The position numbers and the translations under genes are program-made. Below are positions 1 to 64,000 of a stretch of DNA of 64,000 nucleotides, piece by piece; positions within the stretch are counted from its first letter, which is position 1, and the number at the start of each line of letters is the position of its first letter. This DNA comes from Candidatus Obscuribacterales bacterium (GTDB taxonomy: Bacteria; Cyanobacteriota; Vampirovibrionia; Obscuribacterales; Obscuribacteraceae): positions 1 through 64,000 of the forward strand of contig JAGVKB010000086.1 in the NCBI GenBank assembly GCA_020050835.1, given 5' to 3'. The notes beneath the pieces were generated by a model that worked only from the letters and a program-made list of their open reading frames with translations, did not search any database and was not told where the DNA came from.

Positions 1-3000
1 GGCAGCACTGGCGGTGCTGGCGACAGAGCCGTTGTTGCGGAAGGTGCCGCCGGTAGGAAGATTGACAGTGAGGACACTGCTTGGGTTCAGGGTTACACCC
101 TGGTCTATCTGGAAAGTAGAGACCGAAGGCGAGAAGGTCAGAGCATTAGAATTAATGGTAATCACTGTCTCTGGTATCGTCTCGCCTGACGATACTGCGA
201 ATTCCATAAGTGAGCTGTTATCACCGACAGTTGCAGTTCCGTTGGCTATGGTGATAATTGCAGCGCCGGGCGATGAGCCTGACTGAATACCGGTGACTAT
301 TGAAGTTTCTAGCACTAGGTTGCCACCAGCGACGATTGTTTGGTCCAGTCCATCAGCCAACGAAAGACTTGTTGGTGCCGTTAGAACAACTGAATTGGTC
401 GAACCTGGATCGATCGAACCGCCGGAACCGGTCCATGTTAACGTATTGGGACTTTGTACGGAGATTGTGTCAGCTGATGTAGCTGTGCCGGTGTAAGAGA
501 TTGATCCTGTGTTAGTAAAAGCTCCTCCATTGACATCAATTGATATGAACATATTGCTGGTCAAAGTGCCATTATTGGTGAAATCAACAGGGTCGACATC
601 GAAGGTACCGCTGGCGGGACCCTGGGCTGAAACCGTCGTTGCAGGATCGATGGTTACGGCCGTAGTGGCAGACACTTTAAGCGATCCTCCATCCAGATTC
701 AGCTTTCCATTAGTGACTCCAGGCAACGTGGTGGTTCCAAATTGAATCGAGCCAGTGGTAGTAGCGCCAGGTTGGATGAATATGTCGCCACTGGCTGTCA
801 ATCCACCTGTGACTAACCCACTCGTACCGGTATCACCAGTAACTCCGACTAATATGATTGGCGTTTGAATCGCAACGGTTCCGTTTCCGTCAATATGGAG
901 GTTTGAGTCGTCTGCAAAGCTGATACTCGTGGTGGCTGCGATAAGGGTGTTTCCGTCAGTGCCAGCCACTTGAATGTGTCCATCACCTACTAGATTCAGC
1001 GCTCCGTCGCTTTCAATGGAAATTACAGTTGCCGGACTACCCGGTACCAGGTCTGAAGCCACTGTTCCAGAATTGTTGAATACTCCATCATCTGCTAGCT
1101 CCAGCGAAATACTGCCAGACGTCCGGAGGGTTACTCCCGAATTTAGCTGGAAGCTGAGGTCGTTTGTATTAGTTGACGGGTAGGGAGAATTAGAGAGGGA
1201 TGAGGCATTGATAGCAATCGTTGTGGTGGTTCCTGAGCCACCAGTGCCCATGGCTATCTCGAGGCTGCCTCCTGAAGTTCCGCTATTCAAGATTGCGGAG
1301 CCGTTGGTCACTGCGATTGTGGCTGTGCTGTCGTCATTAGTTCCAATAAGGAGTGGGGTTGCGATTACCAGATTGGCCGCACCGGTGCCGCCCGTATTGC
1401 TGACAGTTTGACTCAAATTGTTGCCCAGCCTTAGTTGAGTGTCGGTAGAGATCAATACTGTGTGACCATCACCCGGATCGAATACGCCTCCAGTTCCTGC
1501 GATGGTCAGTTGACCAAGACCATTAGCAATAATAGTGGTTTCCTCAACTGCCTCGGTGCTGGCAATCGTTCCGTTGTTGGTTAGGGTGCTGGCGTCTGGA
1601 ATGTCGAAGTGAAATACTCGGCTAGAGCTCAAAGTGACGTTGCTGTCGATGGTAATGTTGGGAATTCCGCTAGCAAACTGAATGGAATTGGCATCCAAGA
1701 ACATTGTGGTGGCAGGAGTGTCGGGGTTGAGATCGTTGTTTATGGAGAAATTGAGGTTTTCATTGGCTACCCCAATTGTCATTGTTCCAGCCGTTATAGA
1801 CAGGCTCGCAACTCCCGGGTCAGAGTCAGTTCCAACGCCGTAAATAATTGGAGTGCCGATATTTAAATTGCCGGACGTAATCGTTTGAATCATTCCGTCA
1901 GCCAGTGTGACAGAATCAGGTGCATTGATCTTGACTGTATTGGCAGCGCCCGCACCAGCTCCCTGTGCAGACCACTCACCAATGCCAGCCCAGATCATGC
2001 TGCCCGGAGTATTAATCGTTATTGAATCTATACCGGAAGGAGCGCCTGTATACTCAACCCTGCCATTGTTGGTCAAAGTAGAACCGTCGGTCAGGTTCAT
2101 CGTGATCAAGTTATCACTGGAGACTACGTACAAGGGATCAATAGTAATTCCATTGCCAGACATCACAACCGGCGCCCCATTCAAAGTAAGGAATGGATCC
2201 ATGAATATAATAATGCCGCCGCCAAGCTCTCCTGGACCGATGTGAAGCAACCCGGACGAGCTGATGTTGAAGGTGCCGCCATCTGCGATGATTGTGGGTG
2301 GAGTAACGATTGGCGTGTTCGGTGCAATTGTCAAACCGCCAAGCGGGGATCTGATGTCAAAATCGCCGCCGCCGGTCGTGGTGTATGAAATGCCATCTTC
2401 AAGTACAAGTAAGTTGTCTCCCGTACCTGTAAACTGGACCACGGTGCTGCCCGCATTGGTCTGTGCAAATGCACCTGTTCCTTCCAGCATCATTCCGTTG
2501 CTGCTCGTTTGAATTACAATTGAATCGCCGGTGGCACTGCTGGAGATTGTTCCGTTATGGATAAAGGTGCCATCTGTATCCAGGGTGAACGTAATAGAGT
2601 TATCAGAAGAAAGGGTAGTGCCCGTATTGATTTGAACGTTGGCAGGTGCGGCTACGAATGGAGTGGCGCTTGTGGTAACAACCGGTGCACCATTAAACGA
2701 GAGGATTGACGAACCCGTCGATGATCCAATGACTAGCGTCTCTCCTGGGTTCGCCAATATATAGGATGTTCCGGAAGTAGCGGAGAATGTCGAAGTTCCG
2801 CCATTGCCCTGCAGAATTGTTGTAGCTAGCAGTATTAAGGATCCACTGCTCAGCGTTTGAGCAAGCCCGGAGTCCAAAGTAACTGTACTGCCACTAATTT
2901 GCACTGCATTTCCAGCACCAGGATCAAGCGAACCGGTCGTGCCAGCCAATGTAATGACACCGGCACCGGACGCCGATATATTAATGGACGTATCCGGGCC

Positions 3001-6000
3001 CGAGGCTGTGGAAGTTATGGTTCCGTTGTTAGTAACTGTTCCGTTGTTTCCAATAGTGAGGTTAATAGTGTTATCTGAAGACAATGTTGTATCTAGATCA
3101 ATCTGCAAATTGCTTGGCACTGCCACAGACGGAGTGCCTGAGTATGTAGTCACGACCTGTGCGCCATTGAAAGCTAGTGTCGAGCTTCCGGATGAAGTCC
3201 CAATCTCGAACGTACCGGAACCACTCCGCGATAGGATGTACCTGCTGCCGGTCGTTGTATTGAATGTCGATGTGCCGCCGTTGCCCTGAAGGAGCGGAGT
3301 GCGAATCAAGAGTGAATCACCATCGAAAGTTTGGCTTAATGCCGCATCTAGGGTAACTGATGTCGATCCCGAGACTTCGATGAATTCGCTTGATCTGACA
3401 ACCATGGTGCCTGTTCCTGCCAACGTCACCGCTTGACCACTGATGACTATTTTGGGGAATAAAGGATTAAAAGTTGCATTCAGGTTTGCGGTGATGGTGC
3501 TGTTGTTCGTAACAGTACCTGTCGGCTTGCTGAGTAGTATCCATGTGTAACCATCAGTAATCACCGCGGTCGAATCGATCGTGACATCGGATGCACGAAG
3601 GGTCAGACCTGGTCCTGTGGTGCTTACTGTATTGCTAATTGTTAGATGCGCATTTTGCACGTTTATGCTGATGCCAGACCCCGAACCTGGCGAACCGCCC
3701 GATGTGACGTCGCCTGTAATGCCATTGACTGTTTCGCTGGAGTTTATCTTGAACGATGTTGCTCCGCCCAGGCTATTTGCTGCTATGTCAATTTGCAGAC
3801 CGGTGGTCGTGATAGACCCATCCACGAAGAGATTGTTTCCCGCAGAAACAAACACTCCTCCTTCACCAGTGCCAGTTTCAATATTACCGGTGGCAGCTGC
3901 AGTATTTGTCAGTGTGGAAGCTACGTCAAAGTTGATGTAACCGGGTGATGTTGGAAGCCCGTCTAACAACACGAGATTTCCACCGATCAATGTTGGTTGA
4001 GTTGTACGGATGAAGATGCTGCCGAGCTCAGAGTAAACATCACCGAGTGATATGGCATTGCTTCCTGCGGTTGGAGATGTTCTGCCTCCTGCCAAGATTG
4101 TGACCCCGTAGTTGCCATCTGCAGTGACGCCGGAGCCTGGACCTGGTAGCGATACTGTTCCGGAGGTAGCGGCAGTTCCACCGAACGCGGCTAGCGTCAT
4201 CGGGATCGCATAGGGAGAGTAAGTCAGTCCGGTCGCTGTGAGTGAATTGATCGGCTGAGCAGCGAAATCGATGCTGCCACCGCTTGTAGAGCCGCCTGTA
4301 ATAGTTAAGGAGGAATCAGAAGCAGAGACTGAGAAATTCGCTCCAGCTACGATTGTAACTGCGGCGCCATTGAGATCCACCGCATCTGAGCTGGAGATGT
4401 CATCTCTTGCCACCAATACTAGGTTTCCTGTGTCAGCATTCAGATTGCCACCGACAACTATATTGCCCTGAGCGTTCAAGGTGAGTGCAGCAGTAGCGGA
4501 CACTTCACCGGTCACGGTCAGGTCAGTAGAGTTGTTGAGCTGGAAGTTTGCACCGGTCGATGCTCCCAGCGACAGAATTCCGGTGTTCGTGATGTAAACA
4601 TTACCCTGGGTGTTTGCGGTGAGAGTACCTGTTGTTGTGCCAAGCGCGGCATTCGCTAGCCCGATACTTCCTGTGCCGGCACCGGGAGTCCCACCGAAGT
4701 CGGAAGAGAGATGCAGCACTAAGGCTGCAACTGTTCCAGGTCCTACTATGGAGCCATTATTGGTGGTCGACAGTGTCATTGTGTCGTCGGTCGAAAGCAG
4801 AGTGTCGGCATTGACTTGAATATTGTCCGGTTGAGCGATGGAAGGTGTTGTGCTCATTGTCGAAACCGGCGCTCCATTGAATTCCAGTGTCGAGCTGCCC
4901 GACGTGCTGCCGATCTCCAGCAGTCCACCAGGATTCGAGAGAAAATAACCTGTGCCTGCAGTACTGCTGAAGGTGGAGGTGCCGCCATTTCCTTGCAGCA
5001 ATGGCGTTGTGATGAGTAGCTTCCCGCTGTTTAGATCCTGGGTCATGCCGGCGTCAAGTGTGATTGAATCTGCGGCGGTAAATAGAACTGCCTTGCCGGT
5101 TCCTGGGTCTAAGTTTCCATCTGTCCCAGCCACAGTCATCGAAGTATTGCCCGTAACTGTAATGGTTGTGGCTGGACCGGTAGCGGTTGATTGAATGAGT
5201 CCGTTGTTCGTAATCGTGCCGCCATCTACCGTTATGAAGATCGGCATGTTGCTTGTGATCGTTCCATTGTTGATTACATCTATCGGGTCGACATCAAATG
5301 TGCCGTTAGACGGACCTTGAGCCGACAATGTAGTCGCCAATGCGACTGAAACTTCTTCATCTGCGGAAATCTTGACGGACCCGCCATTGAAATTGATTTG
5401 TCCGCTCGAAATTCCAGCCAAGCTGGTGGTCGCAAACTCCAATGCACCGGTTGTATCCACGCCGGGTTGCAGAGAAATCAGACTGCTGGCTGTCAATCCG
5501 CCGCTTACGGCGCCAGCTGTGCCAGTGTCGCCTGTAACACCGACATTAACGACTGGAGTTTGAAGTCCGACTGTACCTCCACCGTCAATATGCAGGTTGG
5601 AATTGTCAGCGAAATTGATGCTGGTTGACGCAGCAAAGACCGTTGCTGCGTTAGCGTTGCCAACCTCAATGCTCCCGGTGCCCAGCAGGTTGAGCTCACC
5701 GCCGGCTTCGACGAGTACTTCTGTAGTTGCCGAACCGGGTGTCGCAGTAGACTTCAATTTGCCGGCATTGTCGAATGTTCCAGCATCTCCCAGGTGCAGC
5801 GACACTAAACCCGATGTTTGCAGAGTGACTCCGGAGTTAATCGCAAAACCGAGGTCTGCATCATTGGTTGCCGGGAAAGGAGAATTAGTCAATGAACTTG
5901 CTTCGATTGAAATAGTAGTTGCAGTTCCAGCGCCACCGGTACCCAGTGCTACTTCAACATTGCCGGATGAGGTGCCGCTGTTGAGAATTGCTGAGCCATT

Positions 6001-9000
6001 GCTGACAGACAGGGTAGCTGTGCTGTCATCGTTTGTGCCGATCAAGAGCGGGGTTGTAATGACCAGATTGGCAGTTCCAGTACCACCTGCGTTACTGATT
6101 GTTTGACTCAAGCTGTTGCCCAAAGTTATCTGGGTGGCGCTTGAAATCCACACATTATGAGTATCTCCCGGATCGATAACTCCACCGATGCCGGCAAACG
6201 TGAATGCGCCTAACCCATTAATTATGATTGTGGTTTCTTCTGTGGGCTCCAGACTGGAAATGGTGCCATTGTTTGTCAATATGCTTCCATCCGGAATGTC
6301 AAAGTGGAGCACTCTTGCTGAGCTTAAGGTTACATTGCTGTCGATCGTTATGTTTGGAATATCTTCTGCAAATTGAATGGAATCGGCATCAAGGAAGATT
6401 GTCGTGGACGGGGTGTCCGGGTTTAGAGTGTTGTTGATTGAGAAATTGAGATTTTGCGCGGCAACTCCGATTGTCATGTAACCAGCCGAAATGGCTAGGC
6501 TTGCGAGTCCCGGGTCAGAGTCTGTTCCAACGCCATAAACTATCGGAGTGGCAACGTTGAGATTGCCGGAAGTTACTGTTTGCGACATGAGGTGCGCAAG
6601 CGTTACGCTGTCGGGTGCATTTACTAGCACAGTGTTGCTGGTTCCAACTCCTGCACCTTGTGCAGACCACTCACCAACGCCTGCCCAGACCATGCTGCCT
6701 GGAGTATTGACTGTAATAGAGTCTATGCCGGATGGAGCTCCGGTGTACTCAACTCTTCCGTTGTTAGTCAAAGTAGAACCGTCAGTCAAGTTCATCGTGA
6801 TCAAGTTGTCACTAGAGACTACGTACAGGGGATCTATGGTGATTCCATTGCCAGACATGTTGACTGGAGCTCCGTTGAGTGTCAGATAAGGGTCAACGAA
6901 GACCATAAACGCAATAACGATGCCACCATCATCATCTCCTCCTCCTCCCAGTTCAGCCGGTCCTATATGCAAGAGTCCAGACGAGCTTATGTTGAAGGAA
7001 CCACCATCGGCCACCACAGTTGGCGGTGAAACCGTCTGTGTATTTGGTGCTATGGTGATTCCGCCGAACGGAGATCTGATATCGAAATTGCCACTACCAA
7101 ATGTTGAATAAGCAATGTTCTCTTCCAGAACCAGGATATTGTCGCCTGAGCCGGTGACTTGTACCACGGTGGTGCCTGGCGTAGAATTCGTTTGTACGAA
7201 AGACCCTGTGCCCCTAAGCTCAAGTCCGTTGCCTGGAGTCTGAATGACAATGGAGTCATCTGTGGCACCGCTGCTGATAGTTCCATAATGAGCGAACGAT
7301 CCTTCATCCGCAAGCGTGATAATTATTTGTCCTGAGGATTGGAGCGTCACTCCTGCGTTTACTCTAAAGCTCTCATCATTTTGATTGAAAACTGACGTTG
7401 GGTTGTTGTTAACTTCACTGGCATTGATAGTGATGTTGGTAGTGCTTCCACCGGAGCCAACCGATAGCTCCAAGTTTCCGCCCGAACTACCACTGTTCAG
7501 TTGCGCCGTGCCGTTGGCAACTGTGATAACGGCGGTGCTATCATCGCTAGTTCCGATCAGGAAAGGAGTTAGTATTGCCAGATTGGCTATATCGACTCCA
7601 CCATTCGTGGAGATCGTCTGGCTGAGCTGGTTGCCGAGTGTAATCGAGTCCAAGGCGCTGAATTGCACTGTATTGGACGCACCCGGGTCGAATAGTCCAC
7701 TCTGACCGGCTAAAGTCCATTGGCCGAAATTGTCTACCAGAATTGTCGTATCGAACGAATTGGTTCCTGTATAGACAATCGACCCGTTGTTCGTTAAGGT
7801 TCCACCCGATCCCGGTTGGAAGGTCATATAGTTATCTGCCGATAGCCGATTGGTTCCCGCAATCGTAATGTCAGAGGCGCTTGCATATAATGGCGCTCCA
7901 GTGAACGTTAAATAGCGATTCGCAAAACTACCGACGGTAATTGACGTATCAGCTGTGAGGTAGATCGTTCCCCCAGATGCAACTATTGAGGGAGTGTCAG
8001 CAGTTTGACCTTGCAGGAATAGGTAGTAACCTCGGAAGACGGTATCCCCACCACCAAGCATTTCGTAGGACATGCCATTTTCAAACCTGAAAGTACCGCC
8101 ATTTGTCATTTCGAACACTGTGGTGCCGGCATTTTCTTGATTGAATGAACCGTTTCCTGCCAGCCTTAGTATGCCAGTGTTTGCTTGTATTACTATTGAT
8201 TCAGAATATTCAGTCGTCCTGATTTCTCCTGAATTAGTCAAGAGAGCTGTGGTCGACGGAGTACTAAGATTGAAGTCGAATTTGATTTGATGATCGCTGG
8301 CGAGAGTAACGCTGGAATCAACGGTGGCATCGGCATTGTTAATTGTAACTGTGACGTTGCCGCCATTTAGATTGATAGCGTTAGCCGAGCCTTCGAAGGT
8401 GATGTCCTCAGCTGGTGCGATAGTAAACTGGGGCGCGTTTAACGTGACGTCAGTGCTTGGCGGAGCAACGATCGAGAGATTTCCGGTGTCATTGCCGATG
8501 CGCAAGGGGCCGGTGCTTGTGTAGCTGGTTCCATCCGCAAATTCGATCGAACCGGCCATATCGATTAATTGGAAGACCGTTTCGCCGTCGTTGACCTGGG
8601 TGAAAGTGCCGCTACCAGCCATGGTGAGCAAACCAGTGTTGCTTTGAACTACGATGACCGACGAGCCGGTAGCGGTGCTTTGTACAAACCCATCAAAATC
8701 GAACACTCCACCATTTGCATTGAAGGTTATCGTGTTATCAGACTCGACATGATCTGTCGCACCGATTTCGATGCCTTCTGCGGCTGTCATTATTACGGGG
8801 GCACCGTTGAGCACTAGATAGTTCCCCGTTGGACCGCCGCCACCGCCAGCTCCGATGTAGAGTTCACCTGGAGTGTCGACTCTTATTGCAGTACCGTTGG
8901 TCGCGGTAATAGCTGCCGGTGTTTCGTTCTCAGGTATATTGAGGTTCAAGTCTCCAGTGAGAGCTCGTATACGAGTAGTGCCAGTGCCATCGACAGTATA

Positions 9001-12000
9001 GGAGACATTGTTCTCCAGTTGAATCGTGGCTTCGGTTGTCACTTGGAAGACCGTATCGCCACCGTTTACCTGTGTAAATTGGCCAACACCGGCAAGATTC
9101 ATTTGATCGCCGGTTGTTTGGACTACTATTGACTCACCGGTGCCGCTTGCCTGGATGTTTCCGTTGTTTTCGAAAGTCGAGCCATCGGTCAAATCTATTA
9201 CTACTCGGTCTCCGACTGTAATTGACCCGGTGGATTGTACGCCAATGCTAGTAGTCCCTCCGTTGTGGAGGAAAATGGTTCCGGTAGCATCACTTGCTCT
9301 CAAGGCTCCAACTACGAATACAGAGTTGGTTGTTGCCGTCAAGCTGAGCATATAACCGGAGGCATTGGGATCAGACGCGGTGGCATCCAGAGCTCCTAGA
9401 TTTAGCGCTCCTGTAGCAGTGCTGATTGTAGCTGTGCCGACAGATCCAGTGACAACAGCATCAATCGATGCCGCTGCTATCTGAATATCTTCCGAGCCGC
9501 CGTGCAGGGCTAAGTTGCCCAATCCGGCGTTTGCGCTCCAGGTTGCTCCTGCCGATGTGAAGGCGCCTGGATTGTCAGTATTTATACTGATATCGTCCGA
9601 TGTGGACGTCATTGTTCCGGTGCTCGTTAGCAACGGTGTATTCAAAGTGATCGTTCCGCCGGTGACGTTGGCGACAATGATGTCATCACCCGATCCAGTT
9701 CCGCTTGTCAGAATTACGTCTCCACCGGTATCAGATGAACTTGCTACTGTGCTGCTGACATTGCTGGAGCCAATATTCACGTCTCCTGTAGTAGAAGTGA
9801 GCTGAATCTTGCCTCCATCGCCTCCACCTGCTCCGCCGTTGGCTTCGACGCCTCCAACAATTACTACGTCATTTGTAGCTTGAACCTTGATTTCAGCACC
9901 GTTACCGTCTCCATTTAATGCTGATGCGGTTATGCCTGGAAGACTCGTAGAACCGATCGTGGCGGTTTCACCCGAGATGACGGTGACTTTACCTGCGTTA
10001 CCGCCGTCCCAGCCACCTTGACTGTTAATAGTTGTAGCGATGTTGATGTCTTCTCCGGCTTGCAGATCTACCTCACCGCCGTTTCCAATTCCTGATAGCG
10101 GTCCTGTTGGTCCACCGGTCGTAACTCCCCAAGCTGAGCTACCTACTTGTTGTATGTCGATGCTGCCTGGCACGTGCACTGTAATCTTGCCGCCGCCACC
10201 AGATTCAATGCCCCCCCAGGTGGAGATACCGGCGTCGCTGGCACTGAAGATTACGAGTTTGCCGACCAGCCCTTCATTGATTATCGAAACTTCACCGCCT
10301 GTGCCGCTTCCGGCTCCTACCGCAGCTATGCTGCCATTCAGCAAGGTATCGTCACCGATAGTCACAGCGTCGCCTGCGGTGATGTGCACGAAACCAGCAT
10401 TTCCGTTAGGACCGGCTGTTGCTGGGACAAATGCGGATGAGGAGATCGAGGTGACTGTGATCGGTCCGAATTCGGCAGTAAGCGTGATGTCGCCGCCATC
10501 ACCGGAGAGATTTGTTGTGGCGCTGCCACCGGTTGCATCGACAGTGGTAGCAGTGATACCGTCCGGCGCGATAACGGAGATGTTTCCGCTTCCATCTCCA
10601 AACAGTGAGCGTGAATCCAAATTGCTCAACTGAGCCGAACCAAATGTAGTCTCAGCGTAGATAATACCTCCTATTCCACCCTCTGGTCCGCCCGTGGATA
10701 GCAGGCTGCCTATACTAAGTCCGGAATTTGCATCAAGTGTTATGCCGCCACCATTGCCATTGCGCAGTGCGCGAGTGTCAATTGCGCCGGTAAAGGTAAC
10801 TGTGTCGCCCGTACTAGTCGCAGACACTGCACCACCATTGCCATCGAAGCTGTTGTATGTAGCGCTGAAATAGCCGGTTTGGGAGATTATCGTAGAACCT
10901 GTGACTGCGCCGCCGGCAAGCAGAGTCACTGCGCCTGCATTGTTACCCGGACCTTGCGTGCCGTAAGAAGAGGTATTGATAGCGTTTGTCACGTTGAGTG
11001 TCGAGCCGGCCGTTATGTTGACGGATGAGCCGGTGACGCTGGTTGCGTTCAGTACGCAGCAGCAGCCGTTGCAGAAATCGAATCCTCCGGCAACACCATT
11101 AACTTCTTGAATATTGACCGCGTTTCCCGATGTAATGTTTATACCGGAAAGACTCGAGATCGTGTCAGCAATCGTGCCTGCATTTCCTTGTGACCATACA
11201 CTATTGGTTACCCTATCCAGGACTATGTCATCTGTTGTGTCGGTTCCTGTGCTGATTAATGTAATAGCACCGCTGTTGCCTGAGTTATTTGCTTTGGCTG
11301 ATACTTCACCGTTATATATATGAATGCCATTTACCGCCTCGACATGGATGAATCCAGCGTCGGCCGGTCCAAATTGACCGTTGGACGAGCTATCGATACC
11401 TCCGTCAATGCTGATAAAGCAGTCACTGCAGGGTCCGCCATCGCCAGTAGTAATTATGACATTGCCTCCGCCGTTGCCTCCGCTTGAACCTACGTGGCCG
11501 CAACAGGGGAAGTCTCCGGTCAGTCCGGTTGAAATTGCGCCGTTGTCAGTGTGAAGTGTGACATTGTTACCTGTGCCAGTGCTAGACGCGGTGCTTTCAA
11601 TCCAGTTGCGAACGGAAATTCCGCTTACTGCATCAATACTAATTTCTCCTGATGTTCCGCTGTTGTTACCGACTGGCACCCGTCCGAATGCATGTGATTG
11701 AACAGCACCTGTACTGGTATAGGAAGAATCAGTAGTAATCATTATGTCTCCACCGTCGCCAGTGCTGTTACCACCATTAGCGTCAATTCCGGCTGTCGTA
11801 ATGTCGCCGGGAGCGTTCAGTGTGACATTGCCGGAGCTGCCCACCGAACTTGCCGAAAAGTCGCTGGAAGCGGAGGCTCTGATTGTGTCTGTGTCAATGG
11901 TTCCTGTGATTGCAGTTATCGCAATATCTCCGCCGTCGCCACCAGATCCACCGCCGGTGGCTCCGAAGAATATCCGACGATTCGCAGCAGCGCTTGGCGT

Positions 12001-15000
12001 ACCAACCGAGTCGCCCACAGTGACTGAAATGTCGCCGCCGTTGCCGGCATTTGGTGCAAGTCCGTTTCTAGCGGATGATTCAATTGGTCCATAGCCAAGC
12101 AACGAGCCGTTTGTCGAATCGATGGTGATATCGCCACCGTCTCCACCGGCATAGCCGCCAAATGCGGCTAGGAATCCGAAATGCGAATCTAATCCGGTTG
12201 GCACACCAAGTGTAATATCATCAGCTGCATCAAGTGTAATCGCGCCCGCATTACCTATTTTGGTGACCGGATCATCAATCAAGTAGGCAGCGGAGGTGCG
12301 AATCCAGTTAAGGACAGTAAGTCCTCCATTCTCTGATGAGAGCAAGACGTCGCCGGCGTCGCCTAAGGTTGTTCCGCCTTGAGTATCAAGCCGGGTAACT
12401 GATACACCATCGTTGCCCTGAAGTGTTATCTTGCCTCCCTCGCCAATACCTCCGCGAGCATAAGCGGCGATAGAAGTAGAAAGCAAATTGACGGTGTCAT
12501 CAGTGAATTCAACAACACCAGCGGTAGAGGTTGCCGTTACATCTCCACCGTTACCTCCTGTGTAGCCGCCATTGGCCTTTATGTCGTAGCCGGTAATATC
12601 GTCGAGCGCTTGCAGTGCAATTGAGCCAGCATCGTTGCCGAGCCACTGACTCGAATTGGAAGATGAGTCCGGAGGATTTGCAGAGTCGCCGAATATGATG
12701 CCGCCAGATACTGAAGTAATTGAGATGTTTCCGCCGTTACCGCTGCCACCGTTCGATCCTCCGATTGCTTGTACGATTGGTGCGTTAAGGGTAGAGTCGC
12801 TGGAAATCGTGATCGAACCGGCGTTGTTTCCAGCTCCCTGATAGCCGTATGAGCTGCTTATGACGGAAAGAACATCGATGCCCGCAGTTTGCGATATCAA
12901 TGTAATGTCACCACCGCTGCCTGTCAGGCAGCAAGTGTAAGCGCCGCGTGCCCAGACATTGCCTACTGTGAGTGAGCCTCCGGCTGTGATTGAGATATCT
13001 CCTGCGTCATTCCGCCTTCCGCTGGACCCGTAAGCGGTCGTATCTATGTCATTTGAATTGGTCGTGACGTTTCCAGCTGCCTCAACTCTGATATTGCCAC
13101 CGGCTCCGGAGTTGAATGTGTCAGCGCTGGCAGAAGAAGTGAGCGAATTGGTAGTAACATTTCCCGCTGACGAGATATTCATTCCAAGTGCTCCGGCCAA
13201 CCCGTCAAAAATCGCTCCGGCATTTCCTGCATCGTAAACTCGATTAGATATTGTTCCGGTCAAGATGTCACCAGGAGTGTCATATGTAAGAAGAGTTATT
13301 GAAGCACCATTACCGGTATAGGCGTCGGCGTTGATGTCTCCGGTGGTGATGCCCGTAGCGGCACCAATGTTGATCACTCCGGCATTTCCCTGTCCGTAGG
13401 CTGAGGAGTTAACAGGGCCGTCTACTACAACAGATCCACCGGCGCCTAAAACGATCGAATGTCCACCGTAATTCGAGTTGCCGTTCGCAGTCAGAGCTCC
13501 AACCGTAATATCATTAACTGCGAGAATGGTAATAGAACCTGCATCGGACTGGTCAGTACTGAAATCCAAGGTCGAAGTAGTGATAGGATTGCTGCCACCA
13601 ATGCAGGAGCCGCAAGAAATGATGCTGACGCCACCACCTTGTGGATAACCGACGGTATAGATAGGTCCCGTGAATGTTATGTCGCCTGTGCCCGGTTGGG
13701 TATTGAGCGATACTGCGCCACCAAAACCGTCATTGCTAGAGGTATCTATCGTGCCATCGACAAGAATGTTGCCACCGGAACTCAATACTGTAAACGATCC
13801 GCCATTGCCGCCGGAGCCCAGTCCTGTCAAAGTTACGTCCTGGAACGAAGCACCACCTCGCAACGTATATATGAATACAGACCCAGCATCTGCCGCACCG
13901 CCTTCGGAATCTCCTGTAGTGCTAATATCTCCCACGAAATTCAGACCCGGTGTTTCTGTACCCTCAGCATAGAGGTTACTGCCATTGGTTGTAAGTCCAC
14001 TAATGGTGGTGATGCCGCTGTCTCGATTCGAAATTACTAGATATCCGCTGGAGTTTGTGATATTTAGCTGATTTCCCACTACTTGCGAATCAAAGCCGCC
14101 TGTGCTCAGGATGATTACAGCATTGCCGGCTGAACTGCCTGGAATGAGCTCCTGTTGAGCGCCTCCATGGTAATAGACGAGCACCCCGTGTGAATCAGTA
14201 AATGTACTGAGGGCTGGGCTCCCACCAATTGAAAGGGTGCCAAGGTCGTTTGAGTTGCTATAAATAAGTGCGTTGTTGCCATTCGGGTAGGATACGTTCA
14301 TTCCAGCTCCGGCTAGCGTGCTTCCTTGTCCAAAGACGATTGAACCGCTTGTCGCCGTTAAATTGAGATTACCACCAGGATCACTGGTACCTATCGTGCC
14401 ATCACCAACAGTGATAATGCTGCCGCCGGAAATCGTCAGGTCGTGGCCTTGGTTGTCAGTATTGCCAACCTTGATTGTGCTGGGATCACCGTTGCAGTTT
14501 CCGACATTTGTAACAACTATTGCTCCATCGTTACTGTCTGACAGTGTGAGATTGCCGTTCTGAGCTACGATGAAACCACCGAGATTAGAAACTCCAATTC
14601 CACCGCCGGTAGTGCTAACCGTCAATGAAGTTCCGGCAATGATACCCAATCCCGGTGCATCATTGCCGGAATTAGCAAGCCCTGCTCCTGAACCAGACAG
14701 CAAAATGGCTCCATTGACTGATGTAACTAAACCTCCAACGTTGCTCAATGCTACTGACGAGTCGTTGCCTGTGATGGTTAGGTTGTTAGTGGCCGACATT
14801 GTTCCACCCAAGTTGCTGACTGCAGTGCTGCCGAAGGGGCTATCATTTTGAATGATTATGTTCGTAGCCGAGATATCGCTGGAATTACTCGTCACATTGA
14901 GGTGCATAGATGCGGTATCCAGCGGTCGCGATACGGTGAAATCGCCGCCGGCCGTAACTGTTGAGTCAATGATAAACAGATTGGAACTGTTGAAGAGTAT

Positions 15001-18000
15001 GTCGTCAGTGACAGTGACATCACCGCGCACAATAGTTGCACCGCCTGCGGCCTGAGTGTCATCGGCTCGCAGCTCGTTGCCGCTCGTAACATTGCCGGAG
15101 CCGACCTCGAAATTGATTGCACTACCATCGCTGCTCGTTACTTGGGCGTTGTGTACTTCAAGCCCTCCTGGGACAGCTGTCGCGCTTGGACCGCCGACGT
15201 TATACATTGTTATCGCAATTGCATCCCTGCCACCGGCGACTAAAGTGGTGTTACCTGCCACACTGTCTCCATCATTGTCTAGGATGAGCGAGTCTGGCAA
15301 GCTGAGTGTGCCCGTGTTCAAACCGTTGACGTAGGCAGCCAGATAGTTGTTGCCACCGTCGCATCCACTACACGTAGAGGCATTGCTGAAAGTTACGCTC
15401 ATCGGCTTGGAGAGGTTAATTGACCCTCCTGAATTAGGTCCATCAACATTCACCGAAAGATAGTCAGACAACAGATATAGATTTGCTCCGGCAACAAGAT
15501 TGATGTCTCTACCTTGAGTTCCGGCATGCGAATCGAAGACCACCGTGCCTGGAGCATTGAAGGTGAGATCGGTTCCAGCGAGTATTGCTAATGTAGAGTT
15601 ACCTTCCGAGTTGATTCTCAAGGAATCAGCTGCCGATATAGTAATGTTGCTCTGACCAGCTATCACTCCGTGAAGATTCAGGGTACTTTCGTCGGAACCG
15701 TCAAATTGAACAGAGATATTACCTAAACCTCCGGAATATGGGTTCAATGCAATTGCCAGTACCGGACCAAGTGAGATCGATGAGGGAGCTGCGATAAAAA
15801 CATTACCGGATGAGGAATTGTCGCTCGATGTAATAAGCGCAGAGTCGAGTGTGATACTTCCCTCGGTGGAGATAAGTGACACATCGCCACCGAAGCCAAA
15901 GTTTCCGACTGTAGATATTGAGTAATCATACAAAAAGTTACTGTTCGAATGAACCAAGATATCACCTACCGACGATAGGGTTACAGTGCTTCCGCCGCCT
16001 GATGAACCTGCCCATATGCTATCTGCTGTGATCTTGCCGCCAGATAACATATTGACTCCTGTGAGTCCGCCAACGGTGTCCCTGAAAGCTCCGGCAGTGT
16101 CGCCGCTGTTGACGATTGCGAACACATTGCCCACCTGTATGTCACTAGCGCCAGTGGTAAGGAGGGTAATTGCACCGCTACTTCCACCGTTGTAGCTGTA
16201 CGAACTGGTATCAAGCCTATCCAAAGTTATGCCGTTGCGAGCGGAGATGTGTAAGAAGCCGCCGTAACCATAAGATCCGGAATTACTACTCGCGTCGATT
16301 TCCCCGTTTGTCTGCGAGACAGCTCCAGTGAGCGACCTCATGATGACATTGCCACCGTTACCATAGTCAGCATTCGCGAAGGCTCCGAGAGTGTAGATAG
16401 AGCCATCTAATGCTATGTTGCCTACAGCATCCAATATTACATTTCCGCCGTTTGCACCGCTTCCAGTATTGGCATAAGAGCTGGCGTCTAAGTCTCCGGT
16501 GACTGAAATTGTCGAACCGGCAGTCATGCGGATGTCACCACCGGCGCCGCTACCACTTGCGAATGAACCACCGGGGATGTAGATATCATTTGTTTGAATC
16601 GTGCCAGCAGCAACCAGGTTTACTCCAGTAAGTCCTGTAAGAGCATCCGTTGCGAAACCGGCATTTCCGTCATATAGGACCGGAGAATAGAGACTTCCGT
16701 TGATACTCACATTTGCATAGTAGTGATCCGTGTTTGCATTGGTAAGCAGCCCAATTGCACCGCTATGTGAGCTGCTGTCAATGCCATTGGCAGAAGTGTC
16801 GATACTCCAGACGTCAACACCGCTACCTCCGTATATGTGCACGAAACCAGCATCACCCGTTAGTCCCATTGATGACGTGTTGATATCTCCAAAGGAGGAA
16901 TTGTTGTTAAATGCAAAACTAATTACATTTCCACCACGACCGCTACCTGACCCTAACCCACTGTCGTTTTGACTTGTTGCTGCGATAGAGCCTACAAATG
17001 AAAAGCCACCGGAAACCAAGTACACATTGCCTGCATCATTACCTGTGCCATTGGTTCCATAGGCGGATGTATCAATATTAGCGATCCACAAATTACGGTC
17101 GAAACCTAATCCCGGGGCCAATAGCCGAACGTTTCCACCATGCGAACCATCGCCGTTTGCGTATGTGGTAATCGCGTAGCCATGCATGTCAATGTCATCT
17201 ATGCCGTACAGGAGTACATCACCGCCGCTATCTCCGGAAAGTGAGGTCGTGTCTACAGACCCATTGAAGTTGAGTCCGTCAGCCGCATCGACATACAAGC
17301 TCGACCCGTTGGTGATTACTCCATTGAATCCAGAAATGCCACTGCTTTTTCGAATGCTGATAATGGTTTCGCCGTTAAATTCTGGCAACGAGATGCTGCC
17401 GCTACCATCGCTGATTGGGTCGAAGCTGGCACTGCTCAGAACAATAGCGCCATTTCCATTGAGTACTTGCGAATTTCCGCTGGTACTAGCGAAATAGACC
17501 CACTGGGAATTCGGATCTTCCATTACTTCGATAGTTTGCCCAGAAGCTACATATAAAGGTAGAGTTTCCTGATTTAGTTGGTATGCGAGGAAATTCTCTG
17601 TAAAGCTGACATTCAGCAGTCCACCAGTAGTCAGCGCTTCTTGAGACAGTACGATAGAGCTACCGCTCACTGAAATGTCACCGGAATTGTCGACGTTAGG
17701 TCCAAACTGCCCTGCACCAGTGACGAATACATTGCCAGTTGCTGACAGTGTTACATTGCCAGTTTCCTGTACGCCAATGAAGCCGTCCGAACAGCAATCG
17801 CCGTTATTCAATATATAGATGCCGCCCTGACTAGCCAGCATGTTAAGGTTGCCGTCGATGGTACCCAGCGTGGATCGAAGATTGGTTACGTTAATGTCTC
17901 CTCCGGCGTTTATCATGCTCAGGTTGGCATCGGACAAAATAGTGCTTGCATTGCCACCATCATTTTGAATATTGAAGACCGATGTTGAGCCACCAGCATT

Positions 18001-21000
18001 CAGCAGTTGAATGTTGCCTCGGATGTCTTCATCAGTATAAAGGCGTGCACCTTGCACTGTGAGGTTCAATGCGCCGGCGCCTACTAGAGAAATGCTATTT
18101 CTAGCTTCGATTTCAAATGAATCATCAAAGTATGGATTTGTCACCACCACGTTCGCGCTATTGAAAAATATGTTGCCGTTGTTGCTTCTGAGGCTCTTAT
18201 CAGTAAAGTTCTGACTGCTATTCGAAACGATGGTCGAGCCCGAGTTTTCAGACGTAGCAAGTGTAATGTTGCGATCCGTTCTGATTCCCATGGTCGAAAT
18301 CAAATTGGGAGAATACAAGTAGACCGAGCTACCTCCGCAGCAGTCATTAACTATCTCGCCGCTCATTTTCAGTCCGGTGCTGTTGGTGTTTTGAATAATT
18401 ACATTTCCACTCGTGTAGATGTTACCGATGCTCGCAACATTTGGATCGTTTAACACTGCAATAATCACGCTCGAGCCGTCGCTACTGACTTCTTGCAATA
18501 CGCCAAGCGAATTCAACTGTGGATTTGGACAACAACCATCAGCTAGCACGATAACGCCGTTATTGCTTGGAAACCATGCTGAACCTGAGTAGTACACCTG
18601 GTGTCCGTCGTTATCATAGAAGTAGTTGTACGGAGTTCCACTTCCTTGCGGGTTAGGGTCACTTCCATCCATGCTGTACATCAACATCATGCTAGGGAAA
18701 TCAACATTTACTCCAGAGCCGTCAGTCAGTATATGTCCCTGCGTTAGAACAATTGATCCGCTGACAGAAGTTATGTTGATGCTTCCATCAAGGGAGCCGA
18801 CAGTGCCATTGCCCATAACCACAACGTCCCGGTATGCGTATAAATTTAGATTGCCGCAACATCCTACTGGTCCAATGACGGCATCATTGCCTTGACCATC
18901 ACTATTGTTGAAAATGAAGTTGTTGCTGCCGAAGCCGTTGATGTTGACATATGCACCGGTGATGGTACCTCCGAGATTTGTTACGTTAAGTTCGCCACTA
19001 AAGTTATTGATACTAACTGAGCTGGCTGCTGAAAGCTCTGCCAGGTGTCCGGTGCCATTACTTACATTGTTTATGACTAATCCGCTTCCTTCATTGCTTA
19101 TATCCAGAGTCCCGCCGGCGGTGATGCTGCTGCCGGCGTTGTTGATTGTGAGCAATCCAGGTCCGTGATTGTTTATCCGAATATCTCCGCAGCATCCGCT
19201 CACTGTGCTGTCTATGAAGGAAACGGTTGTATTGTTTCGATTGCTTGTAAGATTTCCCACACTATTGCTGATATGAAGGTCATAGATGTAGTTAACGGTG
19301 CTGTCAGTGACCATCAATTCGTTGGACAGCAAACTTACTTCTTCACCAGTAACATTACTTGCTTGCTGAATGAGAATTAGACCGTTTGTATTATCCAAAG
19401 TGACGTTGGAAGTGCCGCCGATCGTTCCTTGACCGGTTAGGACAATATTTCCGCCACCGTTTGAAATGTTTAAATCGCCACCGCTATTTGTCCCGAATGA
19501 TGAACTTGCATCAACCGCATTGACGATGACGTTGCCGCCACCATTGTACACTTGAACTGTCCCAGCGCCCGTTTGAACCTGGCTACCATCATACAAACCG
19601 ATAGCAATTCCACCGGAGCCGACGAAGTTGATGTCCCGATCGTCGTTGGCGTTTATCGAACTTCCATTGGTCGCGGCTATTTGAGAGGTCTGGAATAGTA
19701 TTCCGGTATTCGATGCGACCGTTCCGGAGATAGTAGTTGCTCCGGTTGCCGTCGAGATAGTGATGTGCTGGTCTGCCGAAATGTTTTGAGTCGAGATACT
19801 GTCAGTGGAATAGAGAAGTGCACGGCCACCATCGCCGGAGTTTGTAGTATCAATAGTGCCCTGAAGATTCAGCCCAGCGCTGTTGGTGCTATCCATGTAA
19901 AGATTGCCGCCTGAAGTTGAAAGTCCACTGACAGCAAGAATGCTCGGGTCGTTTCTGACTGAAACGATTGTGTTTCCAGAGAAGCTCGGCAGGGTTAAGA
20001 CTCCTGCATCAACATACGCTCCTCCGCCGAAGTCTTGTGTACTTAATACTAGGGCGCCATCGCCGTTTACCACTTGGTTGTACGGGCTGGCGTAATACGC
20101 ATTTATGCCGTCCGCATCTTGAAATGATGAGACTGAAGTGCCATTGATGTTCAGCGAATCTCCATTCAGGCTGTACATTAAGAGCATGCTGTCGAAACTT
20201 CCCAGGCCCACATTTATCTGCGAACCGTTAAGAATCTCTTGTTGCGCCATGACGATAGAGCCGGTTGCACTCGCAAGATTTACTGCCGATGAATCGGAAC
20301 CAGCTAGGCCGTTTCCATATATAAAGATGTCGTCTGCTGCTGTGATATTGAATGTACCAGTACCCTGGGCTCCCAAGGTTGCCTGATTGCCATAGCCATC
20401 TTTGTTGTTGAAGGCAAACAAGCTCGAGTTGGACGAGATGGAGAAGTCTCCGGAACTTGCAGCGGTAGTGCCTATCTGCCCGCCCATGTTGGTAATGGAT
20501 GGAGTACCGCCGGCAGTAAATGAGAACGAACCATTAGCCAGCAACTTTCCTGTATTGGCATGTCCGCTGCTCAGGTTGTATACAGTTGCATCATTCGCTG
20601 CTGCGATCGTTATGTTTCCGCTGGCGAGTATGTCAGTTCCCACATTGTATAGAGTGAAAGCTCCTGTTCCGGCACTCGTAACGGTCAAGTCATTCGTTTT
20701 GATTTGCTTATTGGTCTCAAAAGTTAGTGAGTTTGTGAAAAGTTGGACATCAGCTGTCGGCATATTGGTGGTGTCTAAACCGCCCATAAAGATCTGCCTT
20801 GGTGCAAGCAATACAAAATCTTGATCCAGATTCAGCTGATAGATGTTGGACAACTTTGCGGTTCCTGTGAAGTTGCTTGAGTCATCGCTGCGATACTGAA
20901 CGAAGAATGGAACCAGCAGGTTGTTGAAATCGGGCTGCGGTGATGTAGACAGATTTGCCGCTAGTACCATCTCATTTTGAAGGCTGATGTTACGGAAGCC

Positions 21001-24000
21001 GCCTCCAGGTAGCTGTTCGGGTGAAATCCATCCACCTGCGCCGACCCAACTCCAGTCTGCTCCGACGGGCCAATATTGGCTGCCCGGATGCTGGATGTCG
21101 GCTGCAGAGTTATCCAGAACCTCAATCAGAGACGCACCAGGACTAGGAGTCTGGGAGGTAAATAGGGGATCGTTATTGAACTGAGGAGCACATGAGCCAC
21201 ATGATGCACCTGCCAGCGTAAGGAGAACAATGCCACCGTTTGCCTCTGAATTCCCGGCTACCGTTATGTAGTTTGCCATCAGTTCCGTCGCAGAACTGCC
21301 GTACACTCCACCACCGCGAACCGCCGCCGAGGTGTCGATATCATTGAGATAAACTCCATCCGTACCCACGACTGCGACCCGACCGCCGGCATCACCACCA
21401 GTAGGTCCCCCTCCTGTGGTGATGGTTCCAGTTACTGAAACGATGCCCGGAGCTACTAGCATTGCGTCTCCACCTCTAGCTGATCCGGCTGCAGCGGAGT
21501 TTGTTATGGAGCCGAACACATCCAGATTCGCATTGGCGAACAGGGTAACGTTGCCTCCATTTTGGAGCGGAGCCGCTGTGTTAATGTTGCCAATTATGTT
21601 GATGGCCTTGTCCGCTACGAGCGTCAGGTTGCTGCCAGCTGACATTCCACTTAAGTTATTGGCGGCGACAGTGACGCTGCCAGCAATCACAGTTCCTACA
21701 CCTACCGAAGAAGCAATTGCCGCAAAATTGCCGCCGTCGCTACCGGAAACTTGCGGTCCAAAGTTTGCCGAGCCGGAGCCGGATACGAAAAATGGAGCCA
21801 AGAGATTGGCAAAGCTAAGACCATTTGAATTGCTGGTCAGGCGAATGGGAGAGGATAAATCGATGTCCAGGAACCCTCCGCCCGGCAGCATGTCCGGAGA
21901 GATATTGCCGCCTGGGGGAGTTTGTAACTCAGTCCAATTGCTGGACAAGACATTTCCGTTGCCGTATTGGGTTAGAGCATCAAAGGCTGAGGTCCCGGAA
22001 TTGAGAGTGTAGTTCATAGCGTAGGAATCGCCGGATTGGGATGCGTTTGTTAAGAGGACAGCGCCGTTCTGTCCGCCGCCCACGTCGATTCCGGAGATAT
22101 TGATGTCGCCCAGAGCGCTTACGTAAACCGAACCAGCTGCCGACGATCCTGCCGTGCTTATGTCACTGGAGGTCACTCCGCCGACGCCAATTAATGCCAC
22201 ACGACCGCCGAAATCTCCCCCGCCGGTTTCAATTCCCCCGGTCGAGTTGACCGATCCACCGGCGGCCAACATTACGTCTCCGCCGCGTGCGGTGCCACTT
22301 GTGGTTATCGTGCCCGTGCTGACGTTGTTCGTTGCGGAGATAAGACTTACTAGCCCACCGTTGTCGTCGGTGCTCGAAGTTTCTACGTCATTCAAGGTCA
22401 CAGCTTGAGCAGCGTTGAGATTGACTGCTCCACTATTACCTACCGTCGAACTGGTATCGACATTTCCATCGAGAGTAATTCCAGCTCCGGAAAATACTGT
22501 GACAGAACGACCTTCGCCTTTGATGTTGCTACTCAAGTACACATTGCCTTGAGCATTGATGTTCAGGTTGGTGTTCAAGAAGATATTACTGCCGGCTGTT
22601 AAGCCGTCGTGGTCGTAAGAGCCGCCATTGGTAACACTGCCAGTCATCGAGTAAGCTACTCCGCCACCTGAGCCATCAACCACAGCAGGTTGTGCGGCGA
22701 TGAGATTGACATCGCCACCGCCACCGGAGTTGCCCGCGAGGCGAGTCGTAATCGTAAAGTTGCCGTGCGAGTCACCAGACTCTCCCAGATAAATCGGGCC
22801 GTTGCCGGACATGTCAGTGGCCGCGCCGGCGATCATTGTGACTGCGCCGTTCTGTCCGGTACCTTGACCATAACTAGCAATACTCGTGATAGAAGGTAGT
22901 TTTATAGTTCCACCACTACCAAATCCGTCGGAAAATGCGATGAGACTAATGTCACCACCAGCTGTATCTGGGGAAGTGGCATTAGTTCGAATAGCCAGAC
23001 TGGTAGCTGCGGAAAGGTCGATGTCTCCGCCTGAGCCCGGGCCTACTACGGTAACAAGGTCATCAGCCTCCGCACCTCCTGGCGGGATGGGACCAACTGA
23101 GTTCGTGGGTGACGTAGCAGAAGTGCTCAAACTAGCCCCAGCCACCAATGTGAGATGGTGACCGGTGCCATCGTCATTGGTAGAGATGGTCAGGGGTGCG
23201 CCTGCTGCAGCCGAGATGTTTCCGGTAGCCAAAATTGTCAGATCTTCTCCAACAGTGATCGGTCCGGTGAGCTCGATTGAGCCGGCGTCGTTGTAGTAGG
23301 TTGGGTCGCCGACGACTGTGACTGTGCCAATCACCAATTTGCCGGTGGATACTCCGACATGCACCTGGTCAGCCAGTGTGCTCATCACACCTGTAACTGT
23401 TCCAAGTTTGCCGTTTATATTGCCGAGTCCAGAGTACAAATTGAGTTCTCTGGAGAGAAAATCACCACCATAGACGTTGAGATTGGCCAATGCTGAGAAT
23501 GATTGATCTCGAATGTTTATAGAGCCTGCTAAAGCCTGTAAGGTCCCATTTACGTTGTTGACCAGTATGTCGTGGACTCCTTGGGTCGAGAAGTTTATGT
23601 TGCCGGTGTTCGACGCTATGAGACCTGCATTTGTGAAACTGCCGATGGCCGACATGAGATTCACATTGCCAACCGCCTGCATTATCGGACTCGGTCCAGC
23701 AACTCCGGCCGGCAATGCGTTGACGATCGAACCACCAGCGGTAAGACTCAAACTGCCGGCACTTTGAATAAGCCCCGCGTTGAAGATGTTGTTGAGCGCC
23801 ACAACGTTTAGTCCGAGGTTCGCGATAGGGTTCGTTATGCCGGCTAAACCACCGGCTGGAAGCAGGGTTGATAAAATGCCGGTCTGCAGGTTGCTTACGT
23901 TAGTGGCGCTAAGTGTTGCGCTGGTATGGTCCTGGTTGAGGGACGTTAGAACGAAATTGCCGGCATTTGTCAGAGTGCCGGCAATGTTCAAGTTTGAGCT

Positions 24001-24504
24001 GTCAGTTAACTTACCAATTGCGGTCACACCTTCCGGGACCACCAGATTGGTCAGACGCTGACTTAGTTGAGAACCTATCGTCAAACTTCCACCTACTGCA
24101 TTTCCTTGTGCGCCGAGTAAGATCGACTGCTCTCCTGTTCTTAACACCTGATAAACAGCTACTTTTTCGGCTGCTGTCAGCATACTTGCCGACGTGATTA
24201 CTTGGCTGGTTCCGCCGACGTTGATAGTTACCGAACCGGATTGAATGGCGTGGGCTGCGTTCAGGTTCTGGGTGGTTGAACTGAGATCCAGGTCAATTGG
24301 GCTGTGTGTATGTACCTGCGAGGCAGCGGCAGCAGCAGCAGTTGCCGCATCGGCTACTGCCTGGCTGGCAGCATTGGCAGTAACATCCGTGGTCGGTGCG
24401 ACAGTTGAGGTTTCAGCAATTGGGTCCGCGAGGGCAGCGATATTGGTCCAACCGAAGACCAAAATCATCAGGAGGGCCAAAACTCGTCGATGCAACCACG
24501 TCAT
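1..24504 (-). CDS. Giant secreted beta-repeat (adhesin / filamentous-haemagglutinin-like) protein, partial
   Basis: One reading frame runs from an ATG at 24504 to the left edge, at least 8,168 codons, and continues outside the window. I checked the first 1.7 kb row by row and about forty rows spread over the rest. I found no stop, and the same frame gives the same style of protein at both ends. Residues 1-26 form a signal peptide (MTWLHRR, then a hydrophobic core, cleavage near ALA-DP). An Ala-rich stretch follows (about 45-60), then thousands of residues of Gly/Asn/Ser/Thr-rich short strands of the type NAGNFVLTS or GGTFRNNGSV, as in beta-solenoid adhesins and autotransporter-associated repeats. 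No clear TPS-domain motif is seen at the N-terminus. Any autotransporter barrel or sorting domain would lie beyond the edge. The SD is weak (GGGGG about 6 nt before ATG). The role as a surface or matrix protein is inferred from composition only; a polymorphic outer-membrane protein is an alternative. Confidence 0.85.
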   Translation of the reverse strand, partial: MTWLHRRVLALLMILVFGWTNIAALADPIAETSTVAPTTDVTANAASQAVADAATAAAAAASQVHTHSPIDLDLSSTTQNLNAAHAIQSGSVTINVGGTSQVITSASMLTAAEKVAVYQVLRTGEQSILLGAQGNAVGGSLTIGSQLSQRLTNLVVPEGVTAIGKLTDSSNLNIAGTLTNAGNFVLTSLNQDHTSATLSATNVSNLQTGILSTLLPAGGLAGITNPIANLGLNVVALNNIFNAGLIQSAGSLSLTAGGSIVNALPAGVAGPSPIMQAVGNVNLMSAIGSFTNAGLIASNTGNINFSTQGVHDILVNNVNGTLQALAGSINIRDQSFSALANLNVYGGDFLSRELNLYSGLGNINGKLGTVTGVMSTLADQVHVGVSTGKLVIGTVTVVGDPTYYNDAGSIELTGPITVGEDLTILATGNISAAAGAPLTISTNDDGTGHHLTLVAGASLSTSATSPTNSVGPIPPGGAEADDLVTVVGPGSGGDIDLSAATSLAIRTNATSPDTAGGDISLIAFSDGFGSGGTIKLPSITSIASYGQGTGQNGAVTMIAGAATDMSGNGPIYLGESGDSHGNFTITTRLAGNSGGGGDVNLIAAQPAVVDGSGGGVAYSMTGSVTNGGSYDHDGLTAGSNIFLNTNLNINAQGNVYLSSNIKGEGRSVTVFSGAGITLDGNVDTSSTVGNSGAVNLNAAQAVTLNDVETSSTDDNGGLVSLISATNNVSTGTITTSGTARGGDVMLAAGGSVNSTGGIETGGGDFGGRVALIGVGGVTSSDISTAGSSAAGSVYVSALGDINISGIDVGGGQNGAVLLTNASQSGDSYAMNYTLNSGTSAFDALTQYGNGNVLSSNWTELQTPPGGNISPDMLPGGGFLDIDLSSPIRLTSNSNGLSFANLLAPFFVSGSGSANFGPQVSGSDGGNFAAIASSVGVGTVIAGSVTVAANNLSGMSAGSNLTLVADKAINIIGNINTAAPLQNGGNVTLFANANLDVFGSITNSAAAGSARGGDAMLVAPGIVSVTGTITTGGGPTGGDAGGRVAVVGTDGVYLNDIDTSAAVRGGGVYGSSATELMANYITVAGNSEANGGIVLLTLAGASCGSCAPQFNNDPLFTSQTPSPGASLIEVLDNSAADIQHPGSQYWPVGADWSWVGAGGWISPEQLPGGGFRNISLQNEMVLAANLSTSPQPDFNNLLVPFFVQYRSDDSSNFTGTAKLSNIYQLNLDQDFVLLAPRQIFMGGLDTTNMPTADVQLFTNSLTFETNKQIKTNDLTVTSAGTGAFTLYNVGTDILASGNITIAAANDATVYNLSSGHANTGKLLANGSFSFTAGGTPSITNMGGQIGTTAASSGDFSISSNSSLFAFNNKDGYGNQATLGAQGTGTFNITAADDIFIYGNGLAGSDSSAVNLASATGSIVMAQQEILNGSQINVGLGSFDSMLLMYSLNGDSLNINGTSVSSFQDADGINAYYASPYNQVVNGDGALVLSTQDFGGGAYVDAGVLTLPSFSGNTIVSVRNDPSILAVSGLSTSGGNLYMDSTNSAGLNLQGTIDTTNSGDGGRALLYSTDSISTQNISADQHITISTATGATTISGTVASNTGILFQTSQIAATNGSSINANDDRDINFVGSGGIAIGLYDGSQVQTGAGTVQVYNGGGNVIVNAVDASSSFGTNSGGDLNISNGGGNIVLTGQGTIGGTSNVTLDNTNGLILIQQASNVTGEEVSLLSNELMVTDSTVNYIYDLHISNSVGNLTSNRNNTTVSFIDSTVSGCCGDIRINNHGPGLLTINNAGSSITAGGTLDISNEGSGLVINNVSNGTGHLAELSAASSVSINNFSGELNVTNLGGTITGAYVNINGFGSNNFIFNNSDGQGNDAVIGPVGCCGNLNLYAYRDVVVMGNGTVGSLDGSINITSVSGSIVLTQGHILTDGSGVNVDFPSMMLMYSMDGSDPNPQGSGTPYNYFYDNDGHQVYYSGSAWFPSNNGVIVLADGCCPNPQLNSLGVLQEVSSDGSSVIIAVLNDPNVASIGNIYTSGNVIIQNTNSTGLKMSGEIVNDCCGGSSVYLYSPNLISTMGIRTDRNITLATSENSGSTIVSNSSQNFTDKSLRSNNGNIFFNSANVVVTNPYFDDSFEIEARNSISLVGAGALNLTVQGARLYTDEDIRGNIQLLNAGGSTSVFNIQNDGGNASTILSDANLSMINAGGDINVTNLRSTLGTIDGNLNMLASQGGIYILNNGDCCSDGFIGVQETGNVTLSATGNVFVTGAGQFGPNVDNSGDISVSGSSIVLSQEALTTGGLLNVSFTENFLAYQLNQETLPLYVASGQTIEVMEDPNSQWVYFASTSGNSQVLNGNGAIVLSSASFDPISDGSGSISLPEFNGETIISIRKSSGISGFNGVITNGSSLYVDAADGLNFNGSVDTTSLSGDSGGDVLLYGIDDIDMHGYAITTYANGDGSHGGNVRLLAPGLGFDRNLWIANIDTSAYGTNGTGNDAGNVYLVSGGFSFVGSIAATSQNDSGLGSGSGRGGNVISFAFNNNSSFGDINTSSMGLTGDAGFVHIYGGSGVDVWSIDTSANGIDSSSHSGAIGLLTNANTDHYYANVSINGSLYSPVLYDGNAGFATDALTGLTGVNLVAAGTIQTNDIYIPGGSFASGSGAGGDIRMTAGSTISVTGDLDASSYANTGSGANGGNVILDAVGNIALDGSIYTLGAFANADYGNGGNVIMRSLTGAVSQTNGEIDASSNSGSYGYGGFLHISARNGITLDRLDTSSYSYNGGSSGAITLLTTGASDIQVGNVFAIVNSGDTAGAFRDTVGGLTGVNMLSGGKITADSIWAGSSGGGSTVTLSSVGDILVHSNSNFLYDYSISTVGNFGFGGDVSLISTEGSITLDSALITSSDNSSSGNVFIAAPSSISLGPVLAIALNPYSGGLGNISVQFDGSDESTLNLHGVIAGQSNITISAADSLRINSEGNSTLAILAGTDLTFNAPGTVVFDSHAGTQGRDINLVAGANLYLLSDYLSVNVDGPNSGGSINLSKPMSVTFSNASTCSGCDGGNNYLAAYVNGLNTGTLSLPDSLILDNDGDSVAGNTTLVAGGRDAIAITMYNVGGPSATAVPGGLEVHNAQVTSSDGSAINFEVGSGNVTSGNELRADDTQAAGGATIVRGDVTVTDDILFNSSNLFIIDSTVTAGGDFTVSRPLDTASMHLNVTSNSSDISATNIIIQNDSPFGSTAVSNLGGTMSATNNLTITGNDSSVALSNVGGLVTSVNGAILLSGSGAGLANSGNDAPGLGIIAGTSLTVSTTGGGIGVSNLGGFIVAQNGNLTLSDSNDGAIVVTNVGNCNGDPSTIKVGNTDNQGHDLTISGGSIITVGDGTIGTSDPGGNLNLTATSGSIVFGQGSTLAGAGMNVSYPNGNNALIYSNSNDLGTLSIGGSPALSTFTDSHGVLVYYHGGAQQELIPGSSAGNAVIILSTGGFDSQVVGNQLNITNSSGYLVISNRDSGITTISGLTTNGSNLYAEGTETPGLNFVGDISTTGDSEGGAADAGSVFIYTLRGGASFQDVTLTGLGSGGNGGSFTVLSSGGNILVDGTIDTSSNDGFGGAVSLNTQPGTGDITFTGPIYTVGYPQGGGVSIISCGSCIGGSNPITTSTLDFSTDQSDAGSITILAVNDITVGALTANGNSNYGGHSIVLGAGGSVVVDGPVNSSAYGQGNAGVINIGAATGITTGDINADAYTGNGASITLLTYDTPGDILTGTISNRVYDAGNAGAIFDGLAGALGMNISSAGNVTTNSLTSSASADTFNSGAGGNIRVEAAGNVTTNSNDIDTTAYGSSGRRNDAGDISITAGGSLTVGNVWARGAYTCCLTGSGGDITLISQTAGIDVLSVISSSYGYQGAGNNAGSITISSDSTLNAPIVQAIGGSNGGSGNGGNISITSVSGGIIFGDSANPPDSSSNSSQWLGNDAGSIALQALDDITGYDIKANGGYTGGNGGDVTATSTAGVVEFTDDTVNLLSTSIAAYARGGIGEGGKITLQGNDGVSVTRLDTQGGTTLGDAGDVLLSSENGGLTVLNWIRTSAAYLIDDPVTKIGNAGAITLDAADDITLGVPTGLDSHFGFLAAFGGYAGGDGGDITIDSTNGSLLGYGPIESSARNGLAPNAGNGGDISVTVGDSVGTPSAAANRRIFFGATGGGSGGDGGDIAITAITGTIDTDTIRASASSDFSASSVGSSGNVTLNAPGDITTAGIDANGGNSTGDGGDIMITTDSSYTSTGAVQSHAFGRVPVGNNSGTSGEISIDAVSGISVRNWIESTASSTGTGNNVTLHTDNGAISTGLTGDFPCCGHVGSSGGNGGGNVIITTGDGGPCSDCFISIDGGIDSSSNGQFGPADAGFIHVEAVNGIHIYNGEVSAKANNSGNSGAITLISTGTDTTDDIVLDRVTNSVWSQGNAGTIADTISSLSGINITSGNAVNIQEVNGVAGGFDFCNGCCCVLNATSVTGSSVNITAGSTLNVTNAINTSSYGTQGPGNNAGAVTLLAGGAVTGSTIISQTGYFSATYNSFDGNGGAVSATSTGDTVTFTGAIDTRALRNGNGGGITLDANSGLSIGSLLSTGGPEGGIGGIIYAETTFGSAQLSNLDSRSLFGDGSGNISVIAPDGITATTVDATGGSATTNLSGDGGDITLTAEFGPITVTSISSSAFVPATAGPNGNAGFVHITAGDAVTIGDDTLLNGSIAAVGAGSGTGGEVSIINEGLVGKLVIFSASDAGISTWGGIESGGGGKITVHVPGSIDIQQVGSSAWGVTTGGPTGPLSGIGNGGEVDLQAGEDINIATTINSQGGWDGGNAGKVTVISGETATIGSTSLPGITASALNGDGNGAEIKVQATNDVVIVGGVEANGGAGGGDGGKIQLTSTTGDVNIGSSNVSSTVASSSDTGGDVILTSGTGSGDDIIVANVTGGTITLNTPLLTSTGTMTSTSDDISINTDNPGAFTSAGATWSANAGLGNLALHGGSEDIQIAAASIDAVVTGSVGTATISTATGALNLGALDATASDPNASGYMLSLTATTNSVFVVGALRASDATGTIFLHNGGTTSIGVQSTGSITVGDRVVIDLTDGSTFENNGNIQASGTGESIVVQTTGDQMNLAGVGQFTQVNGGDTVFQVTTEATIQLENNVSYTVDGTGTTRIRALTGDLNLNIPENETPAAITATNGTAIRVDTPGELYIGAGGGGGPTGNYLVLNGAPVIMTAAEGIEIGATDHVESDNTITFNANGGVFDFDGFVQSTATGSSVIVVQSNTGLLTMAGSGTFTQVNDGETVFQLIDMAGSIEFADGTSYTSTGPLRIGNDTGNLSIVAPPSTDVTLNAPQFTIAPAEDITFEGSANAINLNGGNVTVTINNADATVDSSVTLASDHQIKFDFNLSTPSTTALLTNSGEIRTTEYSESIVIQANTGILRLAGNGSFNQENAGTTVFEMTNGGTFRFENGMSYEMLGGGDTVFRGYYLFLQGQTADTPSIVASGGTIYLTADTSITVGSFANRYLTFTGAPLYASASDITIAGTNRLSADNYMTFQPGSGGTLTNNGSIVYTGTNSFDTTILVDNFGQWTLAGQSGLFDPGASNTVQFSALDSITLGNQLSQTISTNGGVDIANLAILTPFLIGTSDDSTAVITVANGTAQLNSGSSGGNLELSVGSGGSTTNITINASEVNNNPTSVFNQNDESFRVNAGVTLQSSGQIIITLADEGSFAHYGTISSGATDDSIVIQTPGNGLELRGTGSFVQTNSTPGTTVVQVTGSGDNILVLEENIAYSTFGSGNFDIRSPFGGITIAPNTQTVSPPTVVADGGSFNISSSGLLHIGPAELGGGGDDDGGIVIAFMVFVDPYLTLNGAPVNMSGNGITIDPLYVVSSDNLITMNLTDGSTLTNNGRVEYTGAPSGIDSITVNTPGSMVWAGVGEWSAQGAGVGTSNTVLVNAPDSVTLAHLMSQTVTSGNLNVATPIVYGVGTDSDPGLASLAISAGYMTIGVAAQNLNFSINNTLNPDTPSTTIFLDADSIQFAEDIPNITIDSNVTLSSARVLHFDIPDGSILTNNGTISSLEPTEETTIIINGLGAFTFAGIGGVIDPGDTHNVWISSATQITLGNSLSQTISNAGGTGTANLVITTPLLIGTNDDSTATLSVSNGSAILNSGTSSGNVEVALGTGGAGTATTISIEASSLTNSPFPATNDADLGFAINSGVTLQTSGLVSLHLGDAGTFDNAGKLKSTATPGSATTEVLVEAGGELNLLGTGSIEVGNANAATVFAASTSINFADNSNLHIDGGGTVGLQTPVVNVGVTGDTGTAGAVSGGLTASSLISLQPGVDTTGALEFATTSLAGISSGQINFNGGSVKISADEEVSVALATTLSAQGPSNGTFDVDPIDVINNGTITSNMPIFITVDGGTITNNGLIQSTATGPATTITVTGNTSMTVAGTDGNLDPGTGKAVLFTAADSITLDAGMTQDLNSGKLLITTPLLQGNGGTSTFSSTAGTGYFLSNPGGLLEIGSTSGSSTLEFNGAPVSTMSTTPSIAQPDNIQVNADTLLSTDDTMTLSTTNNGSIVGPGTVAALVLHLSSDFGGTPGAGTGSIGLANAALGTTTGTLTANTQGNVYITNTGILSLGASTGANFQLNNSTDLTVTGEVSATAALTLNAQGNIVVGGNLNADTGNLVLVARDDISSSDAVDLNGAAVTIVAGANFSVSASDSSLTITGGSTSGGSIDFAAQPINSLTATGLTYSPYAIPMTLAAFGGTAATSGTVSLPGPGSGVTADGNYGVTILAGGRTSPTAGSNAISLGDVYSELGSIFIRTTQPTLIGGNLVLLDGLPTSPGYINFDVASTLTNTAAATGNIETGTGEGGVFVSAGNNLFVDGSITTTGLQIDIAANSLGGATSFKINSSETVNGITGDVTSGGSPGSGSGISINVQNAHLTISNTVSTTGPGLTLRASDVTIDSTAVITDGYTWILLSKPTGTVTNNSTITANLNATFNPLFPKIVISGQAVTLAGTGTMVVRSSEFIEVSGSTSVTLDAALSQTFDGDSLLIRTPLLQGNGGTSTFNTTTGSRYILSRSGSGTFEIGTSSGSSTLAFNGAQVVTTYSGTPSVAVPSNLQIDLDTTLSSDNTINLTIGNNGTVTNNGTITSTASGPDTSINISASGAGVITLAGTTGSLDPGAGNAVQISGSTVTLDSGLAQTLSSGSLILLATTILQGNGGTSTFSATSGTSYILANPGETLVIGSSTGSSILSFNGAPVVTTSATPFVAAPANVQINTGTTLSSDNSITFTLDTDGTFIHNGTISSSATGDSIVIQTSSNGMMLEGTGAFAQTNAGSTVVQFTGTGDNLLVLEDGISYTTTGGGDFDIRSPLGGLTIAPNTPIVTPPTIIADGGTFNISSSGLLHIGPGELGGGIIIFMDPFLTLNGAPVVMSGNGITIDPLYVVSSDNLITMNLTDGSTLTNNGRVEYTGAPSGIDSITINTPGSMIWAGIGEWSAQGAGAGAANTVKINAPDSVTLADGMIQTITSGNLNIGTPIIYGVGTDSDPGVASLSITAGTMTIGVANENLNFSINNDLNPDTPATTMFLDANSIQFASGIPNITIDSNVTLSSSRVFHFDIPDASTLTNNGTIASTEAVEETTIIANGLGQLTIAGTGGVFDPGDGHTVLISTDTQLRLGNNLSQTVSNTGGTGAANLVIATPLLIGTNDDSTATIAVTNGSAILNSGTSGGSLEIAMGTGGSGTTTTIAINASSLSNSPYPSTNTNDLSFQLNSGVTLRTSGSISLELADDGVFNNSGTVASDLVPGSPATVISIESDGALNLVGDGHIQVAGTDGNTLIAATTSISFADDSNLHIDGNGTVAIQTPIILVGVTGDTGTSGLVTGGLTASGDIFIQPGATTTGSIQFGTTTLPGVTNGKLNLDGGSLKVSATTAVTIDPATTVSAQGPASGTFDVDPVDFTNNGTLTSNMFISIDVNGGAFTNTGSISYTGTATSADTISVQSPNTLTWTGSGGSIDPGSTNSVVLTAPTSLSLADGLDQTIVAGGNLVLETSIVTGIQSGSSPGAAIITIANGTATVGDNSSLMEFAVSSGETIPETVITINSNALTFSPSVSTFQIDQGVTLNPSSVLTVNLPTGGTFRNNGSVASTASAA
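500..2560 (-). repeat. Internal duplication of the giant gene, copy 1
   Basis: This stretch is a diverged copy of the stretch 4,695 bp (1,565 codons) to its right. Anchors such as GGGTCGACATC (590 and 5285) and TGCAGACCACTCACC (1966 and 6661) sit at exactly the same offset, so there are no net indels between them. It encodes several consecutive beta-repeat blocks. Confidence 0.8.
2683..3290 (-). repeat. About 159-residue module repeated within the giant gene
   Basis: The block ending in the codons for a Gln-Gly-Asn-Gly-Gly turn (TTGCCCT on the plus strand at 2804 and 3281) recurs after 477 bp, which is 159 codons. A third related block lies near 4860-5000. It shows the size of one structural unit in this part of the protein. 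Confidence 0.6.
5195..7255 (-). repeat. Internal duplication of the giant gene, copy 2
   Basis: Partner of the copy at 500-2560, with the frame preserved and a constant offset of 4,695 bp. Third-position differences are plentiful, so the duplication is old compared with a recent slippage event. A shorter related block also occurs around 7400-7700. Confidence 0.8.
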
Positions 24505-24981
24505 TCCCAGCCCCCAGCCTGACGCGGGCATAACGCCCCGGATGCCATGTACCCCTTGCTCTTCTTATTCCCTTAGTTAGTTAAATATATGTATCTGGTG
24601 ATTGATTAGATTCAGCTCCTTCACAACACAAGATCGGGATTCCTGGACGGTTAGAGCAGGCAACTGACTACTTTTGGGCTCGCCGCCTGTATTGCTCGAT
24701 CACAACCGCTTCCGCCCTGCCCGAGGGCGTGTAGGGATTCGAGGGTGGCAGGTGTTCGATTGCAAAACGCCGGCAATTAGCGCAGGTGCTACCATATGCG
24801 GTGCCCCGCACCGTTCGCCGGCACTCTAGAGTGATACCGTATATGCTACTAACAAGTGCTCTTCTACGAAATGATTCTGGAAGATAACACCGCTTATGGT
24901 ATGCATCGCATCATTCGTATTCAAGCGAGCAAGTCTGAGTGTAATACTACCTGTGATATCACACGTGCTAACTGAGGCCTT
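24505..24981. other. Intergenic region upstream of the giant gene
   Basis: No gene is supported here. It must hold the promoter of the giant gene on the minus strand. An AT-rich TATATTTAAC stretch near 24580-24590 is a possible -10 area, about 80 bp before the start, but no convincing -35 is seen. A perfect hairpin (CGGTGC / GCACCG, loop CCC) lies at 24799-24813 without a T-run. A GTGATATCAC palindrome at 24953-24962 lies just after the HIU hydrolase stop. Confidence 0.4.
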
Positions 24982-25326
24982 TTAGCTTCCGCGATAAGTA
25001 CTGTAGCCAAACGGACTTAACAGCAGCGGTACATGGTAGTGCTCTTCAGTGTTAACTACTTCGAAAGCAATCGAGACATGCGGGAAGAATCCGGTTCGGT
25101 TTTGGCTCTTCAAATACGATTTTGTGTCAAAGCTCAACCTGTAGATGCCTGTTTCGAGAGAAGCACCACCGGCTCCAAGGTTGGTCGCGCGACCGTCACT
25201 GTTAGTCCGATCGCGTGCCAGCTCCTGCCAGCCGGAGGCGGTCAAAAACTCGAGAGTCACTTCTATATCGACTCCTGGTTTGCCTATCGAAACATCAAGG
25301 ACGTGGGTAGAAATGTATCGGCTCAA
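24982..25326 (-). CDS. hiuH: 5-hydroxyisourate hydrolase (transthyretin-like)
   Basis: Hydrolyses 5-hydroxyisourate, the unstable product of uricase, to OHCU in urate breakdown. The 114-aa length and the sequence fit the HIUase family: N-terminal STHVLDVSIGKPG, a central GIYRLSFDT region, the HVPLLLSP strand and the diagnostic C-terminal tetrapeptide YRGS. The conserved His, Arg and Tyr-Arg-Gly-Ser residues of the active site are present. The start is TTG at 25326, with GGAGAG nine bases upstream; no in-frame ATG fits the family's N-terminus. It lies 75 bp downstream of uricase on the same strand, so the two are probably one operon. No signal peptide, so cytoplasmic. No OHCU decarboxylase is visible in the window. 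Confidence 0.95.
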   Translation of the reverse strand: MSRYISTHVLDVSIGKPGVDIEVTLEFLTASGWQELARDRTNSDGRATNLGAGGASLETGIYRLSFDTKSYLKSQNRTGFFPHVSIAFEVVNTEEHYHVPLLLSPFGYSTYRGS

Positions 25327-25401
25327 TGTAGAAGTCTCTCCAATCTGATTTGAACGAACTAATTGGCGTGCCCATCGAATCTTCAGAGATTCAATGTCCC
25401 A

Positions 25402-26280
25402 TCACTTCTTGCGAGCGATTGTACCTTTAATGGTTCCATATGGCTCGCTTGTGCTGACGAAAATCTCATTAGTGTTTTCCATTCCGAACGGTCTGAGATC
25501 AAAAGTCAGGCGGTGCAGATTTGGAAGAATTAGCGAGATCTCCTCAATGTCGTCTACAGCTTCGAGAACCGCATCTCCCATTGCATACAAAGTTTGTTGC
25601 GCTGACAGGCTGTGATGATCTGCGAAGGTTTCTAACATGACTTTCCGCGCTGTCTCATATACGCAATTAAAATTGGCTGCTGGGCGCTTATACTTCCAGT
25701 GAGCATCGATGGTGGTGCCGAAGATTCTGTCCGAAGTTTCCCCAAGAGTGGTGTACTTGTCTCTTATAAATCCGGAGAACTCAGAGTCGGTAATCTTTGC
25801 GACATTTAGATTGACGATTCCAGACTCGATCTTTGCTTCTTTTCGGTTTACCAGAATCGCGGCAACACGGTCGTCACCTTGTGTCTTCACAAAGGAAGTT
25901 GGATGATGTTTCCCACTGAGCGGAATTTGCCCCCACACATTCTCCACAATCCGAATGATCGCTTCTGTGACGTGCGAATATTCACTGAGAAAGTGCTTCG
26001 CAAGCGCTATTCCATAGTCTTCAATGCTGTCTAGGGAATGTTTGGCGCCAAGTATGTAAATCGTATTGCGCATCGAATCGGTAGCTACGATTTTAGTATT
26101 GTCTCCGTCGTAGTAACAGTCAGCGAAGTCGCCGAAAAGCTCTGTCTCGACTGTGATCTCCTTCCAGGTCGGAGGCTTTGAGGAGCGGGTTACCTTGGTG
26201 AGCCTTACTACACTTTTCCCGTACGAATTCTTGACGAGCGTGGTGGACAAAGTCTTCTCCTTGGTCTTGCCAACGGCCAT
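25402..26280 (-). CDS. uox: Urate oxidase (uricase)
   Basis: Oxidises urate with O2 to 5-hydroxyisourate and H2O2 without a cofactor. The 292-aa product covers the two tandem T-fold domains of uricases. Visible family signatures include YGKSVVRLTKV near the N-terminus, the KIVATDSMRNTIY segment with the catalytic Thr, and SFVKTQGDDR. Further signatures are TLGETSDRIFGTTIDAHWKY and the late HLTFDLRPFGMEN-like segment (here HRLTFDLRPFGMEN). The open frame extends 35 codons further upstream, but AGGAGG lies eight bases before the ATG at 26280 and the family N-terminus begins there. First gene of a two-gene operon with HIU hydrolase. Confidence 0.96.
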   Translation of the reverse strand: MAVGKTKEKTLSTTLVKNSYGKSVVRLTKVTRSSKPPTWKEITVETELFGDFADCYYDGDNTKIVATDSMRNTIYILGAKHSLDSIEDYGIALAKHFLSEYSHVTEAIIRIVENVWGQIPLSGKHHPTSFVKTQGDDRVAAILVNRKEAKIESGIVNLNVAKITDSEFSGFIRDKYTTLGETSDRIFGTTIDAHWKYKRPAANFNCVYETARKVMLETFADHHSLSAQQTLYAMGDAVLEAVDDIEEISLILPNLHRLTFDLRPFGMENTNEIFVSTSEPYGTIKGTIARKK

Positions 26281-26398
26281 TCTGGAGTCCTCCTGATGCG
26301 CGTAATCGCACCTGTAACGCTGGAAAGCTGTACCTGGCATGTCTTCCACCCAATTCGGGAGCAAGCTACGAGCCGAGCCAGGCAACTAGTAACAACCG

Positions 26399-26428
26399 AT
26401 CATCTCGCTATCTGAGCAAACGTGTCAA
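26399..26428 (-). promoter_or_regulatory. Probable sigma70-type promoter of the uricase operon
   Basis: On the minus strand a consensus TTGACA (26428-26423) is followed after 18 bp by GATGAT (26404-26399), about 120 bp upstream of the uricase ATG. The -35 is perfect and the -10 is weak. Confidence 0.45.
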
Positions 26429-26490
26429 GATGTGCTGACTTGACGCTTACCGTCTGGGATGTCAGGCGTTTTGTGGCTTTCGACATTTGA

Positions 26491-26816
26491 ATTGTCTGCA
26501 ATGGGACACACCCAAACCTGGAAGGCATAGTGCTCATTACTTGCGATCAGCCATTCATTTCGTCCGCTGTAATCGATCAATTACTGCATCGGTTCGAAAC
26601 TGACACAAGGCTAGCTGTAGCATCATCATACGCAGGAACCATCGGCATTCCTGCTCTGTATCACTGCTCGTTGTATCCTGATTTGCTCGACCTCAAAGGC
26701 GATAGGGGGCAAAAGGAATCTTGTTAAAGCGACAGCAGTCCATCTCGGTAGTCGAATTCCCCGGGGGCGCTTATGATATTGATTTGATGGCGGATTACGA
26801 GAACATCTGTGATTAG
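26491..26816 (+). pseudogene. Remnant of a MocA/MobA-like nucleotidyltransferase
   Basis: The frame from 26491 encodes the C-terminal half of a molybdenum-cofactor cytidylyl/guanylyltransferase-like protein: LITCDQPF, ASSYAGTIGIPALY, LLDLKGDRG. It then shifts by one base in a run of five G at 26705-26709. The +1 frame continues the family with AKGILL, then VVEFPGGAYDIDLMADYENI, and ends at TAG 26814-26816. Restoring one G would make the tail continuous. The N-terminal half with the LAGG..RMG nucleotide-binding loop is missing, and a stop lies at 26488. So this is a truncated, frameshifted relic. Such proteins serve xanthine dehydrogenase, which acts directly upstream of uricase in purine breakdown, and that fits the neighbourhood. 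Confidence 0.75.
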
Positions 26817-27241
26817 TTGGCTTTGCCATTCTGAGCTTTTCGTTTGGCTGATTTCAAAGTCTTGAGATACGCCACGACAGCCTGCACTTCGTCTCTGTTC
26901 ATATTCGGCGGAGTCATGAGACTGGTCTCTTGTGGCTTGATTTTGGCTGCGTGCTTCTCTGGATCTTCCAGCTGCTCTTTCAAAAATGATGTGGTGCGCA
27001 AGTCGCCTTCTCCATCCAGGTTAATGCCATCAATGCATCCCTTTCCTGCCAGCTTGTGGCAATCCAAGCATTGATACGCAGCAAAAAGCGCCTTGCCTCT
27101 TAGAGCGAGCTCTCTTTGCCGTCTTCCGGCGGCTGACTGTTTGGATATTTTCTTAACCGGGCTATCTTTTGCAAAGTAGACAGCCTGCGCTGAAATCGCG
27201 AAGCAGATTAATGAGCAAGCCATAAGCGTACGTGATTTCAA
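26813..27241 (-). CDS. Secreted mono-haem c-type cytochrome
   Basis: A 142-aa protein with an N-terminal signal peptide (hydrophobic core ACSLICFAISAQA) and one haem-binding C-x2-C-H motif (CLDCH, about residue 58). The motif is followed by a GxGxxxGxxLDGEG-like loop (GCIDGINLDGEG). A plausible axial Met occurs in the later segment ETSLMTPPNM, and a final helix AVVAYLKTLK is typical of class I cytochromes. It would carry electrons outside the cytoplasmic membrane. The frame opens with TTG at 27241; an ATG at residue 7 (27223) is an alternative start with a shorter signal. Neither has a strong SD. It overlaps the relic nucleotidyltransferase tail by four bases, convergently. No oxidase partner is visible nearby. 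Confidence 0.85.
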   Translation of the reverse strand: MKSRTLMACSLICFAISAQAVYFAKDSPVKKISKQSAAGRRQRELALRGKALFAAYQCLDCHKLAGKGCIDGINLDGEGDLRTTSFLKEQLEDPEKHAAKIKPQETSLMTPPNMNRDEVQAVVAYLKTLKSAKRKAQNGKAN

Positions 27242-27484
27242 GGAGATGTCCGACCGAGGTGGTGAAGTGTTCGCAATATATCAAATGTCAGTGTACTTTT
27301 GATCATCCTTTGGGATGAGGCCCCGACAGCTCTAGCCGACTGCCTTGTACTGCGGGCGGAGCAGCCGCATGGATGAGCCCAGAGACCGGATTATTCGGCG
27401 CAGAGGTACAACAATGTGCTGGTTCGCGTGAGAGTTTCTTGCGTAGGCGCAACATGGTGTTCGCGTCTGCAATCTCCGTGTACG

Positions 27485-27511
27485 TTACCTGGACCAACCT
27501 TTATGTATACT
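27485..27511 (+). promoter_or_regulatory. Possible promoter of the TPR lipoprotein gene
   Basis: TATACT at 27506-27511 with a weak TTACCT at 27485-27490 (15-bp spacing), 27 bp before the start. The -10 is good; the -35 and spacing are poor. Confidence 0.35.
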
Positions 27512-27537
27512 GTTCTCCCGTAGTAGGAGAATAGCCA

Positions 27538-28209
27538 ATGAGAAAAGCACTTTTACTGTTCTTGCCAGTTGTAGCTGCAGGCTGCCTTACCGCCTGCGGA
27601 GGTACCGATGACAAGACGTCCGATCGAGCCAGCAAACCAGATGCTACCTCCACTTCCCAATCAGCTGGTGATGCGCCGGTTGCAGTGGCGCAAGAGACCG
27701 ACTCTAAATGGAGCGTAGCGGATCAGCTCGTTCAGGGCAAACCATGGGGAAGCGAGAAAGAACCGCTGGAAGAGCTCCAGGCTAACGTTTCCCAGAGCGA
27801 GAAGACGCCCGACATGAGGTTGGTCATGGCTCTGAGAGACTTGGCTGGATGGTATCGCGGGCACAAGCAGTACGAGGACGCAGAGAAGGTTTACAAGCGC
27901 ATTAGGGATATGGAAGCAAACCGCCTTGGTATTACAGATGGTTCGCTACCCTGCAACGATCTCGGTGTGCTGTATACCGACATGGGTAAACTAGACCAGG
28001 CCGAAGATCAGCTCAAGCGTCTGATTGCTCGCTTTGACGTTGCCGGCAAGTTGCCCTCGCCGTCTCTTAACGATCGATTGGCCATCGTGCTTCACAACTA
28101 CTCTTATCTATTGGAGAAACTAGGTCGAGCGGATGAATCGAAGAAGATGGAAGACAGAGCTGACAAGTTGATGGCGGAAAAGAAGGCGGCAGAGTCAAGT
28201 ATCCACTGA
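27538..28209 (+). CDS. TPR-containing lipoprotein
   Basis: A 223-aa protein. It opens with a lipoprotein signal (MRKALLLFLPVVAAGCLTAC, lipobox L-T-A-C at residue 20), so Cys20 should be lipidated. A Ser/Thr/Asp-rich linker follows (21-60). Two to three TPR-like helix pairs follow (about 95-200), with signatures such as LAGWYRGHKQYEDAEKVYKRI, LGVLYTDMGKLDQAEDQLKRLI and YLLEKLGRADESKKME. TPRs bind partner proteins; the partner is unknown. The SD AGGAG lies eight bases before ATG. It stands alone between divergent genes. Confidence 0.8.
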   Translation: MRKALLLFLPVVAAGCLTACGGTDDKTSDRASKPDATSTSQSAGDAPVAVAQETDSKWSVADQLVQGKPWGSEKEPLEELQANVSQSEKTPDMRLVMALRDLAGWYRGHKQYEDAEKVYKRIRDMEANRLGITDGSLPCNDLGVLYTDMGKLDQAEDQLKRLIARFDVAGKLPSPSLNDRLAIVLHNYSYLLEKLGRADESKKMEDRADKLMAEKKAAESSIH

Positions 28210-28459
28210 GTAAGGTGAAAAACGGCGTTCACTCCTGATTAGCGGGAGTTCGCTGTAAGCTTGCATCAGGCGCTGGCCAGCGACGACTCGCTGTCCGTTG
28301 TTCTCGTGTGCGCTCTTGCTAGCGTATGGTTCCAGAACTGTGCTTCTGTCGATAAGCTGTGTCACCCGCAAGTCACGACCTTTCAAGCATAGTGGCAGAA
28401 TCTGTGAACTGTGTATGTAAAAGTTTAGTTGGCAATATCAGATGGGAGAGACGATAAGT

Positions 28460-29326
28460 ATGAGCAGTCTAGAAGGCGATTCAGAAAAGTACGAAGCAGC
28501 AGAAGTTCCGCCAGAAAGGAGAACTGAAACAGCGCAGCGGGAGTCCATGGGAGCTGCCGTTGACCAACTTGAGCGCACACGCCAGCAGGCGGCTCGTCAA
28601 AAGGATACCGCAAATCGGCTGCCTAATCCTACGACTGGTGCTCTTGGTAGACCCGAAGTAGTAAGCGACAATGGAAAGGTGCTAGTTAAGGGAGCAGAGC
28701 CGTCACATATAACTGAAACTAGAGGAAGTATAAAAGACGGGGCAAAAGGAGAATCAACAAGTGCGGACGGACAAGCACGTACTGCACAGGTTCATAGTCC
28801 TCTCAATTCATTCTTCGCTGGAAGAATGGACGCCACTGCCGATCAGGCTCAAAAGGTGAGGAACGCAGCCGAAGGCGGAGAGCTTTCCGCTGATGAGGCC
28901 GTCTCGCGGCTGCAAAACTTAAATAATGAGATGGGACACTTAAGAGACCTAAAAGGTTCGTCGCGTAGTGCCGTCTATGCAGCAGCCGAAGCTACCGGTT
29001 CTGCGCCGAAGGCTAAGGAGGGAGAGGCTCCTGCTGCCGGGCAATCCGAAGGCACGAGTAAGCAAGATGACACCAGTAAGCAAGCTGACTCCGGCAAGCA
29101 AGATGATACTGGTAAGCAAGATGACTCCGACGTCTCAATCCCTTCTAAGGAGCTAATGGATGCCTATGGTAGTCTGAGCCCGGACGACATCTGGAAAAGT
29201 ATGGGTGAGATGGCAGATCAGCTCGATGGCATGCCGGCTGGACCTGAAAAGGATGCGAAGGCACGACAGTACAACGACATGAATACCGTGTACCAGTATT
29301 TGAGGAGTCGAGAACAGCCGCACTAA
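28460..29326 (+). CDS. Hydrophilic low-complexity protein of unknown function
   Basis: A 288-aa, highly charged, Cys-free protein without signal peptide or membrane segment. The first half is disordered in character. Residues about 115-165 look helical (ADQAQKVRNAAEGG, EAVSRLQNLNNEMGHL). A four-fold Lys-Gln-Asp-Asp-Thr/Ser repeat (about 200-223) precedes a compact C-terminal domain with LSPDDIWKSMGEMADQLDGM. An ATG at 28442 is in frame, but the SD GGAGAG lies inside those first codons and points to the ATG at 28460. I do not recognise a family. Confidence 0.65.
   Translation: MSSLEGDSEKYEAAEVPPERRTETAQRESMGAAVDQLERTRQQAARQKDTANRLPNPTTGALGRPEVVSDNGKVLVKGAEPSHITETRGSIKDGAKGESTSADGQARTAQVHSPLNSFFAGRMDATADQAQKVRNAAEGGELSADEAVSRLQNLNNEMGHLRDLKGSSRSAVYAAAEATGSAPKAKEGEAPAAGQSEGTSKQDDTSKQADSGKQDDTGKQDDSDVSIPSKELMDAYGSLSPDDIWKSMGEMADQLDGMPAGPEKDAKARQYNDMNTVYQYLRSREQPH
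29057..29128 (+). repeat. Four tandem 18-bp repeats inside a coding region
   Basis: Four units of the form RGYAAGCAAGMTGAYWCY at 29057, 29075, 29093 and 29111 encode six-residue units S/G-K-Q-D/A-D-T/S. The length is prone to change by slippage, always in frame. Confidence 0.85.
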
Positions 29327-29550
29327 GGGTGGTACCACTTAGCAAGTTCGCGCATATTGCGATAGGATTGTAAGTAACAGCTCCCGTTTCGACTGCGTGC
29401 TCATCTTCAAGTTCATCTTGATCCCCCGTTGGCCAGGCGTGTGACTTTCGATGAGGCAACGGTTCGGTCGTTTTGTGAGTCAAGGCGCATTTCTATGCCA
29501 ATATGCAATGCTTAGTTGAAGCACTTTCATTGGTTGCGTGGCAATTGGTG

Positions 29551-30201
29551 TCAGCGAGACTGCAGCCTGCTTAACTGCTCCGCGCATTCACGAAGCAGGA
29601 TAGATCGCGATGTTTCGTCAACTGTTTTTGAGGCTCTTGCATTCGCTTGCAGCAGTTTGTAGTAACGTTTTGACTCTGCCCAGTTCTCCAACACCAGAAA
29701 GGAAGAGGCGATCTCTTGTTGCAGAGTAAGTGCTTGTGGCGACCCCTCCCCATTCTTAGCCTTCTCTACTTGCAATGCCTTTTGATATCGAACAATCGCC
29801 TCGGCAACTTGCGCTCGCAATCTAGCAAGATCGCCTGCATTCTCATTCTTCTGCCGCGCTAGTTGGTCTGCCGTCATCGGACCGAGCATACCACCATTTA
29901 TGGTGCTGCCTTTAGCTATATTGCGAGTCGTCGTGCGACCGATCACCCAGTACTTTTCATGATAGGGTCCGTTGGGACCAGATGCGTAGTCGCCGCCATT
30001 GTGATTAATCAACAACTCACGAGTAACAATCGTTCCCTTGGAAATGTCAGACCGGGCACAAACTTTGTCATGACCGCCTGTCTCATCGTCCCAGAGATCT
30101 TCCTTCGCTATGGCAATATCTTCACGTAGCGTGGACAAGAAAGCTAAACACACGGCAAACGCCGCAAGAGCCGAATGTGTTTTCACTATTGCCACCCTCA
30201 A
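29551..30201 (-). CDS. Secreted SAF-domain protein with helical C-terminus
   Basis: About 216 aa. An N-terminal hydrophobic segment (AALAFAVCLAFLS-like, residues 10-30) acts as a signal or anchor. A SAF-type domain follows with the two typical turns CARSDISKGTIVTRELL and VIGRTTTRNIAKGSTING, as in pilus-assembly CpaB and antifreeze/flagellar SAF modules. The C-terminal 100 residues are helical and TPR-like (SSFLVLENWAESKRYYKLL). The frame is open from GTG 30219, but the SD GGAGGA is read there, so TTG at 30201 (six bases downstream of the SD) is preferred; GTG at 30195 is also possible. Its function is unknown; it probably acts outside the membrane. Confidence 0.65.
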   Translation of the reverse strand: MRVAIVKTHSALAAFAVCLAFLSTLREDIAIAKEDLWDDETGGHDKVCARSDISKGTIVTRELLINHNGGDYASGPNGPYHEKYWVIGRTTTRNIAKGSTINGGMLGPMTADQLARQKNENAGDLARLRAQVAEAIVRYQKALQVEKAKNGEGSPQALTLQQEIASSFLVLENWAESKRYYKLLQANARASKTVDETSRSILLRECAEQLSRLQSR

Positions 30202-30379
30202 GACAACTCCTCCACACACATACTACACCCCATCTGAATGCGTGATCTCTGGCGCGATTGATTTGTTCGGCATACGTAGCTGTCCGGCGTCATGCCTTTT
30301 GCCGCGCAACACACTATAGACAAAGATGGCAATCCAAATGTCACGACCATTCAACCATGATTTGTGACCAACCGAATGT

Positions 30380-31693
30380 CTAGAGTCCGCCCGGTCTGTG
30401 TACAGACACATCTTCACCTGGATTAGACCTGGTTACGATGGAACACTCACCAACTGAGCCTTTGATATTTTGCTTCTGTGACCGGGCGAAAAACCTGCTC
30501 AAGCGGTTGAGACCTTTGCTCTGTCCTAGTTTAATTTCAAATCCTGGCGGTGCTTGATTGCGAAAATGCATCCAGGCAATGAATTCGTGCGGAACTTTGT
30601 GCCCGAGCATGCCATGATCCAGCGCTGTTACATCAAAAACCCGAAAAACCTTCCTGATGGACTCTACTACCTTTGCGTCAGTGTCGGCGTCTTGCTGGCT
30701 GGACTTAAGAAGACTGTCAGCGTGGTGTGCCCAAACACCGCCGAAAGACTGCGGTGAAGTAAGGGCAGACAGCGTGAAATCAACTCCCTGTCCCAACCGT
30801 GTGTATCCACCAAAGAGTCCTTCCGCTACAGACAGCGCATTATCTTTGCGAGAAACGAGCAATTGCGCGCGGACGCCGGAAACCAGACCAGTCGGTGGCA
30901 TATAGCGGGACAAATAATGAATGAAGGTTTGCGCGTCAAAATCGGGATTGACCATATAAATATCTTTGAACAGCCCTGTTCCTGAATAGACAGTTACAGC
31001 TCGCACAAAGAGCCGATTACCCATACTATGTGCCACCATATTGCACTGCAGCCCCTGACTTCGCTTAAGCGAAAGAAGATGCTCAAGGAGCTGGTTGAAG
31101 TGCTCCTGACTCCATTCGTTGTTGCATTCATCAACAGAGTAGCGGTATAGCTTACCGGCCGAGGGCCAGCTATAAAGAATTACGGGACAGCCTGTATAAA
31201 AGGATAGTCGTGCAGCATTTGCTGCCGCTACGTTAAAGGAATTATTGAAGCCATGAATGAATACGAAGACCTCTTTTTTAGATGTGCGTTCGAGGGCTTC
31301 GTTCAGACCTGCATTAAACTCTCCCTTGAGATCGTCCGAAGTCTGACAATTGAATTTGTTTACCTTGGGTGGCTCCATGGAATTAGCCCTTCCCAAATGT
31401 GCTGTCTTCTGCCAATCGGCAAGAGCTTTGGTCCTATCTTGTTGGACGCAGACCTCAACAATGCCAGACTCTACACGAGCGACAGTATTCTTCTCCAAAA
31501 GGCGCCTGGGCCCGAACGTATTCTTTTGCGATTGCCGATCTGTCACGTATAGAACAGGTACTTTCCAGATTGTTTGCTTGTCGAGCCCGAAAGCGCCGGG
31601 CGTACAAAAGAAATCTCCTGGCACTGCCACTAATAGCAGTGCCAGGAAGGAGAGACTCCTGCGAAACCCAAGAAATAAGTTGGAAATGCTCAT
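30380..31693 (-). CDS. DUF900-type alpha/beta hydrolase, secreted
   Basis: A 437-aa protein with an N-terminal signal peptide (hydrophobic LSFLALLLVAVPG). A hydrolase domain related to DUF900 follows: strand VPVLYVTDRQ, oxyanion-region EVFVFIHGFNNSF, and the nucleophile elbow NMVAHSMGNRLF (Ser near residue 220). The acid is in VNPDFDAQTF, and a late His in LDHGMLGHKVPHEF completes a plausible triad. Members act as esterases or lipases of unknown substrate, and some are virulence-associated. ATG start at 31693; the SD is poor. The mature protein is expected outside the cytoplasm. Confidence 0.8.
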   Translation of the reverse strand: MSISNLFLGFRRSLSFLALLLVAVPGDFFCTPGAFGLDKQTIWKVPVLYVTDRQSQKNTFGPRRLLEKNTVARVESGIVEVCVQQDRTKALADWQKTAHLGRANSMEPPKVNKFNCQTSDDLKGEFNAGLNEALERTSKKEVFVFIHGFNNSFNVAAANAARLSFYTGCPVILYSWPSAGKLYRYSVDECNNEWSQEHFNQLLEHLLSLKRSQGLQCNMVAHSMGNRLFVRAVTVYSGTGLFKDIYMVNPDFDAQTFIHYLSRYMPPTGLVSGVRAQLLVSRKDNALSVAEGLFGGYTRLGQGVDFTLSALTSPQSFGGVWAHHADSLLKSSQQDADTDAKVVESIRKVFRVFDVTALDHGMLGHKVPHEFIAWMHFRNQAPPGFEIKLGQSKGLNRLSRFFARSQKQNIKGSVGECSIVTRSNPGEDVSVHRPGGL

Positions 31694-31999
31694 GGAGCTT
31701 CACAAGTGCATCTATTTCGTACACACGTCCTGTTTGGTATTGTAGCTGATTAACACACTTTGACCGGCAAACATCTTTCTGCGCCGACAATCTTGGTTAA
31801 GTCATGGCTATTTCAATAAGTTGGCGGGTTCGGTCAAAATTGTCTGCATTCCTTACAGTTAACGTGCCGTTTGCAAGATCTGTCACTTTCGAAGACTGAG
31901 GTCATCAAGGTCTTCCACCCATATGCTACCGCCGGCAGAGCTAATGACAGTGCACACTTGGGGATTGAGCCGTGCTAGTCTCTCAGCAGGTGATCCAGC
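31694..31999. other. Gene-free spacer
   Basis: Holds the 5' region of the hydrolase gene (minus strand). Short overlapping frames here show no family features. I see no RNA or repeat. Confidence 0.4.
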
Positions 32000-32399
32000 T
32001 CATTTTGCTTCAGGTTTGCCTTCAATTGATTTCTGAACAAGTTCTGCAAGAAACTTGGCAAACGGTGCGATGTCGTGTTCAGTGCTGGCTGTCTCAAGCG
32101 AACTCAGGTAATCAGCTCGACGCTCGACTGGTATGACAGTCCAAGGATAACCTCCGGATCCCAACATCAAATTCATCATGAAGCGACCAGTTCGGCCATA
32201 GTTGTTGAGGAACCGTTCGATTTCCAACGTGCAGATTTAAAGACTGCTCCGGAGACAAGCACCAGTCATGCCCAAAACGATCAGTCAAATAGTCAGCGTA
32301 AAAAGACCAGAAGGACGCATACCAAGCCGTACTCTCACCTGCAAGTTGATGGATTCGCTCGCGCAAAAAGTACGCGAATGGAAAGAGGTTGATCCTCAT
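32000..32399 (-). pseudogene. Fic/DOC family protein, internally deleted relic
   Basis: Two pieces of a Fic protein lie in different frames. The frame from 32399 gives FPFAYFLRERIHQLAG and later LNLHVGNRTVPQQL, typical of the region before the Fic core. It then switches to a frame giving GRTGRFMMNLML, GGYPWTVIPVERR and PFAKFLAELV, the end of the core. The stretch that should carry the catalytic HPFxDGN loop and the helices before it is gone, with a frameshift at the join near 32215-32230. The ATP-binding GRTGRF remains. It cannot AMPylate. The N-terminal part may also be missing. Confidence 0.75.
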
Positions 32400-32486
32400 T
32401 TACCTACAGAATCTGTGTCACAAACATAAACTCGAGTCAAACTTTTGGTCTGCGCCGAATATTTGGAGAAAGTAATCAGTACCTTT

Positions 32487-32906
32487 CTACATGCCCGAGC
32501 CGGTGGTGCCCAAGATCCCCAAAACCATGCCAACTATGCAGAGTGCGGCTGCCTGAAGGGGCTTTTCTGCTTTGCGGGTTCCACCTAAGCCATAGCAGCC
32601 GAATCCAAAGGCGCCGTAGCCAGCAAGTTGCCCTACGATTCGGAAGATTGCCAGGGCATTCGCCTGGTCGACATACCTAACTAAAGCCATGCAAACAAGA
32701 GAAACAATGCTCAGCCCACCCGCCAAAATGCCGGGAAGCATGCCGCTGTTCAGTAGCTTCTTAAGCTTATCGTCCGTCAAGATCTTCGACTCCTTTGCCT
32801 GTTCGCCAATTTTAGCGTCTTGCCAGGCTAACGCCAGTACTATGCATGGCGCTGTCAATAGAATTTCTGAGCGCCTATTCAGCCTTATCTCCGTTTCCCT
32901 ACGCAC
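32487..32906 (-). CDS. Small membrane protein of unknown function
   Basis: 139 aa, with a polar N-terminus and three hydrophobic segments: about 58-78 (GILAGGLSIVSLVCMALV), 88-108 (a Gly-rich FRIVGQLAGYGAFGFGCYGL) and 115-135 (LQAAALCIVGMVLGILG). The start is GTG at 32906 with AGAGG close upstream. An earlier hydrophobic patch (ILLTAPCIVLALAW) might be a fourth segment. No family is recognised, and there is no operon partner. Confidence 0.55.
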   Translation of the reverse strand: MRRETEIRLNRRSEILLTAPCIVLALAWQDAKIGEQAKESKILTDDKLKKLLNSGMLPGILAGGLSIVSLVCMALVRYVDQANALAIFRIVGQLAGYGAFGFGCYGLGGTRKAEKPLQAAALCIVGMVLGILGTTGSGM

Positions 32907-33009
32907 GGACCTCTAACTGCTACAACTGACAAGGGACTATACCGGGTGACTTGGATAGTGATCTTATTCAATCCCGCTGCAGATGCGCTGCTAACATCCA
33001 ACTAATCAT

Positions 33010-33435
33010 CTACTGCTTCGTGTGAGAGGACAAGAAAAGTCCTGGCGAAACCTTGAAGTGGTCAGCCAATTTAAGTACGAGCGTCTTGCTCAATCCGCGC
33101 TTGCCAGCTAGGAACTCGGAAATTACCGACTGTGGAGCTTCCAACTGTCTTGCCAGCTCTGATTGACTCAGGTCATTATCTTCCATCAACGATTCAAGCG
33201 CGCGCTGCGGTGTCATGCGTGGTGGCAGAGCTTTGTGCGCATCTTCATATTCTCGAATCAGCTTGCCGAGAATGCTCAGATAATCGCTTTCGTCAGGCGT
33301 ACGGCTTTCTGCCTTCAAGACAAGCTCACTGAAAAGATCCGAAGCAAGATCGAGCATTTCCTCGTCGCGAATTGGGCGCAGTGGGAAACGCCTAATAAGC
33401 GCCAGATATTCTTTGCTAGCATGAACTGTGCTCAT
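33010..33435 (-). CDS. higA: HigA-type antitoxin, XRE-family regulator
   Basis: A 141-aa antitoxin. An N-terminal helical region (1-75) contains PIRDEEMLDLASDLFSELV. A C-terminal helix-turn-helix domain follows with SQSELARQLEAPQSVISEFLAGKRGLSK. It neutralises the HigB mRNA interferase and represses the operon by binding operators upstream of higB. The ATG at 33435 overlaps the toxin stop (ATGA), so translation is coupled; an upstream in-frame GTG at 33444 is less likely. In the toxin-first order typical of higBA. Confidence 0.9.
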   Translation of the reverse strand: MSTVHASKEYLALIRRFPLRPIRDEEMLDLASDLFSELVLKAESRTPDESDYLSILGKLIREYEDAHKALPPRMTPQRALESLMEDNDLSQSELARQLEAPQSVISEFLAGKRGLSKTLVLKLADHFKVSPGLFLSSHTKQ

Positions 33436-33713
33436 AGTTTCCACCCATCATATTCGGCATGCGTGCCAACCTTTGCTATGCGGACGATTTGCTCGGTACA
33501 AACGACCTCGCCCACGGCTCTGAAGTTGTTGCCGCCGACATTGAAGACGACCAAGCCTTTGACATAGTCAGCGCTATTGAAGGTCTCTTTCAAGTCCATC
33601 AGGTTAGTCCACTGGGCTGCCTCAACCTTTTCGATCCATTCAGCAAATGGGACTCGGGCATCAGCGTGCTTGGCGATGAATTTATCGATAGCTCTGTGGT
33701 TTTCGATTATCAT
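33432..33713 (-). CDS. higB: HigB-type mRNA interferase toxin
   Basis: A 93-aa basic protein of the RelE/HigB fold. The signatures WTNLMDLKETFNSADYV, VVFNVGGNNFRAV and VRIAKVGTHAEYDGW match the HigB family with its central beta-sheet. It cleaves mRNA on ribosomes. The TTG at 33719 is in frame, but AAGGG precedes the ATG at 33713 by seven bases, which fits better. First gene of the higBA operon. Confidence 0.92.
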   Translation of the reverse strand: MIIENHRAIDKFIAKHADARVPFAEWIEKVEAAQWTNLMDLKETFNSADYVKGLVVFNVGGNNFRAVGEVVCTEQIVRIAKVGTHAEYDGWKL

Positions 33714-33729
33714 CCTCAAACCCTTTCAG

Positions 33730-33785
33730 TTGGATCTTATCGCAAAATGCGATAAGATCCAAGGTCGAATTATCGCATTTTGCGA
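33730..33785. promoter_or_regulatory. Twin palindromic operators of higBA
   Basis: A perfect 15-bp inverted repeat (TTGGATCTTATCGCA, 3-bp centre, its complement) at 33730-33762 contains TCGCAAAATGCGA. A second site, TCGCATTTTGCGA, lies at 33773-33785. The same half-site occurs four times just upstream of higB, as expected for HigA dimer binding over the promoter. GATAAT between the sites (minus strand) may be the -10. Confidence 0.8.
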
Positions 33786-33918
33786 AATTTATTCTTCGCC
33801 TGTACGCTGGTGCGCGTAGTCCATGGTTCGGCTTCGGTTCCCCCTCGGCCGCCGCACAGCTGGAAGACACCAACGTTACTGACATCCTTAAAGGCCTCGC
33901 GACTAACGAGGTACTCCA

Positions 33919-34029
33919 GTGCCCATCAACCCCGCTCTCATCAACACCTATGGTTTGTTTTGGAGAACCGAGGACGTGTTCTGGGGGCAGCCAAGGAATG
34001 CCGGCAGTCTTCTTGGAGGCCGGGCCTGA
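33919..34029 (+). pseudogene. Possible N-terminal scrap of a GIY-YIG-associated protein
   Basis: A 36-codon frame (GTG start) reads INPALINTYGLFWRTEDVFW and then NAGSLLGGRA. This resembles the start of uncharacterised bacterial proteins that carry a GIY-YIG-like domain. It ends at TGA with nothing following. This is recognition from memory of the family's opening motif only. The rest of 33786-34100 shows no gene. Confidence 0.3.
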
Positions 34030-34114
34030 GATTATCACCCTGGGTAATCCAGCCCCATGGACGGATAACGCCCTGAAGTGTCGTAAACCATGTCTCAGCT
34101 AAGGTCACGGCTAT

Positions 34115-34146
34115 TTGTTAGAAACTATGCTATTATTATCTAACAA
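34115..34146. promoter_or_regulatory. Inverted-repeat operator of the first AbiE operon
   Basis: TTGTTAGA (34115-34122) and TCTAACAA (34139-34146) form a perfect 8-bp inverted repeat with a 16-bp spacer. It lies across AT-rich -10-like sequence, 16 bp before the antitoxin ATG. AbiEi-type antitoxins are known to repress their own promoters through inverted repeats. Confidence 0.65.
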
Positions 34147-34161
34147 CGGGAGCAAACAGCC

Positions 34162-34770
34162 ATGACTACAGCAAAAGCGGTTCGACGCGCAATCGAAGCC
34201 ATGCCAGAGGGGGCGGCCTTCCCAGCGAAGGAACTGCTACCGCTAGGCACAAGAGCGGCAGTCGACCAGGTGCTATATAGACTGGCCAAGGAGGGCAAGA
34301 TCCTGCGCGTCGCGCGGGGAATCTATGCACGTCCGAAATGGAGCAAGTACGTAAATGCGCCGGTGATGCCGGAACCGTATGCAATCGCGGAGCTGATAGC
34401 TAAAAACAAGGGCGCAAAGATTGGTCCCACCGGAGCAGAGGCCGCCCATAGGCTAGGACTATCAACACAGATGCCAACTCAGCCAGTCTATGCCACTACC
34501 GGACGCACCGCTGTGGTCAAGGTCGGGGACAATACAATTCGTCTCCGCCACGTTGCTCCCCAAAAGATGCAATACGCGGGAACCCCTGTAGGAACTGCTA
34601 TTGCGGCTCTACAGTATCTCGGCAAGAGGCAAGTGACGCCGCGAGTAATCGCCACCTTGGAGCGCACACTAACGCCGGAAGACTTCCGAATGCTCAGGCA
34701 GGCAACAACAGCGTTGCCAGGCTGGGCAATGGATAAGTTCCACGAATACGAGGCTCGCCGTGGCGCCTGA
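34162..34770 (+). CDS. AbiEi-like antitoxin (DUF6088), type IV toxin-antitoxin
   Basis: A 202-aa protein. An N-terminal winged-helix region (1-60: KELLPLGTRAAVDQVLYRLAKEG, GIYARPKWSKY) is followed by a domain with IGPTGAEAAHRLGLSTQ and VVKVGDNTIRLRHV, matching the DUF6088/AbiEi family. It counteracts the AbiEii nucleotidyltransferase without direct binding and represses the operon. The SD GGGAG lies upstream of ATG. The stop overlaps the toxin start by 11 bp. Confidence 0.85.
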   Translation: MTTAKAVRRAIEAMPEGAAFPAKELLPLGTRAAVDQVLYRLAKEGKILRVARGIYARPKWSKYVNAPVMPEPYAIAELIAKNKGAKIGPTGAEAAHRLGLSTQMPTQPVYATTGRTAVVKVGDNTIRLRHVAPQKMQYAGTPVGTAIAALQYLGKRQVTPRVIATLERTLTPEDFRMLRQATTALPGWAMDKFHEYEARRGA

Positions 34771-35737
34771 GTTCCTGAAGCTGACTCCGGAAGAGCAAAG
34801 AGACGTAATCAACGCTGCCTCGTCAGGGATCGGCTTATTGCCAGCTGTGGTGGAGAAGGATGTTTGGGTATGTTGGGTACTCGATGTTCTATTCTCCACC
34901 CCAGGCCGAAGACCAATGGTCTTCAAGGGCGGCACTTCGCTCTCCAAAGTCTTTAACCTCATCAAGCGCTTTTCAGAGGATATCGATATCTCGATAAACT
35001 TCCTTCAAGACTACGAAGCGCCAATCTCAAAGACGAAAGCCAGCAACATCAGAGAAGAGATTGAAGCAAAACTACAAACATACAAAGATTCCGTCATTGT
35101 GCCCGCGATTGCTGAAAGCGCAAAAAGTTTCGGCTTGACCGTCGAGCCAGGTGATTCACGATGGGAGTTGCATGTCAACTACAACTCTGTTCTGGCCAGC
35201 GGCATAGACTATATCAAGACGCGCGTGAAGATCGAATTGAGTGGACGTAACGAAACTGAGCCCAGCCAGACCAATGTCGTGCGTCCATATTTGGTGACGG
35301 AAACATCCGAACTAGCATTTCCTGAAGCGACCATCGATGCTCTCGTAGCGGAGCGAACATTTTGGGAGAAGGTAACACTCATTCATGCCGGGCTCAATTC
35401 TCGAACCATCGAGGAGACGCCGGAGCGGATGTCGCGCTACTGGTCGGACCTGACGGTGATCATGAAAAGCCCAGTCGGCGAACGCGCAATCGAGAACCAC
35501 CAGCTTTGCTTGCAGGTCGTCGACCACAAAGATCGCTTCAGGCGAGATGGCCGCGCAAAGTACGACGACTGCCGCAATAAGAAATTCCGACTCGTGCCTA
35601 CTGGCACCGCGCTCGCCGTATTGCGCGCAGATTATGATGCCATGGTGGATGCCGGAATGTTCTTCAGCACGGCCCCAGACACATTCGAGAAAATGATGGC
35701 AGAGATCGCAGCTCTGGAATCCATACTTAACAGCTAG
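34760..35737 (+). CDS. AbiEii/AbiGii-family nucleotidyltransferase toxin
   Basis: A 325-aa nucleotidyltransferase. The motif VFKGGTSLSKVFNLIKRFSE followed by DIDIS (about residues 54-78) gives the GG(S/T)...D-x-D metal-binding signature. ERTFWEKVTLIH (about 195) and SRYWSDLTVIM supply the later conserved Lys and Asp. Family toxins transfer nucleotides to tRNA or other acceptors and stop growth or phage spread. The GTG start at 34760 overlaps the antitoxin gene, so the two are translationally coupled. It is only distantly similar to the second AbiEii in this window. Confidence 0.9.
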   Translation: MAPEFLKLTPEEQRDVINAASSGIGLLPAVVEKDVWVCWVLDVLFSTPGRRPMVFKGGTSLSKVFNLIKRFSEDIDISINFLQDYEAPISKTKASNIREEIEAKLQTYKDSVIVPAIAESAKSFGLTVEPGDSRWELHVNYNSVLASGIDYIKTRVKIELSGRNETEPSQTNVVRPYLVTETSELAFPEATIDALVAERTFWEKVTLIHAGLNSRTIEETPERMSRYWSDLTVIMKSPVGERAIENHQLCLQVVDHKDRFRRDGRAKYDDCRNKKFRLVPTGTALAVLRADYDAMVDAGMFFSTAPDTFEKMMAEIAALESILNS

Positions 35738-35847
35738 CCGACTGCCCTGGTCAACGTTGATAATCGCGGCTATCCTTTTCCCTAGATCGAGCCCCGCGAA
35801 AATCCCTATTGCCAGAAAATGGATCGGCGACGGTACAATAGTATTGT

Positions 35848-35942
35848 GCACAGCAATTGATGGCGCAGCAGCGAACTAGCCGGACCATCAACATCAAATC
35901 TCGTTTCCTGCTCAAATCCATTTAGTCGGTTTGAGCTTTTTT
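35848..35942 (+). ncRNA. Candidate small structured RNA, copy 1
   Basis: A TACAAT box (35834-35839) inside an ACAATA-G-TATTGT palindrome (35835-35847) precedes about 95 nt with two hairpins. TTGATGG (35857-63) pairs with CCATCAA (35885-91). GCTCAAATCC (35910-19) pairs with GGTTTGAGC (35928-36), followed by TTTTTT, an intrinsic terminator. No ORF with an SD lies inside. The terminator stem is conserved in copy 2 while its loop has changed. It could be a free sRNA or an attenuator for the HTH gene. Exact ends are inferred. Confidence 0.5.
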
Positions 35943-35967
35943 CTTTTCAACTTTTCCTGTTCTCTCA

Positions 35968-36005
35968 GATCCGCAAGCACGACTGTTCCAGTGGTGACGC
36001 GGATC
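35968..36005 (+). promoter_or_regulatory. Leader hairpin before HTH gene, copy 1
   Basis: GATCCGC / GCGGATC (7 bp) encloses an inner stem CAC-G-ACTG / CAGT-G-GTG with a TTC loop. Copy 2 changes bases inside the inner stem yet keeps it paired. Confidence 0.55.
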
Positions 36006-36064
36006 CTATTGAGCAAACTTCTGAGGTACAAACAAGGAAACCATCCGACAACACTCCTGCTGGC

Positions 36065-36274
36065 GTGGGTCCAGGTCACTCTGACCTTTTCACGCGCAGA
36101 CAGGCCGCTGCTTATCTGGGAGTCGCAGAGCAGACTCTCGCCGTGTGGAAATGCACGGGAAGATTTATCATACCTTGCGTGAAAATCGGTCGCATCGTGC
36201 GCTACCGAAAGTACGACCTCGATAACTTCATCGCGAAGCACATGCAAGGCACTGACGAACCTCGCCTCTCTTAA
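36065..36274 (+). CDS. Excisionase-type HTH protein, copy 1, native start lost
   Basis: 69 aa from a GTG at 36065. The HTH_17 domain reads TRRQAAAYLGVAEQTLAVWK, with a wing RYRKYDLDNFI, as in excisionases and plasmid regulators. Compared with copy 2, the original ATG is AGG here (36035-36037), while the codons after it are kept. So the protein is either made from the weaker GTG or not made. It binds DNA, with an unknown target. Confidence 0.6.
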   Translation: MGPGHSDLFTRRQAAAYLGVAEQTLAVWKCTGRFIIPCVKIGRIVRYRKYDLDNFIAKHMQGTDEPRLS

Positions 36275-36313
36275 CGTGACTGTCTCAGACGGTCGCCACC
36301 ATGGAGTTCAATC

Positions 36314-36589
36314 ATGACACCATACGCAAACTCACCGCTCGGATTTGTCGAGCAGATTCTTCTAGTCGTCTTCATGCTGATGTTGTTTGCTGGAATCGCC
36401 GGCGGCAATCCAAGCATGGTGCTGAAACCACTGTTCGACATTACGGGACAGCTGATTGGGACGCTCCTTAGCTTACTGTGCACGCTGATAGTGACGTTGT
36501 TCAGAGTCATTCTCTCCTTGATAGTGTCGGGAGTTGGAGCACTGGCATCGATGGCACAGTCGGCTAACTCTCGCAACATCAATCGTTGA
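36314..36589 (+). CDS. 91-aa membrane protein, copy 1
   Basis: Two hydrophobic segments: about 10-30 (VEQILLVVFMLMLFAGIAGG) and 40-72 (ending TLIVTLFRVILSLIV). The tail is short and polar (NSRNINR). Nearly identical to the 91-aa product at 61350. The family is unknown. Its place after an HTH gene and before mobilization genes in copy 2 suggests a role in the element's transfer or maintenance. Confidence 0.65.
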   Translation: MTPYANSPLGFVEQILLVVFMLMLFAGIAGGNPSMVLKPLFDITGQLIGTLLSLLCTLIVTLFRVILSLIVSGVGALASMAQSANSRNINR

Positions 36590-36653
36590 AGACATTCATC
36601 ACGGAACATCAATTCTCAGCCACGTATAAAACGCCATGTCAATCATGCGAAAT

Positions 36654-36941
36654 ATGCTGGCACTTTTCGAGCGCGGAGTAGGCAACGACGCGCAACTAAT
36701 GACCGAGCGAAGCGAGCCCGAGCCGGTGGTCTCACCATCCGGTAAGATAAAGAGAATCTCTAAGTATCCCGAATGTCATCAGTGGCGTGGTTTTTCGGTA
36801 CAGGATCGATCGGCACTTCTCGCCAAATCCACTGCAAATATCCCTAATGATTTGCTGGGTAAGCATTTTAGGTACAGGACCAACGTTATCATTGATTGCT
36901 TGTCCTATGAAGTGGTGGCCGATTCGCTCATCTGCAACTGA
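36654..36941 (+). CDS. Small protein MLALFERGVGNDAQ..., copy 1 (altered tail)
   Basis: The first 33 or so codons (MLALFERGVGNDAQ, TERSEPEPVVSP) match the small frame at 61690 with mainly silent or conservative changes. In copy 1 the stop is gone and the frame runs on to 36941 without further similarity, overlapping the 3' end of the opposing gene. Its coding status is uncertain. Confidence 0.3.
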   Translation: MLALFERGVGNDAQLMTERSEPEPVVSPSGKIKRISKYPECHQWRGFSVQDRSALLAKSTANIPNDLLGKHFRYRTNVIIDCLSYEVVADSLICN

Positions 36942-37894
36942 ACTCGATTCATATCCGCGTTAGCGATTGCCACCAATTCCTCAGCAAAATCAGCGGACAG
37001 ATTCAGTAACTGTTCACCGATATCGTGGTAAGTAGCCGATGAAAAGCCGAATTTCAGAGCTACCTTATGAATTCGTTTTCTCGTCGACTCGTCGAATTGA
37101 TCAACATTTTTGAGTAATTCTGGAACTAGCTGCATCCAGTTCCAAGAAGTTGCAGCAGACTTGAGCCATTCCGGGGCATCATCGAGAATGCTCATCAATT
37201 CTGCGGCCGCCTCCCCTTCCTGCTCCTCAGACAGCCAGCCAGGCGACAAGAAGCTGTTTAGAACAAATTCGCCATTTGTCATGTCACGTCCAGTACCTCG
37301 TTGCCACGGCAAGTCATGGTGCACAATAAACTTATCTCGAAAAATCTTGAAGCTTGCATAATGCCGCAAGAGAGGCTGTCGCTGTTTTGTCCACAACGTT
37401 TCGAGTATCGTTGGGAAAGACGCGTCGCCCGGCTCCTTTTCAAAGCGTTGAATGAGTCGCGAAAACCACAAGACCTTGTCTAATCCTCCGACATGGCATG
37501 CAAGTGCCGCCAGCTGATCTAACAGTATTCCGCCATAGAAGTACAACGCTTCGAAATCCATCTCCAGGTAACCATTAACTTCGTTCGATGCTTTCATGAT
37601 CGCCTTGATTTCTTCAGGATAAGGAACTCCGCCTGGCCAATCTTTGGGTTTTCTCCGATCAAATTCGGCATCCAGATGTACGAGCCTGCGGCGCAGCGAA
37701 GCCATTCGCTTCAACACGCGGCGCACATCTTGAACTCGCTTGAGTGCGTGAGCATTGTGGCTGAAGAAAGTGTAGGGACCGGGCCGCGGCTTCTTCGCAT
37801 TCAACACGTCAGACGAAAGCTGCTTAATGGCATTCTCGGCTCTTTCCGCGACCTTGCCGAAGTCATCCTCTCGCCAGAAGTCTGGACCGAACAA
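36905..37894 (-). CDS. Helical protein of unknown function, partner of FokI-like nuclease
   Basis: About 329 aa, mostly helical and soluble. Recognisable stretches are RVLKRMASLRRRLVHLDAEFD, a hydrophobic MDFEALYFYGGILLDQLAALA (about 120-145) and FKIFRDKFIVHHDLPW. No family is recognised. The frame is open up to TTG 37984, but a strong SD (AAGGAGAGG) precedes TTG at 37894. That start leaves 40 bp after the nuclease gene, so translation from there is preferred. Probably co-transcribed with the nuclease, so possibly its specificity or regulatory partner. Confidence 0.65.
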   Translation of the reverse strand: MFGPDFWREDDFGKVAERAENAIKQLSSDVLNAKKPRPGPYTFFSHNAHALKRVQDVRRVLKRMASLRRRLVHLDAEFDRRKPKDWPGGVPYPEEIKAIMKASNEVNGYLEMDFEALYFYGGILLDQLAALACHVGGLDKVLWFSRLIQRFEKEPGDASFPTILETLWTKQRQPLLRHYASFKIFRDKFIVHHDLPWQRGTGRDMTNGEFVLNSFLSPGWLSEEQEGEAAAELMSILDDAPEWLKSAATSWNWMQLVPELLKNVDQFDESTRKRIHKVALKFGFSSATYHDIGEQLLNLSADFAEELVAIANADMNRVQLQMSESATTS

Positions 37895-37934
37895 TTGGAC
37901 CTCTCCTTGAAACGACAATCGCCGAGATACGTTA

Positions 37935-38774
37935 CTAAATGTCGTTCGCGCGCAGAATTCTTGTATCCAGAAATAGGCGTTCAATCACGTTATGGGTAAA
38001 ATCCTGTGGCTTGCGGAGACGTTCTTCGATCATTTTTGTGAGAGCATCGGCCTCCACAAGCACGCAGGATTTGGCGTAAGTTAGCCGAACAAGTTCTCGT
38101 GCCTTAGGAACGTCTCGCTCTAAAAAACCACTGCTCACAACGGCAAAGTAATACTTGCCGATGCCTTGATCACGAAGTTGATTTCCCATGCGTTCGATGT
38201 ACTCACGGAACTTTCTGTCTTCGTCGGTTAAAAGCCTGTACTCTGATGTGCGCACTTTTGCATCATAAATGATTGCCCAGTGTTGTTCGAAGCACTTCGC
38301 AATCCCATCAGGGTTACGACCGGCTCCTTGTCCAAGCCGCTCGACGGATAATCCAAGCAATTCGAAAGCGATAGCCGTCCTCCGTTCGAATTCGGAGTTC
38401 AAATTCACTTTGAGCTTTTCGCAAGCCGCGAGCGCGCTGTCTGATCCACGCGAGAGTACAGATAAGCATTCGATAACTGGCGGCAAATATCTGTTGCTGA
38501 TCACTAGTTCAGGCTCGGATTCAGATGGACTTGTATCGAGCTTGGGGCGCGTGGCGGGTAACTTTGCGGAAGCTAGAATCGGTTCAATATCAGAGAATTC
38601 CCCATGGTCATCGCTCCAAGCGCGCAATGCTGCCACCATCTCCTCTTTCGACCCAAACGCCTTGTAGAACGTTTTATCAAAAGGGAACCCAGGCTTGTTC
38701 TTCGCGGCCCACTTGAGATGATTTGTTGATGGAAACTTACCTAGCTCCCGAACGAGTTCTGCCAAATTGCTCAA
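37935..38774 (-). CDS. Restriction-type endonuclease with FokI-like cleavage domain
   Basis: 279 aa. Residues 1-60 (LVRELGKFPSTNHLKWAAK, FGSKEEMVAALRAW) resemble homing-endonuclease-associated DNA-binding repeats. Residues 120-270 resemble the FokI cleavage domain. The PD-(D/E)XK core is visible as GRNPDGIAKC followed by IYDAKV. EYIERMGNQLRDQGIGKYYFAVVSSGF follows, corresponding to the FokI strand-helix region. It would cut double-stranded DNA. No methyltransferase lies nearby, so it is not a standard type IIS restriction-modification system. First gene of a two-gene minus-strand operon. Confidence 0.75.
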   Translation of the reverse strand: MSNLAELVRELGKFPSTNHLKWAAKNKPGFPFDKTFYKAFGSKEEMVAALRAWSDDHGEFSDIEPILASAKLPATRPKLDTSPSESEPELVISNRYLPPVIECLSVLSRGSDSALAACEKLKVNLNSEFERRTAIAFELLGLSVERLGQGAGRNPDGIAKCFEQHWAIIYDAKVRTSEYRLLTDEDRKFREYIERMGNQLRDQGIGKYYFAVVSSGFLERDVPKARELVRLTYAKSCVLVEADALTKMIEERLRKPQDFTHNVIERLFLDTRILRANDI

Positions 38775-39105
38775 GAGAACGTCATTTGACGTTTTTTCCG
38801 TGACAAACCGGTTTGGCGAAAAGCCTGCTTCAGTAACAGCGTCATTCCATGATTGCCAAAACTGAATTACTTGGTATTCCGAAAGCCCGGTTATCTGTCG
38901 AAACCGTCTTGCCCCGGCGGTTTGTCGCCATCGGCAAGTCGTCGAATTTCGGCGAGAATGTATTCTCGCAATTCAGAGCCTGTTGGCATGCAGTTCTCTG
39001 AGTCACTTCGGGACATTCATCGGCCACGTATATCGGAGTGCATGGACATTGATGTTCCGCGTAGCCCCGGCATAGCCCAGGAGAGATGCCACCATTGAAA
39101 AGCCT
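38775..39105. other. Gene-free flank left of the island boundary
   Basis: Contains the upstream region of the nuclease operon. The frames here have no domain features. Confidence 0.4.
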
Positions 39106-39152
39106 TGGGCGGTAAGAGACTCGAACTCCTAACCCCTTCGGTGTAAACGAAG
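39106..39152 (-). other. Attachment-site core: 3' half of a tRNA-Val(UAC) gene
   Basis: On the minus strand, CTTCG-TTTACAC-CGAAG forms an anticodon arm with anticodon TAC. A 5-nt variable loop, a T-arm AGGAG-TTCGAGT-CTCTT and the acceptor half ACCGCCC plus discriminator A follow. There is no D-arm or 5' acceptor half and no encoded CCA. A tRNA cut at the anticodon stem next to an integrase is the usual att core. The 3' end points left, so the element lies to the right, and the intact tRNA is expected at its far end beyond the window. Confidence 0.85.
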
Positions 39153-39269
39153 TTTTTGGGATTTCTCTAATATTTGACCGAAGTTCAGAAAGGCTCACTG
39201 GTGTTACAATAGAGCCAGTTGATCGTTCTCTTGAATTCTCGCTACTTGGCATGATTTTTGATGTTTTCG

Positions 39270-39288
39270 GTAGTCCCAAAGTAGTCCC
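39270..39288. repeat. Possible integrase arm-type direct repeat
   Basis: TAGTCCC occurs twice, 11 bp apart (39270 and 39281), between the att core and the integrase gene, where arm-type binding sites are expected. Confidence 0.35.
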
Positions 39289-39444
39289 GAGCTGGCCCGT
39301 TCGTTTTCACCTCGTTTTTGGATCTCAACAGGGCCAAAATCGGCCGATGGGCCTACCAGCAGCACCTCGGTAACAACGACAAACGCCTGCCAGTAAGCAT
39401 CCAGGAGAACGATAGAGGCCTACCGAGCACAAGGGAGACGGCTG

Positions 39445-40659
39445 ATGGGTTCTGAAGACAAAGAATTTCCTTTCACAAAGGCAAAAATCAGTGGCCTGCC
39501 ACTGCCGAAGCCCGGCGAGCGGGCTCGGTACTATGACACAAAGTCGAAAGGCTTGTGTCTTCGAGTAGCCAGCGGCGGAAGCAAGTCCTTCACCTATTAC
39601 CGAAAGATCGGCGGCAAGGTCTATAGCAAGAAGATCGGCGAATTCCCGTCGTGCACGATCGAACGAGCGCGAGTGGAGGTTGATAAGATCAACGGCGCAA
39701 TCGCTCAAGGAAAGAATCCACTGGAGCAAGCTCTCAGCGCGACGTCCGAAACGACCCTTGGCGAATTATTTGATCAGTATATCAAGCAATACGCTGCCGA
39801 CCGATGCTCCACTGCCAACGATATGGTCGACAACTTCAACAGATATTTCGGAGAATGGCGCTCGCGGCCACTATCTTCATTTAAGCGGATCGACATCCAA
39901 GCAAGAATCAATAAACTCGGCGCCGATGGCAAAAAGCACACAGCAAATCGAAGCCACGATCTGATCCGCGCTGTCTTTTCTTGGGGGATCAAGAAGGGGC
40001 TGTTCGCCGGCGAGAACCCTTGTATCGGCGTAGACAAGTTCAAGTTGCAGGCACGAGAAAGATTCATTCGTCCTGAAGAATTCAAAGCATTCTTCAAAGC
40101 GCTCGCTGCGGAGAACAAGCCGGACGATGATAAGCTACATAACAACTTTCACGATTATGTACTGCTTAGCTTATACACTGGCGCCCGTCAAGCCAATGTG
40201 CTCTCAATGAGATGGGAAGACGTAGACTTTAAGACTGGCCACTGGAGAATTCCGAAAACAAAGAACAAGGATTCGCACACCGTGCCGCTTACGCCGTATG
40301 CGGTGGACATACTAAAGTGTCGAAAGGATAAAGCTAAAACAAATGGGCCGACCCCTTATGTCTTCCCGAGCGATAGTGCTGTTGGTCACTACACAGAACC
40401 TAAAGTCGCTTGGCGGCACCTCTTGAAGAATGCCAAATTGATCGATCTCCGCATGCACGATCTTCGCCGCACCATGGGCAGTTACATGGCTATGAATAAC
40501 CAGAGCTTGCCAATCATTGGCAAAGCACTCGGGCACAAATCACATGTGTCAACTCAGATATATGCTCGTCTTGCGCTTGATCCCGTCCGGGCCGCCATGG
40601 TGCAGGCCCAAGAACAAATGCTAGGAGCCGCCCAGTTGGAAGAAAAAGGCGACGAGTGA
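39445..40659 (+). CDS. int: Tyrosine site-specific integrase (DUF4102 type)
   Basis: A 404-aa P4-type integrase. The N-terminal Arm-binding DUF4102 domain (1-95) shows YYDTKSKGLCLRVASGGSKSF. A core-binding SAM-like domain follows (about 110-200). The catalytic domain (about 210-395) has Arg in TGARQANVLSMRW, HDLRRT, GHKSHVSTQ and the nucleophile Tyr in QIYARL. It recombines the att core in the tRNA gene 290 bp upstream with its partner. The SD AGGGAG lies seven bases before ATG. Converges with the helicase-nuclease gene 20 bp away. Confidence 0.97.
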   Translation: MGSEDKEFPFTKAKISGLPLPKPGERARYYDTKSKGLCLRVASGGSKSFTYYRKIGGKVYSKKIGEFPSCTIERARVEVDKINGAIAQGKNPLEQALSATSETTLGELFDQYIKQYAADRCSTANDMVDNFNRYFGEWRSRPLSSFKRIDIQARINKLGADGKKHTANRSHDLIRAVFSWGIKKGLFAGENPCIGVDKFKLQARERFIRPEEFKAFFKALAAENKPDDDKLHNNFHDYVLLSLYTGARQANVLSMRWEDVDFKTGHWRIPKTKNKDSHTVPLTPYAVDILKCRKDKAKTNGPTPYVFPSDSAVGHYTEPKVAWRHLLKNAKLIDLRMHDLRRTMGSYMAMNNQSLPIIGKALGHKSHVSTQIYARLALDPVRAAMVQAQEQMLGAAQLEEKGDE

Positions 40660-40679
40660 TCGATTGATGCTTATGGATT

Positions 40680-43600
40680 CTACGCTTTAGGACGGCTAAC
40701 ACGGTTCCCCGCCTTGACAATCCCCCCTGAAGCAGCGAGTTCTTCTAATGCAGCGTCTATCGCTTCCCTAATCAGCCCACCAGTCCTGTCAAAACCGAAG
40801 ATATTGGCTACCCGACGAGCCAACATGTCTTCATCAATGCTCAGACAATCCTGCACCAAGAAACAAATCGCCCCCTCAAGTTCCTCCGGTGGAATCAGGT
40901 CTATTGTGCGTTGCGTACCCGGTTCATCCGGGTCCGGACAGCGCACCAGGATCTCTGCGCCCTTGAAATTGGAGTAGATGAATTCGTCACGAACTTCGGC
41001 GAAGCCTTGGCTGCACACCCTATCAACAGCTGCTTCAACAGCCTCCTGCCGCTTCGGAGAAATACGCTGATGCCCCCAATAATCCGCTATTCGCCGCGAT
41101 AGGAGTTTGACATGTATTGGCGCTTCCGCCTTGATCACTTCCTTCGTTAGCTTTACCAGCGTTTCGGCAGACACAGCATCAGCCATATCGAATCCTTGTA
41201 GAATGTCGGACGTGAATTCGGTCGTTTCATAACACATTACCCACGCTGGAAGACTGTCTTCAGCTGCGACGATTTGATTGTCCGTCTTTCTCGCAGTCAC
41301 TTTTGGTGCAGAGAGTACGACGGGTTCAGCCCCCTGCCCGACCCCTATTACTGGGATCCTTGGCGAGTGATCTCTAGCTTGCTCAATCGCGCTGCGAAGC
41401 CTGTCAATTTCAGCGCCGCGCCGGTTGACCCATTCTGGTGACCATATCCTGTGAATCGCCCAGCCCTTACCCTCTAGAACTTGCTGACGCATACGGTCAC
41501 GATCGCGCGCCGTATGGGATGAGTGGTACATTGCACCGTCACACTCGATTCCGAGGATGAATTTCCCTGGCTGCTCAGGCGCGATTACACCCAAATCAAT
41601 TCGGTATCCTGCGCACCCGACCTGCGGTATGACGTCAAATCCCATCTCCCGGATGCAGGCCGCTACATCCTCTTCGAGCGGGGAATCGTAGTCACCTCTG
41701 CCCATTGGATGGGTAAGATCTAGCGCTACCATTCCCCGATCAGCATAGTCAAGATAGTGATAGAGATTGAGCACTCCTGCTGCCTTTGTAGACGATACGT
41801 CCATGTCTGCTGCCCGGATGGAGCTAACGAGAACTACCTGTTCCCTTGCTCTTGTCACAGCGACGTTTAAACGGCGCTCACCACCCTGCGCATTTAGCGG
41901 TCCAAAGTGCATTGTTAGCTTGCCGCTCTTGTCCTTGCCGTAGCCAACGCTGAAGATGATCACGTCTCGCTCATCTCCCTGAGCGCTCTCTAGATTTTTC
42001 ACAAAAAATCCTTCTAGGCCAGCGGACATATACCGTCCTTCCAACTCGGGATGGTCATCCAAAAGTCTTTCGATCTTGTCCTCAATAGTCTCTTGTTGAG
42101 CCTTGCTGAAAGCGATAACGGCAATAGAACGCGTAGGATATCGCTGCCAGTGGTCGATCACGATCCGCGCGACTACTTCTGCTTCACGAGGATTGCTGCG
42201 GTTCCCTCCTCTATCGTAAACACCATCCGGGACGTGTACTAACTTCACTCCCAACAACTCATGTTCTTGGAACGCGCTGGGAAATACCACAAGTCTATTG
42301 GAGTAAAAGCGATGATTCGAAAATGCTATTAAGCTTTCGTGCTTGCTCCGATAGTGCCAGCGGAGCCAAGACTGTGGCATACCCAGAGCGATGCATTCAT
42401 CCAGAATGCTATCAAATACTGGGAAATCGTCATCATTCTCCTCAAAAAAGTCATCGTCTTGGGATTCCCGCTCGAAGAACGAAGTCGGTGGCAACTGTTT
42501 ATTATCACCACAAATCACTACCTGTTGTCCTCTGTAAATGGCTCCAACAGCGTCTTCCGAGCAGATCTGAGATGCCTCATCAAAGATGATCAGATCGAAC
42601 TTTATGTGTTCCGGATCGAGAAACTGGCTCACCGACAACGGGCTCATCAATATACACGGCTTCAATGTCGTTAGCAGGTTTGGTATTTCGCGAATTAGCC
42701 GACGAATTGGTAGATGTTTTTTCTTCTTAGCTGCTTCTCGTAAAAGCGTGGAAACTTCTCCCCCAGGTTCTACTGCTGGGAGAAGGCTTCGGCGCTGATT
42801 GAGGGCCGTGATCACACGCGATGATCCACAATCTATGAGCTTTCGGTCTAGTTGTCGGAATTCCGCGATTACAGCTTCGTGGTTGCGTCCTTGAAACTGT
42901 CCCAGGGCCGGATCCGATTCAAACGCCCTAGCCAACCACGTGCTCAAGATTGTCTTATATACAACTCCAGGGATGCTAGAGGCTTCAAGTCCTGACTCAC
43001 CAGTTAGTCCATCTAGTAACTTCTCAAGCCCCTGAGTTTTAAGATCCGCCTTGATGTTCTTATAATCGATCCAGTCTGACAACCGATCAATTTCCGTTGC
43101 AAGGGTCACAAAATGTTCGGCCCATTCAGGAAACGGACGTCTTTGGGTATCTGAGAACCGATTCCTGGATCTTGCTGGTGCTCCGCGAAAGTGACTGGAC
43201 AATGAGTCGATCAGACTTTCAAATCGGATTATGTATTCGGCTATACGCTCTGCGTCAGGTAGATGTCTGCTACTTCTTGTTATCAATTGTGCAACGAGAG
43301 TCGGAAACGGTGAACTTCCGAGAGAAGACCTCAGGTCCTTCAGCCAGCCGACATTCTTGACGATCTTATCCCAGTCTGTACTAACGCCTTGATAGTCTTC
43401 GGGAAACCAGCTATGCCATTCGACTTGATCTTGGACCACTCGACGTTCCAACTCTCTCGACTTTGACAAATACTCCAGATCATGAAATACCTCAGTGAGA
43501 GTTCCAAACTTACCAGCGTTGCTCATTGGTGTAAGCTGTTCCAGACCATTCAATAACTCGAAAACAATACTTCTGAGCTGCTCAAGCCATTTGGTACTCA

Positions 43601-46600
43601 CATCAAAGTCTGCATCAAAGACATCAACATTGAGTGAGCCGAGCTGCTGTATGGGTGCTAGACACTGTGTGGTCAAACTCCGCAGGTGTGCTATAGATGC
43701 TTCGGCTTTCCTCGCAAGAGTCAATACCTCGTGCGTTGCCGGAAGGTCAGAACACACAGCTTGGACCAGTGGATCAGGAATTTCCGGCCCTACCTTCTGC
43801 TTGAGAATCAGAACGAGTTTGAGTCCTTGCTCGGCATCATCAAGGTCCGTCTCGTACCCCTTGAAGCAGCGGCCAAGTGCAGTAGAATAATCGGGGAAGC
43901 GCGATTCAATATGCTGCTCCAGATACAAAAGTTCAGCAGCCAATGTCAAGTCGTGCAGCTGTTCCCCGACAGATCGTTGACTAGGTGAATGCATTGCTGC
44001 CAGAGCGCTCTGGGCGAATGATACCAGGCGTCCTGATAGGTCGGCAAAATTCTTGCAATGCTCCATGTGCCGGGGAATTGCAGTCTCATTGAACTGTTCA
44101 GATATCTGGGGAAAAATTCCAGACGGAAATGACTCAGCAAGACGAGAAAGCCCCGAACGAATGAATGTTACTTGGGTCTCCAAGCGATGAATAACATCCG
44201 CAGTAAGCCAGACCCCGTCATCACCAGATGAAAACAATGTCCTCACTGCATCGGGAACCTGGTGATTAAGCAGAACGCAAATACGCTCCGACACTTCTAG
44301 TGCACGTTCAGCGCTCTCCACATCAGTATCGAAACCTTGATACCAATGTCCCAAAACCCGCCCGTACGTGTCTTCAAGTGACTTTTGCCGCGCTTCCAGC
44401 GCCAATACCTCGCGAATCTTGTCCAGCACAAGATAAATGTGATTGGTGTTGAATTGACCGGGCGGTCTTAAAGACTTTCGAATTCTAGCCAGAATTCCGA
44501 CAACTGGAGCCAGCGAAAGATCAATATCACGCAGCCACGTCATGATTGATAATAAGCTGCTCTCACCAGGGGGTAGTCCAGTCGCCGGCAATCGCGCAAA
44601 GGAAATGATCTGACCGATCTGCTCGCAAAGTCGAAACCAGTCTGCCACTCCTGCTTTCAGTCGTTCCAAGACATCCATCTGCGCCGAGATAGTCGCTTTC
44701 GATGTAACAACCAGTTGAACAAAACTACTGTGAACTGTACCTCCTACCACTTCCAGCTCTTCTACGAATGCAATGCAGCGCCGAGCACCGTCTATGTCTG
44801 TCTCTCTGTCGCTGCACCAATGACCTACAAGTGCTTTGATTCGCGGAAACAGCTCCTTCAGTTTGAGTTCATAGTCCAAAACGTCCTGGACCTGACGCAG
44901 GCTTTCAATCATGTTATCCGGCAATTTGCCATCGCGGCGATGCTGCTTAACAACTTTCCGCAGTCGATGGTATTCCGGCTGAAGCCACTTTAGAGGAGAA
45001 TCATACTGAGTCCGCAGCGCTTTTATCATGCCATTCACTTCGAGCTCAAGTACTCCGGCCTCGAACTCTGACACCACTGCCTGCCTCACACGATGCTGTT
45101 CTCCAAGAAGTACCTCCAGATCTCGTAAAGCTCGTTTTGCGAGTTCACGATTGGATCCATCTAGCCAACCTTCATATGGGCGATCGTTTGCTCCGGCGAT
45201 ACTGGCGATTCTCACCAGCTTCTCAATCTCCTTCATTGTCGTCGGTTCAGGCCAGGCTAATTCTGCTGCGAGCTGCTTGGCGTCTTGAGCCACGTGCGTT
45301 GTACGAGCAGTGAGCGCAGAAAATAGTGGATAAAGGTCTTCCGCTTTTGTCACCACTTCATCGCCAGCCTGCGGTCGCAACTGCACCAATGCTCCGAACG
45401 AGTCTAATCCAGACCACAGTGCGTCTAGGTCTTGCGCCCAGCCTCTGTGACTTTCATCGAATATTGCCGAAATGTCGGACAATAAGTCCTTTCGACGCTT
45501 GATATCACGTCGAAGATCGCGAATTCTGTCACGAACGTCTCCTGGCGAGATGGTAGCCAACCACATAGACACTGGTCGCTCCGGACTTCTCAGTAGCGTC
45601 AAGAGTGTCGCCAATGCACTCACATCAGCCAGAGTGGTCGGAACCCTGATTCTAAGGCGCTCAGAGATTGAGCGTGCCTCATCCAAAACGCCTGCAAGGC
45701 GGTCAATCACCTCTCTGGAAGTTCGAACGGAATGGCTATCGCAGGCGATTTCCAGGGCCGCTGAATCACTCCCGATCATAGGTTGCAAGTCTCGTTGGGC
45801 TGCTTGAATATCTGGCAAATCACCGACAAGCCGTAGAAACGACTCGTTATACACTGGTAAGAGTCGATTCCGCAGCTCAGTCCGCTTAGTGAAGGAAGCC
45901 CTCATTGCTGCTACAAACGAACTCGCCCTATCGAATGTATCCTGAGTGAACCAAGCTTGTTCTGGCTGACTGCCGGTCCCACACAGATTTACAATTTGAA
46001 TGAGTTCACCGAGAGCGTTTGGATTCTTGGCTGATGCCAAACGGAGTCGGTCCTCGCACAACTTCGAGAGTGTAATCCAGCCTGGTAACTCCTTGAGAAA
46101 TTCAATGGACCATGCCGACACACTCCGAAGCTTGTCTTCCAACTGAGCATCCGATGGATCGAATGTTGGCAATAGTGTCAGAAACTGCTTCCCGTTCCCA
46201 ATCAATTCAGCTGACCAACTGGGATCTGATGCAAAAAAACTATCCTGGTACTTTTCTCTAAGGCGCTCTAGAATTGAGTTCCTGTCGGCTACCAGGCGAC
46301 GCAATTCTTTTACTCCGCGTGCCACCGTGTCAAGATCGACAATCTCTAATAACGGAGCACCCAATAAAGGCCCTTCGTTGAGATGTTTGATCACCTGGAC
46401 AAGCCAAAGCGCACCCTGAATGTCAATCGGTGTCTGAAGATCCAGTTGATTTGATGCGCTTTGAAGGCTAGCTACTACTTCCTCCACCGACTGCTGGCAC
46501 TCGCTTAACAGTCGCAGTAGCTGTGCACGCAGTTCTGGATTGAAGCTTGTTGCGGTACAACCAGCCCAAATAAATTTGTTTTCCTCCTCCGCAATCTTCC

Positions 46601-48044
46601 AGACCCTCGATAGCCTTTGCGCCAGGTCTTTCGTAGCATCGATGAATTCAGGTGTTACAGCTGTAAGTTCTAATCTTATATCTGGCACCACGGAGCAATT
46701 GTGCAATCGTGCAAGTTCACCAAATACATCGAAAGCGCTTTTCATTAACGGGTCGCGATTGACATGAAGTGCTCGGACGTATTCGTTTAGTTTTTGGCGT
46801 CTACTTAGGAGCCGCTGAAACTCCTGCGGCGATAGATCAGCTGTGGGTTCCAATGTCTCTTGATAGCATTTCGCTAGTTCTTGTACCAGTTCCCGCTTAT
46901 TCGCCTTGTGACTATGAAGCTCCAAGCAGAAGTGTCCGAGGTGAGCCCCTTTCAGCCTCTTATGTACTACCTCAAGAGCGGCCATCTTTTCACTGACGAA
47001 TAGCACAGACTTGCCTTCGGCTACCGATTCCGCAATTAGATTAGTAATGGTCTGGCTCTTTCCAGTTCCTGGTGGACCATGAATTACCAGATTCAGTCCT
47101 TTCTTTGCAGCTTCCATGCACGCCATTTGACTGCTGTCAGCCTCTACTACCAAGTGACTCTTTCTCGGATCGACTATGGTGTCAAGTTTGTCCGCCGAAG
47201 GTAGCTCGCCCGATAATGCGTCCCTAACTTCCCGTGTCTTTTCTCCCGCCAATCCTCGGATAATCGGGTGAGTCTTTATGATCTCCGCACGCGAGACCAA
47301 GTCTTGATACATAACCAGTTTGTGGAATGAGAACATACCCAGCCAGCATTCTGAGCGCACTGCCCATCCCAGCCGCTTGATCTTGTTTGAGACTTTCTCT
47401 AAATAGCTTTCCAGCGAAGCGTTTTCCCAGTCGTCTGGCAACTCGGGCAGCTCAAGTTTGAAGTCATTCTTGAGCTTCACTTGAAGCGCCGGATTGAGCA
47501 CTATTTCGTCATCGGTGGGTTTCAGTTGAAAGGGTGCTTTTACAGATATTCGGTCCAACTCAACCGGAACCAGGATTAGCGGGCTTATGTAACTGTCGGT
47601 CATATTGGGTTCTTTCCATTCGATCAACCCAAAGGCCAAATGAAGTACTCTCACGCCTCGATCTTCATAATCCGAACGTGACCTTCTGAAGAGGTTGCGA
47701 AGCACTAGCCGAAGAACTTCAGGCTCCTTGTCTTTTGCCACTAGTTCATCGGGTCTTGGTGGGCGCCTTGGAACCGATTCTGGAATACCGCGCTGTTCGG
47801 CGACACCGATCCCAGGTTTTGGATTAGAAGCCGCGTGAATACCTCCTTCGGCTTCTATTTCGGGCAAGTAAAACTTAAATGGCTTTTCATCTACAACTAG
47901 CCGGCTGAAGACCTTCTCCATGCTCGGGTGATTGACCTGCATTGATGACTTTGAGGGTGCATTGAAGTAGAGCAGCTTGTTCCGCTTGCTGAGATCCACA
48001 AGCTTCTGCTTCCAGTCCTCAAGGCGTTTATCCACTAAACTCAT
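40680..48044 (-). CDS. DUF4011 superfamily-I helicase with C-terminal Vsr-like nuclease (Hhe-type defence protein)
   Basis: A single 2,454-aa protein. The N-terminal DUF4011 region (1-280) starts RLEDWKQKLVDLSKRNKLLYF. Walker A GPPGTGKSQT lies near 322. A helical insertion of about 1,450 residues follows. Walker B FDEAS (about 1818), CGDNKQLPP, WHYRSKHESLI, SAQGDERDVIIFS and VAVTRAREQV (about 2061) complete the SF1 motifs. A PD-(D/E)XK/Vsr-like nuclease (about 2118-2220) has YRIDLGV then ECDG. The end (2280-2454) resembles DUF3320. This DUF4011-helicase-Vsr-DUF3320 order is, as I recall, that of the single-gene anti-phage system Hhe. It probably degrades or blocks phage DNA. ATG at 48044 with a weak SD (GAAGGG). 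Confidence 0.9.
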   Translation of the reverse strand: MSLVDKRLEDWKQKLVDLSKRNKLLYFNAPSKSSMQVNHPSMEKVFSRLVVDEKPFKFYLPEIEAEGGIHAASNPKPGIGVAEQRGIPESVPRRPPRPDELVAKDKEPEVLRLVLRNLFRRSRSDYEDRGVRVLHLAFGLIEWKEPNMTDSYISPLILVPVELDRISVKAPFQLKPTDDEIVLNPALQVKLKNDFKLELPELPDDWENASLESYLEKVSNKIKRLGWAVRSECWLGMFSFHKLVMYQDLVSRAEIIKTHPIIRGLAGEKTREVRDALSGELPSADKLDTIVDPRKSHLVVEADSSQMACMEAAKKGLNLVIHGPPGTGKSQTITNLIAESVAEGKSVLFVSEKMAALEVVHKRLKGAHLGHFCLELHSHKANKRELVQELAKCYQETLEPTADLSPQEFQRLLSRRQKLNEYVRALHVNRDPLMKSAFDVFGELARLHNCSVVPDIRLELTAVTPEFIDATKDLAQRLSRVWKIAEEENKFIWAGCTATSFNPELRAQLLRLLSECQQSVEEVVASLQSASNQLDLQTPIDIQGALWLVQVIKHLNEGPLLGAPLLEIVDLDTVARGVKELRRLVADRNSILERLREKYQDSFFASDPSWSAELIGNGKQFLTLLPTFDPSDAQLEDKLRSVSAWSIEFLKELPGWITLSKLCEDRLRLASAKNPNALGELIQIVNLCGTGSQPEQAWFTQDTFDRASSFVAAMRASFTKRTELRNRLLPVYNESFLRLVGDLPDIQAAQRDLQPMIGSDSAALEIACDSHSVRTSREVIDRLAGVLDEARSISERLRIRVPTTLADVSALATLLTLLRSPERPVSMWLATISPGDVRDRIRDLRRDIKRRKDLLSDISAIFDESHRGWAQDLDALWSGLDSFGALVQLRPQAGDEVVTKAEDLYPLFSALTARTTHVAQDAKQLAAELAWPEPTTMKEIEKLVRIASIAGANDRPYEGWLDGSNRELAKRALRDLEVLLGEQHRVRQAVVSEFEAGVLELEVNGMIKALRTQYDSPLKWLQPEYHRLRKVVKQHRRDGKLPDNMIESLRQVQDVLDYELKLKELFPRIKALVGHWCSDRETDIDGARRCIAFVEELEVVGGTVHSSFVQLVVTSKATISAQMDVLERLKAGVADWFRLCEQIGQIISFARLPATGLPPGESSLLSIMTWLRDIDLSLAPVVGILARIRKSLRPPGQFNTNHIYLVLDKIREVLALEARQKSLEDTYGRVLGHWYQGFDTDVESAERALEVSERICVLLNHQVPDAVRTLFSSGDDGVWLTADVIHRLETQVTFIRSGLSRLAESFPSGIFPQISEQFNETAIPRHMEHCKNFADLSGRLVSFAQSALAAMHSPSQRSVGEQLHDLTLAAELLYLEQHIESRFPDYSTALGRCFKGYETDLDDAEQGLKLVLILKQKVGPEIPDPLVQAVCSDLPATHEVLTLARKAEASIAHLRSLTTQCLAPIQQLGSLNVDVFDADFDVSTKWLEQLRSIVFELLNGLEQLTPMSNAGKFGTLTEVFHDLEYLSKSRELERRVVQDQVEWHSWFPEDYQGVSTDWDKIVKNVGWLKDLRSSLGSSPFPTLVAQLITRSSRHLPDAERIAEYIIRFESLIDSLSSHFRGAPARSRNRFSDTQRRPFPEWAEHFVTLATEIDRLSDWIDYKNIKADLKTQGLEKLLDGLTGESGLEASSIPGVVYKTILSTWLARAFESDPALGQFQGRNHEAVIAEFRQLDRKLIDCGSSRVITALNQRRSLLPAVEPGGEVSTLLREAAKKKKHLPIRRLIREIPNLLTTLKPCILMSPLSVSQFLDPEHIKFDLIIFDEASQICSEDAVGAIYRGQQVVICGDNKQLPPTSFFERESQDDDFFEENDDDFPVFDSILDECIALGMPQSWLRWHYRSKHESLIAFSNHRFYSNRLVVFPSAFQEHELLGVKLVHVPDGVYDRGGNRSNPREAEVVARIVIDHWQRYPTRSIAVIAFSKAQQETIEDKIERLLDDHPELEGRYMSAGLEGFFVKNLESAQGDERDVIIFSVGYGKDKSGKLTMHFGPLNAQGGERRLNVAVTRAREQVVLVSSIRAADMDVSSTKAAGVLNLYHYLDYADRGMVALDLTHPMGRGDYDSPLEEDVAACIREMGFDVIPQVGCAGYRIDLGVIAPEQPGKFILGIECDGAMYHSSHTARDRDRMRQQVLEGKGWAIHRIWSPEWVNRRGAEIDRLRSAIEQARDHSPRIPVIGVGQGAEPVVLSAPKVTARKTDNQIVAAEDSLPAWVMCYETTEFTSDILQGFDMADAVSAETLVKLTKEVIKAEAPIHVKLLSRRIADYWGHQRISPKRQEAVEAAVDRVCSQGFAEVRDEFIYSNFKGAEILVRCPDPDEPGTQRTIDLIPPEELEGAICFLVQDCLSIDEDMLARRVANIFGFDRTGGLIREAIDAALEELAASGGIVKAGNRVSRPKA

Positions 48045-48773
48045 ACTCGCGCAACCCTTCTCTCCGACTCAGTTGCGGATAATCGATCGATTACCCCCAT
48101 TGTGACTATGGCGTAATGTAGTACCGCGACCAGACCTGATTCTGAATTTGCTAGCCAATGCCGTCGGCTGAATTCAGAGTTGGGCATGTTACACCGTTTT
48201 GGCTGAAACCGAGTCTGAGCAGGCTATTCCAGCTTCTGTTCCGCTCTTTTTTGACGTTTCGAAGCAGTCCCCGTTTCCTATGTACCACATCTCCCGAATC
48301 CCAGTCGCCGTTGTCATTATCAGCTTACTTGCCCACACTGCAGAATACGTACAGTCGCCACATTGTTCCTTCCGAAACCGCTACCACCTTCGATGTCTCC
48401 GTCCGATGTTGCTGGACCACATGGCGATTCACAAAGCCCTAAATGCAGCGACTCTGTTCGCTGCTTCCAAAGCTTGCGCAAGGCGTATGCATCCATAATT
48501 TTTGTAGAGTACACTTCCGGGTTTTCCCTATGTTCGATTTTCTGCAGTCGCTGATAGATTGGTATTAGTGCGGCAGATGGCAGCACTTTTCCGAGTAGCG
48601 ACGCAACGAACAACAGCAGATCGCTACCGATGTTTTCTCTTCATTTATCGCTGTTTCACCTCATTGCCGGATCTTGATTGAGTCAAAGATTCGGCTTTTC
48701 ATCGGTGCAACAGTCATTACTGCACCGCTCTTTCAAAAATGCCACCACGTTGGTGGCACTCAGGAGAACCATA
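48045..48773. other. Long intergenic region with palindrome
   Basis: Divergent promoter region between the helicase-nuclease and the HTH operon. A 97-codon minus frame (48320-48613, TTG start) has some protein-like character at its beginning (SLLGKVLPSAALIPIYQRLQ) but no SD or family. I do not call it. A perfect inverted repeat TGCCACCA / TGGTGGCA (48740-48758, 3-nt loop) lies 16 bp before the HTH start, so it is an operator or leader hairpin. Confidence 0.4.
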
Positions 48774-49016
48774 ATGAACAATATTGTTCCGTTCCCTTCG
48801 GCGCGGGCTCCTCAGCTCGCGTTGAGATCTTCTACCGGCGATCTTCTTACTCGCAAGGAAGCTGCCGCTTATCTTGGTGTTGCCGTAAAGACACTGGCCA
48901 TGTGGAAATGGTCGGGTCGTCATGGTCTACCGTTCGTGCAAATCGGAAGATTAGTCAGATATCGCAAGACCGACTTAGACACCTTCATCACGCAGCGCGT
49001 TTCGGGCGCACAGTAA
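48774..49016 (+). CDS. Excisionase-type HTH regulator
   Basis: 80 aa. The HTH_17 domain (25-75) reads LLTRKEAAAYLGVAVKTLAM, with the wing VRYRKTDLDTFI. It is clearly related to the two module HTH proteins. The SD AGGAG lies seven bases before the ATG at 48774; longer in-frame extension lacks an SD. A palindrome directly upstream suggests autoregulation. It may act as excisionase or regulator of the element. Confidence 0.85.
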   Translation: MNNIVPFPSARAPQLALRSSTGDLLTRKEAAAYLGVAVKTLAMWKWSGRHGLPFVQIGRLVRYRKTDLDTFITQRVSGAQ

Positions 49017-49032
49017 CAACATTCTCGTATAT

Positions 49033-49059
49033 AGGCGGGAGTCATAAATACTCCCGCCT
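49033..49059 (+). promoter_or_regulatory. Intercistronic hairpin
   Basis: AGGCGGGAGT / ACTCCCGCCT, 10-bp stem with a 7-nt loop, between two HTH genes and 20 bp before the next start. There is no T-run, so it is more likely an RNA-processing or translation-control element than a terminator. Confidence 0.5.
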
Positions 49060-49079
49060 CAATCATAATTGGAGGTCGC

Positions 49080-49313
49080 ATGACACACGCGAAGAGCACT
49101 CTTCAGCTCTTTACCGTGCGCGAAGCCGCTAAGCTTCTCGATATGTCCGAGCATACAATCCGCAGGCTGATCAAGCAGCGGAAATTGCCGGTAGTTCGTA
49201 TCGAGCAGCGCCTCATGCTTACAGCAAGCGGAATCGCGCAACTGATCAAGAAGAGCACATATCCTGCCGTGCAGGAAAAGGTACGTGAAACAGAGATTTG
49301 CTTCAGGTACTGA
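49080..49313 (+). CDS. Second HTH_17 DNA-binding protein
   Basis: 77 aa. FTVREAAKLLDMSEHTIRRL is followed by IKQRKLPVVRIEQRLMLTASGI, a MerR-like winged HTH of the excisionase class. The SD GGAGG lies four to five bases before ATG. It follows the first HTH gene by 63 bp and is likely in the same operon. Confidence 0.85.
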   Translation: MTHAKSTLQLFTVREAAKLLDMSEHTIRRLIKQRKLPVVRIEQRLMLTASGIAQLIKKSTYPAVQEKVRETEICFRY

Positions 49314-49389
49314 ACATCAATTCCAAATCTTTCTGACAAGGAGAGAGTTCCGCAATGGTCTCTCTCTTTGTCCCGTAAGGAGAACATTC

Positions 49390-49809
49390 ATGGACAAACT
49401 AAATTTCAAAGACACAGTTGCCTATGGCAATTCTGTGTTCACGCATGTAGAAAGACTCGAAGCGCTCTATGAGCAGCTTGTCGAAAAACTCTACGCTCTT
49501 GGCGAAGATGTGGCCGCTCGTATCGAGTCGCCTGAACGTGTCGCTGACGCGCTGCTAAAGGCTGCGGAGGCGCATATTCAAAGACGCAATGGGTACAGGC
49601 TCGCCGAGAAAGCCCTCGTAACTGCCTGTCGCATTCTCAACAGCGTCTGTCCAAATGACACCGCGAAGCTTGCGAGTGCATACAGGTTTCTCGGGCATGT
49701 TTGCTGCCGACAAGGTAAACATTGCCAGGCGCTGAAGTACAACACTCTGGCTGCGCTGCTCATGGTCAGCCCACAAAACACATCATTTCGTGATTGCAAG
49801 GGGCGCTAA
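49390..49809 (+). CDS. Small TPR-like protein
   Basis: 139 aa, all helical. The first part (15-50) is coiled-coil-like (RLEALYEQLVEKLYALGEDV). Two TPR-type pairs follow (ALLKAAEAHIQRRNGYRLAEKA, LASAYRFLGHVCCRQGKHCQAL). The start at 49390 has SD AGGAG at seven bases; the longer frame from 49285 has none. The role is unknown. The stop lies in the loop of the terminator that follows. Confidence 0.7.
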   Translation: MDKLNFKDTVAYGNSVFTHVERLEALYEQLVEKLYALGEDVAARIESPERVADALLKAAEAHIQRRNGYRLAEKALVTACRILNSVCPNDTAKLASAYRFLGHVCCRQGKHCQALKYNTLAALLMVSPQNTSFRDCKGR

Positions 49810-49824
49810 GCGCCCCTTCTTTTG
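49798..49824 (+). terminator. Intrinsic terminator overlapping a stop codon
   Basis: AAGGGGCGC / GCGCCCCTT, 9-bp stem with loop TAA, followed by CTTTT. The TAA loop is the stop codon of the upstream gene. Confidence 0.85.
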
Positions 49825-49854
49825 CTCTTGATTGAGCGTAAAGAGAGGTCAAAT

Positions 49855-50562
49855 ATGGCTGACATAGATTACGACGCCTGCTACGCGGCGCTGCAATTAA
49901 AGTGTGGCGCCGGTCCAACGGAAATCCACCAGGCGTGGAGGAGGCTCTCTCGTCTACACCACCCAGATCAGCACATGCGCGATCCAAGAGCGCACAAGCA
50001 GGCCGTTGAAAAACAAAAGCAAATCAACAATGCTCGCGATGTACTGAAAAAATGGTTCGAACACAATCCCACGATCCCGCCACCGAGAACTAATACTCCT
50101 TCTGGTAGTGCGCATTCTCGAAGCGGCTCATCGTCACAATCGAGTCAGCACCACAGCGGACAATCGCAATCGACCGGGAGTTCACGTGGTAGCAATCACA
50201 ACTCGCAGACGAATTACTCTCGCTCCAGCGGTAAGCAATCCCAGAATACGTATCAGCACAATGCGACCGGCCGAGCGGATTCTGGAAGTGGTTCATCCCA
50301 CCAACGAGCCGGTGCGGCGGCAAATCAAAAGGCAGAAGATCTGACCGGATGGTTTGTACCCTCCGATCTCGACTTGACACCGCTGCAGAAATTGGCGAGA
50401 AAGCTTGGTTCTGAGGATGCGCGCTCCAATTCCGATCAAACGGCCATCATCGGTTTCGTGCTTGGTTTTGCAGCGATCTTCGGTCCGATATGGCTGATAG
50501 GGATGCTTGTCAGACTGGTCTGCCAGACCTGCCTTCCAATTATCCTGAATGGCTTGAACTAA
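49855..50562 (+). CDS. J-domain protein with disordered linker and membrane anchor
   Basis: 235 aa. The N-terminal J domain (3-65) has the HPD motif in LHHPDQHM, needed to stimulate Hsp70 ATPase. A Ser/Gln/Asn/His-rich linker (75-165) follows. A C-terminal hydrophobic segment (about 195-230: AIIGFVLGFAAIFGPIWLIGMLVRLV) anchors it in the membrane with the J domain in the cytoplasm. SD GAGAGG before the ATG at 49855. Unusual cargo for a mobile element. It might recruit the host DnaK to a transfer or defence complex. Confidence 0.8.
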   Translation: MADIDYDACYAALQLKCGAGPTEIHQAWRRLSRLHHPDQHMRDPRAHKQAVEKQKQINNARDVLKKWFEHNPTIPPPRTNTPSGSAHSRSGSSSQSSQHHSGQSQSTGSSRGSNHNSQTNYSRSSGKQSQNTYQHNATGRADSGSGSSHQRAGAAANQKAEDLTGWFVPSDLDLTPLQKLARKLGSEDARSNSDQTAIIGFVLGFAAIFGPIWLIGMLVRLVCQTCLPIILNGLN

Positions 50563-50981
50563 CGATTCTCTTTTCGTCCGGCTACGTCACCTGTTACCTG
50601 TTTCGTTGGTTCTTTGCCGAGTCAGAAATCATCAAACTTCAAGAGAAGGTCCTCTATTTCCGTGCGGATCGATCTCCAGCCAACACTCTGGAGTTCCTCA
50701 AGGTCATGTTCGAAAAGCACAAACCGGCTTCAGGTGAATGGAAGTTCTCTGCGACCGGGGCAAAGCACGACGCTGTCCTTGAATACGACGAACAAATCAT
50801 TCCTGACCTGAAACATAAAAGACGCCTCGCGATCCGCTTTGCCGTGAAGCTGACGCCAACAGGACCGGTGGCAGCAGTAGAGATCCGTGCGAAGTCACCA
50901 CTAAATTCCTTTTCCTGCAATCGATTGGCCAAGGCCGTTGTCGCAGAATTAAAAGAGGAACTGCGCGAAGTAGCTGCGTAA
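50490..50981 (+). CDS. Unknown protein overlapping the J-domain gene
   Basis: 163 aa from an ATG at 50490, inside the end of the J-domain gene in another frame (73-bp overlap). No SD is seen, so a later non-ATG start is possible. A hydrophobic stretch (about 22-45: ELTILFSSGYVTCYLFRWFF) precedes a compact alpha/beta region with LEFLKVMFEKHKPASGEW and a basic strand RRLAIRFAVKLT. Coupled translation with the J-domain protein suggests joint function. Confidence 0.6.
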   Translation: MADRDACQTGLPDLPSNYPEWLELTILFSSGYVTCYLFRWFFAESEIIKLQEKVLYFRADRSPANTLEFLKVMFEKHKPASGEWKFSATGAKHDAVLEYDEQIIPDLKHKRRLAIRFAVKLTPTGPVAAVEIRAKSPLNSFSCNRLAKAVVAELKEELREVAA

Positions 50982-51011
50982 TTCCTCGGAACCTTCGAGC
51001 ATCACAATGAG

Positions 51012-51047
51012 GCCGGCTGACGATCCGATGCGTCATGCCGGTCTTTT
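51012..51047 (+). terminator. Probable intrinsic terminator
   Basis: CCGGC-TGACG / CGTCA-T-GCCGG hairpin followed by TCTTTT, after the 163-aa gene. Confidence 0.65.
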
Positions 51048-51319
51048 CCTTTGGCAGCATTCCATCAAACTACCCGTCTTGACTCCCTCTGCTCTTTTAT
51101 CTGCGAGCGAAGGCGGGCAATAGACGGCAGATGCGAAACATGCGCGCCTTCGCCCGCTCGATTTTAGCAGAGCGGTCAAGACAGACCTGGCGAAAGCCGA
51201 GGAGCACACTGATGCACGTGCCTTGATTGCGCTCAGGACGGGACAAATCCGGCAGTAGTGCAAAGCCGGGGCCGCAGTTCGGGTGTGCTATCCGGCTGAT
51301 CGAGGCAGCTGAGTTAGGC
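51048..51319. other. Gene-free region before the leader RNA
   Basis: GC-rich with several short self-complementary stretches but no supported gene. It probably holds the promoter of the sigma-factor transcript; none is obvious. Confidence 0.35.
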
Positions 51320-51490
51320 GACAGTAAGTCTTGGCTCATTTCTTCATTTCAATTCTACGAGGGCGGCGCCACCGCGCGTCAAGCGCGTTGGAAACCGAAC
51401 GCGTCGCGCTGCCGGACCATTCCGCTTGACCCGCAGAGCCACCCCCGTACCCCTGTGTGCGGCGAAAAGCTGATCACACAAGGAGGTTAT
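51320..51490 (+). ncRNA. Structured leader RNA element A (upstream of sigma factor)
   Basis: Shares blocks AGTCTTGGCT, GGCGCCACCGCGC, CCATTCCGCTTGACCCGC and GGCGAAAAGC with 56726-56890, at nearly equal spacings. Closing stem ACGAGGG (51357-63) / CCCCCGT (51442-48) has one mismatch. Long-range stem GTCAAGCG (51378-85) / CGCTTGAC (51423-30) encloses a variable hairpin (CGCGTTGG / CCGAACGCG). Next comes TGTGTG (51454-59) / CACACA (51475-80) with an inner CGGC-GAAAA-GCTG hairpin, directly before the SD AAGGAGG. It looks like a riboswitch-like or protein-binding leader. I do not recognise a known family. Confidence 0.65.
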
Positions 51491-51494
51491 TAAC

Positions 51495-52037
51495 ATGCAA
51501 GGAACAGAGGGAGCGAATGTCGAATTCAGTTCAATGTTCGCTGCAGCCAGACGGATGACTCGGAAATACGGATATATCGGGTATTTCGACCCTGACGATG
51601 TGGCACAGAATGCGATGATAAAGTCGCTCAATCGGACCGGCGAAAGACAACCGACTATTGGCTGGCTCTATAAGACCGTGCGCAGTTCAGCCGCTGATGC
51701 GGGTCGCATCTGTGCCCGCGAGCGTGCAATTGTCGGCCGCATCATTGGGTCATCAACCAGCTGCGTCCGCGAACAGATCGATGACCTGGGCAGCACTTAT
51801 CTGGATTCACGGCTCGAAGCCATCGGCGAAGATGAGGAAGACCCCGATCTATTTGAGCAACTGACGGCAATGTTGAAGCAGCTAACAACACCTCTTAGAG
51901 AGGTACTGCTACTTTATGCAAGCGGCCGCAGTTATGAGGACATCGCAGCCATCACCGGCGCAAAAGTTGGTACGGTACGATCACGCCTGCACTATGCGCG
52001 CTTACGTGCACGAGAAATTATGCGCGACGTCGCTTAG
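51495..52037 (+). CDS. ECF-type RNA polymerase sigma factor
   Basis: 180 aa. Region 2 (about 12-60) includes YFDPDDVAQNAMIKSLNR and GWLYKTVRSSAAD. Region 4 (about 120-175) includes PLREVLLLYASGRSYEDIAA and VGTVRSRLHYARLRAREI, the -35-binding HTH. It redirects RNA polymerase to a small regulon, possibly element genes. Strong SD AAGGAGG eight bases before ATG, immediately after structured element A. No anti-sigma gene is adjacent. Confidence 0.88.
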   Translation: MQGTEGANVEFSSMFAAARRMTRKYGYIGYFDPDDVAQNAMIKSLNRTGERQPTIGWLYKTVRSSAADAGRICARERAIVGRIIGSSTSCVREQIDDLGSTYLDSRLEAIGEDEEDPDLFEQLTAMLKQLTTPLREVLLLYASGRSYEDIAAITGAKVGTVRSRLHYARLRAREIMRDVA

Positions 52038-52049
52038 AGGATTGAATCA

Positions 52050-52075
52050 CGCCGGCGGGCCGCGGCCTGCCGGCG
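52050..52075 (+). terminator. Hairpin after sigma-factor gene
   Basis: CGCCGGC / GCCGGCG with an inner GGC / GCC pairing, 12 bp after the stop. Only a short T-rich stretch follows, so termination may be weak. Confidence 0.5.
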
Positions 52076-52150
52076 GATGTTCTTGTCCGGGAGACCTGAT
52101 GAACCCGAACGCTGGACTATGCCAGATTGCTATAGGGTAAATTGTGGCTC

Positions 52151-52179
52151 TTGACGGACACCCGGCTATCGTATATATT
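52151..52179 (+). promoter_or_regulatory. Sigma70-type promoter of the GHKL operon
   Basis: TTGACG (52151-52156), a 17-bp spacer, and TATATT (52174-52179). The predicted start near 52186 excludes the upstream GTG-initiated extension and sets the first gene's start at 52210. Confidence 0.75.
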
Positions 52180-52209
52180 GCAAATGTACGAACACACAGC
52201 GGGTATATT

Positions 52210-52437
52210 ATGCGGGAAAAGGATCGGGAAAAGTTCGTAGAGCTAGCGAACAAACGTGTAAATAATGCCATTAAAGCCATACAGCTCATTGGAAATCTGT
52301 CGAACAAATCGAACTACGACTACACGGAGGAGGATATCAGCGAGATCTTCGCTGCCTTGAACCGTGAGCTGAAGTCATGCAGGGATAGATTCAATAGTCC
52401 AAATGGAAAGCGCAAACCGAGTTTTCAGCTCAAATAG
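52210..52437 (+). CDS. 75-aa helical protein, first gene of GHKL operon
   Basis: Small charged helical protein (EKDREKFVELANKRVNNAIK, TEEDISEIFAALNRELKSC) with a basic tail. It begins at the ATG at 52210, about 24 nt after the predicted transcription start; the SD is weak. No family is recognised. It ends 11 bp before the ATPase gene, so it is likely a regulator or accessory subunit of it. Confidence 0.65.
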   Translation: MREKDREKFVELANKRVNNAIKAIQLIGNLSNKSNYDYTEEDISEIFAALNRELKSCRDRFNSPNGKRKPSFQLK

Positions 52438-52448
52438 GATAGAGACCC

Positions 52449-54917
52449 TTGAACGCGAACGTAGAACAGGCCCTAAAGAAACTAATTTCAAAACCGCTGC
52501 TGGCATCTGCTCGTGAGCTTGAAGCCGTCCTAAAGGATGCGGGAATGTCAATGCAGCTGCTAGGGCGTGCCAATCAAAAGGCTGCGATGGATGCGGTAGC
52601 AGTGAGCGACCGTGGTATTACCGAGCGACTAGCAAATGCATTTGACGCATCTTTGACCGCAGCACGTATTAACGCCGGAGTTTCAAGCACCCGCGCTCTT
52701 ACTCCGCGAGAATGTGCTCGCAGATTCGTGTGCACAGATGATTCGTGCGACTGGAATCCGCAATCCGAGCTGACGTCAATGGACATGCCCAGTCTGCAAT
52801 TTTGGGAAGAGAATGCAGATGAGAAACTGCGTTTCCGAAAATATAACCCAAAGGATGGCCTTGCAACGGTACTTGTTTCGGACCAAGGAACCGGAATCGA
52901 CAAACAGGAAATGGTTCAAACCATTCTGGCTCTAAATTCGGACTCAAAGCTGAAAGTTTGGGAGGCTATCGGCCAATTTGGTCATGGCGGAAGCAGCGCT
53001 CTTTCGTTTTGCGAGTCAGCGCTCATCATTACTCAGCCACGGAGCCCGACCACCCCTAACGAGGCCTATTGGACACTGGTTATATCTGAACCGGAGGACG
53101 AGGAATCTAAACAGGGACTCGTGCGTCGATGGTTTTCTGACTCCAATGGTTTGCCACTTGAGTTATCGATAACCGACTTCCCTGAACTACAAGGCATGTT
53201 CCCTGGAACATCCATCTGGCACTTTGGCTATCACCGAGGCGGATGGATAAACCCAATCGCGGGTGCGGGTCAAAACACGCCATGGGGAAGAATGGGCCGC
53301 ATGTTCTTCTCTTATCCGCTCCCGTTCAAAGTCAAGGGCGAATTCGCGAGTAAGGCCAAAGAAGGAGAAATTGGTAGAGAAGAGCGCCCAATTAAGGGGG
53401 CGTTCTTTCGACTGCTTGAGCGCTGGAAGAGAAAGCAAAAAGACGATACTGAAAATCTCGTTTATTACTCGGCCGAGAAGTCTCAAACGTTAATAGTGGA
53501 CGGTGATTCCTTTGGAACTTTCAGTGCATTTGTGTTCGTGTTTGAGAAAAAAGATAGTGTCAAAAGCTATGTTGATGCGCGGCATCCAGTGGTATTGACG
53601 CTGAACGGACAAAATCACGGTGAAATGACATCGACCGTCATCATCGATGCAAATCTTCCCGAAATCTCGGCCAGTTGCATTGTTGAAGTCAGGCTAGATG
53701 GGCTTGAAGATGAAGCCCTCAGGAACATCATTACTAATTCGCGCGATTTGCCGAAGCCTGGGGACTTTACGCGAGCCCTGCAGGAATCGCTTCGAGACCT
53801 CCTGGATAGCGATGAAGGTCTGAGAAAGCTTGAACAGGAACGACAGCTCTCTAAAGCTCGAAAATCTAGCGGTGATCTGAGTGATTCCATGTCGCGATTC
53901 CTTTCATCAATCAGATCCGATGCCTTAGCGGCATCAACTTTGGGGCCCGGTGATAACGCACCAGGCAAAGGAAAAGACGGCGCAAAGACAGGCACACGCC
54001 GCATTACTGAAATACCTCCCAATGACCCACCGCAGATCCTGGAATTTCTTGAAGATATTGCTGTGATTCCTGAGGGAACCGCAATCAATGTGCGATTCAA
54101 AAGCGACGCAAGACCGCCGAAATACAGCTTCCATCACAAGGAACATCCGCGTCTGTTCGCGAATTTCGTCGCATCTACTGAACTCGGCAATCGCGTGAGA
54201 ATTACGGGCAAGGCTGAAATATCAAGCTTTGGGTATGGACACGTATCGCTATATTATCCAGAAAACCCAATGAATCCAGTCTCTAGCCAGGAACTAGTGG
54301 GAACTCTGACCTTGACTCTCCAAAGCGCTGACGGCAACCTTCTGAAAGCGGCGGCTGAAATCGGGATTGAACCCAAGCCGGTCGAGCGCAAGCGTAAGAG
54401 AAAGAGCGAGGTAAAAACACGGATAGTCTTTGTCGTTCCAGACGGCTGCAATTACGATGAGCTAGGGGAGCTGCTTATGGTAGAAAACGAAATGTTGCCG
54501 TTCTCGGACTGCTCAATGCTTAGCAGGTACAGTGATCTATTGGAATTGGACCCTGCAGAAACCAGCTATTGGGGGGAAAAGAATCGCGATGAAAACGGGG
54601 AAGATTTGCTCGACGTGGAAATCAATGCGGCAAATAAGGATCTGTGCGATTTATTGAAAAACCGCACGGCAACTGAGCGGACTCTTCTAAAAACGAAGTA
54701 TGTTCGAGACGTGGTCTTAGATTGCTACCAGCACCGTTTTCAATTGGATGAATTGCCAGACTCAATTTTGAGCTTGCGTAGCGAGCAAACCGAAAATGAT
54801 GACCGCTATCGAGCTGCCGAAGTTCATTTGAATCACTCAAAGGCGATTCAGATCGCGCGTGCCGAACTAAAACAAGTTGTTGCAAGTGCTTCCCTTGCAA
54901 TGCCGGTTGAATCATAG
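52449..54917 (+). CDS. GHKL (Hsp90/MORC-like) ATPase of unknown function
   Basis: 822 aa. The Bergerat ATP-binding fold is clear: N-box ERLANAFDAS (59-68), G1-box VSDQGTGID (143-151) and G2-box GQFGHGGSSAL (175-185). An alpha/beta transducer-like region extends to about 430, then a helical RDLLDSDEGLRKLEQERQLS (about 455-475), a beta-rich domain (530-640), a basic KPVERKRKRKSE linker and a C-terminal domain. Such ATPases dimerise on ATP and act as clamps or chaperones. The long unmatched C-terminus suggests a dedicated effector or sensor. TTG start at 52449. It sits in a three-gene operon inside a defence-rich element. I do not recognise it as a named system. Confidence 0.8.
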   Translation: MNANVEQALKKLISKPLLASARELEAVLKDAGMSMQLLGRANQKAAMDAVAVSDRGITERLANAFDASLTAARINAGVSSTRALTPRECARRFVCTDDSCDWNPQSELTSMDMPSLQFWEENADEKLRFRKYNPKDGLATVLVSDQGTGIDKQEMVQTILALNSDSKLKVWEAIGQFGHGGSSALSFCESALIITQPRSPTTPNEAYWTLVISEPEDEESKQGLVRRWFSDSNGLPLELSITDFPELQGMFPGTSIWHFGYHRGGWINPIAGAGQNTPWGRMGRMFFSYPLPFKVKGEFASKAKEGEIGREERPIKGAFFRLLERWKRKQKDDTENLVYYSAEKSQTLIVDGDSFGTFSAFVFVFEKKDSVKSYVDARHPVVLTLNGQNHGEMTSTVIIDANLPEISASCIVEVRLDGLEDEALRNIITNSRDLPKPGDFTRALQESLRDLLDSDEGLRKLEQERQLSKARKSSGDLSDSMSRFLSSIRSDALAASTLGPGDNAPGKGKDGAKTGTRRITEIPPNDPPQILEFLEDIAVIPEGTAINVRFKSDARPPKYSFHHKEHPRLFANFVASTELGNRVRITGKAEISSFGYGHVSLYYPENPMNPVSSQELVGTLTLTLQSADGNLLKAAAEIGIEPKPVERKRKRKSEVKTRIVFVVPDGCNYDELGELLMVENEMLPFSDCSMLSRYSDLLELDPAETSYWGEKNRDENGEDLLDVEINAANKDLCDLLKNRTATERTLLKTKYVRDVVLDCYQHRFQLDELPDSILSLRSEQTENDDRYRAAEVHLNHSKAIQIARAELKQVVASASLAMPVES

Positions 54918-54919
54918 TA

Positions 54920-55564
54920 GTGCCGGAGTATGATCCGGCAGTGGAGGTCGAGGGACTCAAAGTGCAGCAAACCAAAATCACGATAACTAAGCAGCAAGCC
55001 GCAGCCGTCCAGTTAGAAACGGCCATTAAGCTGTTTTTTGAAAACCGAGACCTTGTTTCCGCTTTCACTCTTACCGCTGCTGCCGATGGAATCCTGGAAG
55101 GTATTTGGCAAAATGAGCGCGACGAGCATATTGAACGGCGCGCAAGAGATGGGCGAACGATCCGAGGCACTCTGAGTGAAGAGTGGAATGCGAGACTGAA
55201 TCCCGATGTACCTAAAGGCGAAGGCTTTAGCTACCTCTACAAGCACCAAAACTTTTTCAAGCATGCAGACCGGGATCACGACCAGAACATAGAGTTTCGC
55301 AGCTTCGAACTTACTGCGCTGCGAATCTTCATCGCAATTGGCAGTTATTACCTAATCTACGATCAACACACCAAGCCGATGACCATGTTTTTTGGCTGGT
55401 ATGCGGCGTATAATCCCTCGATCCTAGGTGAAGGAAACGCGCTACTGGACTACATGCAACAGAATCCGTTCGACGCCAGCAACTTCACTGATGAAGAGCT
55501 GGCCGCCGAAGGCTATCGGTTACTCAGGATGAATTGTCCTGAGCTGTTCACGCGCGAAGTCTGA
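54920..55564 (+). CDS. Unknown protein, third gene of GHKL operon
   Basis: 214 aa, helical. The first part reads TKQQAAAVQLETAIKLFFEN and SAFTLTAAADGILEGIW. The core motif HQNFFKHADRDHD is followed by a helix with IAIGSYYLIYDQ. It resembles a widespread uncharacterised bacterial family that has an NFFKHADRD-type motif, recalled from memory. The GTG start lies two bases after the ATPase stop, so translation is coupled. Its His/Asp-rich motif could bind metal or be catalytic. The HEPN RNase motif R-x4-6-H is not evident. Confidence 0.65.
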   Translation: MPEYDPAVEVEGLKVQQTKITITKQQAAAVQLETAIKLFFENRDLVSAFTLTAAADGILEGIWQNERDEHIERRARDGRTIRGTLSEEWNARLNPDVPKGEGFSYLYKHQNFFKHADRDHDQNIEFRSFELTALRIFIAIGSYYLIYDQHTKPMTMFFGWYAAYNPSILGEGNALLDYMQQNPFDASNFTDEELAAEGYRLLRMNCPELFTREV

Positions 55565-56158
55565 TTCCGGCCGGATAACGCGCTAACACCGAAATGATGT
55601 AGCGGACAATACGTACATCAGCAGGAACTGTCTTCCCGATTGTTGCCTTTGACTGCAGTCATCTTGTATGCATTCACCCGGCTAGCGTCGGTCTGCACTT
55701 CAGCCGCTGGTGTCTGATCATGACGCGGTTGTTGAGCAGAAAAGTCTTTGTCATCTGCATGCCGTTCACTTCCTCGTACTGAGACCACACATCTTATGTG
55801 CCACCACCGAGCGGCTAGGTCTTGAGCACACGTACTATTGCCAAGCCCAGGCTCAACATCGCTTCCAGTGGCGGCTTCGTCCTCTTGGTTGCCTTCATTC
55901 AATGCGACTGCCTTCCACCTTGTTCCCTGCCAATGGAAGCGGTGTGATAGTAAGCCGATGTATCCGACCGGCGATGTGGCTGCTTATATTTGGCTACCAC
56001 CCGTGCATGTCTTAACGTGCCGAGACTGACACAACTTTCTGCTTGCTGCAATGGCAAACCCTAAAGGGCGCTGCGCGTCCATGCAGCAGCAGCAAGCGCT
56101 AACGCGGCTGGCGCTTGTGTCTTGCTTGGTGGCACTAACACGCACTAGGAGGTGCCAA
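55565..56158. other. Long gene-free region before ssb
   Basis: 594 bp without a supported gene on either strand. A frame near 55960-56010 has a faint likeness to the HTH motif (GDVAAYIWLPP) that I regard as too weak to call. An AAGCGC / GCGCTT inverted repeat at about 56094-56116 precedes the ssb SD and may be regulatory. Confidence 0.35.
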
Positions 56159-56536
56159 ATGAACAACCAGATCACGATCGTCGGACACGTCGGACAAGCT
56201 CCTCACACCGTAACCTTTGGAGATACAGGCAACAAGGTGGTCAAATTCTCGGTCGCAGTGAAAGAGTTCTCTTCCAATACGGACGAAGACAAAACAATGT
56301 GGATCGATGTCGATGCCTGGAACGGCTTGGGCGAACGGGTGCTCAAGACCATAACCAAAGGCCGCGAGGTGGTGGTGAATGGCAGGCTGGCGATCTCTAC
56401 CTACCCCAAGGAAGTGAACGGTGTCAAAGTGCAGATGACAAAGCCGGTCATTAAGCTCACTAGCTTCCACCTCTGTGGCAAGAAGCCAGCCGCTTCGGAG
56501 GCAGCTCAGACCGAGGAAACAGCAAAGACAAGATAG
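56159..56536 (+). CDS. ssb: Single-stranded DNA-binding protein
   Basis: 125 aa. OB-fold signatures: ITIVGHVGQAPHTVTFGDTG, VVKFSVAVKEFS, MWIDVDAWNGLGERVLKTI, KGREVVVNGRLAISTY and VQMTKPVIKLTSF. It protects single strands during transfer or replication. The short C-terminus (AAQTEETAKTR) lacks the acidic DDDIPF-type tip that recruits replication partners in chromosomal SSB. SD AGGAGG before the ATG at 56159. Followed by a strong terminator. Confidence 0.93.
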   Translation: MNNQITIVGHVGQAPHTVTFGDTGNKVVKFSVAVKEFSSNTDEDKTMWIDVDAWNGLGERVLKTITKGREVVVNGRLAISTYPKEVNGVKVQMTKPVIKLTSFHLCGKKPAASEAAQTEETAKTR

Positions 56537-56560
56537 CCCGCAGCGAAAGGCTAAGCAAAC

Positions 56561-56590
56561 GGCAGGGATCGAAAGTCCCTGCCACTGCTT
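56561..56590 (+). terminator. Intrinsic terminator of ssb
   Basis: GGCAGGGA (56561-68) / TCCCTGCC (56576-83), 7-nt loop, then ACTGCTTTTTT. Confidence 0.9.
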
Positions 56591-56725
56591 TTTTCGTTTG
56601 TCCGGTTCTTCTTATGCGCCAATGCAAGCCATCGGCGCACTCGGTCATCGCCCCGCAGCTATCCGTATAGACAGTGCGCCAGAACGTTGTTGCTCCAGGC
56701 GCCCTCGTTGGCAGTCGCAGCCTCA

Positions 56726-56890
56726 CAGAGTCTTGGCTGTTTTCGTTCTTCCCGATCATACGGGGTCGGCGCCACCGCGCATCAAGCGCGTAGCTGCCGA
56801 CTGGCGAACCAGTTGAACCATTCCGCTTGACCCGCGGAGCCAACCCCGTGCCCCGGGGCTGAGGCGAAAAGCCGCAGTTTAACCGGGAGG
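56726..56890 (+). ncRNA. Structured leader RNA element B (upstream of GP88-like gene)
   Basis: Partner of 51320-51490. Closing stem ACGGGGT (56760-66) / ACCCCGT (56843-49) is perfect. The long-range stem is TCAAGCG (56782-88) / CGCTTGA (56824-30). The enclosed hairpin here is ACTGG-CGAA-CCAGT, different in sequence from element A but in the same place. The 3' hairpin GGC-GAAAA-GCC (56863-73) is flanked by CTG / CAG. An outer CCCGG (56852-56) / CCGGG (56883-87) captures part of the SD GGGAGG. This suggests translational control by sequestering the SD. Confidence 0.65.
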
Positions 56891-56895
56891 TAGTA

Positions 56896-57693
56896 ATGAT
56901 GGATACAGAGTGGGGATTGGAATTGACGAATAATAGCAAGGCGTCCTGGGCGTTCAGTCTGCCGCGAAGCGAGACCTGCATCATGGCCACAGGTGTGTGC
57001 AGGAAGCTTTGCTACGGCAATGGCATCCGGTATCAGAGCAAGCCACAGAAAGCAAAACGGGATCGCAACCTACGCACCGTCGAATTGCTGCTAGAGCGGG
57101 GTGGTCCAGAGCTGCTTGCTCTGAACTTGGTGACCTTGGTCGATCAGGTCCGACCGCGAGACTGGCTCACAGCAACGATTAGACGAGAAAAGACACAGAC
57201 GCCCTGGACCATTCGCATACATGACGTCGGCGACTTTTTCCATTCAGTTGATTATGTCGAAGCCTGGAGACTCACGGCGGAACAGCGTCCGCTCTGCTCC
57301 TTTTGGTTTTACACCCGAAGCTTTCCAGACACAACCTTGTTCGAGGCATTGACAAAACTCGCTTCGTTGGCGAATTGCCAGGGATGGCTGAGCATCGACT
57401 CCGAAAACTATTCCGCAGGTCTGCTTGCCTACGCGCAGAAGCCGGGGATTTGGAAGCTCGCCTTTCTGCAAGAAGAACCAGATCAATTGGATGAAAGCCT
57501 CCTGCCACACGTAGCCGCTGTGGCAATGCATAGAGATGTCGTGTCATTTCCATTTCACCGCGGAGGCTATCATGCCAAGCCCATTCACCAGGCTGGCGTT
57601 TTTACCTGCCCGGCAGTGACCGGAGTCTATAAGCTGGAAGCCCATGCAAGTAAGCTTCGCCCTTGTCAAGCATGCAGCTTCTGTTTGCCATGA
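56896..57693 (+). CDS. GP88-like (phage gene product 88 family) protein
   Basis: 265 aa. It begins with SWAFSLP-like ASWAFSLPRSETC and a Cys cluster CIMATGVCRKLCYGNG, then KRDRNLRTVELL. It ends with CPAVTGVYKLEAH and LRPCQACSFC. This Cys pattern and order match the GP88 family seen in phages and plasmids, of unknown biochemical role; the Cys residues may bind zinc or an iron-sulfur cluster. A central IRIHDVGDFFHSVDYVEAW is also typical. SD GGGAGG before ATG 56896 or 56899, directly after element B. Confidence 0.7.
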   Translation: MMDTEWGLELTNNSKASWAFSLPRSETCIMATGVCRKLCYGNGIRYQSKPQKAKRDRNLRTVELLLERGGPELLALNLVTLVDQVRPRDWLTATIRREKTQTPWTIRIHDVGDFFHSVDYVEAWRLTAEQRPLCSFWFYTRSFPDTTLFEALTKLASLANCQGWLSIDSENYSAGLLAYAQKPGIWKLAFLQEEPDQLDESLLPHVAAVAMHRDVVSFPFHRGGYHAKPIHQAGVFTCPAVTGVYKLEAHASKLRPCQACSFCLP

Positions 57694-57742
57694 TCGATAT
57701 ACATAGCCTGGCTTGTTCATTCTGTTTGCTTAAGGAGAGCAG

Positions 57743-57790
57743 ATGAGAGATACTTCCCACGCGCACCTCCAGGTCAACGGCATCCTGTAG
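57743..57790 (+). CDS. Possible 15-aa peptide with strong SD
   Basis: ATG at 57743 after AAGGAGAG, encoding MRDTSHAHLQVNGIL and then a stop. It lies 33 bp before the next gene, so it could be a leader peptide or the scrap of a lost gene. Confidence 0.3.
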   Translation: MRDTSHAHLQVNGIL

Positions 57791-57823
57791 TTCACGTCTT
57801 TTCGATGACGGGAGAAATCACTA

Positions 57824-58303
57824 ATGACATACAAGACATTTGCATATGGCTCGAACATGAGCACCACTCAAATGAAAGCGCGTTGCCCAAAAGGCGTCAG
57901 AGTCGTAGGAATCGCTAGGCTTGATGGCTATGAATTGATTTTTCCTAGAACGTCCTCAAAAGATGATCGCCGTTGTGCCGATGGCTCTCCTGGCGGAGTG
58001 TCAAGCATCCGAAAAACCACAAATGGGGATGGCTATATCGAGGGCGTCATTTTCGAGATCGACGATACGGACGTGGCCGCACTCGACCGAGCCGAAGGAA
58101 TCAGCAGTAACAGCTACGTCAAAGAACAGTGGCAAATTCCAGTGTCTGACGGGACCACGCACGATTGCTGGGTCTACCTGGCCAATTCCACAGGCGACTT
58201 CACTCCATCGCAGACATATAAGAGCATCATTCTAAATGGTGCAGAAGAGCACAAACTTTCGGATGAATACAAAGACAAATTAAAGCAAATACAGGCGGGC
58301 TGA
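57824..58303 (+). CDS. Gamma-glutamylcyclotransferase-like protein
   Basis: 159 aa. The family's FAYGSNM substrate loop is at residues 6-12. The catalytic Glu is in ALDRAEGISSNSY (about 91). The barrel strands GYIEGVIFEID and DCWVYLAN are present. Members cyclise gamma-glutamyl groups, releasing 5-oxoproline. No SD is obvious beyond GGGAG 12 bases upstream. Cytoplasmic. Related proteins occur in phages and plasmids as accessory genes. Confidence 0.85.
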   Translation: MTYKTFAYGSNMSTTQMKARCPKGVRVVGIARLDGYELIFPRTSSKDDRRCADGSPGGVSSIRKTTNGDGYIEGVIFEIDDTDVAALDRAEGISSNSYVKEQWQIPVSDGTTHDCWVYLANSTGDFTPSQTYKSIILNGAEEHKLSDEYKDKLKQIQAG

Positions 58304-58433
58304 CCTTAAGCTATCAGCCGGCCTTTGCACATTGTCTAGCCGGCGATTTGTTGCTATTAATGGTGGCACCCTCAGAAGCCGGCACGACGAAATGGTTTAG
58401 ATAGCGGCGGCGAGGGCCGCGCAGTTAGGGAAG

Positions 58434-58766
58434 CTAGACTGGCACCGCTCGCGATGCTTTGCGTCTTGCAGAATTGAAGCGAATCACTCTTGGATCGCTT
58501 CTCTCTTCAGGTGCCTCAGGTTCAGCGGCTTTCCGCTTACAGCCGGAGCATAGATGAATCGTTTCGTCTGTCATCTTCGACAGAACGGTGAAGAGATGAT
58601 CTGTCTTCGTCTTTGCCGTCAGGCAATCGTAGACCCAGTCCATCCGAGTTACAGGAACCAGACAGACTAAATTATTATCGGCATCAATGATGGCACCGAC
58701 GGTAGAATCAAACCCTTTGACAGTCTTAGGGTCTCGCTTTGTAACCAAGGTCAATTTAATTTCCAC
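58434..58766 (-). CDS. Unknown small protein with Cys pair
   Basis: About 110 aa from GTG 58766, seven bases after GGAGG; an ATG at 58772 overlaps that SD too closely. It starts EIKLTLVTKRDPKTVKGFD, has a beta-rich centre, a CSGC motif (about 74-77) that could bind zinc, and a basic tail. No family is recognised. Convergent with the gamma-glutamylcyclotransferase gene. A repeated AGCCGGC sequence lies between them. Confidence 0.5.
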   Translation of the reverse strand: MEIKLTLVTKRDPKTVKGFDSTVGAIIDADNNLVCLVPVTRMDWVYDCLTAKTKTDHLFTVLSKMTDETIHLCSGCKRKAAEPEAPEERSDPRVIRFNSARRKASRAVPV

Positions 58767-59040
58767 GAACATTCCTCCAGAGATCAAACTCTCTTTAAAA
58801 GCCGTCGGCGCATAACAAAGCGCTCAACGGCCGGAAAGCGTGCTCGACTTCTGGGGCGTCACTGTTGGGCGACCGGTATTCCGGTCCAACCACCAGAACC
58901 AGTTTCTCAAACAGATGAGCAAACGGGCATAGGAAAAACCCCAGGAAGAGTTCGCTGTATAGACTGGGCACTTTGCGGCTGAGTTTGCGTCCGGCGCCTG
59001 CAAATCAAACGTCAGGCGCTGTATGTTATGAGTGCAGAAT

Positions 59041-59119
59041 GTGCCCTTATGGGGCACGTATTGCATCTTTGACATACGCTAGTTATGTTTGTAGTGTATA
59101 ATGTGTCCTAGAGGGGCAC
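59041..59119. promoter_or_regulatory. Promoter and twin operators of the second AbiE operon
   Basis: Two 17-bp palindromic sites, GTGCCCTTATGGGGCAC (59041-59057) and GTGTCCTAGAGGGGCAC (59103-59119), 62 bp apart (about six helical turns). TATAAT at 59097-59102 abuts the second site, which also contains the SD-like GAGGGG. TTGACA lies at 59069 but 22 bp from the -10. The arrangement fits cooperative autorepression by AbiEi. Confidence 0.75.
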
Positions 59120-59122
59120 TGT

Positions 59123-59956
59123 ATGTACGCAGATGATAACACCGCTAAGACTCTGGGACCGCAGTCAGCCCGCTTGATTGTGGCTCTATACGAGGCCGGG
59201 CGTGAAATCTTTGACCTACAAGATGTCTGCCGTCAGACCGGCTTGTCTCAACCTTCCGCACGGAGCTTGGTACGAAAAATGGCACAGCGCGGACTCGTCA
59301 CACGCCTGAAGCCGGGACTATTCCAGATCATCCCATTGCAACTCGGGACCGAGCGGCAATATGTGGGCAACCCGCACGTTATTGCCCGCGAACTCGTTCA
59401 CGGCGACGAATACTACATTTCACACGCATCAGCCATGGACATTCACGGAATGCTGACGCAGCCCCAGTTCGTCGTATACATCACAACTCTGAAGGCGCAC
59501 CGGCCAATTGCGATCCATGGCTCCGAATATCGCTTTGTCCGTACAAAGAAAGAACACTTCTTCGGACTGATGGAGCACTGGGTAGACAAACAAGAGCGTG
59601 TCACCGTCAGCGATTTGGAAAGAACGATAGTCGATGGGTTGAAGCAGCCCGAGTACTGCGGTGGCTTTACGGAAGTTGCCAAGGCGTATTGGATCCGGCG
59701 AGCCGATATGAATGCTGACAAGCTCGCAGATTACGCCTTGCGGCTCGGAATCAGTGTCGTAGCGAGGCGCCTTGGCTTTTTATTGGAGCTATTCGATGTA
59801 CAAGCACCCGCAGCTCTCGACCGCTTGCAGGAACAAGCTGTCCGACCGTATCTTTTGCTAGATCCAATAATGCCTAACGAAGGTAAGTATCTTGCCCGCT
59901 GGAAGCTGCGTGTAAATGTTGAACCTGCAGAAATTCATTCGCTCGTGAGGACTTAG
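59123..59956 (+). CDS. AbiEi-family antitoxin/transcriptional regulator
   Basis: 277 aa. The N-terminal winged helix (15-75) has LQDVCRQTGLSQPSARSLVR and GLVTRLKPGLFQI. The AbiEi C-terminal domain contains VGNPHVIARELVHGDEYYIS, HASAMDIHGM, YRFVRTKKEHFFGL, VTVSDLERTIVDGL and LRLGISVVARRLGFLLEL. Long form, unlike the 202-aa DUF6088 type at 34162. It represses its own promoter and counteracts the toxin. The ATG at 59123 is only about 13 nt after the expected transcript start. Confidence 0.92.
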   Translation: MYADDNTAKTLGPQSARLIVALYEAGREIFDLQDVCRQTGLSQPSARSLVRKMAQRGLVTRLKPGLFQIIPLQLGTERQYVGNPHVIARELVHGDEYYISHASAMDIHGMLTQPQFVVYITTLKAHRPIAIHGSEYRFVRTKKEHFFGLMEHWVDKQERVTVSDLERTIVDGLKQPEYCGGFTEVAKAYWIRRADMNADKLADYALRLGISVVARRLGFLLELFDVQAPAALDRLQEQAVRPYLLLDPIMPNEGKYLARWKLRVNVEPAEIHSLVRT

Positions 59957-59960
59957 TCCG

Positions 59961-60806
59961 GTGATACCGCAAAGGAACATCTCGCGCTTGTCCAACCGCC
60001 TTGCTGCAAGCGGTGGACGCCGTATTCCCGAGGCGGTCCTGGAGCGAGACTATTGCATCGCCTGGCTCCTTGTGGCCGCCGGGAGCACGGATCTTCCTCG
60101 TCTACTCACGTTCAAGGGAGGAACCGCGCTTAAGCGTTGCCACTTCGCGGATTATCGCTTTTCCGAGGATCTCGATTTCACGCTAATGCCCGGCGCCGAT
60201 CTGCAACAGGCGATGAAGTCCCTCGGCGATGCGTATGCAGAAACGACGCGAGCTTCCGGAATTGCTATCAGACACTCGCGCGATGAGGAAGCCCAAGGTC
60301 TGAACAGCCACACGTTCTACATCGCTTATGAAGGACCGTTGCCGGCAACAGCCAGACCGAAGGAAATCAAGGTCGACATCACCCTGACAGAACAGCTCGT
60401 CTTTGCCCTTGAGCGAAAGCCGATATTGCGCTCCTACGACGAGTTTGAAGATCTACCTGAAGATGTGTCCATATCGGTATACAGCCTGCGGGAAATTGCT
60501 GCCGAAAAAACACTGGCCCTATTGGATCGCGCAAGATCAGAACCGCGCGACCTATATGACTTGTGGTTCCTCATCACGGACATGCCTCTCGATCTCGATG
60601 AGATCGTCCCCGCTGTCCATGACAAACTCGCCTTTCGCGGTAGGACCTTGGAAGAAGTAGCAGGCAATTTCAGAAATAAGGAGCGCCGCTACAGTACGCT
60701 TTGGGCGAATAGGCTTGCGAGTCAAATGGTGGCGCTCCCACATTTCGAGGAAACCTATCGCGTTGTACAGCGCTCTTTGCGTCAGGCTGGGCTAATTACA
60801 GGTTAG
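59961..60806 (+). CDS. abiEii: AbiEii-family nucleotidyltransferase toxin
   Basis: 281 aa. The metal site TFKGGTALKRCHF ... FSEDLDFTL (about 49-75) is intact, as are YSLREIAAEKTLALLDRARS (about 175-195) and RDLYDLWFLI. It transfers nucleotides to cellular acceptors, halting growth when unopposed. GTG start, four bases after the antitoxin stop. Its stop codon abuts the start of the duplicated module. Confidence 0.92.
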   Translation: MIPQRNISRLSNRLAASGGRRIPEAVLERDYCIAWLLVAAGSTDLPRLLTFKGGTALKRCHFADYRFSEDLDFTLMPGADLQQAMKSLGDAYAETTRASGIAIRHSRDEEAQGLNSHTFYIAYEGPLPATARPKEIKVDITLTEQLVFALERKPILRSYDEFEDLPEDVSISVYSLREIAAEKTLALLDRARSEPRDLYDLWFLITDMPLDLDEIVPAVHDKLAFRGRTLEEVAGNFRNKERRYSTLWANRLASQMVALPHFEETYRVVQRSLRQAGLITG

Positions 60807-60883
60807 CTATCCTTTTCCCCAGGGGCCGCTCAGCATCAACCCTATGGTCAGGAAATCGATCGGCAACGGTACAATAGTATTGT

Positions 60884-60978
60884 GCACAGCGATTGATGGC
60901 GCTGCGGCGAACTAGCCGGACCATCAACATCAAATCACGTTTCCTGCTCAAATCCTTTCAATCGGTTTGAGCTTTTTT
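60884..60978 (+). ncRNA. Candidate small structured RNA, copy 2
   Basis: The same plan as 35848-35942. The ACAATA-G-TATTGT palindrome is at 60871-60883. TTGATGG (60893-99) pairs with CCATCAA (60921-27). The terminator is GCTCAAATCC (60946-55) / GGTTTGAGC (60964-72) plus six T. The terminator loop differs (TTTCAATC against ATTTAGTC) while the stem is unchanged. Confidence 0.5.
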
Positions 60979-61003
60979 CTTTTCAACTTTTCCTGTTCTC
61001 TCA

Positions 61004-61041
61004 GATCCGCAACCACAACTGTCTTAGTGGTGGCGCGGATC
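61004..61041 (+). promoter_or_regulatory. Leader hairpin before HTH gene, copy 2
   Basis: GATCCGC / GCGGATC encloses CCAC-A-ACT / AGT-G-GTGG. Compared with copy 1, several bases differ but pairing persists. Confidence 0.55.
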
Positions 61042-61070
61042 CTATTGAGCAAACTTCTGAGGTACATCCA

Positions 61071-61310
61071 ATGAAACCATCCGACAACACTCCTGCTGGC
61101 GTGGGTCCAGCTCACTCTGACCTTTTCACGCGTCGACAGGCCGCTGCTTATCTGGGAGTCGCCGAGCAGACTCTCGCCGTGTGGAAATGCACGGGAAGAT
61201 TCATCATACCTTGCGTAAAAATCGGCCGTATCGTGCGCTACCGAAAGCACGACCTCGATGACTTTATCGCCAAGCACATGCAAGGCACTGACGACCCTCG
61301 CCTTTCTTAA
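61071..61310 (+). CDS. Excisionase-type HTH protein, copy 2
   Basis: 79 aa with intact ATG. HTH_17 domain TRRQAAAYLGVAEQTLAVWK, then FIIPCVKIGRIVRYRKHDLD. It starts an apparent run of genes leading into the mobilization region, so it may control transfer or excision. The SD GAGG lies 11 bases upstream. Confidence 0.85.
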   Translation: MKPSDNTPAGVGPAHSDLFTRRQAAAYLGVAEQTLAVWKCTGRFIIPCVKIGRIVRYRKHDLDDFIAKHMQGTDDPRLS

Positions 61311-61349
61311 CCTGACTGTCTCAGACGGTCACAACCATGGAGTTCAATC

Positions 61350-61625
61350 ATGACACCATACCCAAACACACCGCTCGGATTTGTCGAGCAGATGCTTCTA
61401 GTCGTCTTCATGCTGATGTTGTTTGCCGGAATAGCTGGCGGCAATCCAGGCATGGTACTGAAACCACTGTTCGACATCACGGGACAGCTTATTGGGACGC
61501 TCCTTAGCTTACTGTGCACGCTGATAGTTACTTTGTTCAGAGCTGTTCTCTCATTGATAGTTTCAGGAGTGCAAGCACTGGCATCAATGGCACAATCAAC
61601 GAATTCTCGTAACATCAATCGATGA
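61350..61625 (+). CDS. 91-aa membrane protein, copy 2
   Basis: Two hydrophobic segments (about 9-30 and 40-72), ending NSRNINR. Differences from copy 1 are few and mostly silent or conservative, so the protein sequence is under selection. A similar small membrane protein before mobilization genes may take part in transfer; the role is unknown. Confidence 0.7.
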   Translation: MTPYPNTPLGFVEQMLLVVFMLMLFAGIAGGNPGMVLKPLFDITGQLIGTLLSLLCTLIVTLFRAVLSLIVSGVQALASMAQSTNSRNINR

Positions 61626-61689
61626 GAACGATCATCACTCTTCTTCAATCACCAGCCACATAAATAACAGCATGTGAACCAGGCGAAAT

Positions 61690-61791
61690 ATGTTGGGACT
61701 TTTCGAACGTGGAGTAGGCAACGACGCGCAACCAATAACCGAGCGAAGCGAGCCCGCACCGGAGGTCTCACCATACGGTAAGGCAAGATAA
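61690..61791 (+). CDS. 33-aa small protein MLGLFERGVGNDAQ...
   Basis: Short frame with TERSEPAPEVSPYGKAR at its end. The matching start in copy 1 differs by silent or conservative codons (for example GAGCGC against GAACGT). No clear SD. It may be coding, or may be part of a conserved DNA site region. Confidence 0.35.
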   Translation: MLGLFERGVGNDAQPITERSEPAPEVSPYGKAR

Positions 61792-61890
61792 AGGGAATCT
61801 CTAGTTATCCCGTATGCCACCACTGGTGGGGCTTATACGTGCAGCATCAACGGGCTCGCTTCGAACAATCCACTGCAAATATTCGCTAAG
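61791..61890. other. Candidate origin of transfer (oriT)
   Basis: Directly upstream of the mobilization genes. An imperfect AGGGA-A-TCTCT repeat (61792-61802), a TATCCCG|T site (61806-61813) differing at one base from the MOBP nic consensus YATCCTG|Y, and a CCACCA-C-TGGTGG palindrome (61817-61829). Inferred from position and motif only. Confidence 0.4.
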
Positions 61891-61926
61891 GCACATAGGT
61901 TGCGCGTTTTGCGTGCAGGAGGGCTT

Positions 61927-62337
61927 ATGCCAAAAACAAACAACGATCTCAAGTCGAAGATCGAAACCTATCTCTCGGGAGTCGATAACGACAGATTCAT
62001 ATCACTCTGCCGCCAGAGGAAAGCAGCACGGGCAGCAATAGCTCGCGAAGCGATCCGATGGTATCTGGACAATCTCGAACAAATACGAGAAAGCAAAACC
62101 GAATCCGAGATTTCACGGAGCATCAAGAGCATGACGGACCGGATTTGTGGAATGCTCGCGCGACAGGGTGCTCAGACCGGAACACTCTTCGAACTCACAT
62201 GGCAAAACCACGTCGAGAACAAAATCGAGGATCGATTTGTCGCTGCTACAAATCTCGTCAAGTCAAAAATGCGCAAGCGCCTGGAAGATGACGAGAAAGC
62301 AATCGCTGAACGAATGAGCAAGGTAGTTCAGAAATGA
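61927..62337 (+). CDS. Relaxosome accessory (MobC-like) protein
   Basis: 136 aa from ATG 61927 with SD AGGAGG. The N-terminal half (about 5-50: KSKIETYLSGVDNDRFISLC, ARAAIAREAIRWYLDNL) looks like a ribbon-helix-helix-type DNA-binding region. The rest is helical with GTLFELTWQNHVENKIEDRF. It should bind oriT and help the relaxase nick. Its stop overlaps the relaxase start (ATGA). Assigned mainly by context. Confidence 0.65.
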   Translation: MPKTNNDLKSKIETYLSGVDNDRFISLCRQRKAARAAIAREAIRWYLDNLEQIRESKTESEISRSIKSMTDRICGMLARQGAQTGTLFELTWQNHVENKIEDRFVAATNLVKSKMRKRLEDDEKAIAERMSKVVQK

Positions 62338-63626
62338 TCATTCTTCGCCATAGCTATGTGTCCGTAAAGTCGAAGATACGCGGCGCTGGTGGAGTCGGAT
62401 TGAAAGCTGCCAGAGGGCTGGCAATAGGCACCGCCCTCGGGCACGTCAAATACATTCAGTATCGCCGCGGCAAGGACCTGGAGGACGGTGGAAGGGAGGT
62501 ATTCACCGAGTTTGAGGATGCGGCAGATATGCGCGGTCTCCGTGAACGAATTCGCGAATACGAAGGCAATGGTGTTGTGATTCACAAGCTAACTATTTCA
62601 CCGGAGATCAACGCAAGCGATCCGAAGGAATTCACAAGGGAGGTGATGAAAAAGCTGGGATCAGAAAGGGGACTTGATCTTGAATGGTGGGCGGTTTGCC
62701 ACCGAAATACGGACCATCATCACATCCACGTTGTTGTTCTGCCAAAGGACCGAGAGGGACGCTTTGTTCGAATCGATAGAGCAGATTACGACCGCCTGAA
62801 GGAATTTGGAGACCGCTATCTGGAGCGCACGCAGTATGGAGATTGGCGCTTGGCCGAGCTACTGCGAGAGGAGAGAACCAGAGAGCGTTCCAAGGAACGC
62901 AAACAACAGTTAGAAAGGGAGAGACAAGAGCGCATACGCAATGGAGAAGAGCTGCCCTGGCTGCACAAGAAGATTGTGCGTGAGGAACTTCAGCCCTATC
63001 AGAAGTGGCGGTCGGAGCAGCCAGTCGATCCTAAGCAGTCCTTTGAGTACCAGGGCGAACGTTATTCCAAGGAGGACGGCTATCAACGCCTTGCTGGATT
63101 GAAGAGGCACTTGCAGGAGAACACCAAAAAATCGCTTAGGTTGCCGAAGGAGGATTACAAACGGCTGGAGCAGTGGATCGAGGAAAAGGATCGAGCCCGT
63201 TTCTCCGGTGAGATTGAAAGGCAATTGTCCAAAGCAAAAGGCGATCAGGCAGCCCGGGATAAAGCAAGGAATTCACCGGCTGCTTGTCGCTATGTCTCAC
63301 CGCTCCAACAGGAAATGATGCGAAATCCAGTTATGGGTCTGTTTTTGACGCAAGCATCCATTGCCGGGGAGATTGTGCGATCGATCCCGCTGACAGATCA
63401 ACGCGATCGCTTGAAGGAGAACCGCGAGGATCTCGAAAACGCAAAGCGTGACAGAGAGGCTAAGCAGCGCGACCGTGACAATCCAGATCACAAAGCATCC
63501 GATGAGGAAATCATCCAGAACCTGGATGAAGCAATTGAAGAGAACATCAACACTCGGGAACAGGAGCGCAAAGACAGAGACAAACGTAAGCGCCGTCGTG
63601 ACCCAGACATTGATTTCATGAGGTAA
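62334..63626 (+). CDS. Relaxase / mobilization nuclease
   Basis: 430 aa. The relaxase domain (about 1-200) has motif III WAVCHRNTDHHHIHVVVLP (about 121-139), the HxxxDHxHxH metal-binding set. It is preceded by KLTISPEINASDPKEFTREVM, typical of MOBP-like relaxases; the catalytic Tyr is one of those in the first 50 residues. The C-terminal half is charged and coiled-coil-like (EERTRERSKERKQQLERERQ, RDRDNPDHKASDEEI). It nicks oriT and pilots the strand. Coupled to the accessory protein by an ATGA overlap. Confidence 0.88.
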   Translation: MIILRHSYVSVKSKIRGAGGVGLKAARGLAIGTALGHVKYIQYRRGKDLEDGGREVFTEFEDAADMRGLRERIREYEGNGVVIHKLTISPEINASDPKEFTREVMKKLGSERGLDLEWWAVCHRNTDHHHIHVVVLPKDREGRFVRIDRADYDRLKEFGDRYLERTQYGDWRLAELLREERTRERSKERKQQLERERQERIRNGEELPWLHKKIVREELQPYQKWRSEQPVDPKQSFEYQGERYSKEDGYQRLAGLKRHLQENTKKSLRLPKEDYKRLEQWIEEKDRARFSGEIERQLSKAKGDQAARDKARNSPAACRYVSPLQQEMMRNPVMGLFLTQASIAGEIVRSIPLTDQRDRLKENREDLENAKRDREAKQRDRDNPDHKASDEEIIQNLDEAIEENINTREQERKDRDKRKRRRDPDIDFMR

Positions 63627-63631
63627 CAACA

Positions 63632-64000
63632 ATGGATCGAATAGCACGTGACACTGGCATCGTGGATACGACGCCAAATGAGTTTCCAGTGCTTGCAGTG
63701 AATGTCCTGGACAGGCTCGGATACCGGGTCTCTAGGGCGAGCAAGCAGCTCGATCAGATTCTCGCTGTTGAGCGCGTTGAAGAACAATACGGTAGGGACT
63801 GGTGGCGGCACGAATACCGAGTAGTGCTTCGCTGGTCGCAGGCAACGGGCGGTGGAATGCTCGTTGAAATCGAGATCTCCGAGCATAAAGGAGGCGGCAC
63901 TATTCAAGATTGCCAGAAACGATGCGACCAGGTGATCCTGAAACTCCAGGATGATGCCCGCAGAGCAAAGCATGTTGCCGCATCGAAACCGAAACCGACA
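63632..64000 (+). CDS. Unknown protein downstream of relaxase, partial
   Basis: At least 123 codons, open at the right edge. Start ATG 63632, eight bases after GAGG, five bases after the relaxase stop. Reads NEFPVLAVNVLDRLGYRVSR, then EYRVVLRWSQATGGGMLVEIEI. A compact alpha/beta domain, no family recognised. Probably the next gene of the transfer operon. Confidence 0.65.
   Translation, partial: MDRIARDTGIVDTTPNEFPVLAVNVLDRLGYRVSRASKQLDQILAVERVEEQYGRDWWRHEYRVVLRWSQATGGGMLVEIEISEHKGGGTIQDCQKRCDQVILKLQDDARRAKHVAASKPKPT

Follow-up and report, generated by a model that had tools for sequence, protein, structure and literature searches.

The window, a stretch of 64,000 nucleotides from the genome of a Candidatus Obscuribacterales bacterium, an uncultured organism related to cyanobacteria, carries on its minus strand a stop-free giant ORF. 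The ORF runs from position 24531 to position 1, where the start of its contig (C90) cuts it, and encodes 8177 aa rich in Gly, Ser, Thr and Asn. Judged by eye, the protein begins with a hydrophobic, signal-peptide-like stretch; it is probably surface-exposed, and we infer that it is exported. Exported proteins of such length generally avoid Cys. We observed 27 Cys in this one (0.33%), and 26 of these lie in twelve tight groups. The features of the locus are:

1..24531, minus strand: giant ORF, 8177 aa, with a signal-peptide-like N-terminus (by eye), truncated by the contig start
23182..24396, minus strand: conserved N-terminal region, residues 46-450, common to the protein family and the seed of alignment A1
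21190..21201, minus strand: CxxC, residues 1111/1114
19189..19194, minus strand: CC, residues 1780/1781, modelled in coil
18856..18861, minus strand: CC, residues 1891/1892, modelled in coil
18529..18534, minus strand: CC, residues 2000/2001, modelled in coil
18337..18342, minus strand: CC, residues 2064/2065, modelled in coil
17791..17796, minus strand: CC, residues 2246/2247, in coil in a low-confidence part of the model
15361..15372, minus strand: CxxC, residues 3054/3057, also present in the nearest paralogue
14494..14496, minus strand: lone Cys 3346, matched in alignment by a lone Cys of the paralogue and one of the relative L043
13603..13614, minus strand: CxxC, residues 3640/3643, shared with the paralogue and L043, modelled in coil
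12928..12933, minus strand: CC, residues 3867/3868, modelled in coil
11500..11505, minus strand: CC, residues 4343/4344
11419..11430, minus strand: CxxC, residues 4368/4371, shared with the paralogue
11056..11073, minus strand: CxxCCC, residues 4487/4490/4491/4492

The Cys of the giant protein are grouped in pairs

The twelve groups comprise seven CC, four CxxC and one CxxCCC, and the sequences that flank them differ from one another. The protein is free of Cys before residue 1111 and in the 3685 residues beyond residue 4492. A preliminary description of this DNA had named twelve Cys-pair sites and proposed a full Cys count as a check. All twelve exist, at residue numbers 5 to 10 higher than it gave, and the pattern is stronger than it claimed: the 27 Cys form 14 close neighbours (at most three residues apart), compared to 0.26 on average, and never more than 4, in 20,000 random placements. 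Both Cys codons are used in the ORF (19 TGC and 8 TGT), so the pairs are unexplained by any single DNA word, and we rejected a DNA-level motif as their source. Lipidation, which had also been suggested, is unsupported: the Cys of a lipobox becomes the N-terminal residue of the mature protein, and all Cys groups of the giant protein are internal.

The protein family is concentrated in the Obscuribacterales

We found the N-terminal region (residues 46-450), which is 42 and 45% identical to that of two relatives, in 35 of 50 genomes of the window's family (order Obscuribacterales), with 38 matches in the window's own genome (G000). In a phylum-wide draw of 386 genomes, only one had it, and this was again the own genome. 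Among the rows listed, family frames reach 14,495 aa. Of 18 named loci with the region, 15 bear the label Candidatus Obscuribacterales, Cyanobacteria (SZAS LIN-3) or Melainabacteria, two that of an uncultured bacterium and one that of Chloroflexi. The last label may be wrong, as the locus matches a contig of G031, a genome placed in the same family as that of the window. The N-terminal 510 residues had no match in Pfam at E up to 10 or in NCBIfam at E up to 1. A solenoid segment (residues 1740-2290) was likewise unmatched in Pfam at E 0.01 and in NCBIfam at a threshold of 1, and neither the N-terminal region nor this segment matched the PHROG families at 0.1.

Relatives follow the same pairing rule

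Relatives were collected as stop-to-stop frames from the fetched loci, with at least 500 aa, G+S+T+N+A of at least 48% and K+R+H+E of at most 12%. Excluding duplicate loci and L011, this gave 103 frames, and removal of overlaps left 83 non-redundant proteins, selected by length and score rather than at random; 11 of them come from the own genome, compared to its 38 N-terminal matches. Since the frames were read from a preceding stop instead of a start codon, the counts include some Cys that precede the true start. The solenoid body was defined as the frame minus its first 300 residues and its last 300 (counts per genome) or last 600 (group-size counts).

The 83 proteins span 296,928 aa with 901 Cys, 434 of which have a second Cys at most three residues away. 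Spacings of 1, 2, 3, 4, 5 and 6 occurred 96, 14, 114, 14, 10 and 2 times, where ~4 each were expected. Grouping the Cys of the solenoid bodies gave 220 single, 157 double, no triple and 6 quadruple groups, and the whole frames gave 467, 203, 0 and 7. The bodies of the own genome had 8 single, 40 double, no triple and 1 quadruple group (4, 42, 0 and 1 when CxxxC is counted). This parity, with twos and fours and no threes, fits pairwise bonding. Furthermore, the second inner residue of CxxC is Gly in 43 of 114 cases (overall Gly 16%), as at a tight turn. In 31 control frames, which may include non-genes, 22 of 172 Cys were in close pairs.

The preliminary description had proposed metal binding, and we considered whether the pairs hold Zn, Cu or Fe, singly or as two pairs on neighbouring rungs of the solenoid. 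CxxC is a common spacing of metal ligands, and CC 4343 and CxxC 4368 are only 24-25 residues apart, about one rung. However, successive groups at 17-40 residues numbered 13 compared to 10.9 expected, no clear excess; CC is nearly as common as CxxC (96 and 114), and triple Cys groups are absent. The motif CxxCH was found in none of 122 CxxC in the 83 proteins, and we therefore rejected a c-type cytochrome or multihaem filament. A zinc knuckle or ribbon, whose motif is CPxCG, was rejected as well, with no CPxCG in these proteins and no clear excess of groups near one rung. These data weaken the case for metal sites, which we regard as unlikely.

The proportion of paired body Cys differs between genomes: 86 of 101 in the own genome, 130 of 162 in G008 and 113 of 268 in G017, the genome to which 134 of the 220 single body Cys belong. 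None were paired in G025 (0 of 14) or G040 (0 of 6). Not every member of the family follows the pairing rule, and some relatives have unpaired Cys only. Cys pairs are not confined to solenoid turns either, since the relative L078 has some in a poly-proline linker. On a tree built from the N-terminal regions of 34 frames (each at least 1400 aa long, the window protein's own row being absent), the label "has pairs" needs 6 changes, at least 4 of them by well-supported branches. These changes suggest that pairs came or went several times; a single gain with several losses is possible.

Pairs are kept or missing as a whole

The nearest paralogue is L005, a protein of 5050 aa with eight solenoid Cys pairs (CxxC, CxC and CC) and one lone Cys. 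Compared with it, 3 of the 11 testable groups of the window protein are held in common (3054, 3640 and 4368), eight are wholly absent and none is half present; group 1111 had no reliable partner. The L005 pairs 807, 3037, 3075 and 3911 are wholly missing from the window protein. L043 (from G031) also has the 3640 pair. The lone Cys 3346 is aligned with the lone Cys of L005 and with one in L043. Conservation in homologues had been put forward as the check on the pairs, and the outcome is divided: the pairing rule recurs in homologues, and most of the sites themselves are unshared.

Alignment A2 (11 rows) proved too divergent, and A4 took its place. We then counted half-states, in which one protein has a pair and the other only one of its two Cys. 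At a local identity of 0.45-0.95, 164 mutually non-independent comparisons at 67 sites gave 45 with both Cys, 117 with neither and 2 half-states, where ~66 would be expected if the two Cys were independent. One of the two is a CC facing a CxxC in the other protein, which indicates that a site can switch between pair types; the other is at a gap. At 35-45% identity, 34 comparisons had both Cys, 1662 neither and 27 half, compared to 92 half-states expected. In these sequence comparisons, individual sites turn over while the kind of pairing persists.

For control residues at 0.45-0.95, half-states seen and expected were mostly close, at 202/213 (P), 354/336 (D), 348/359 (M), 265/304 (F), 78/85 (K), 84/77 (R), 62/62 (E), 50/56 (H) and 0/0 of 8 (W). 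Tyr pairs gave 369 compared to 618 expected. At 35-45% identity, half-states were also below expectation for Tyr (363 vs 604) and Pro (556 vs 723), and these deficits indicate that relatedness, or co-inheritance by shared module, contributes. This raises the question of whether the pairs have no function, having been copied along with duplicated solenoid modules and then kept by descent. The milder co-inheritance of Tyr pairs would fit such an origin, as would the motif GCCDERS, which occurs four times in the paralogue L068. Nevertheless, the flanks of the twelve window groups differ, and proteins from many genomes show both the parity and the favoured spacings of 1 and 3, which makes an absence of function very improbable.

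The pairs are predicted to lie on turns of a beta-helix

AlphaFold2 models of two segments (380 aa, pLDDT 85.7; 551 aa, pLDDT 74.3) are both beta-solenoids. They cover 7 of the twelve groups, and all 14 modelled Cys (7 pairs) are in coil. Six of the seven pairs lie in blocks of mean pLDDT of at least 71, and one (2246/2247) in a block at 46. The models agree with the preliminary description, which had placed the pairs at turns; as coil makes up 56% and 50% of the two models, coil position alone is weak evidence.

Foldseek on its own found nothing at E up to 0.001, and structural matching relies on VIA-align, which rescores Foldseek's list. For the first model, the HMW1 secretion domain (Z 26.8, rmsd 3.8, 284 aligned) and EtpA (Z 26.7, rmsd 3.8, 283 aligned) were tied, and for the second the best match was HxuA (Z 14.9, rmsd 3.3, 225 aligned). 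Other beta-solenoids also scored high with the first model, among them a curli subunit (24.4, rmsd 8.3) and an antifreeze protein (20.8). Since unrelated beta-solenoids exceed 20 too, the match shows the fold and not the family. On these models, the body of the giant protein is predicted to be a beta-helix, with its right-handedness taken from the matched structures.

The giant protein resembles two-partner secretion exoproteins (HMW1, EtpA and HxuA; FHA type) in its size, its Gly/Ser/Thr/Asn-rich composition, a start that by eye looks like a signal peptide and its predicted beta-helix fold. Unlike TpsA proteins, it has no Pfam or NCBIfam sequence match in its N-terminal 510 residues, although these may still adopt a TPS fold, and it differs from these exoproteins in the twelve Cys groups spread over its solenoid. 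In a search of the own genome for TpsB, the ShlB model gave no matches and control genomes were equally silent; one POTRA_2 protein is present on contig C55. The disulfide described for HMW1 in an excerpt of PMC3983070 closes one C-terminal loop (Cys 1518-1528) and is required for tethering. We found no report of the present Cys-pair pattern in our searches of the open-licence PubMed Central literature.

Disulfide catalyst models are unmatched in the own genome

The own genome, a draft that is 95.7% complete, had no match to the VKOR, DsbB, DSBA and Thioredoxin_4 models, of which DSBA was run against this genome alone. Among the 50 family genomes, VKOR was found in 15 (14 over the cut-off), Thioredoxin_4 in 12 (10 over the cut-off) and DsbB in none. 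Both pairs and VKOR are present in G011, G028, G015 and G006, while G000, G008, G017, G021 and G031, all with pairs, had no match to VKOR, DsbB or Thioredoxin_4. We saw no link between pair-richness and disulfide catalysts. The unmatched oxidase models in the own genome suggest that disulfides may close without those catalysts, and they could also mean that no disulfides form.

Alternatively, the pairs might act as reactive or intermolecular thiols that cross-link neighbouring filaments or serve as surface redox sites. Consistent with this, the modelled pairs lie in coil between strands, the oxidase models searched in this genome found no match, and three homologues have a lone Cys at one aligned position. 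However, cross-linking requires one Cys per site and not two, and half-pairs are nearly never found at higher identity. We consider such thiols rather unlikely.

The Cys pairs as local disulfide clips

The pairing in the giant protein and in many relatives suggests local sulfur clips rather than chance. We propose that the Cys pairs are local disulfide clips on beta-helix turns of a putative surface protein, a reading to which we give a probability of roughly 60%. Each CC or CxxC pair, on a turn leaving the helix core, would form one local disulfide: CC an eight-membered vicinal ring, and CxxC a clip across the tight turn. Since the partners are neighbours, mispairing would hardly be possible. 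This would allow a chain several thousand residues long, exported in unfolded form, to close its clips with no isomerase and perhaps no Dsb or VKOR oxidase either. The likely effect would be to stiffen and protect the exposed turns. Local disulfides were among the possibilities raised in the preliminary description; the observed parity and all-or-none inheritance support them indirectly, and the bond itself, its oxidation and its benefit are inferred. Speaking against this reading are the turnover of individual sites, the relatives that have only unpaired Cys, and the aligned lone Cys 3346, which the clips leave unexplained.

Disulfides between adjacent residues are called rare in an excerpt of PMC12102755, which reports that they can sit on mobile loops and that they bind ligands, stabilise structure or act as switches. 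The giant protein is similar in having adjacent Cys in predicted loops. Unlike these rare cases, CC, here a putative disulfide, occurs seven times in one chain and is mixed with CxxC. The reported ligand binding allows a further explanation, in which vicinal disulfides are chiefly contacts for ligands such as sugars and form candidate adhesive sites spaced along the filament. The turnover of sites with the kind of pair kept would be compatible with this. However, CxxC is as frequent as CC, and to our knowledge no ligand-contact role has been described for CxxC. We consider ligand contacts quite improbable as the main role of the pairs.

If the pairs are indeed local disulfide clips, a broader and more doubtful possibility is that this lineage makes numerous giant surface solenoids fitted with self-closing CC and CxxC clips. 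It would thereby use disulfides outside the cell with no dedicated oxidase or isomerase, and "pairs or nothing" would replace proofreading of the Dsb type. With a family whose Cys are largely paired, in genomes where the common catalyst models are unmatched, catalyst-free local disulfide formation becomes testable. If true, the clips would represent a plug-in means of stiffening beta-helix turns.

Cysteines in the giant ORF and its relatives

We observed a lone Cys, without a partner, that is aligned across three homologues: the giant ORF of the window, its nearest paralogue L005, and L010/L043, with L043 being a relative in another genome. The contexts are NCNGDPSTI, DCAGNPGTI and NDCVGNGAF.

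Aligned lone Cys
Window 14494-14496: residue 3346 of the giant ORF
Frame residue 2272 (stop-to-stop numbering): L005
Frame residue 880: L010/L043

Within a single paralogue, L068, the motif GCCDERS occurs four times (frame residues 1690, 1952, 2200 and 4081). The poly-proline linker of L078, a further relative, holds CPDC and CTDC near frame residues 5135-5151, and close Cys pairs are thus found beyond the solenoid turns too.

A C-terminal region of up to ~500 aa is common to L005:1401-2900 and 25 other matches in the same genome as the window. Here, a Cys close to the KMAAC-like end is aligned in 8 of 10 rows, and a FecR match was sub-threshold (E 0.051).

Other genes in the window

Toxin, integrase, putative helicase-nuclease and relaxase genes
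34760-35737: first of two AbiEii-type toxin genes
39445-40659: phage-type integrase, adjoining the 2454 aa protein
40680-48044, minus strand: a protein of 2454 aa, carrying DUF4011, AAA helicase domains, an MTES_1575 nuclease domain and DUF3320
59123-60806: second AbiEii-type toxin gene, adjoining a MarR/AbiEi-like regulator
62334-63626: MobA/VirD2-like relaxase

The 2454 aa protein looks like a defence-type helicase-nuclease. The regulator matches AbiEi models below cut-off. The relaxase is a sign of mobile DNA within the window.
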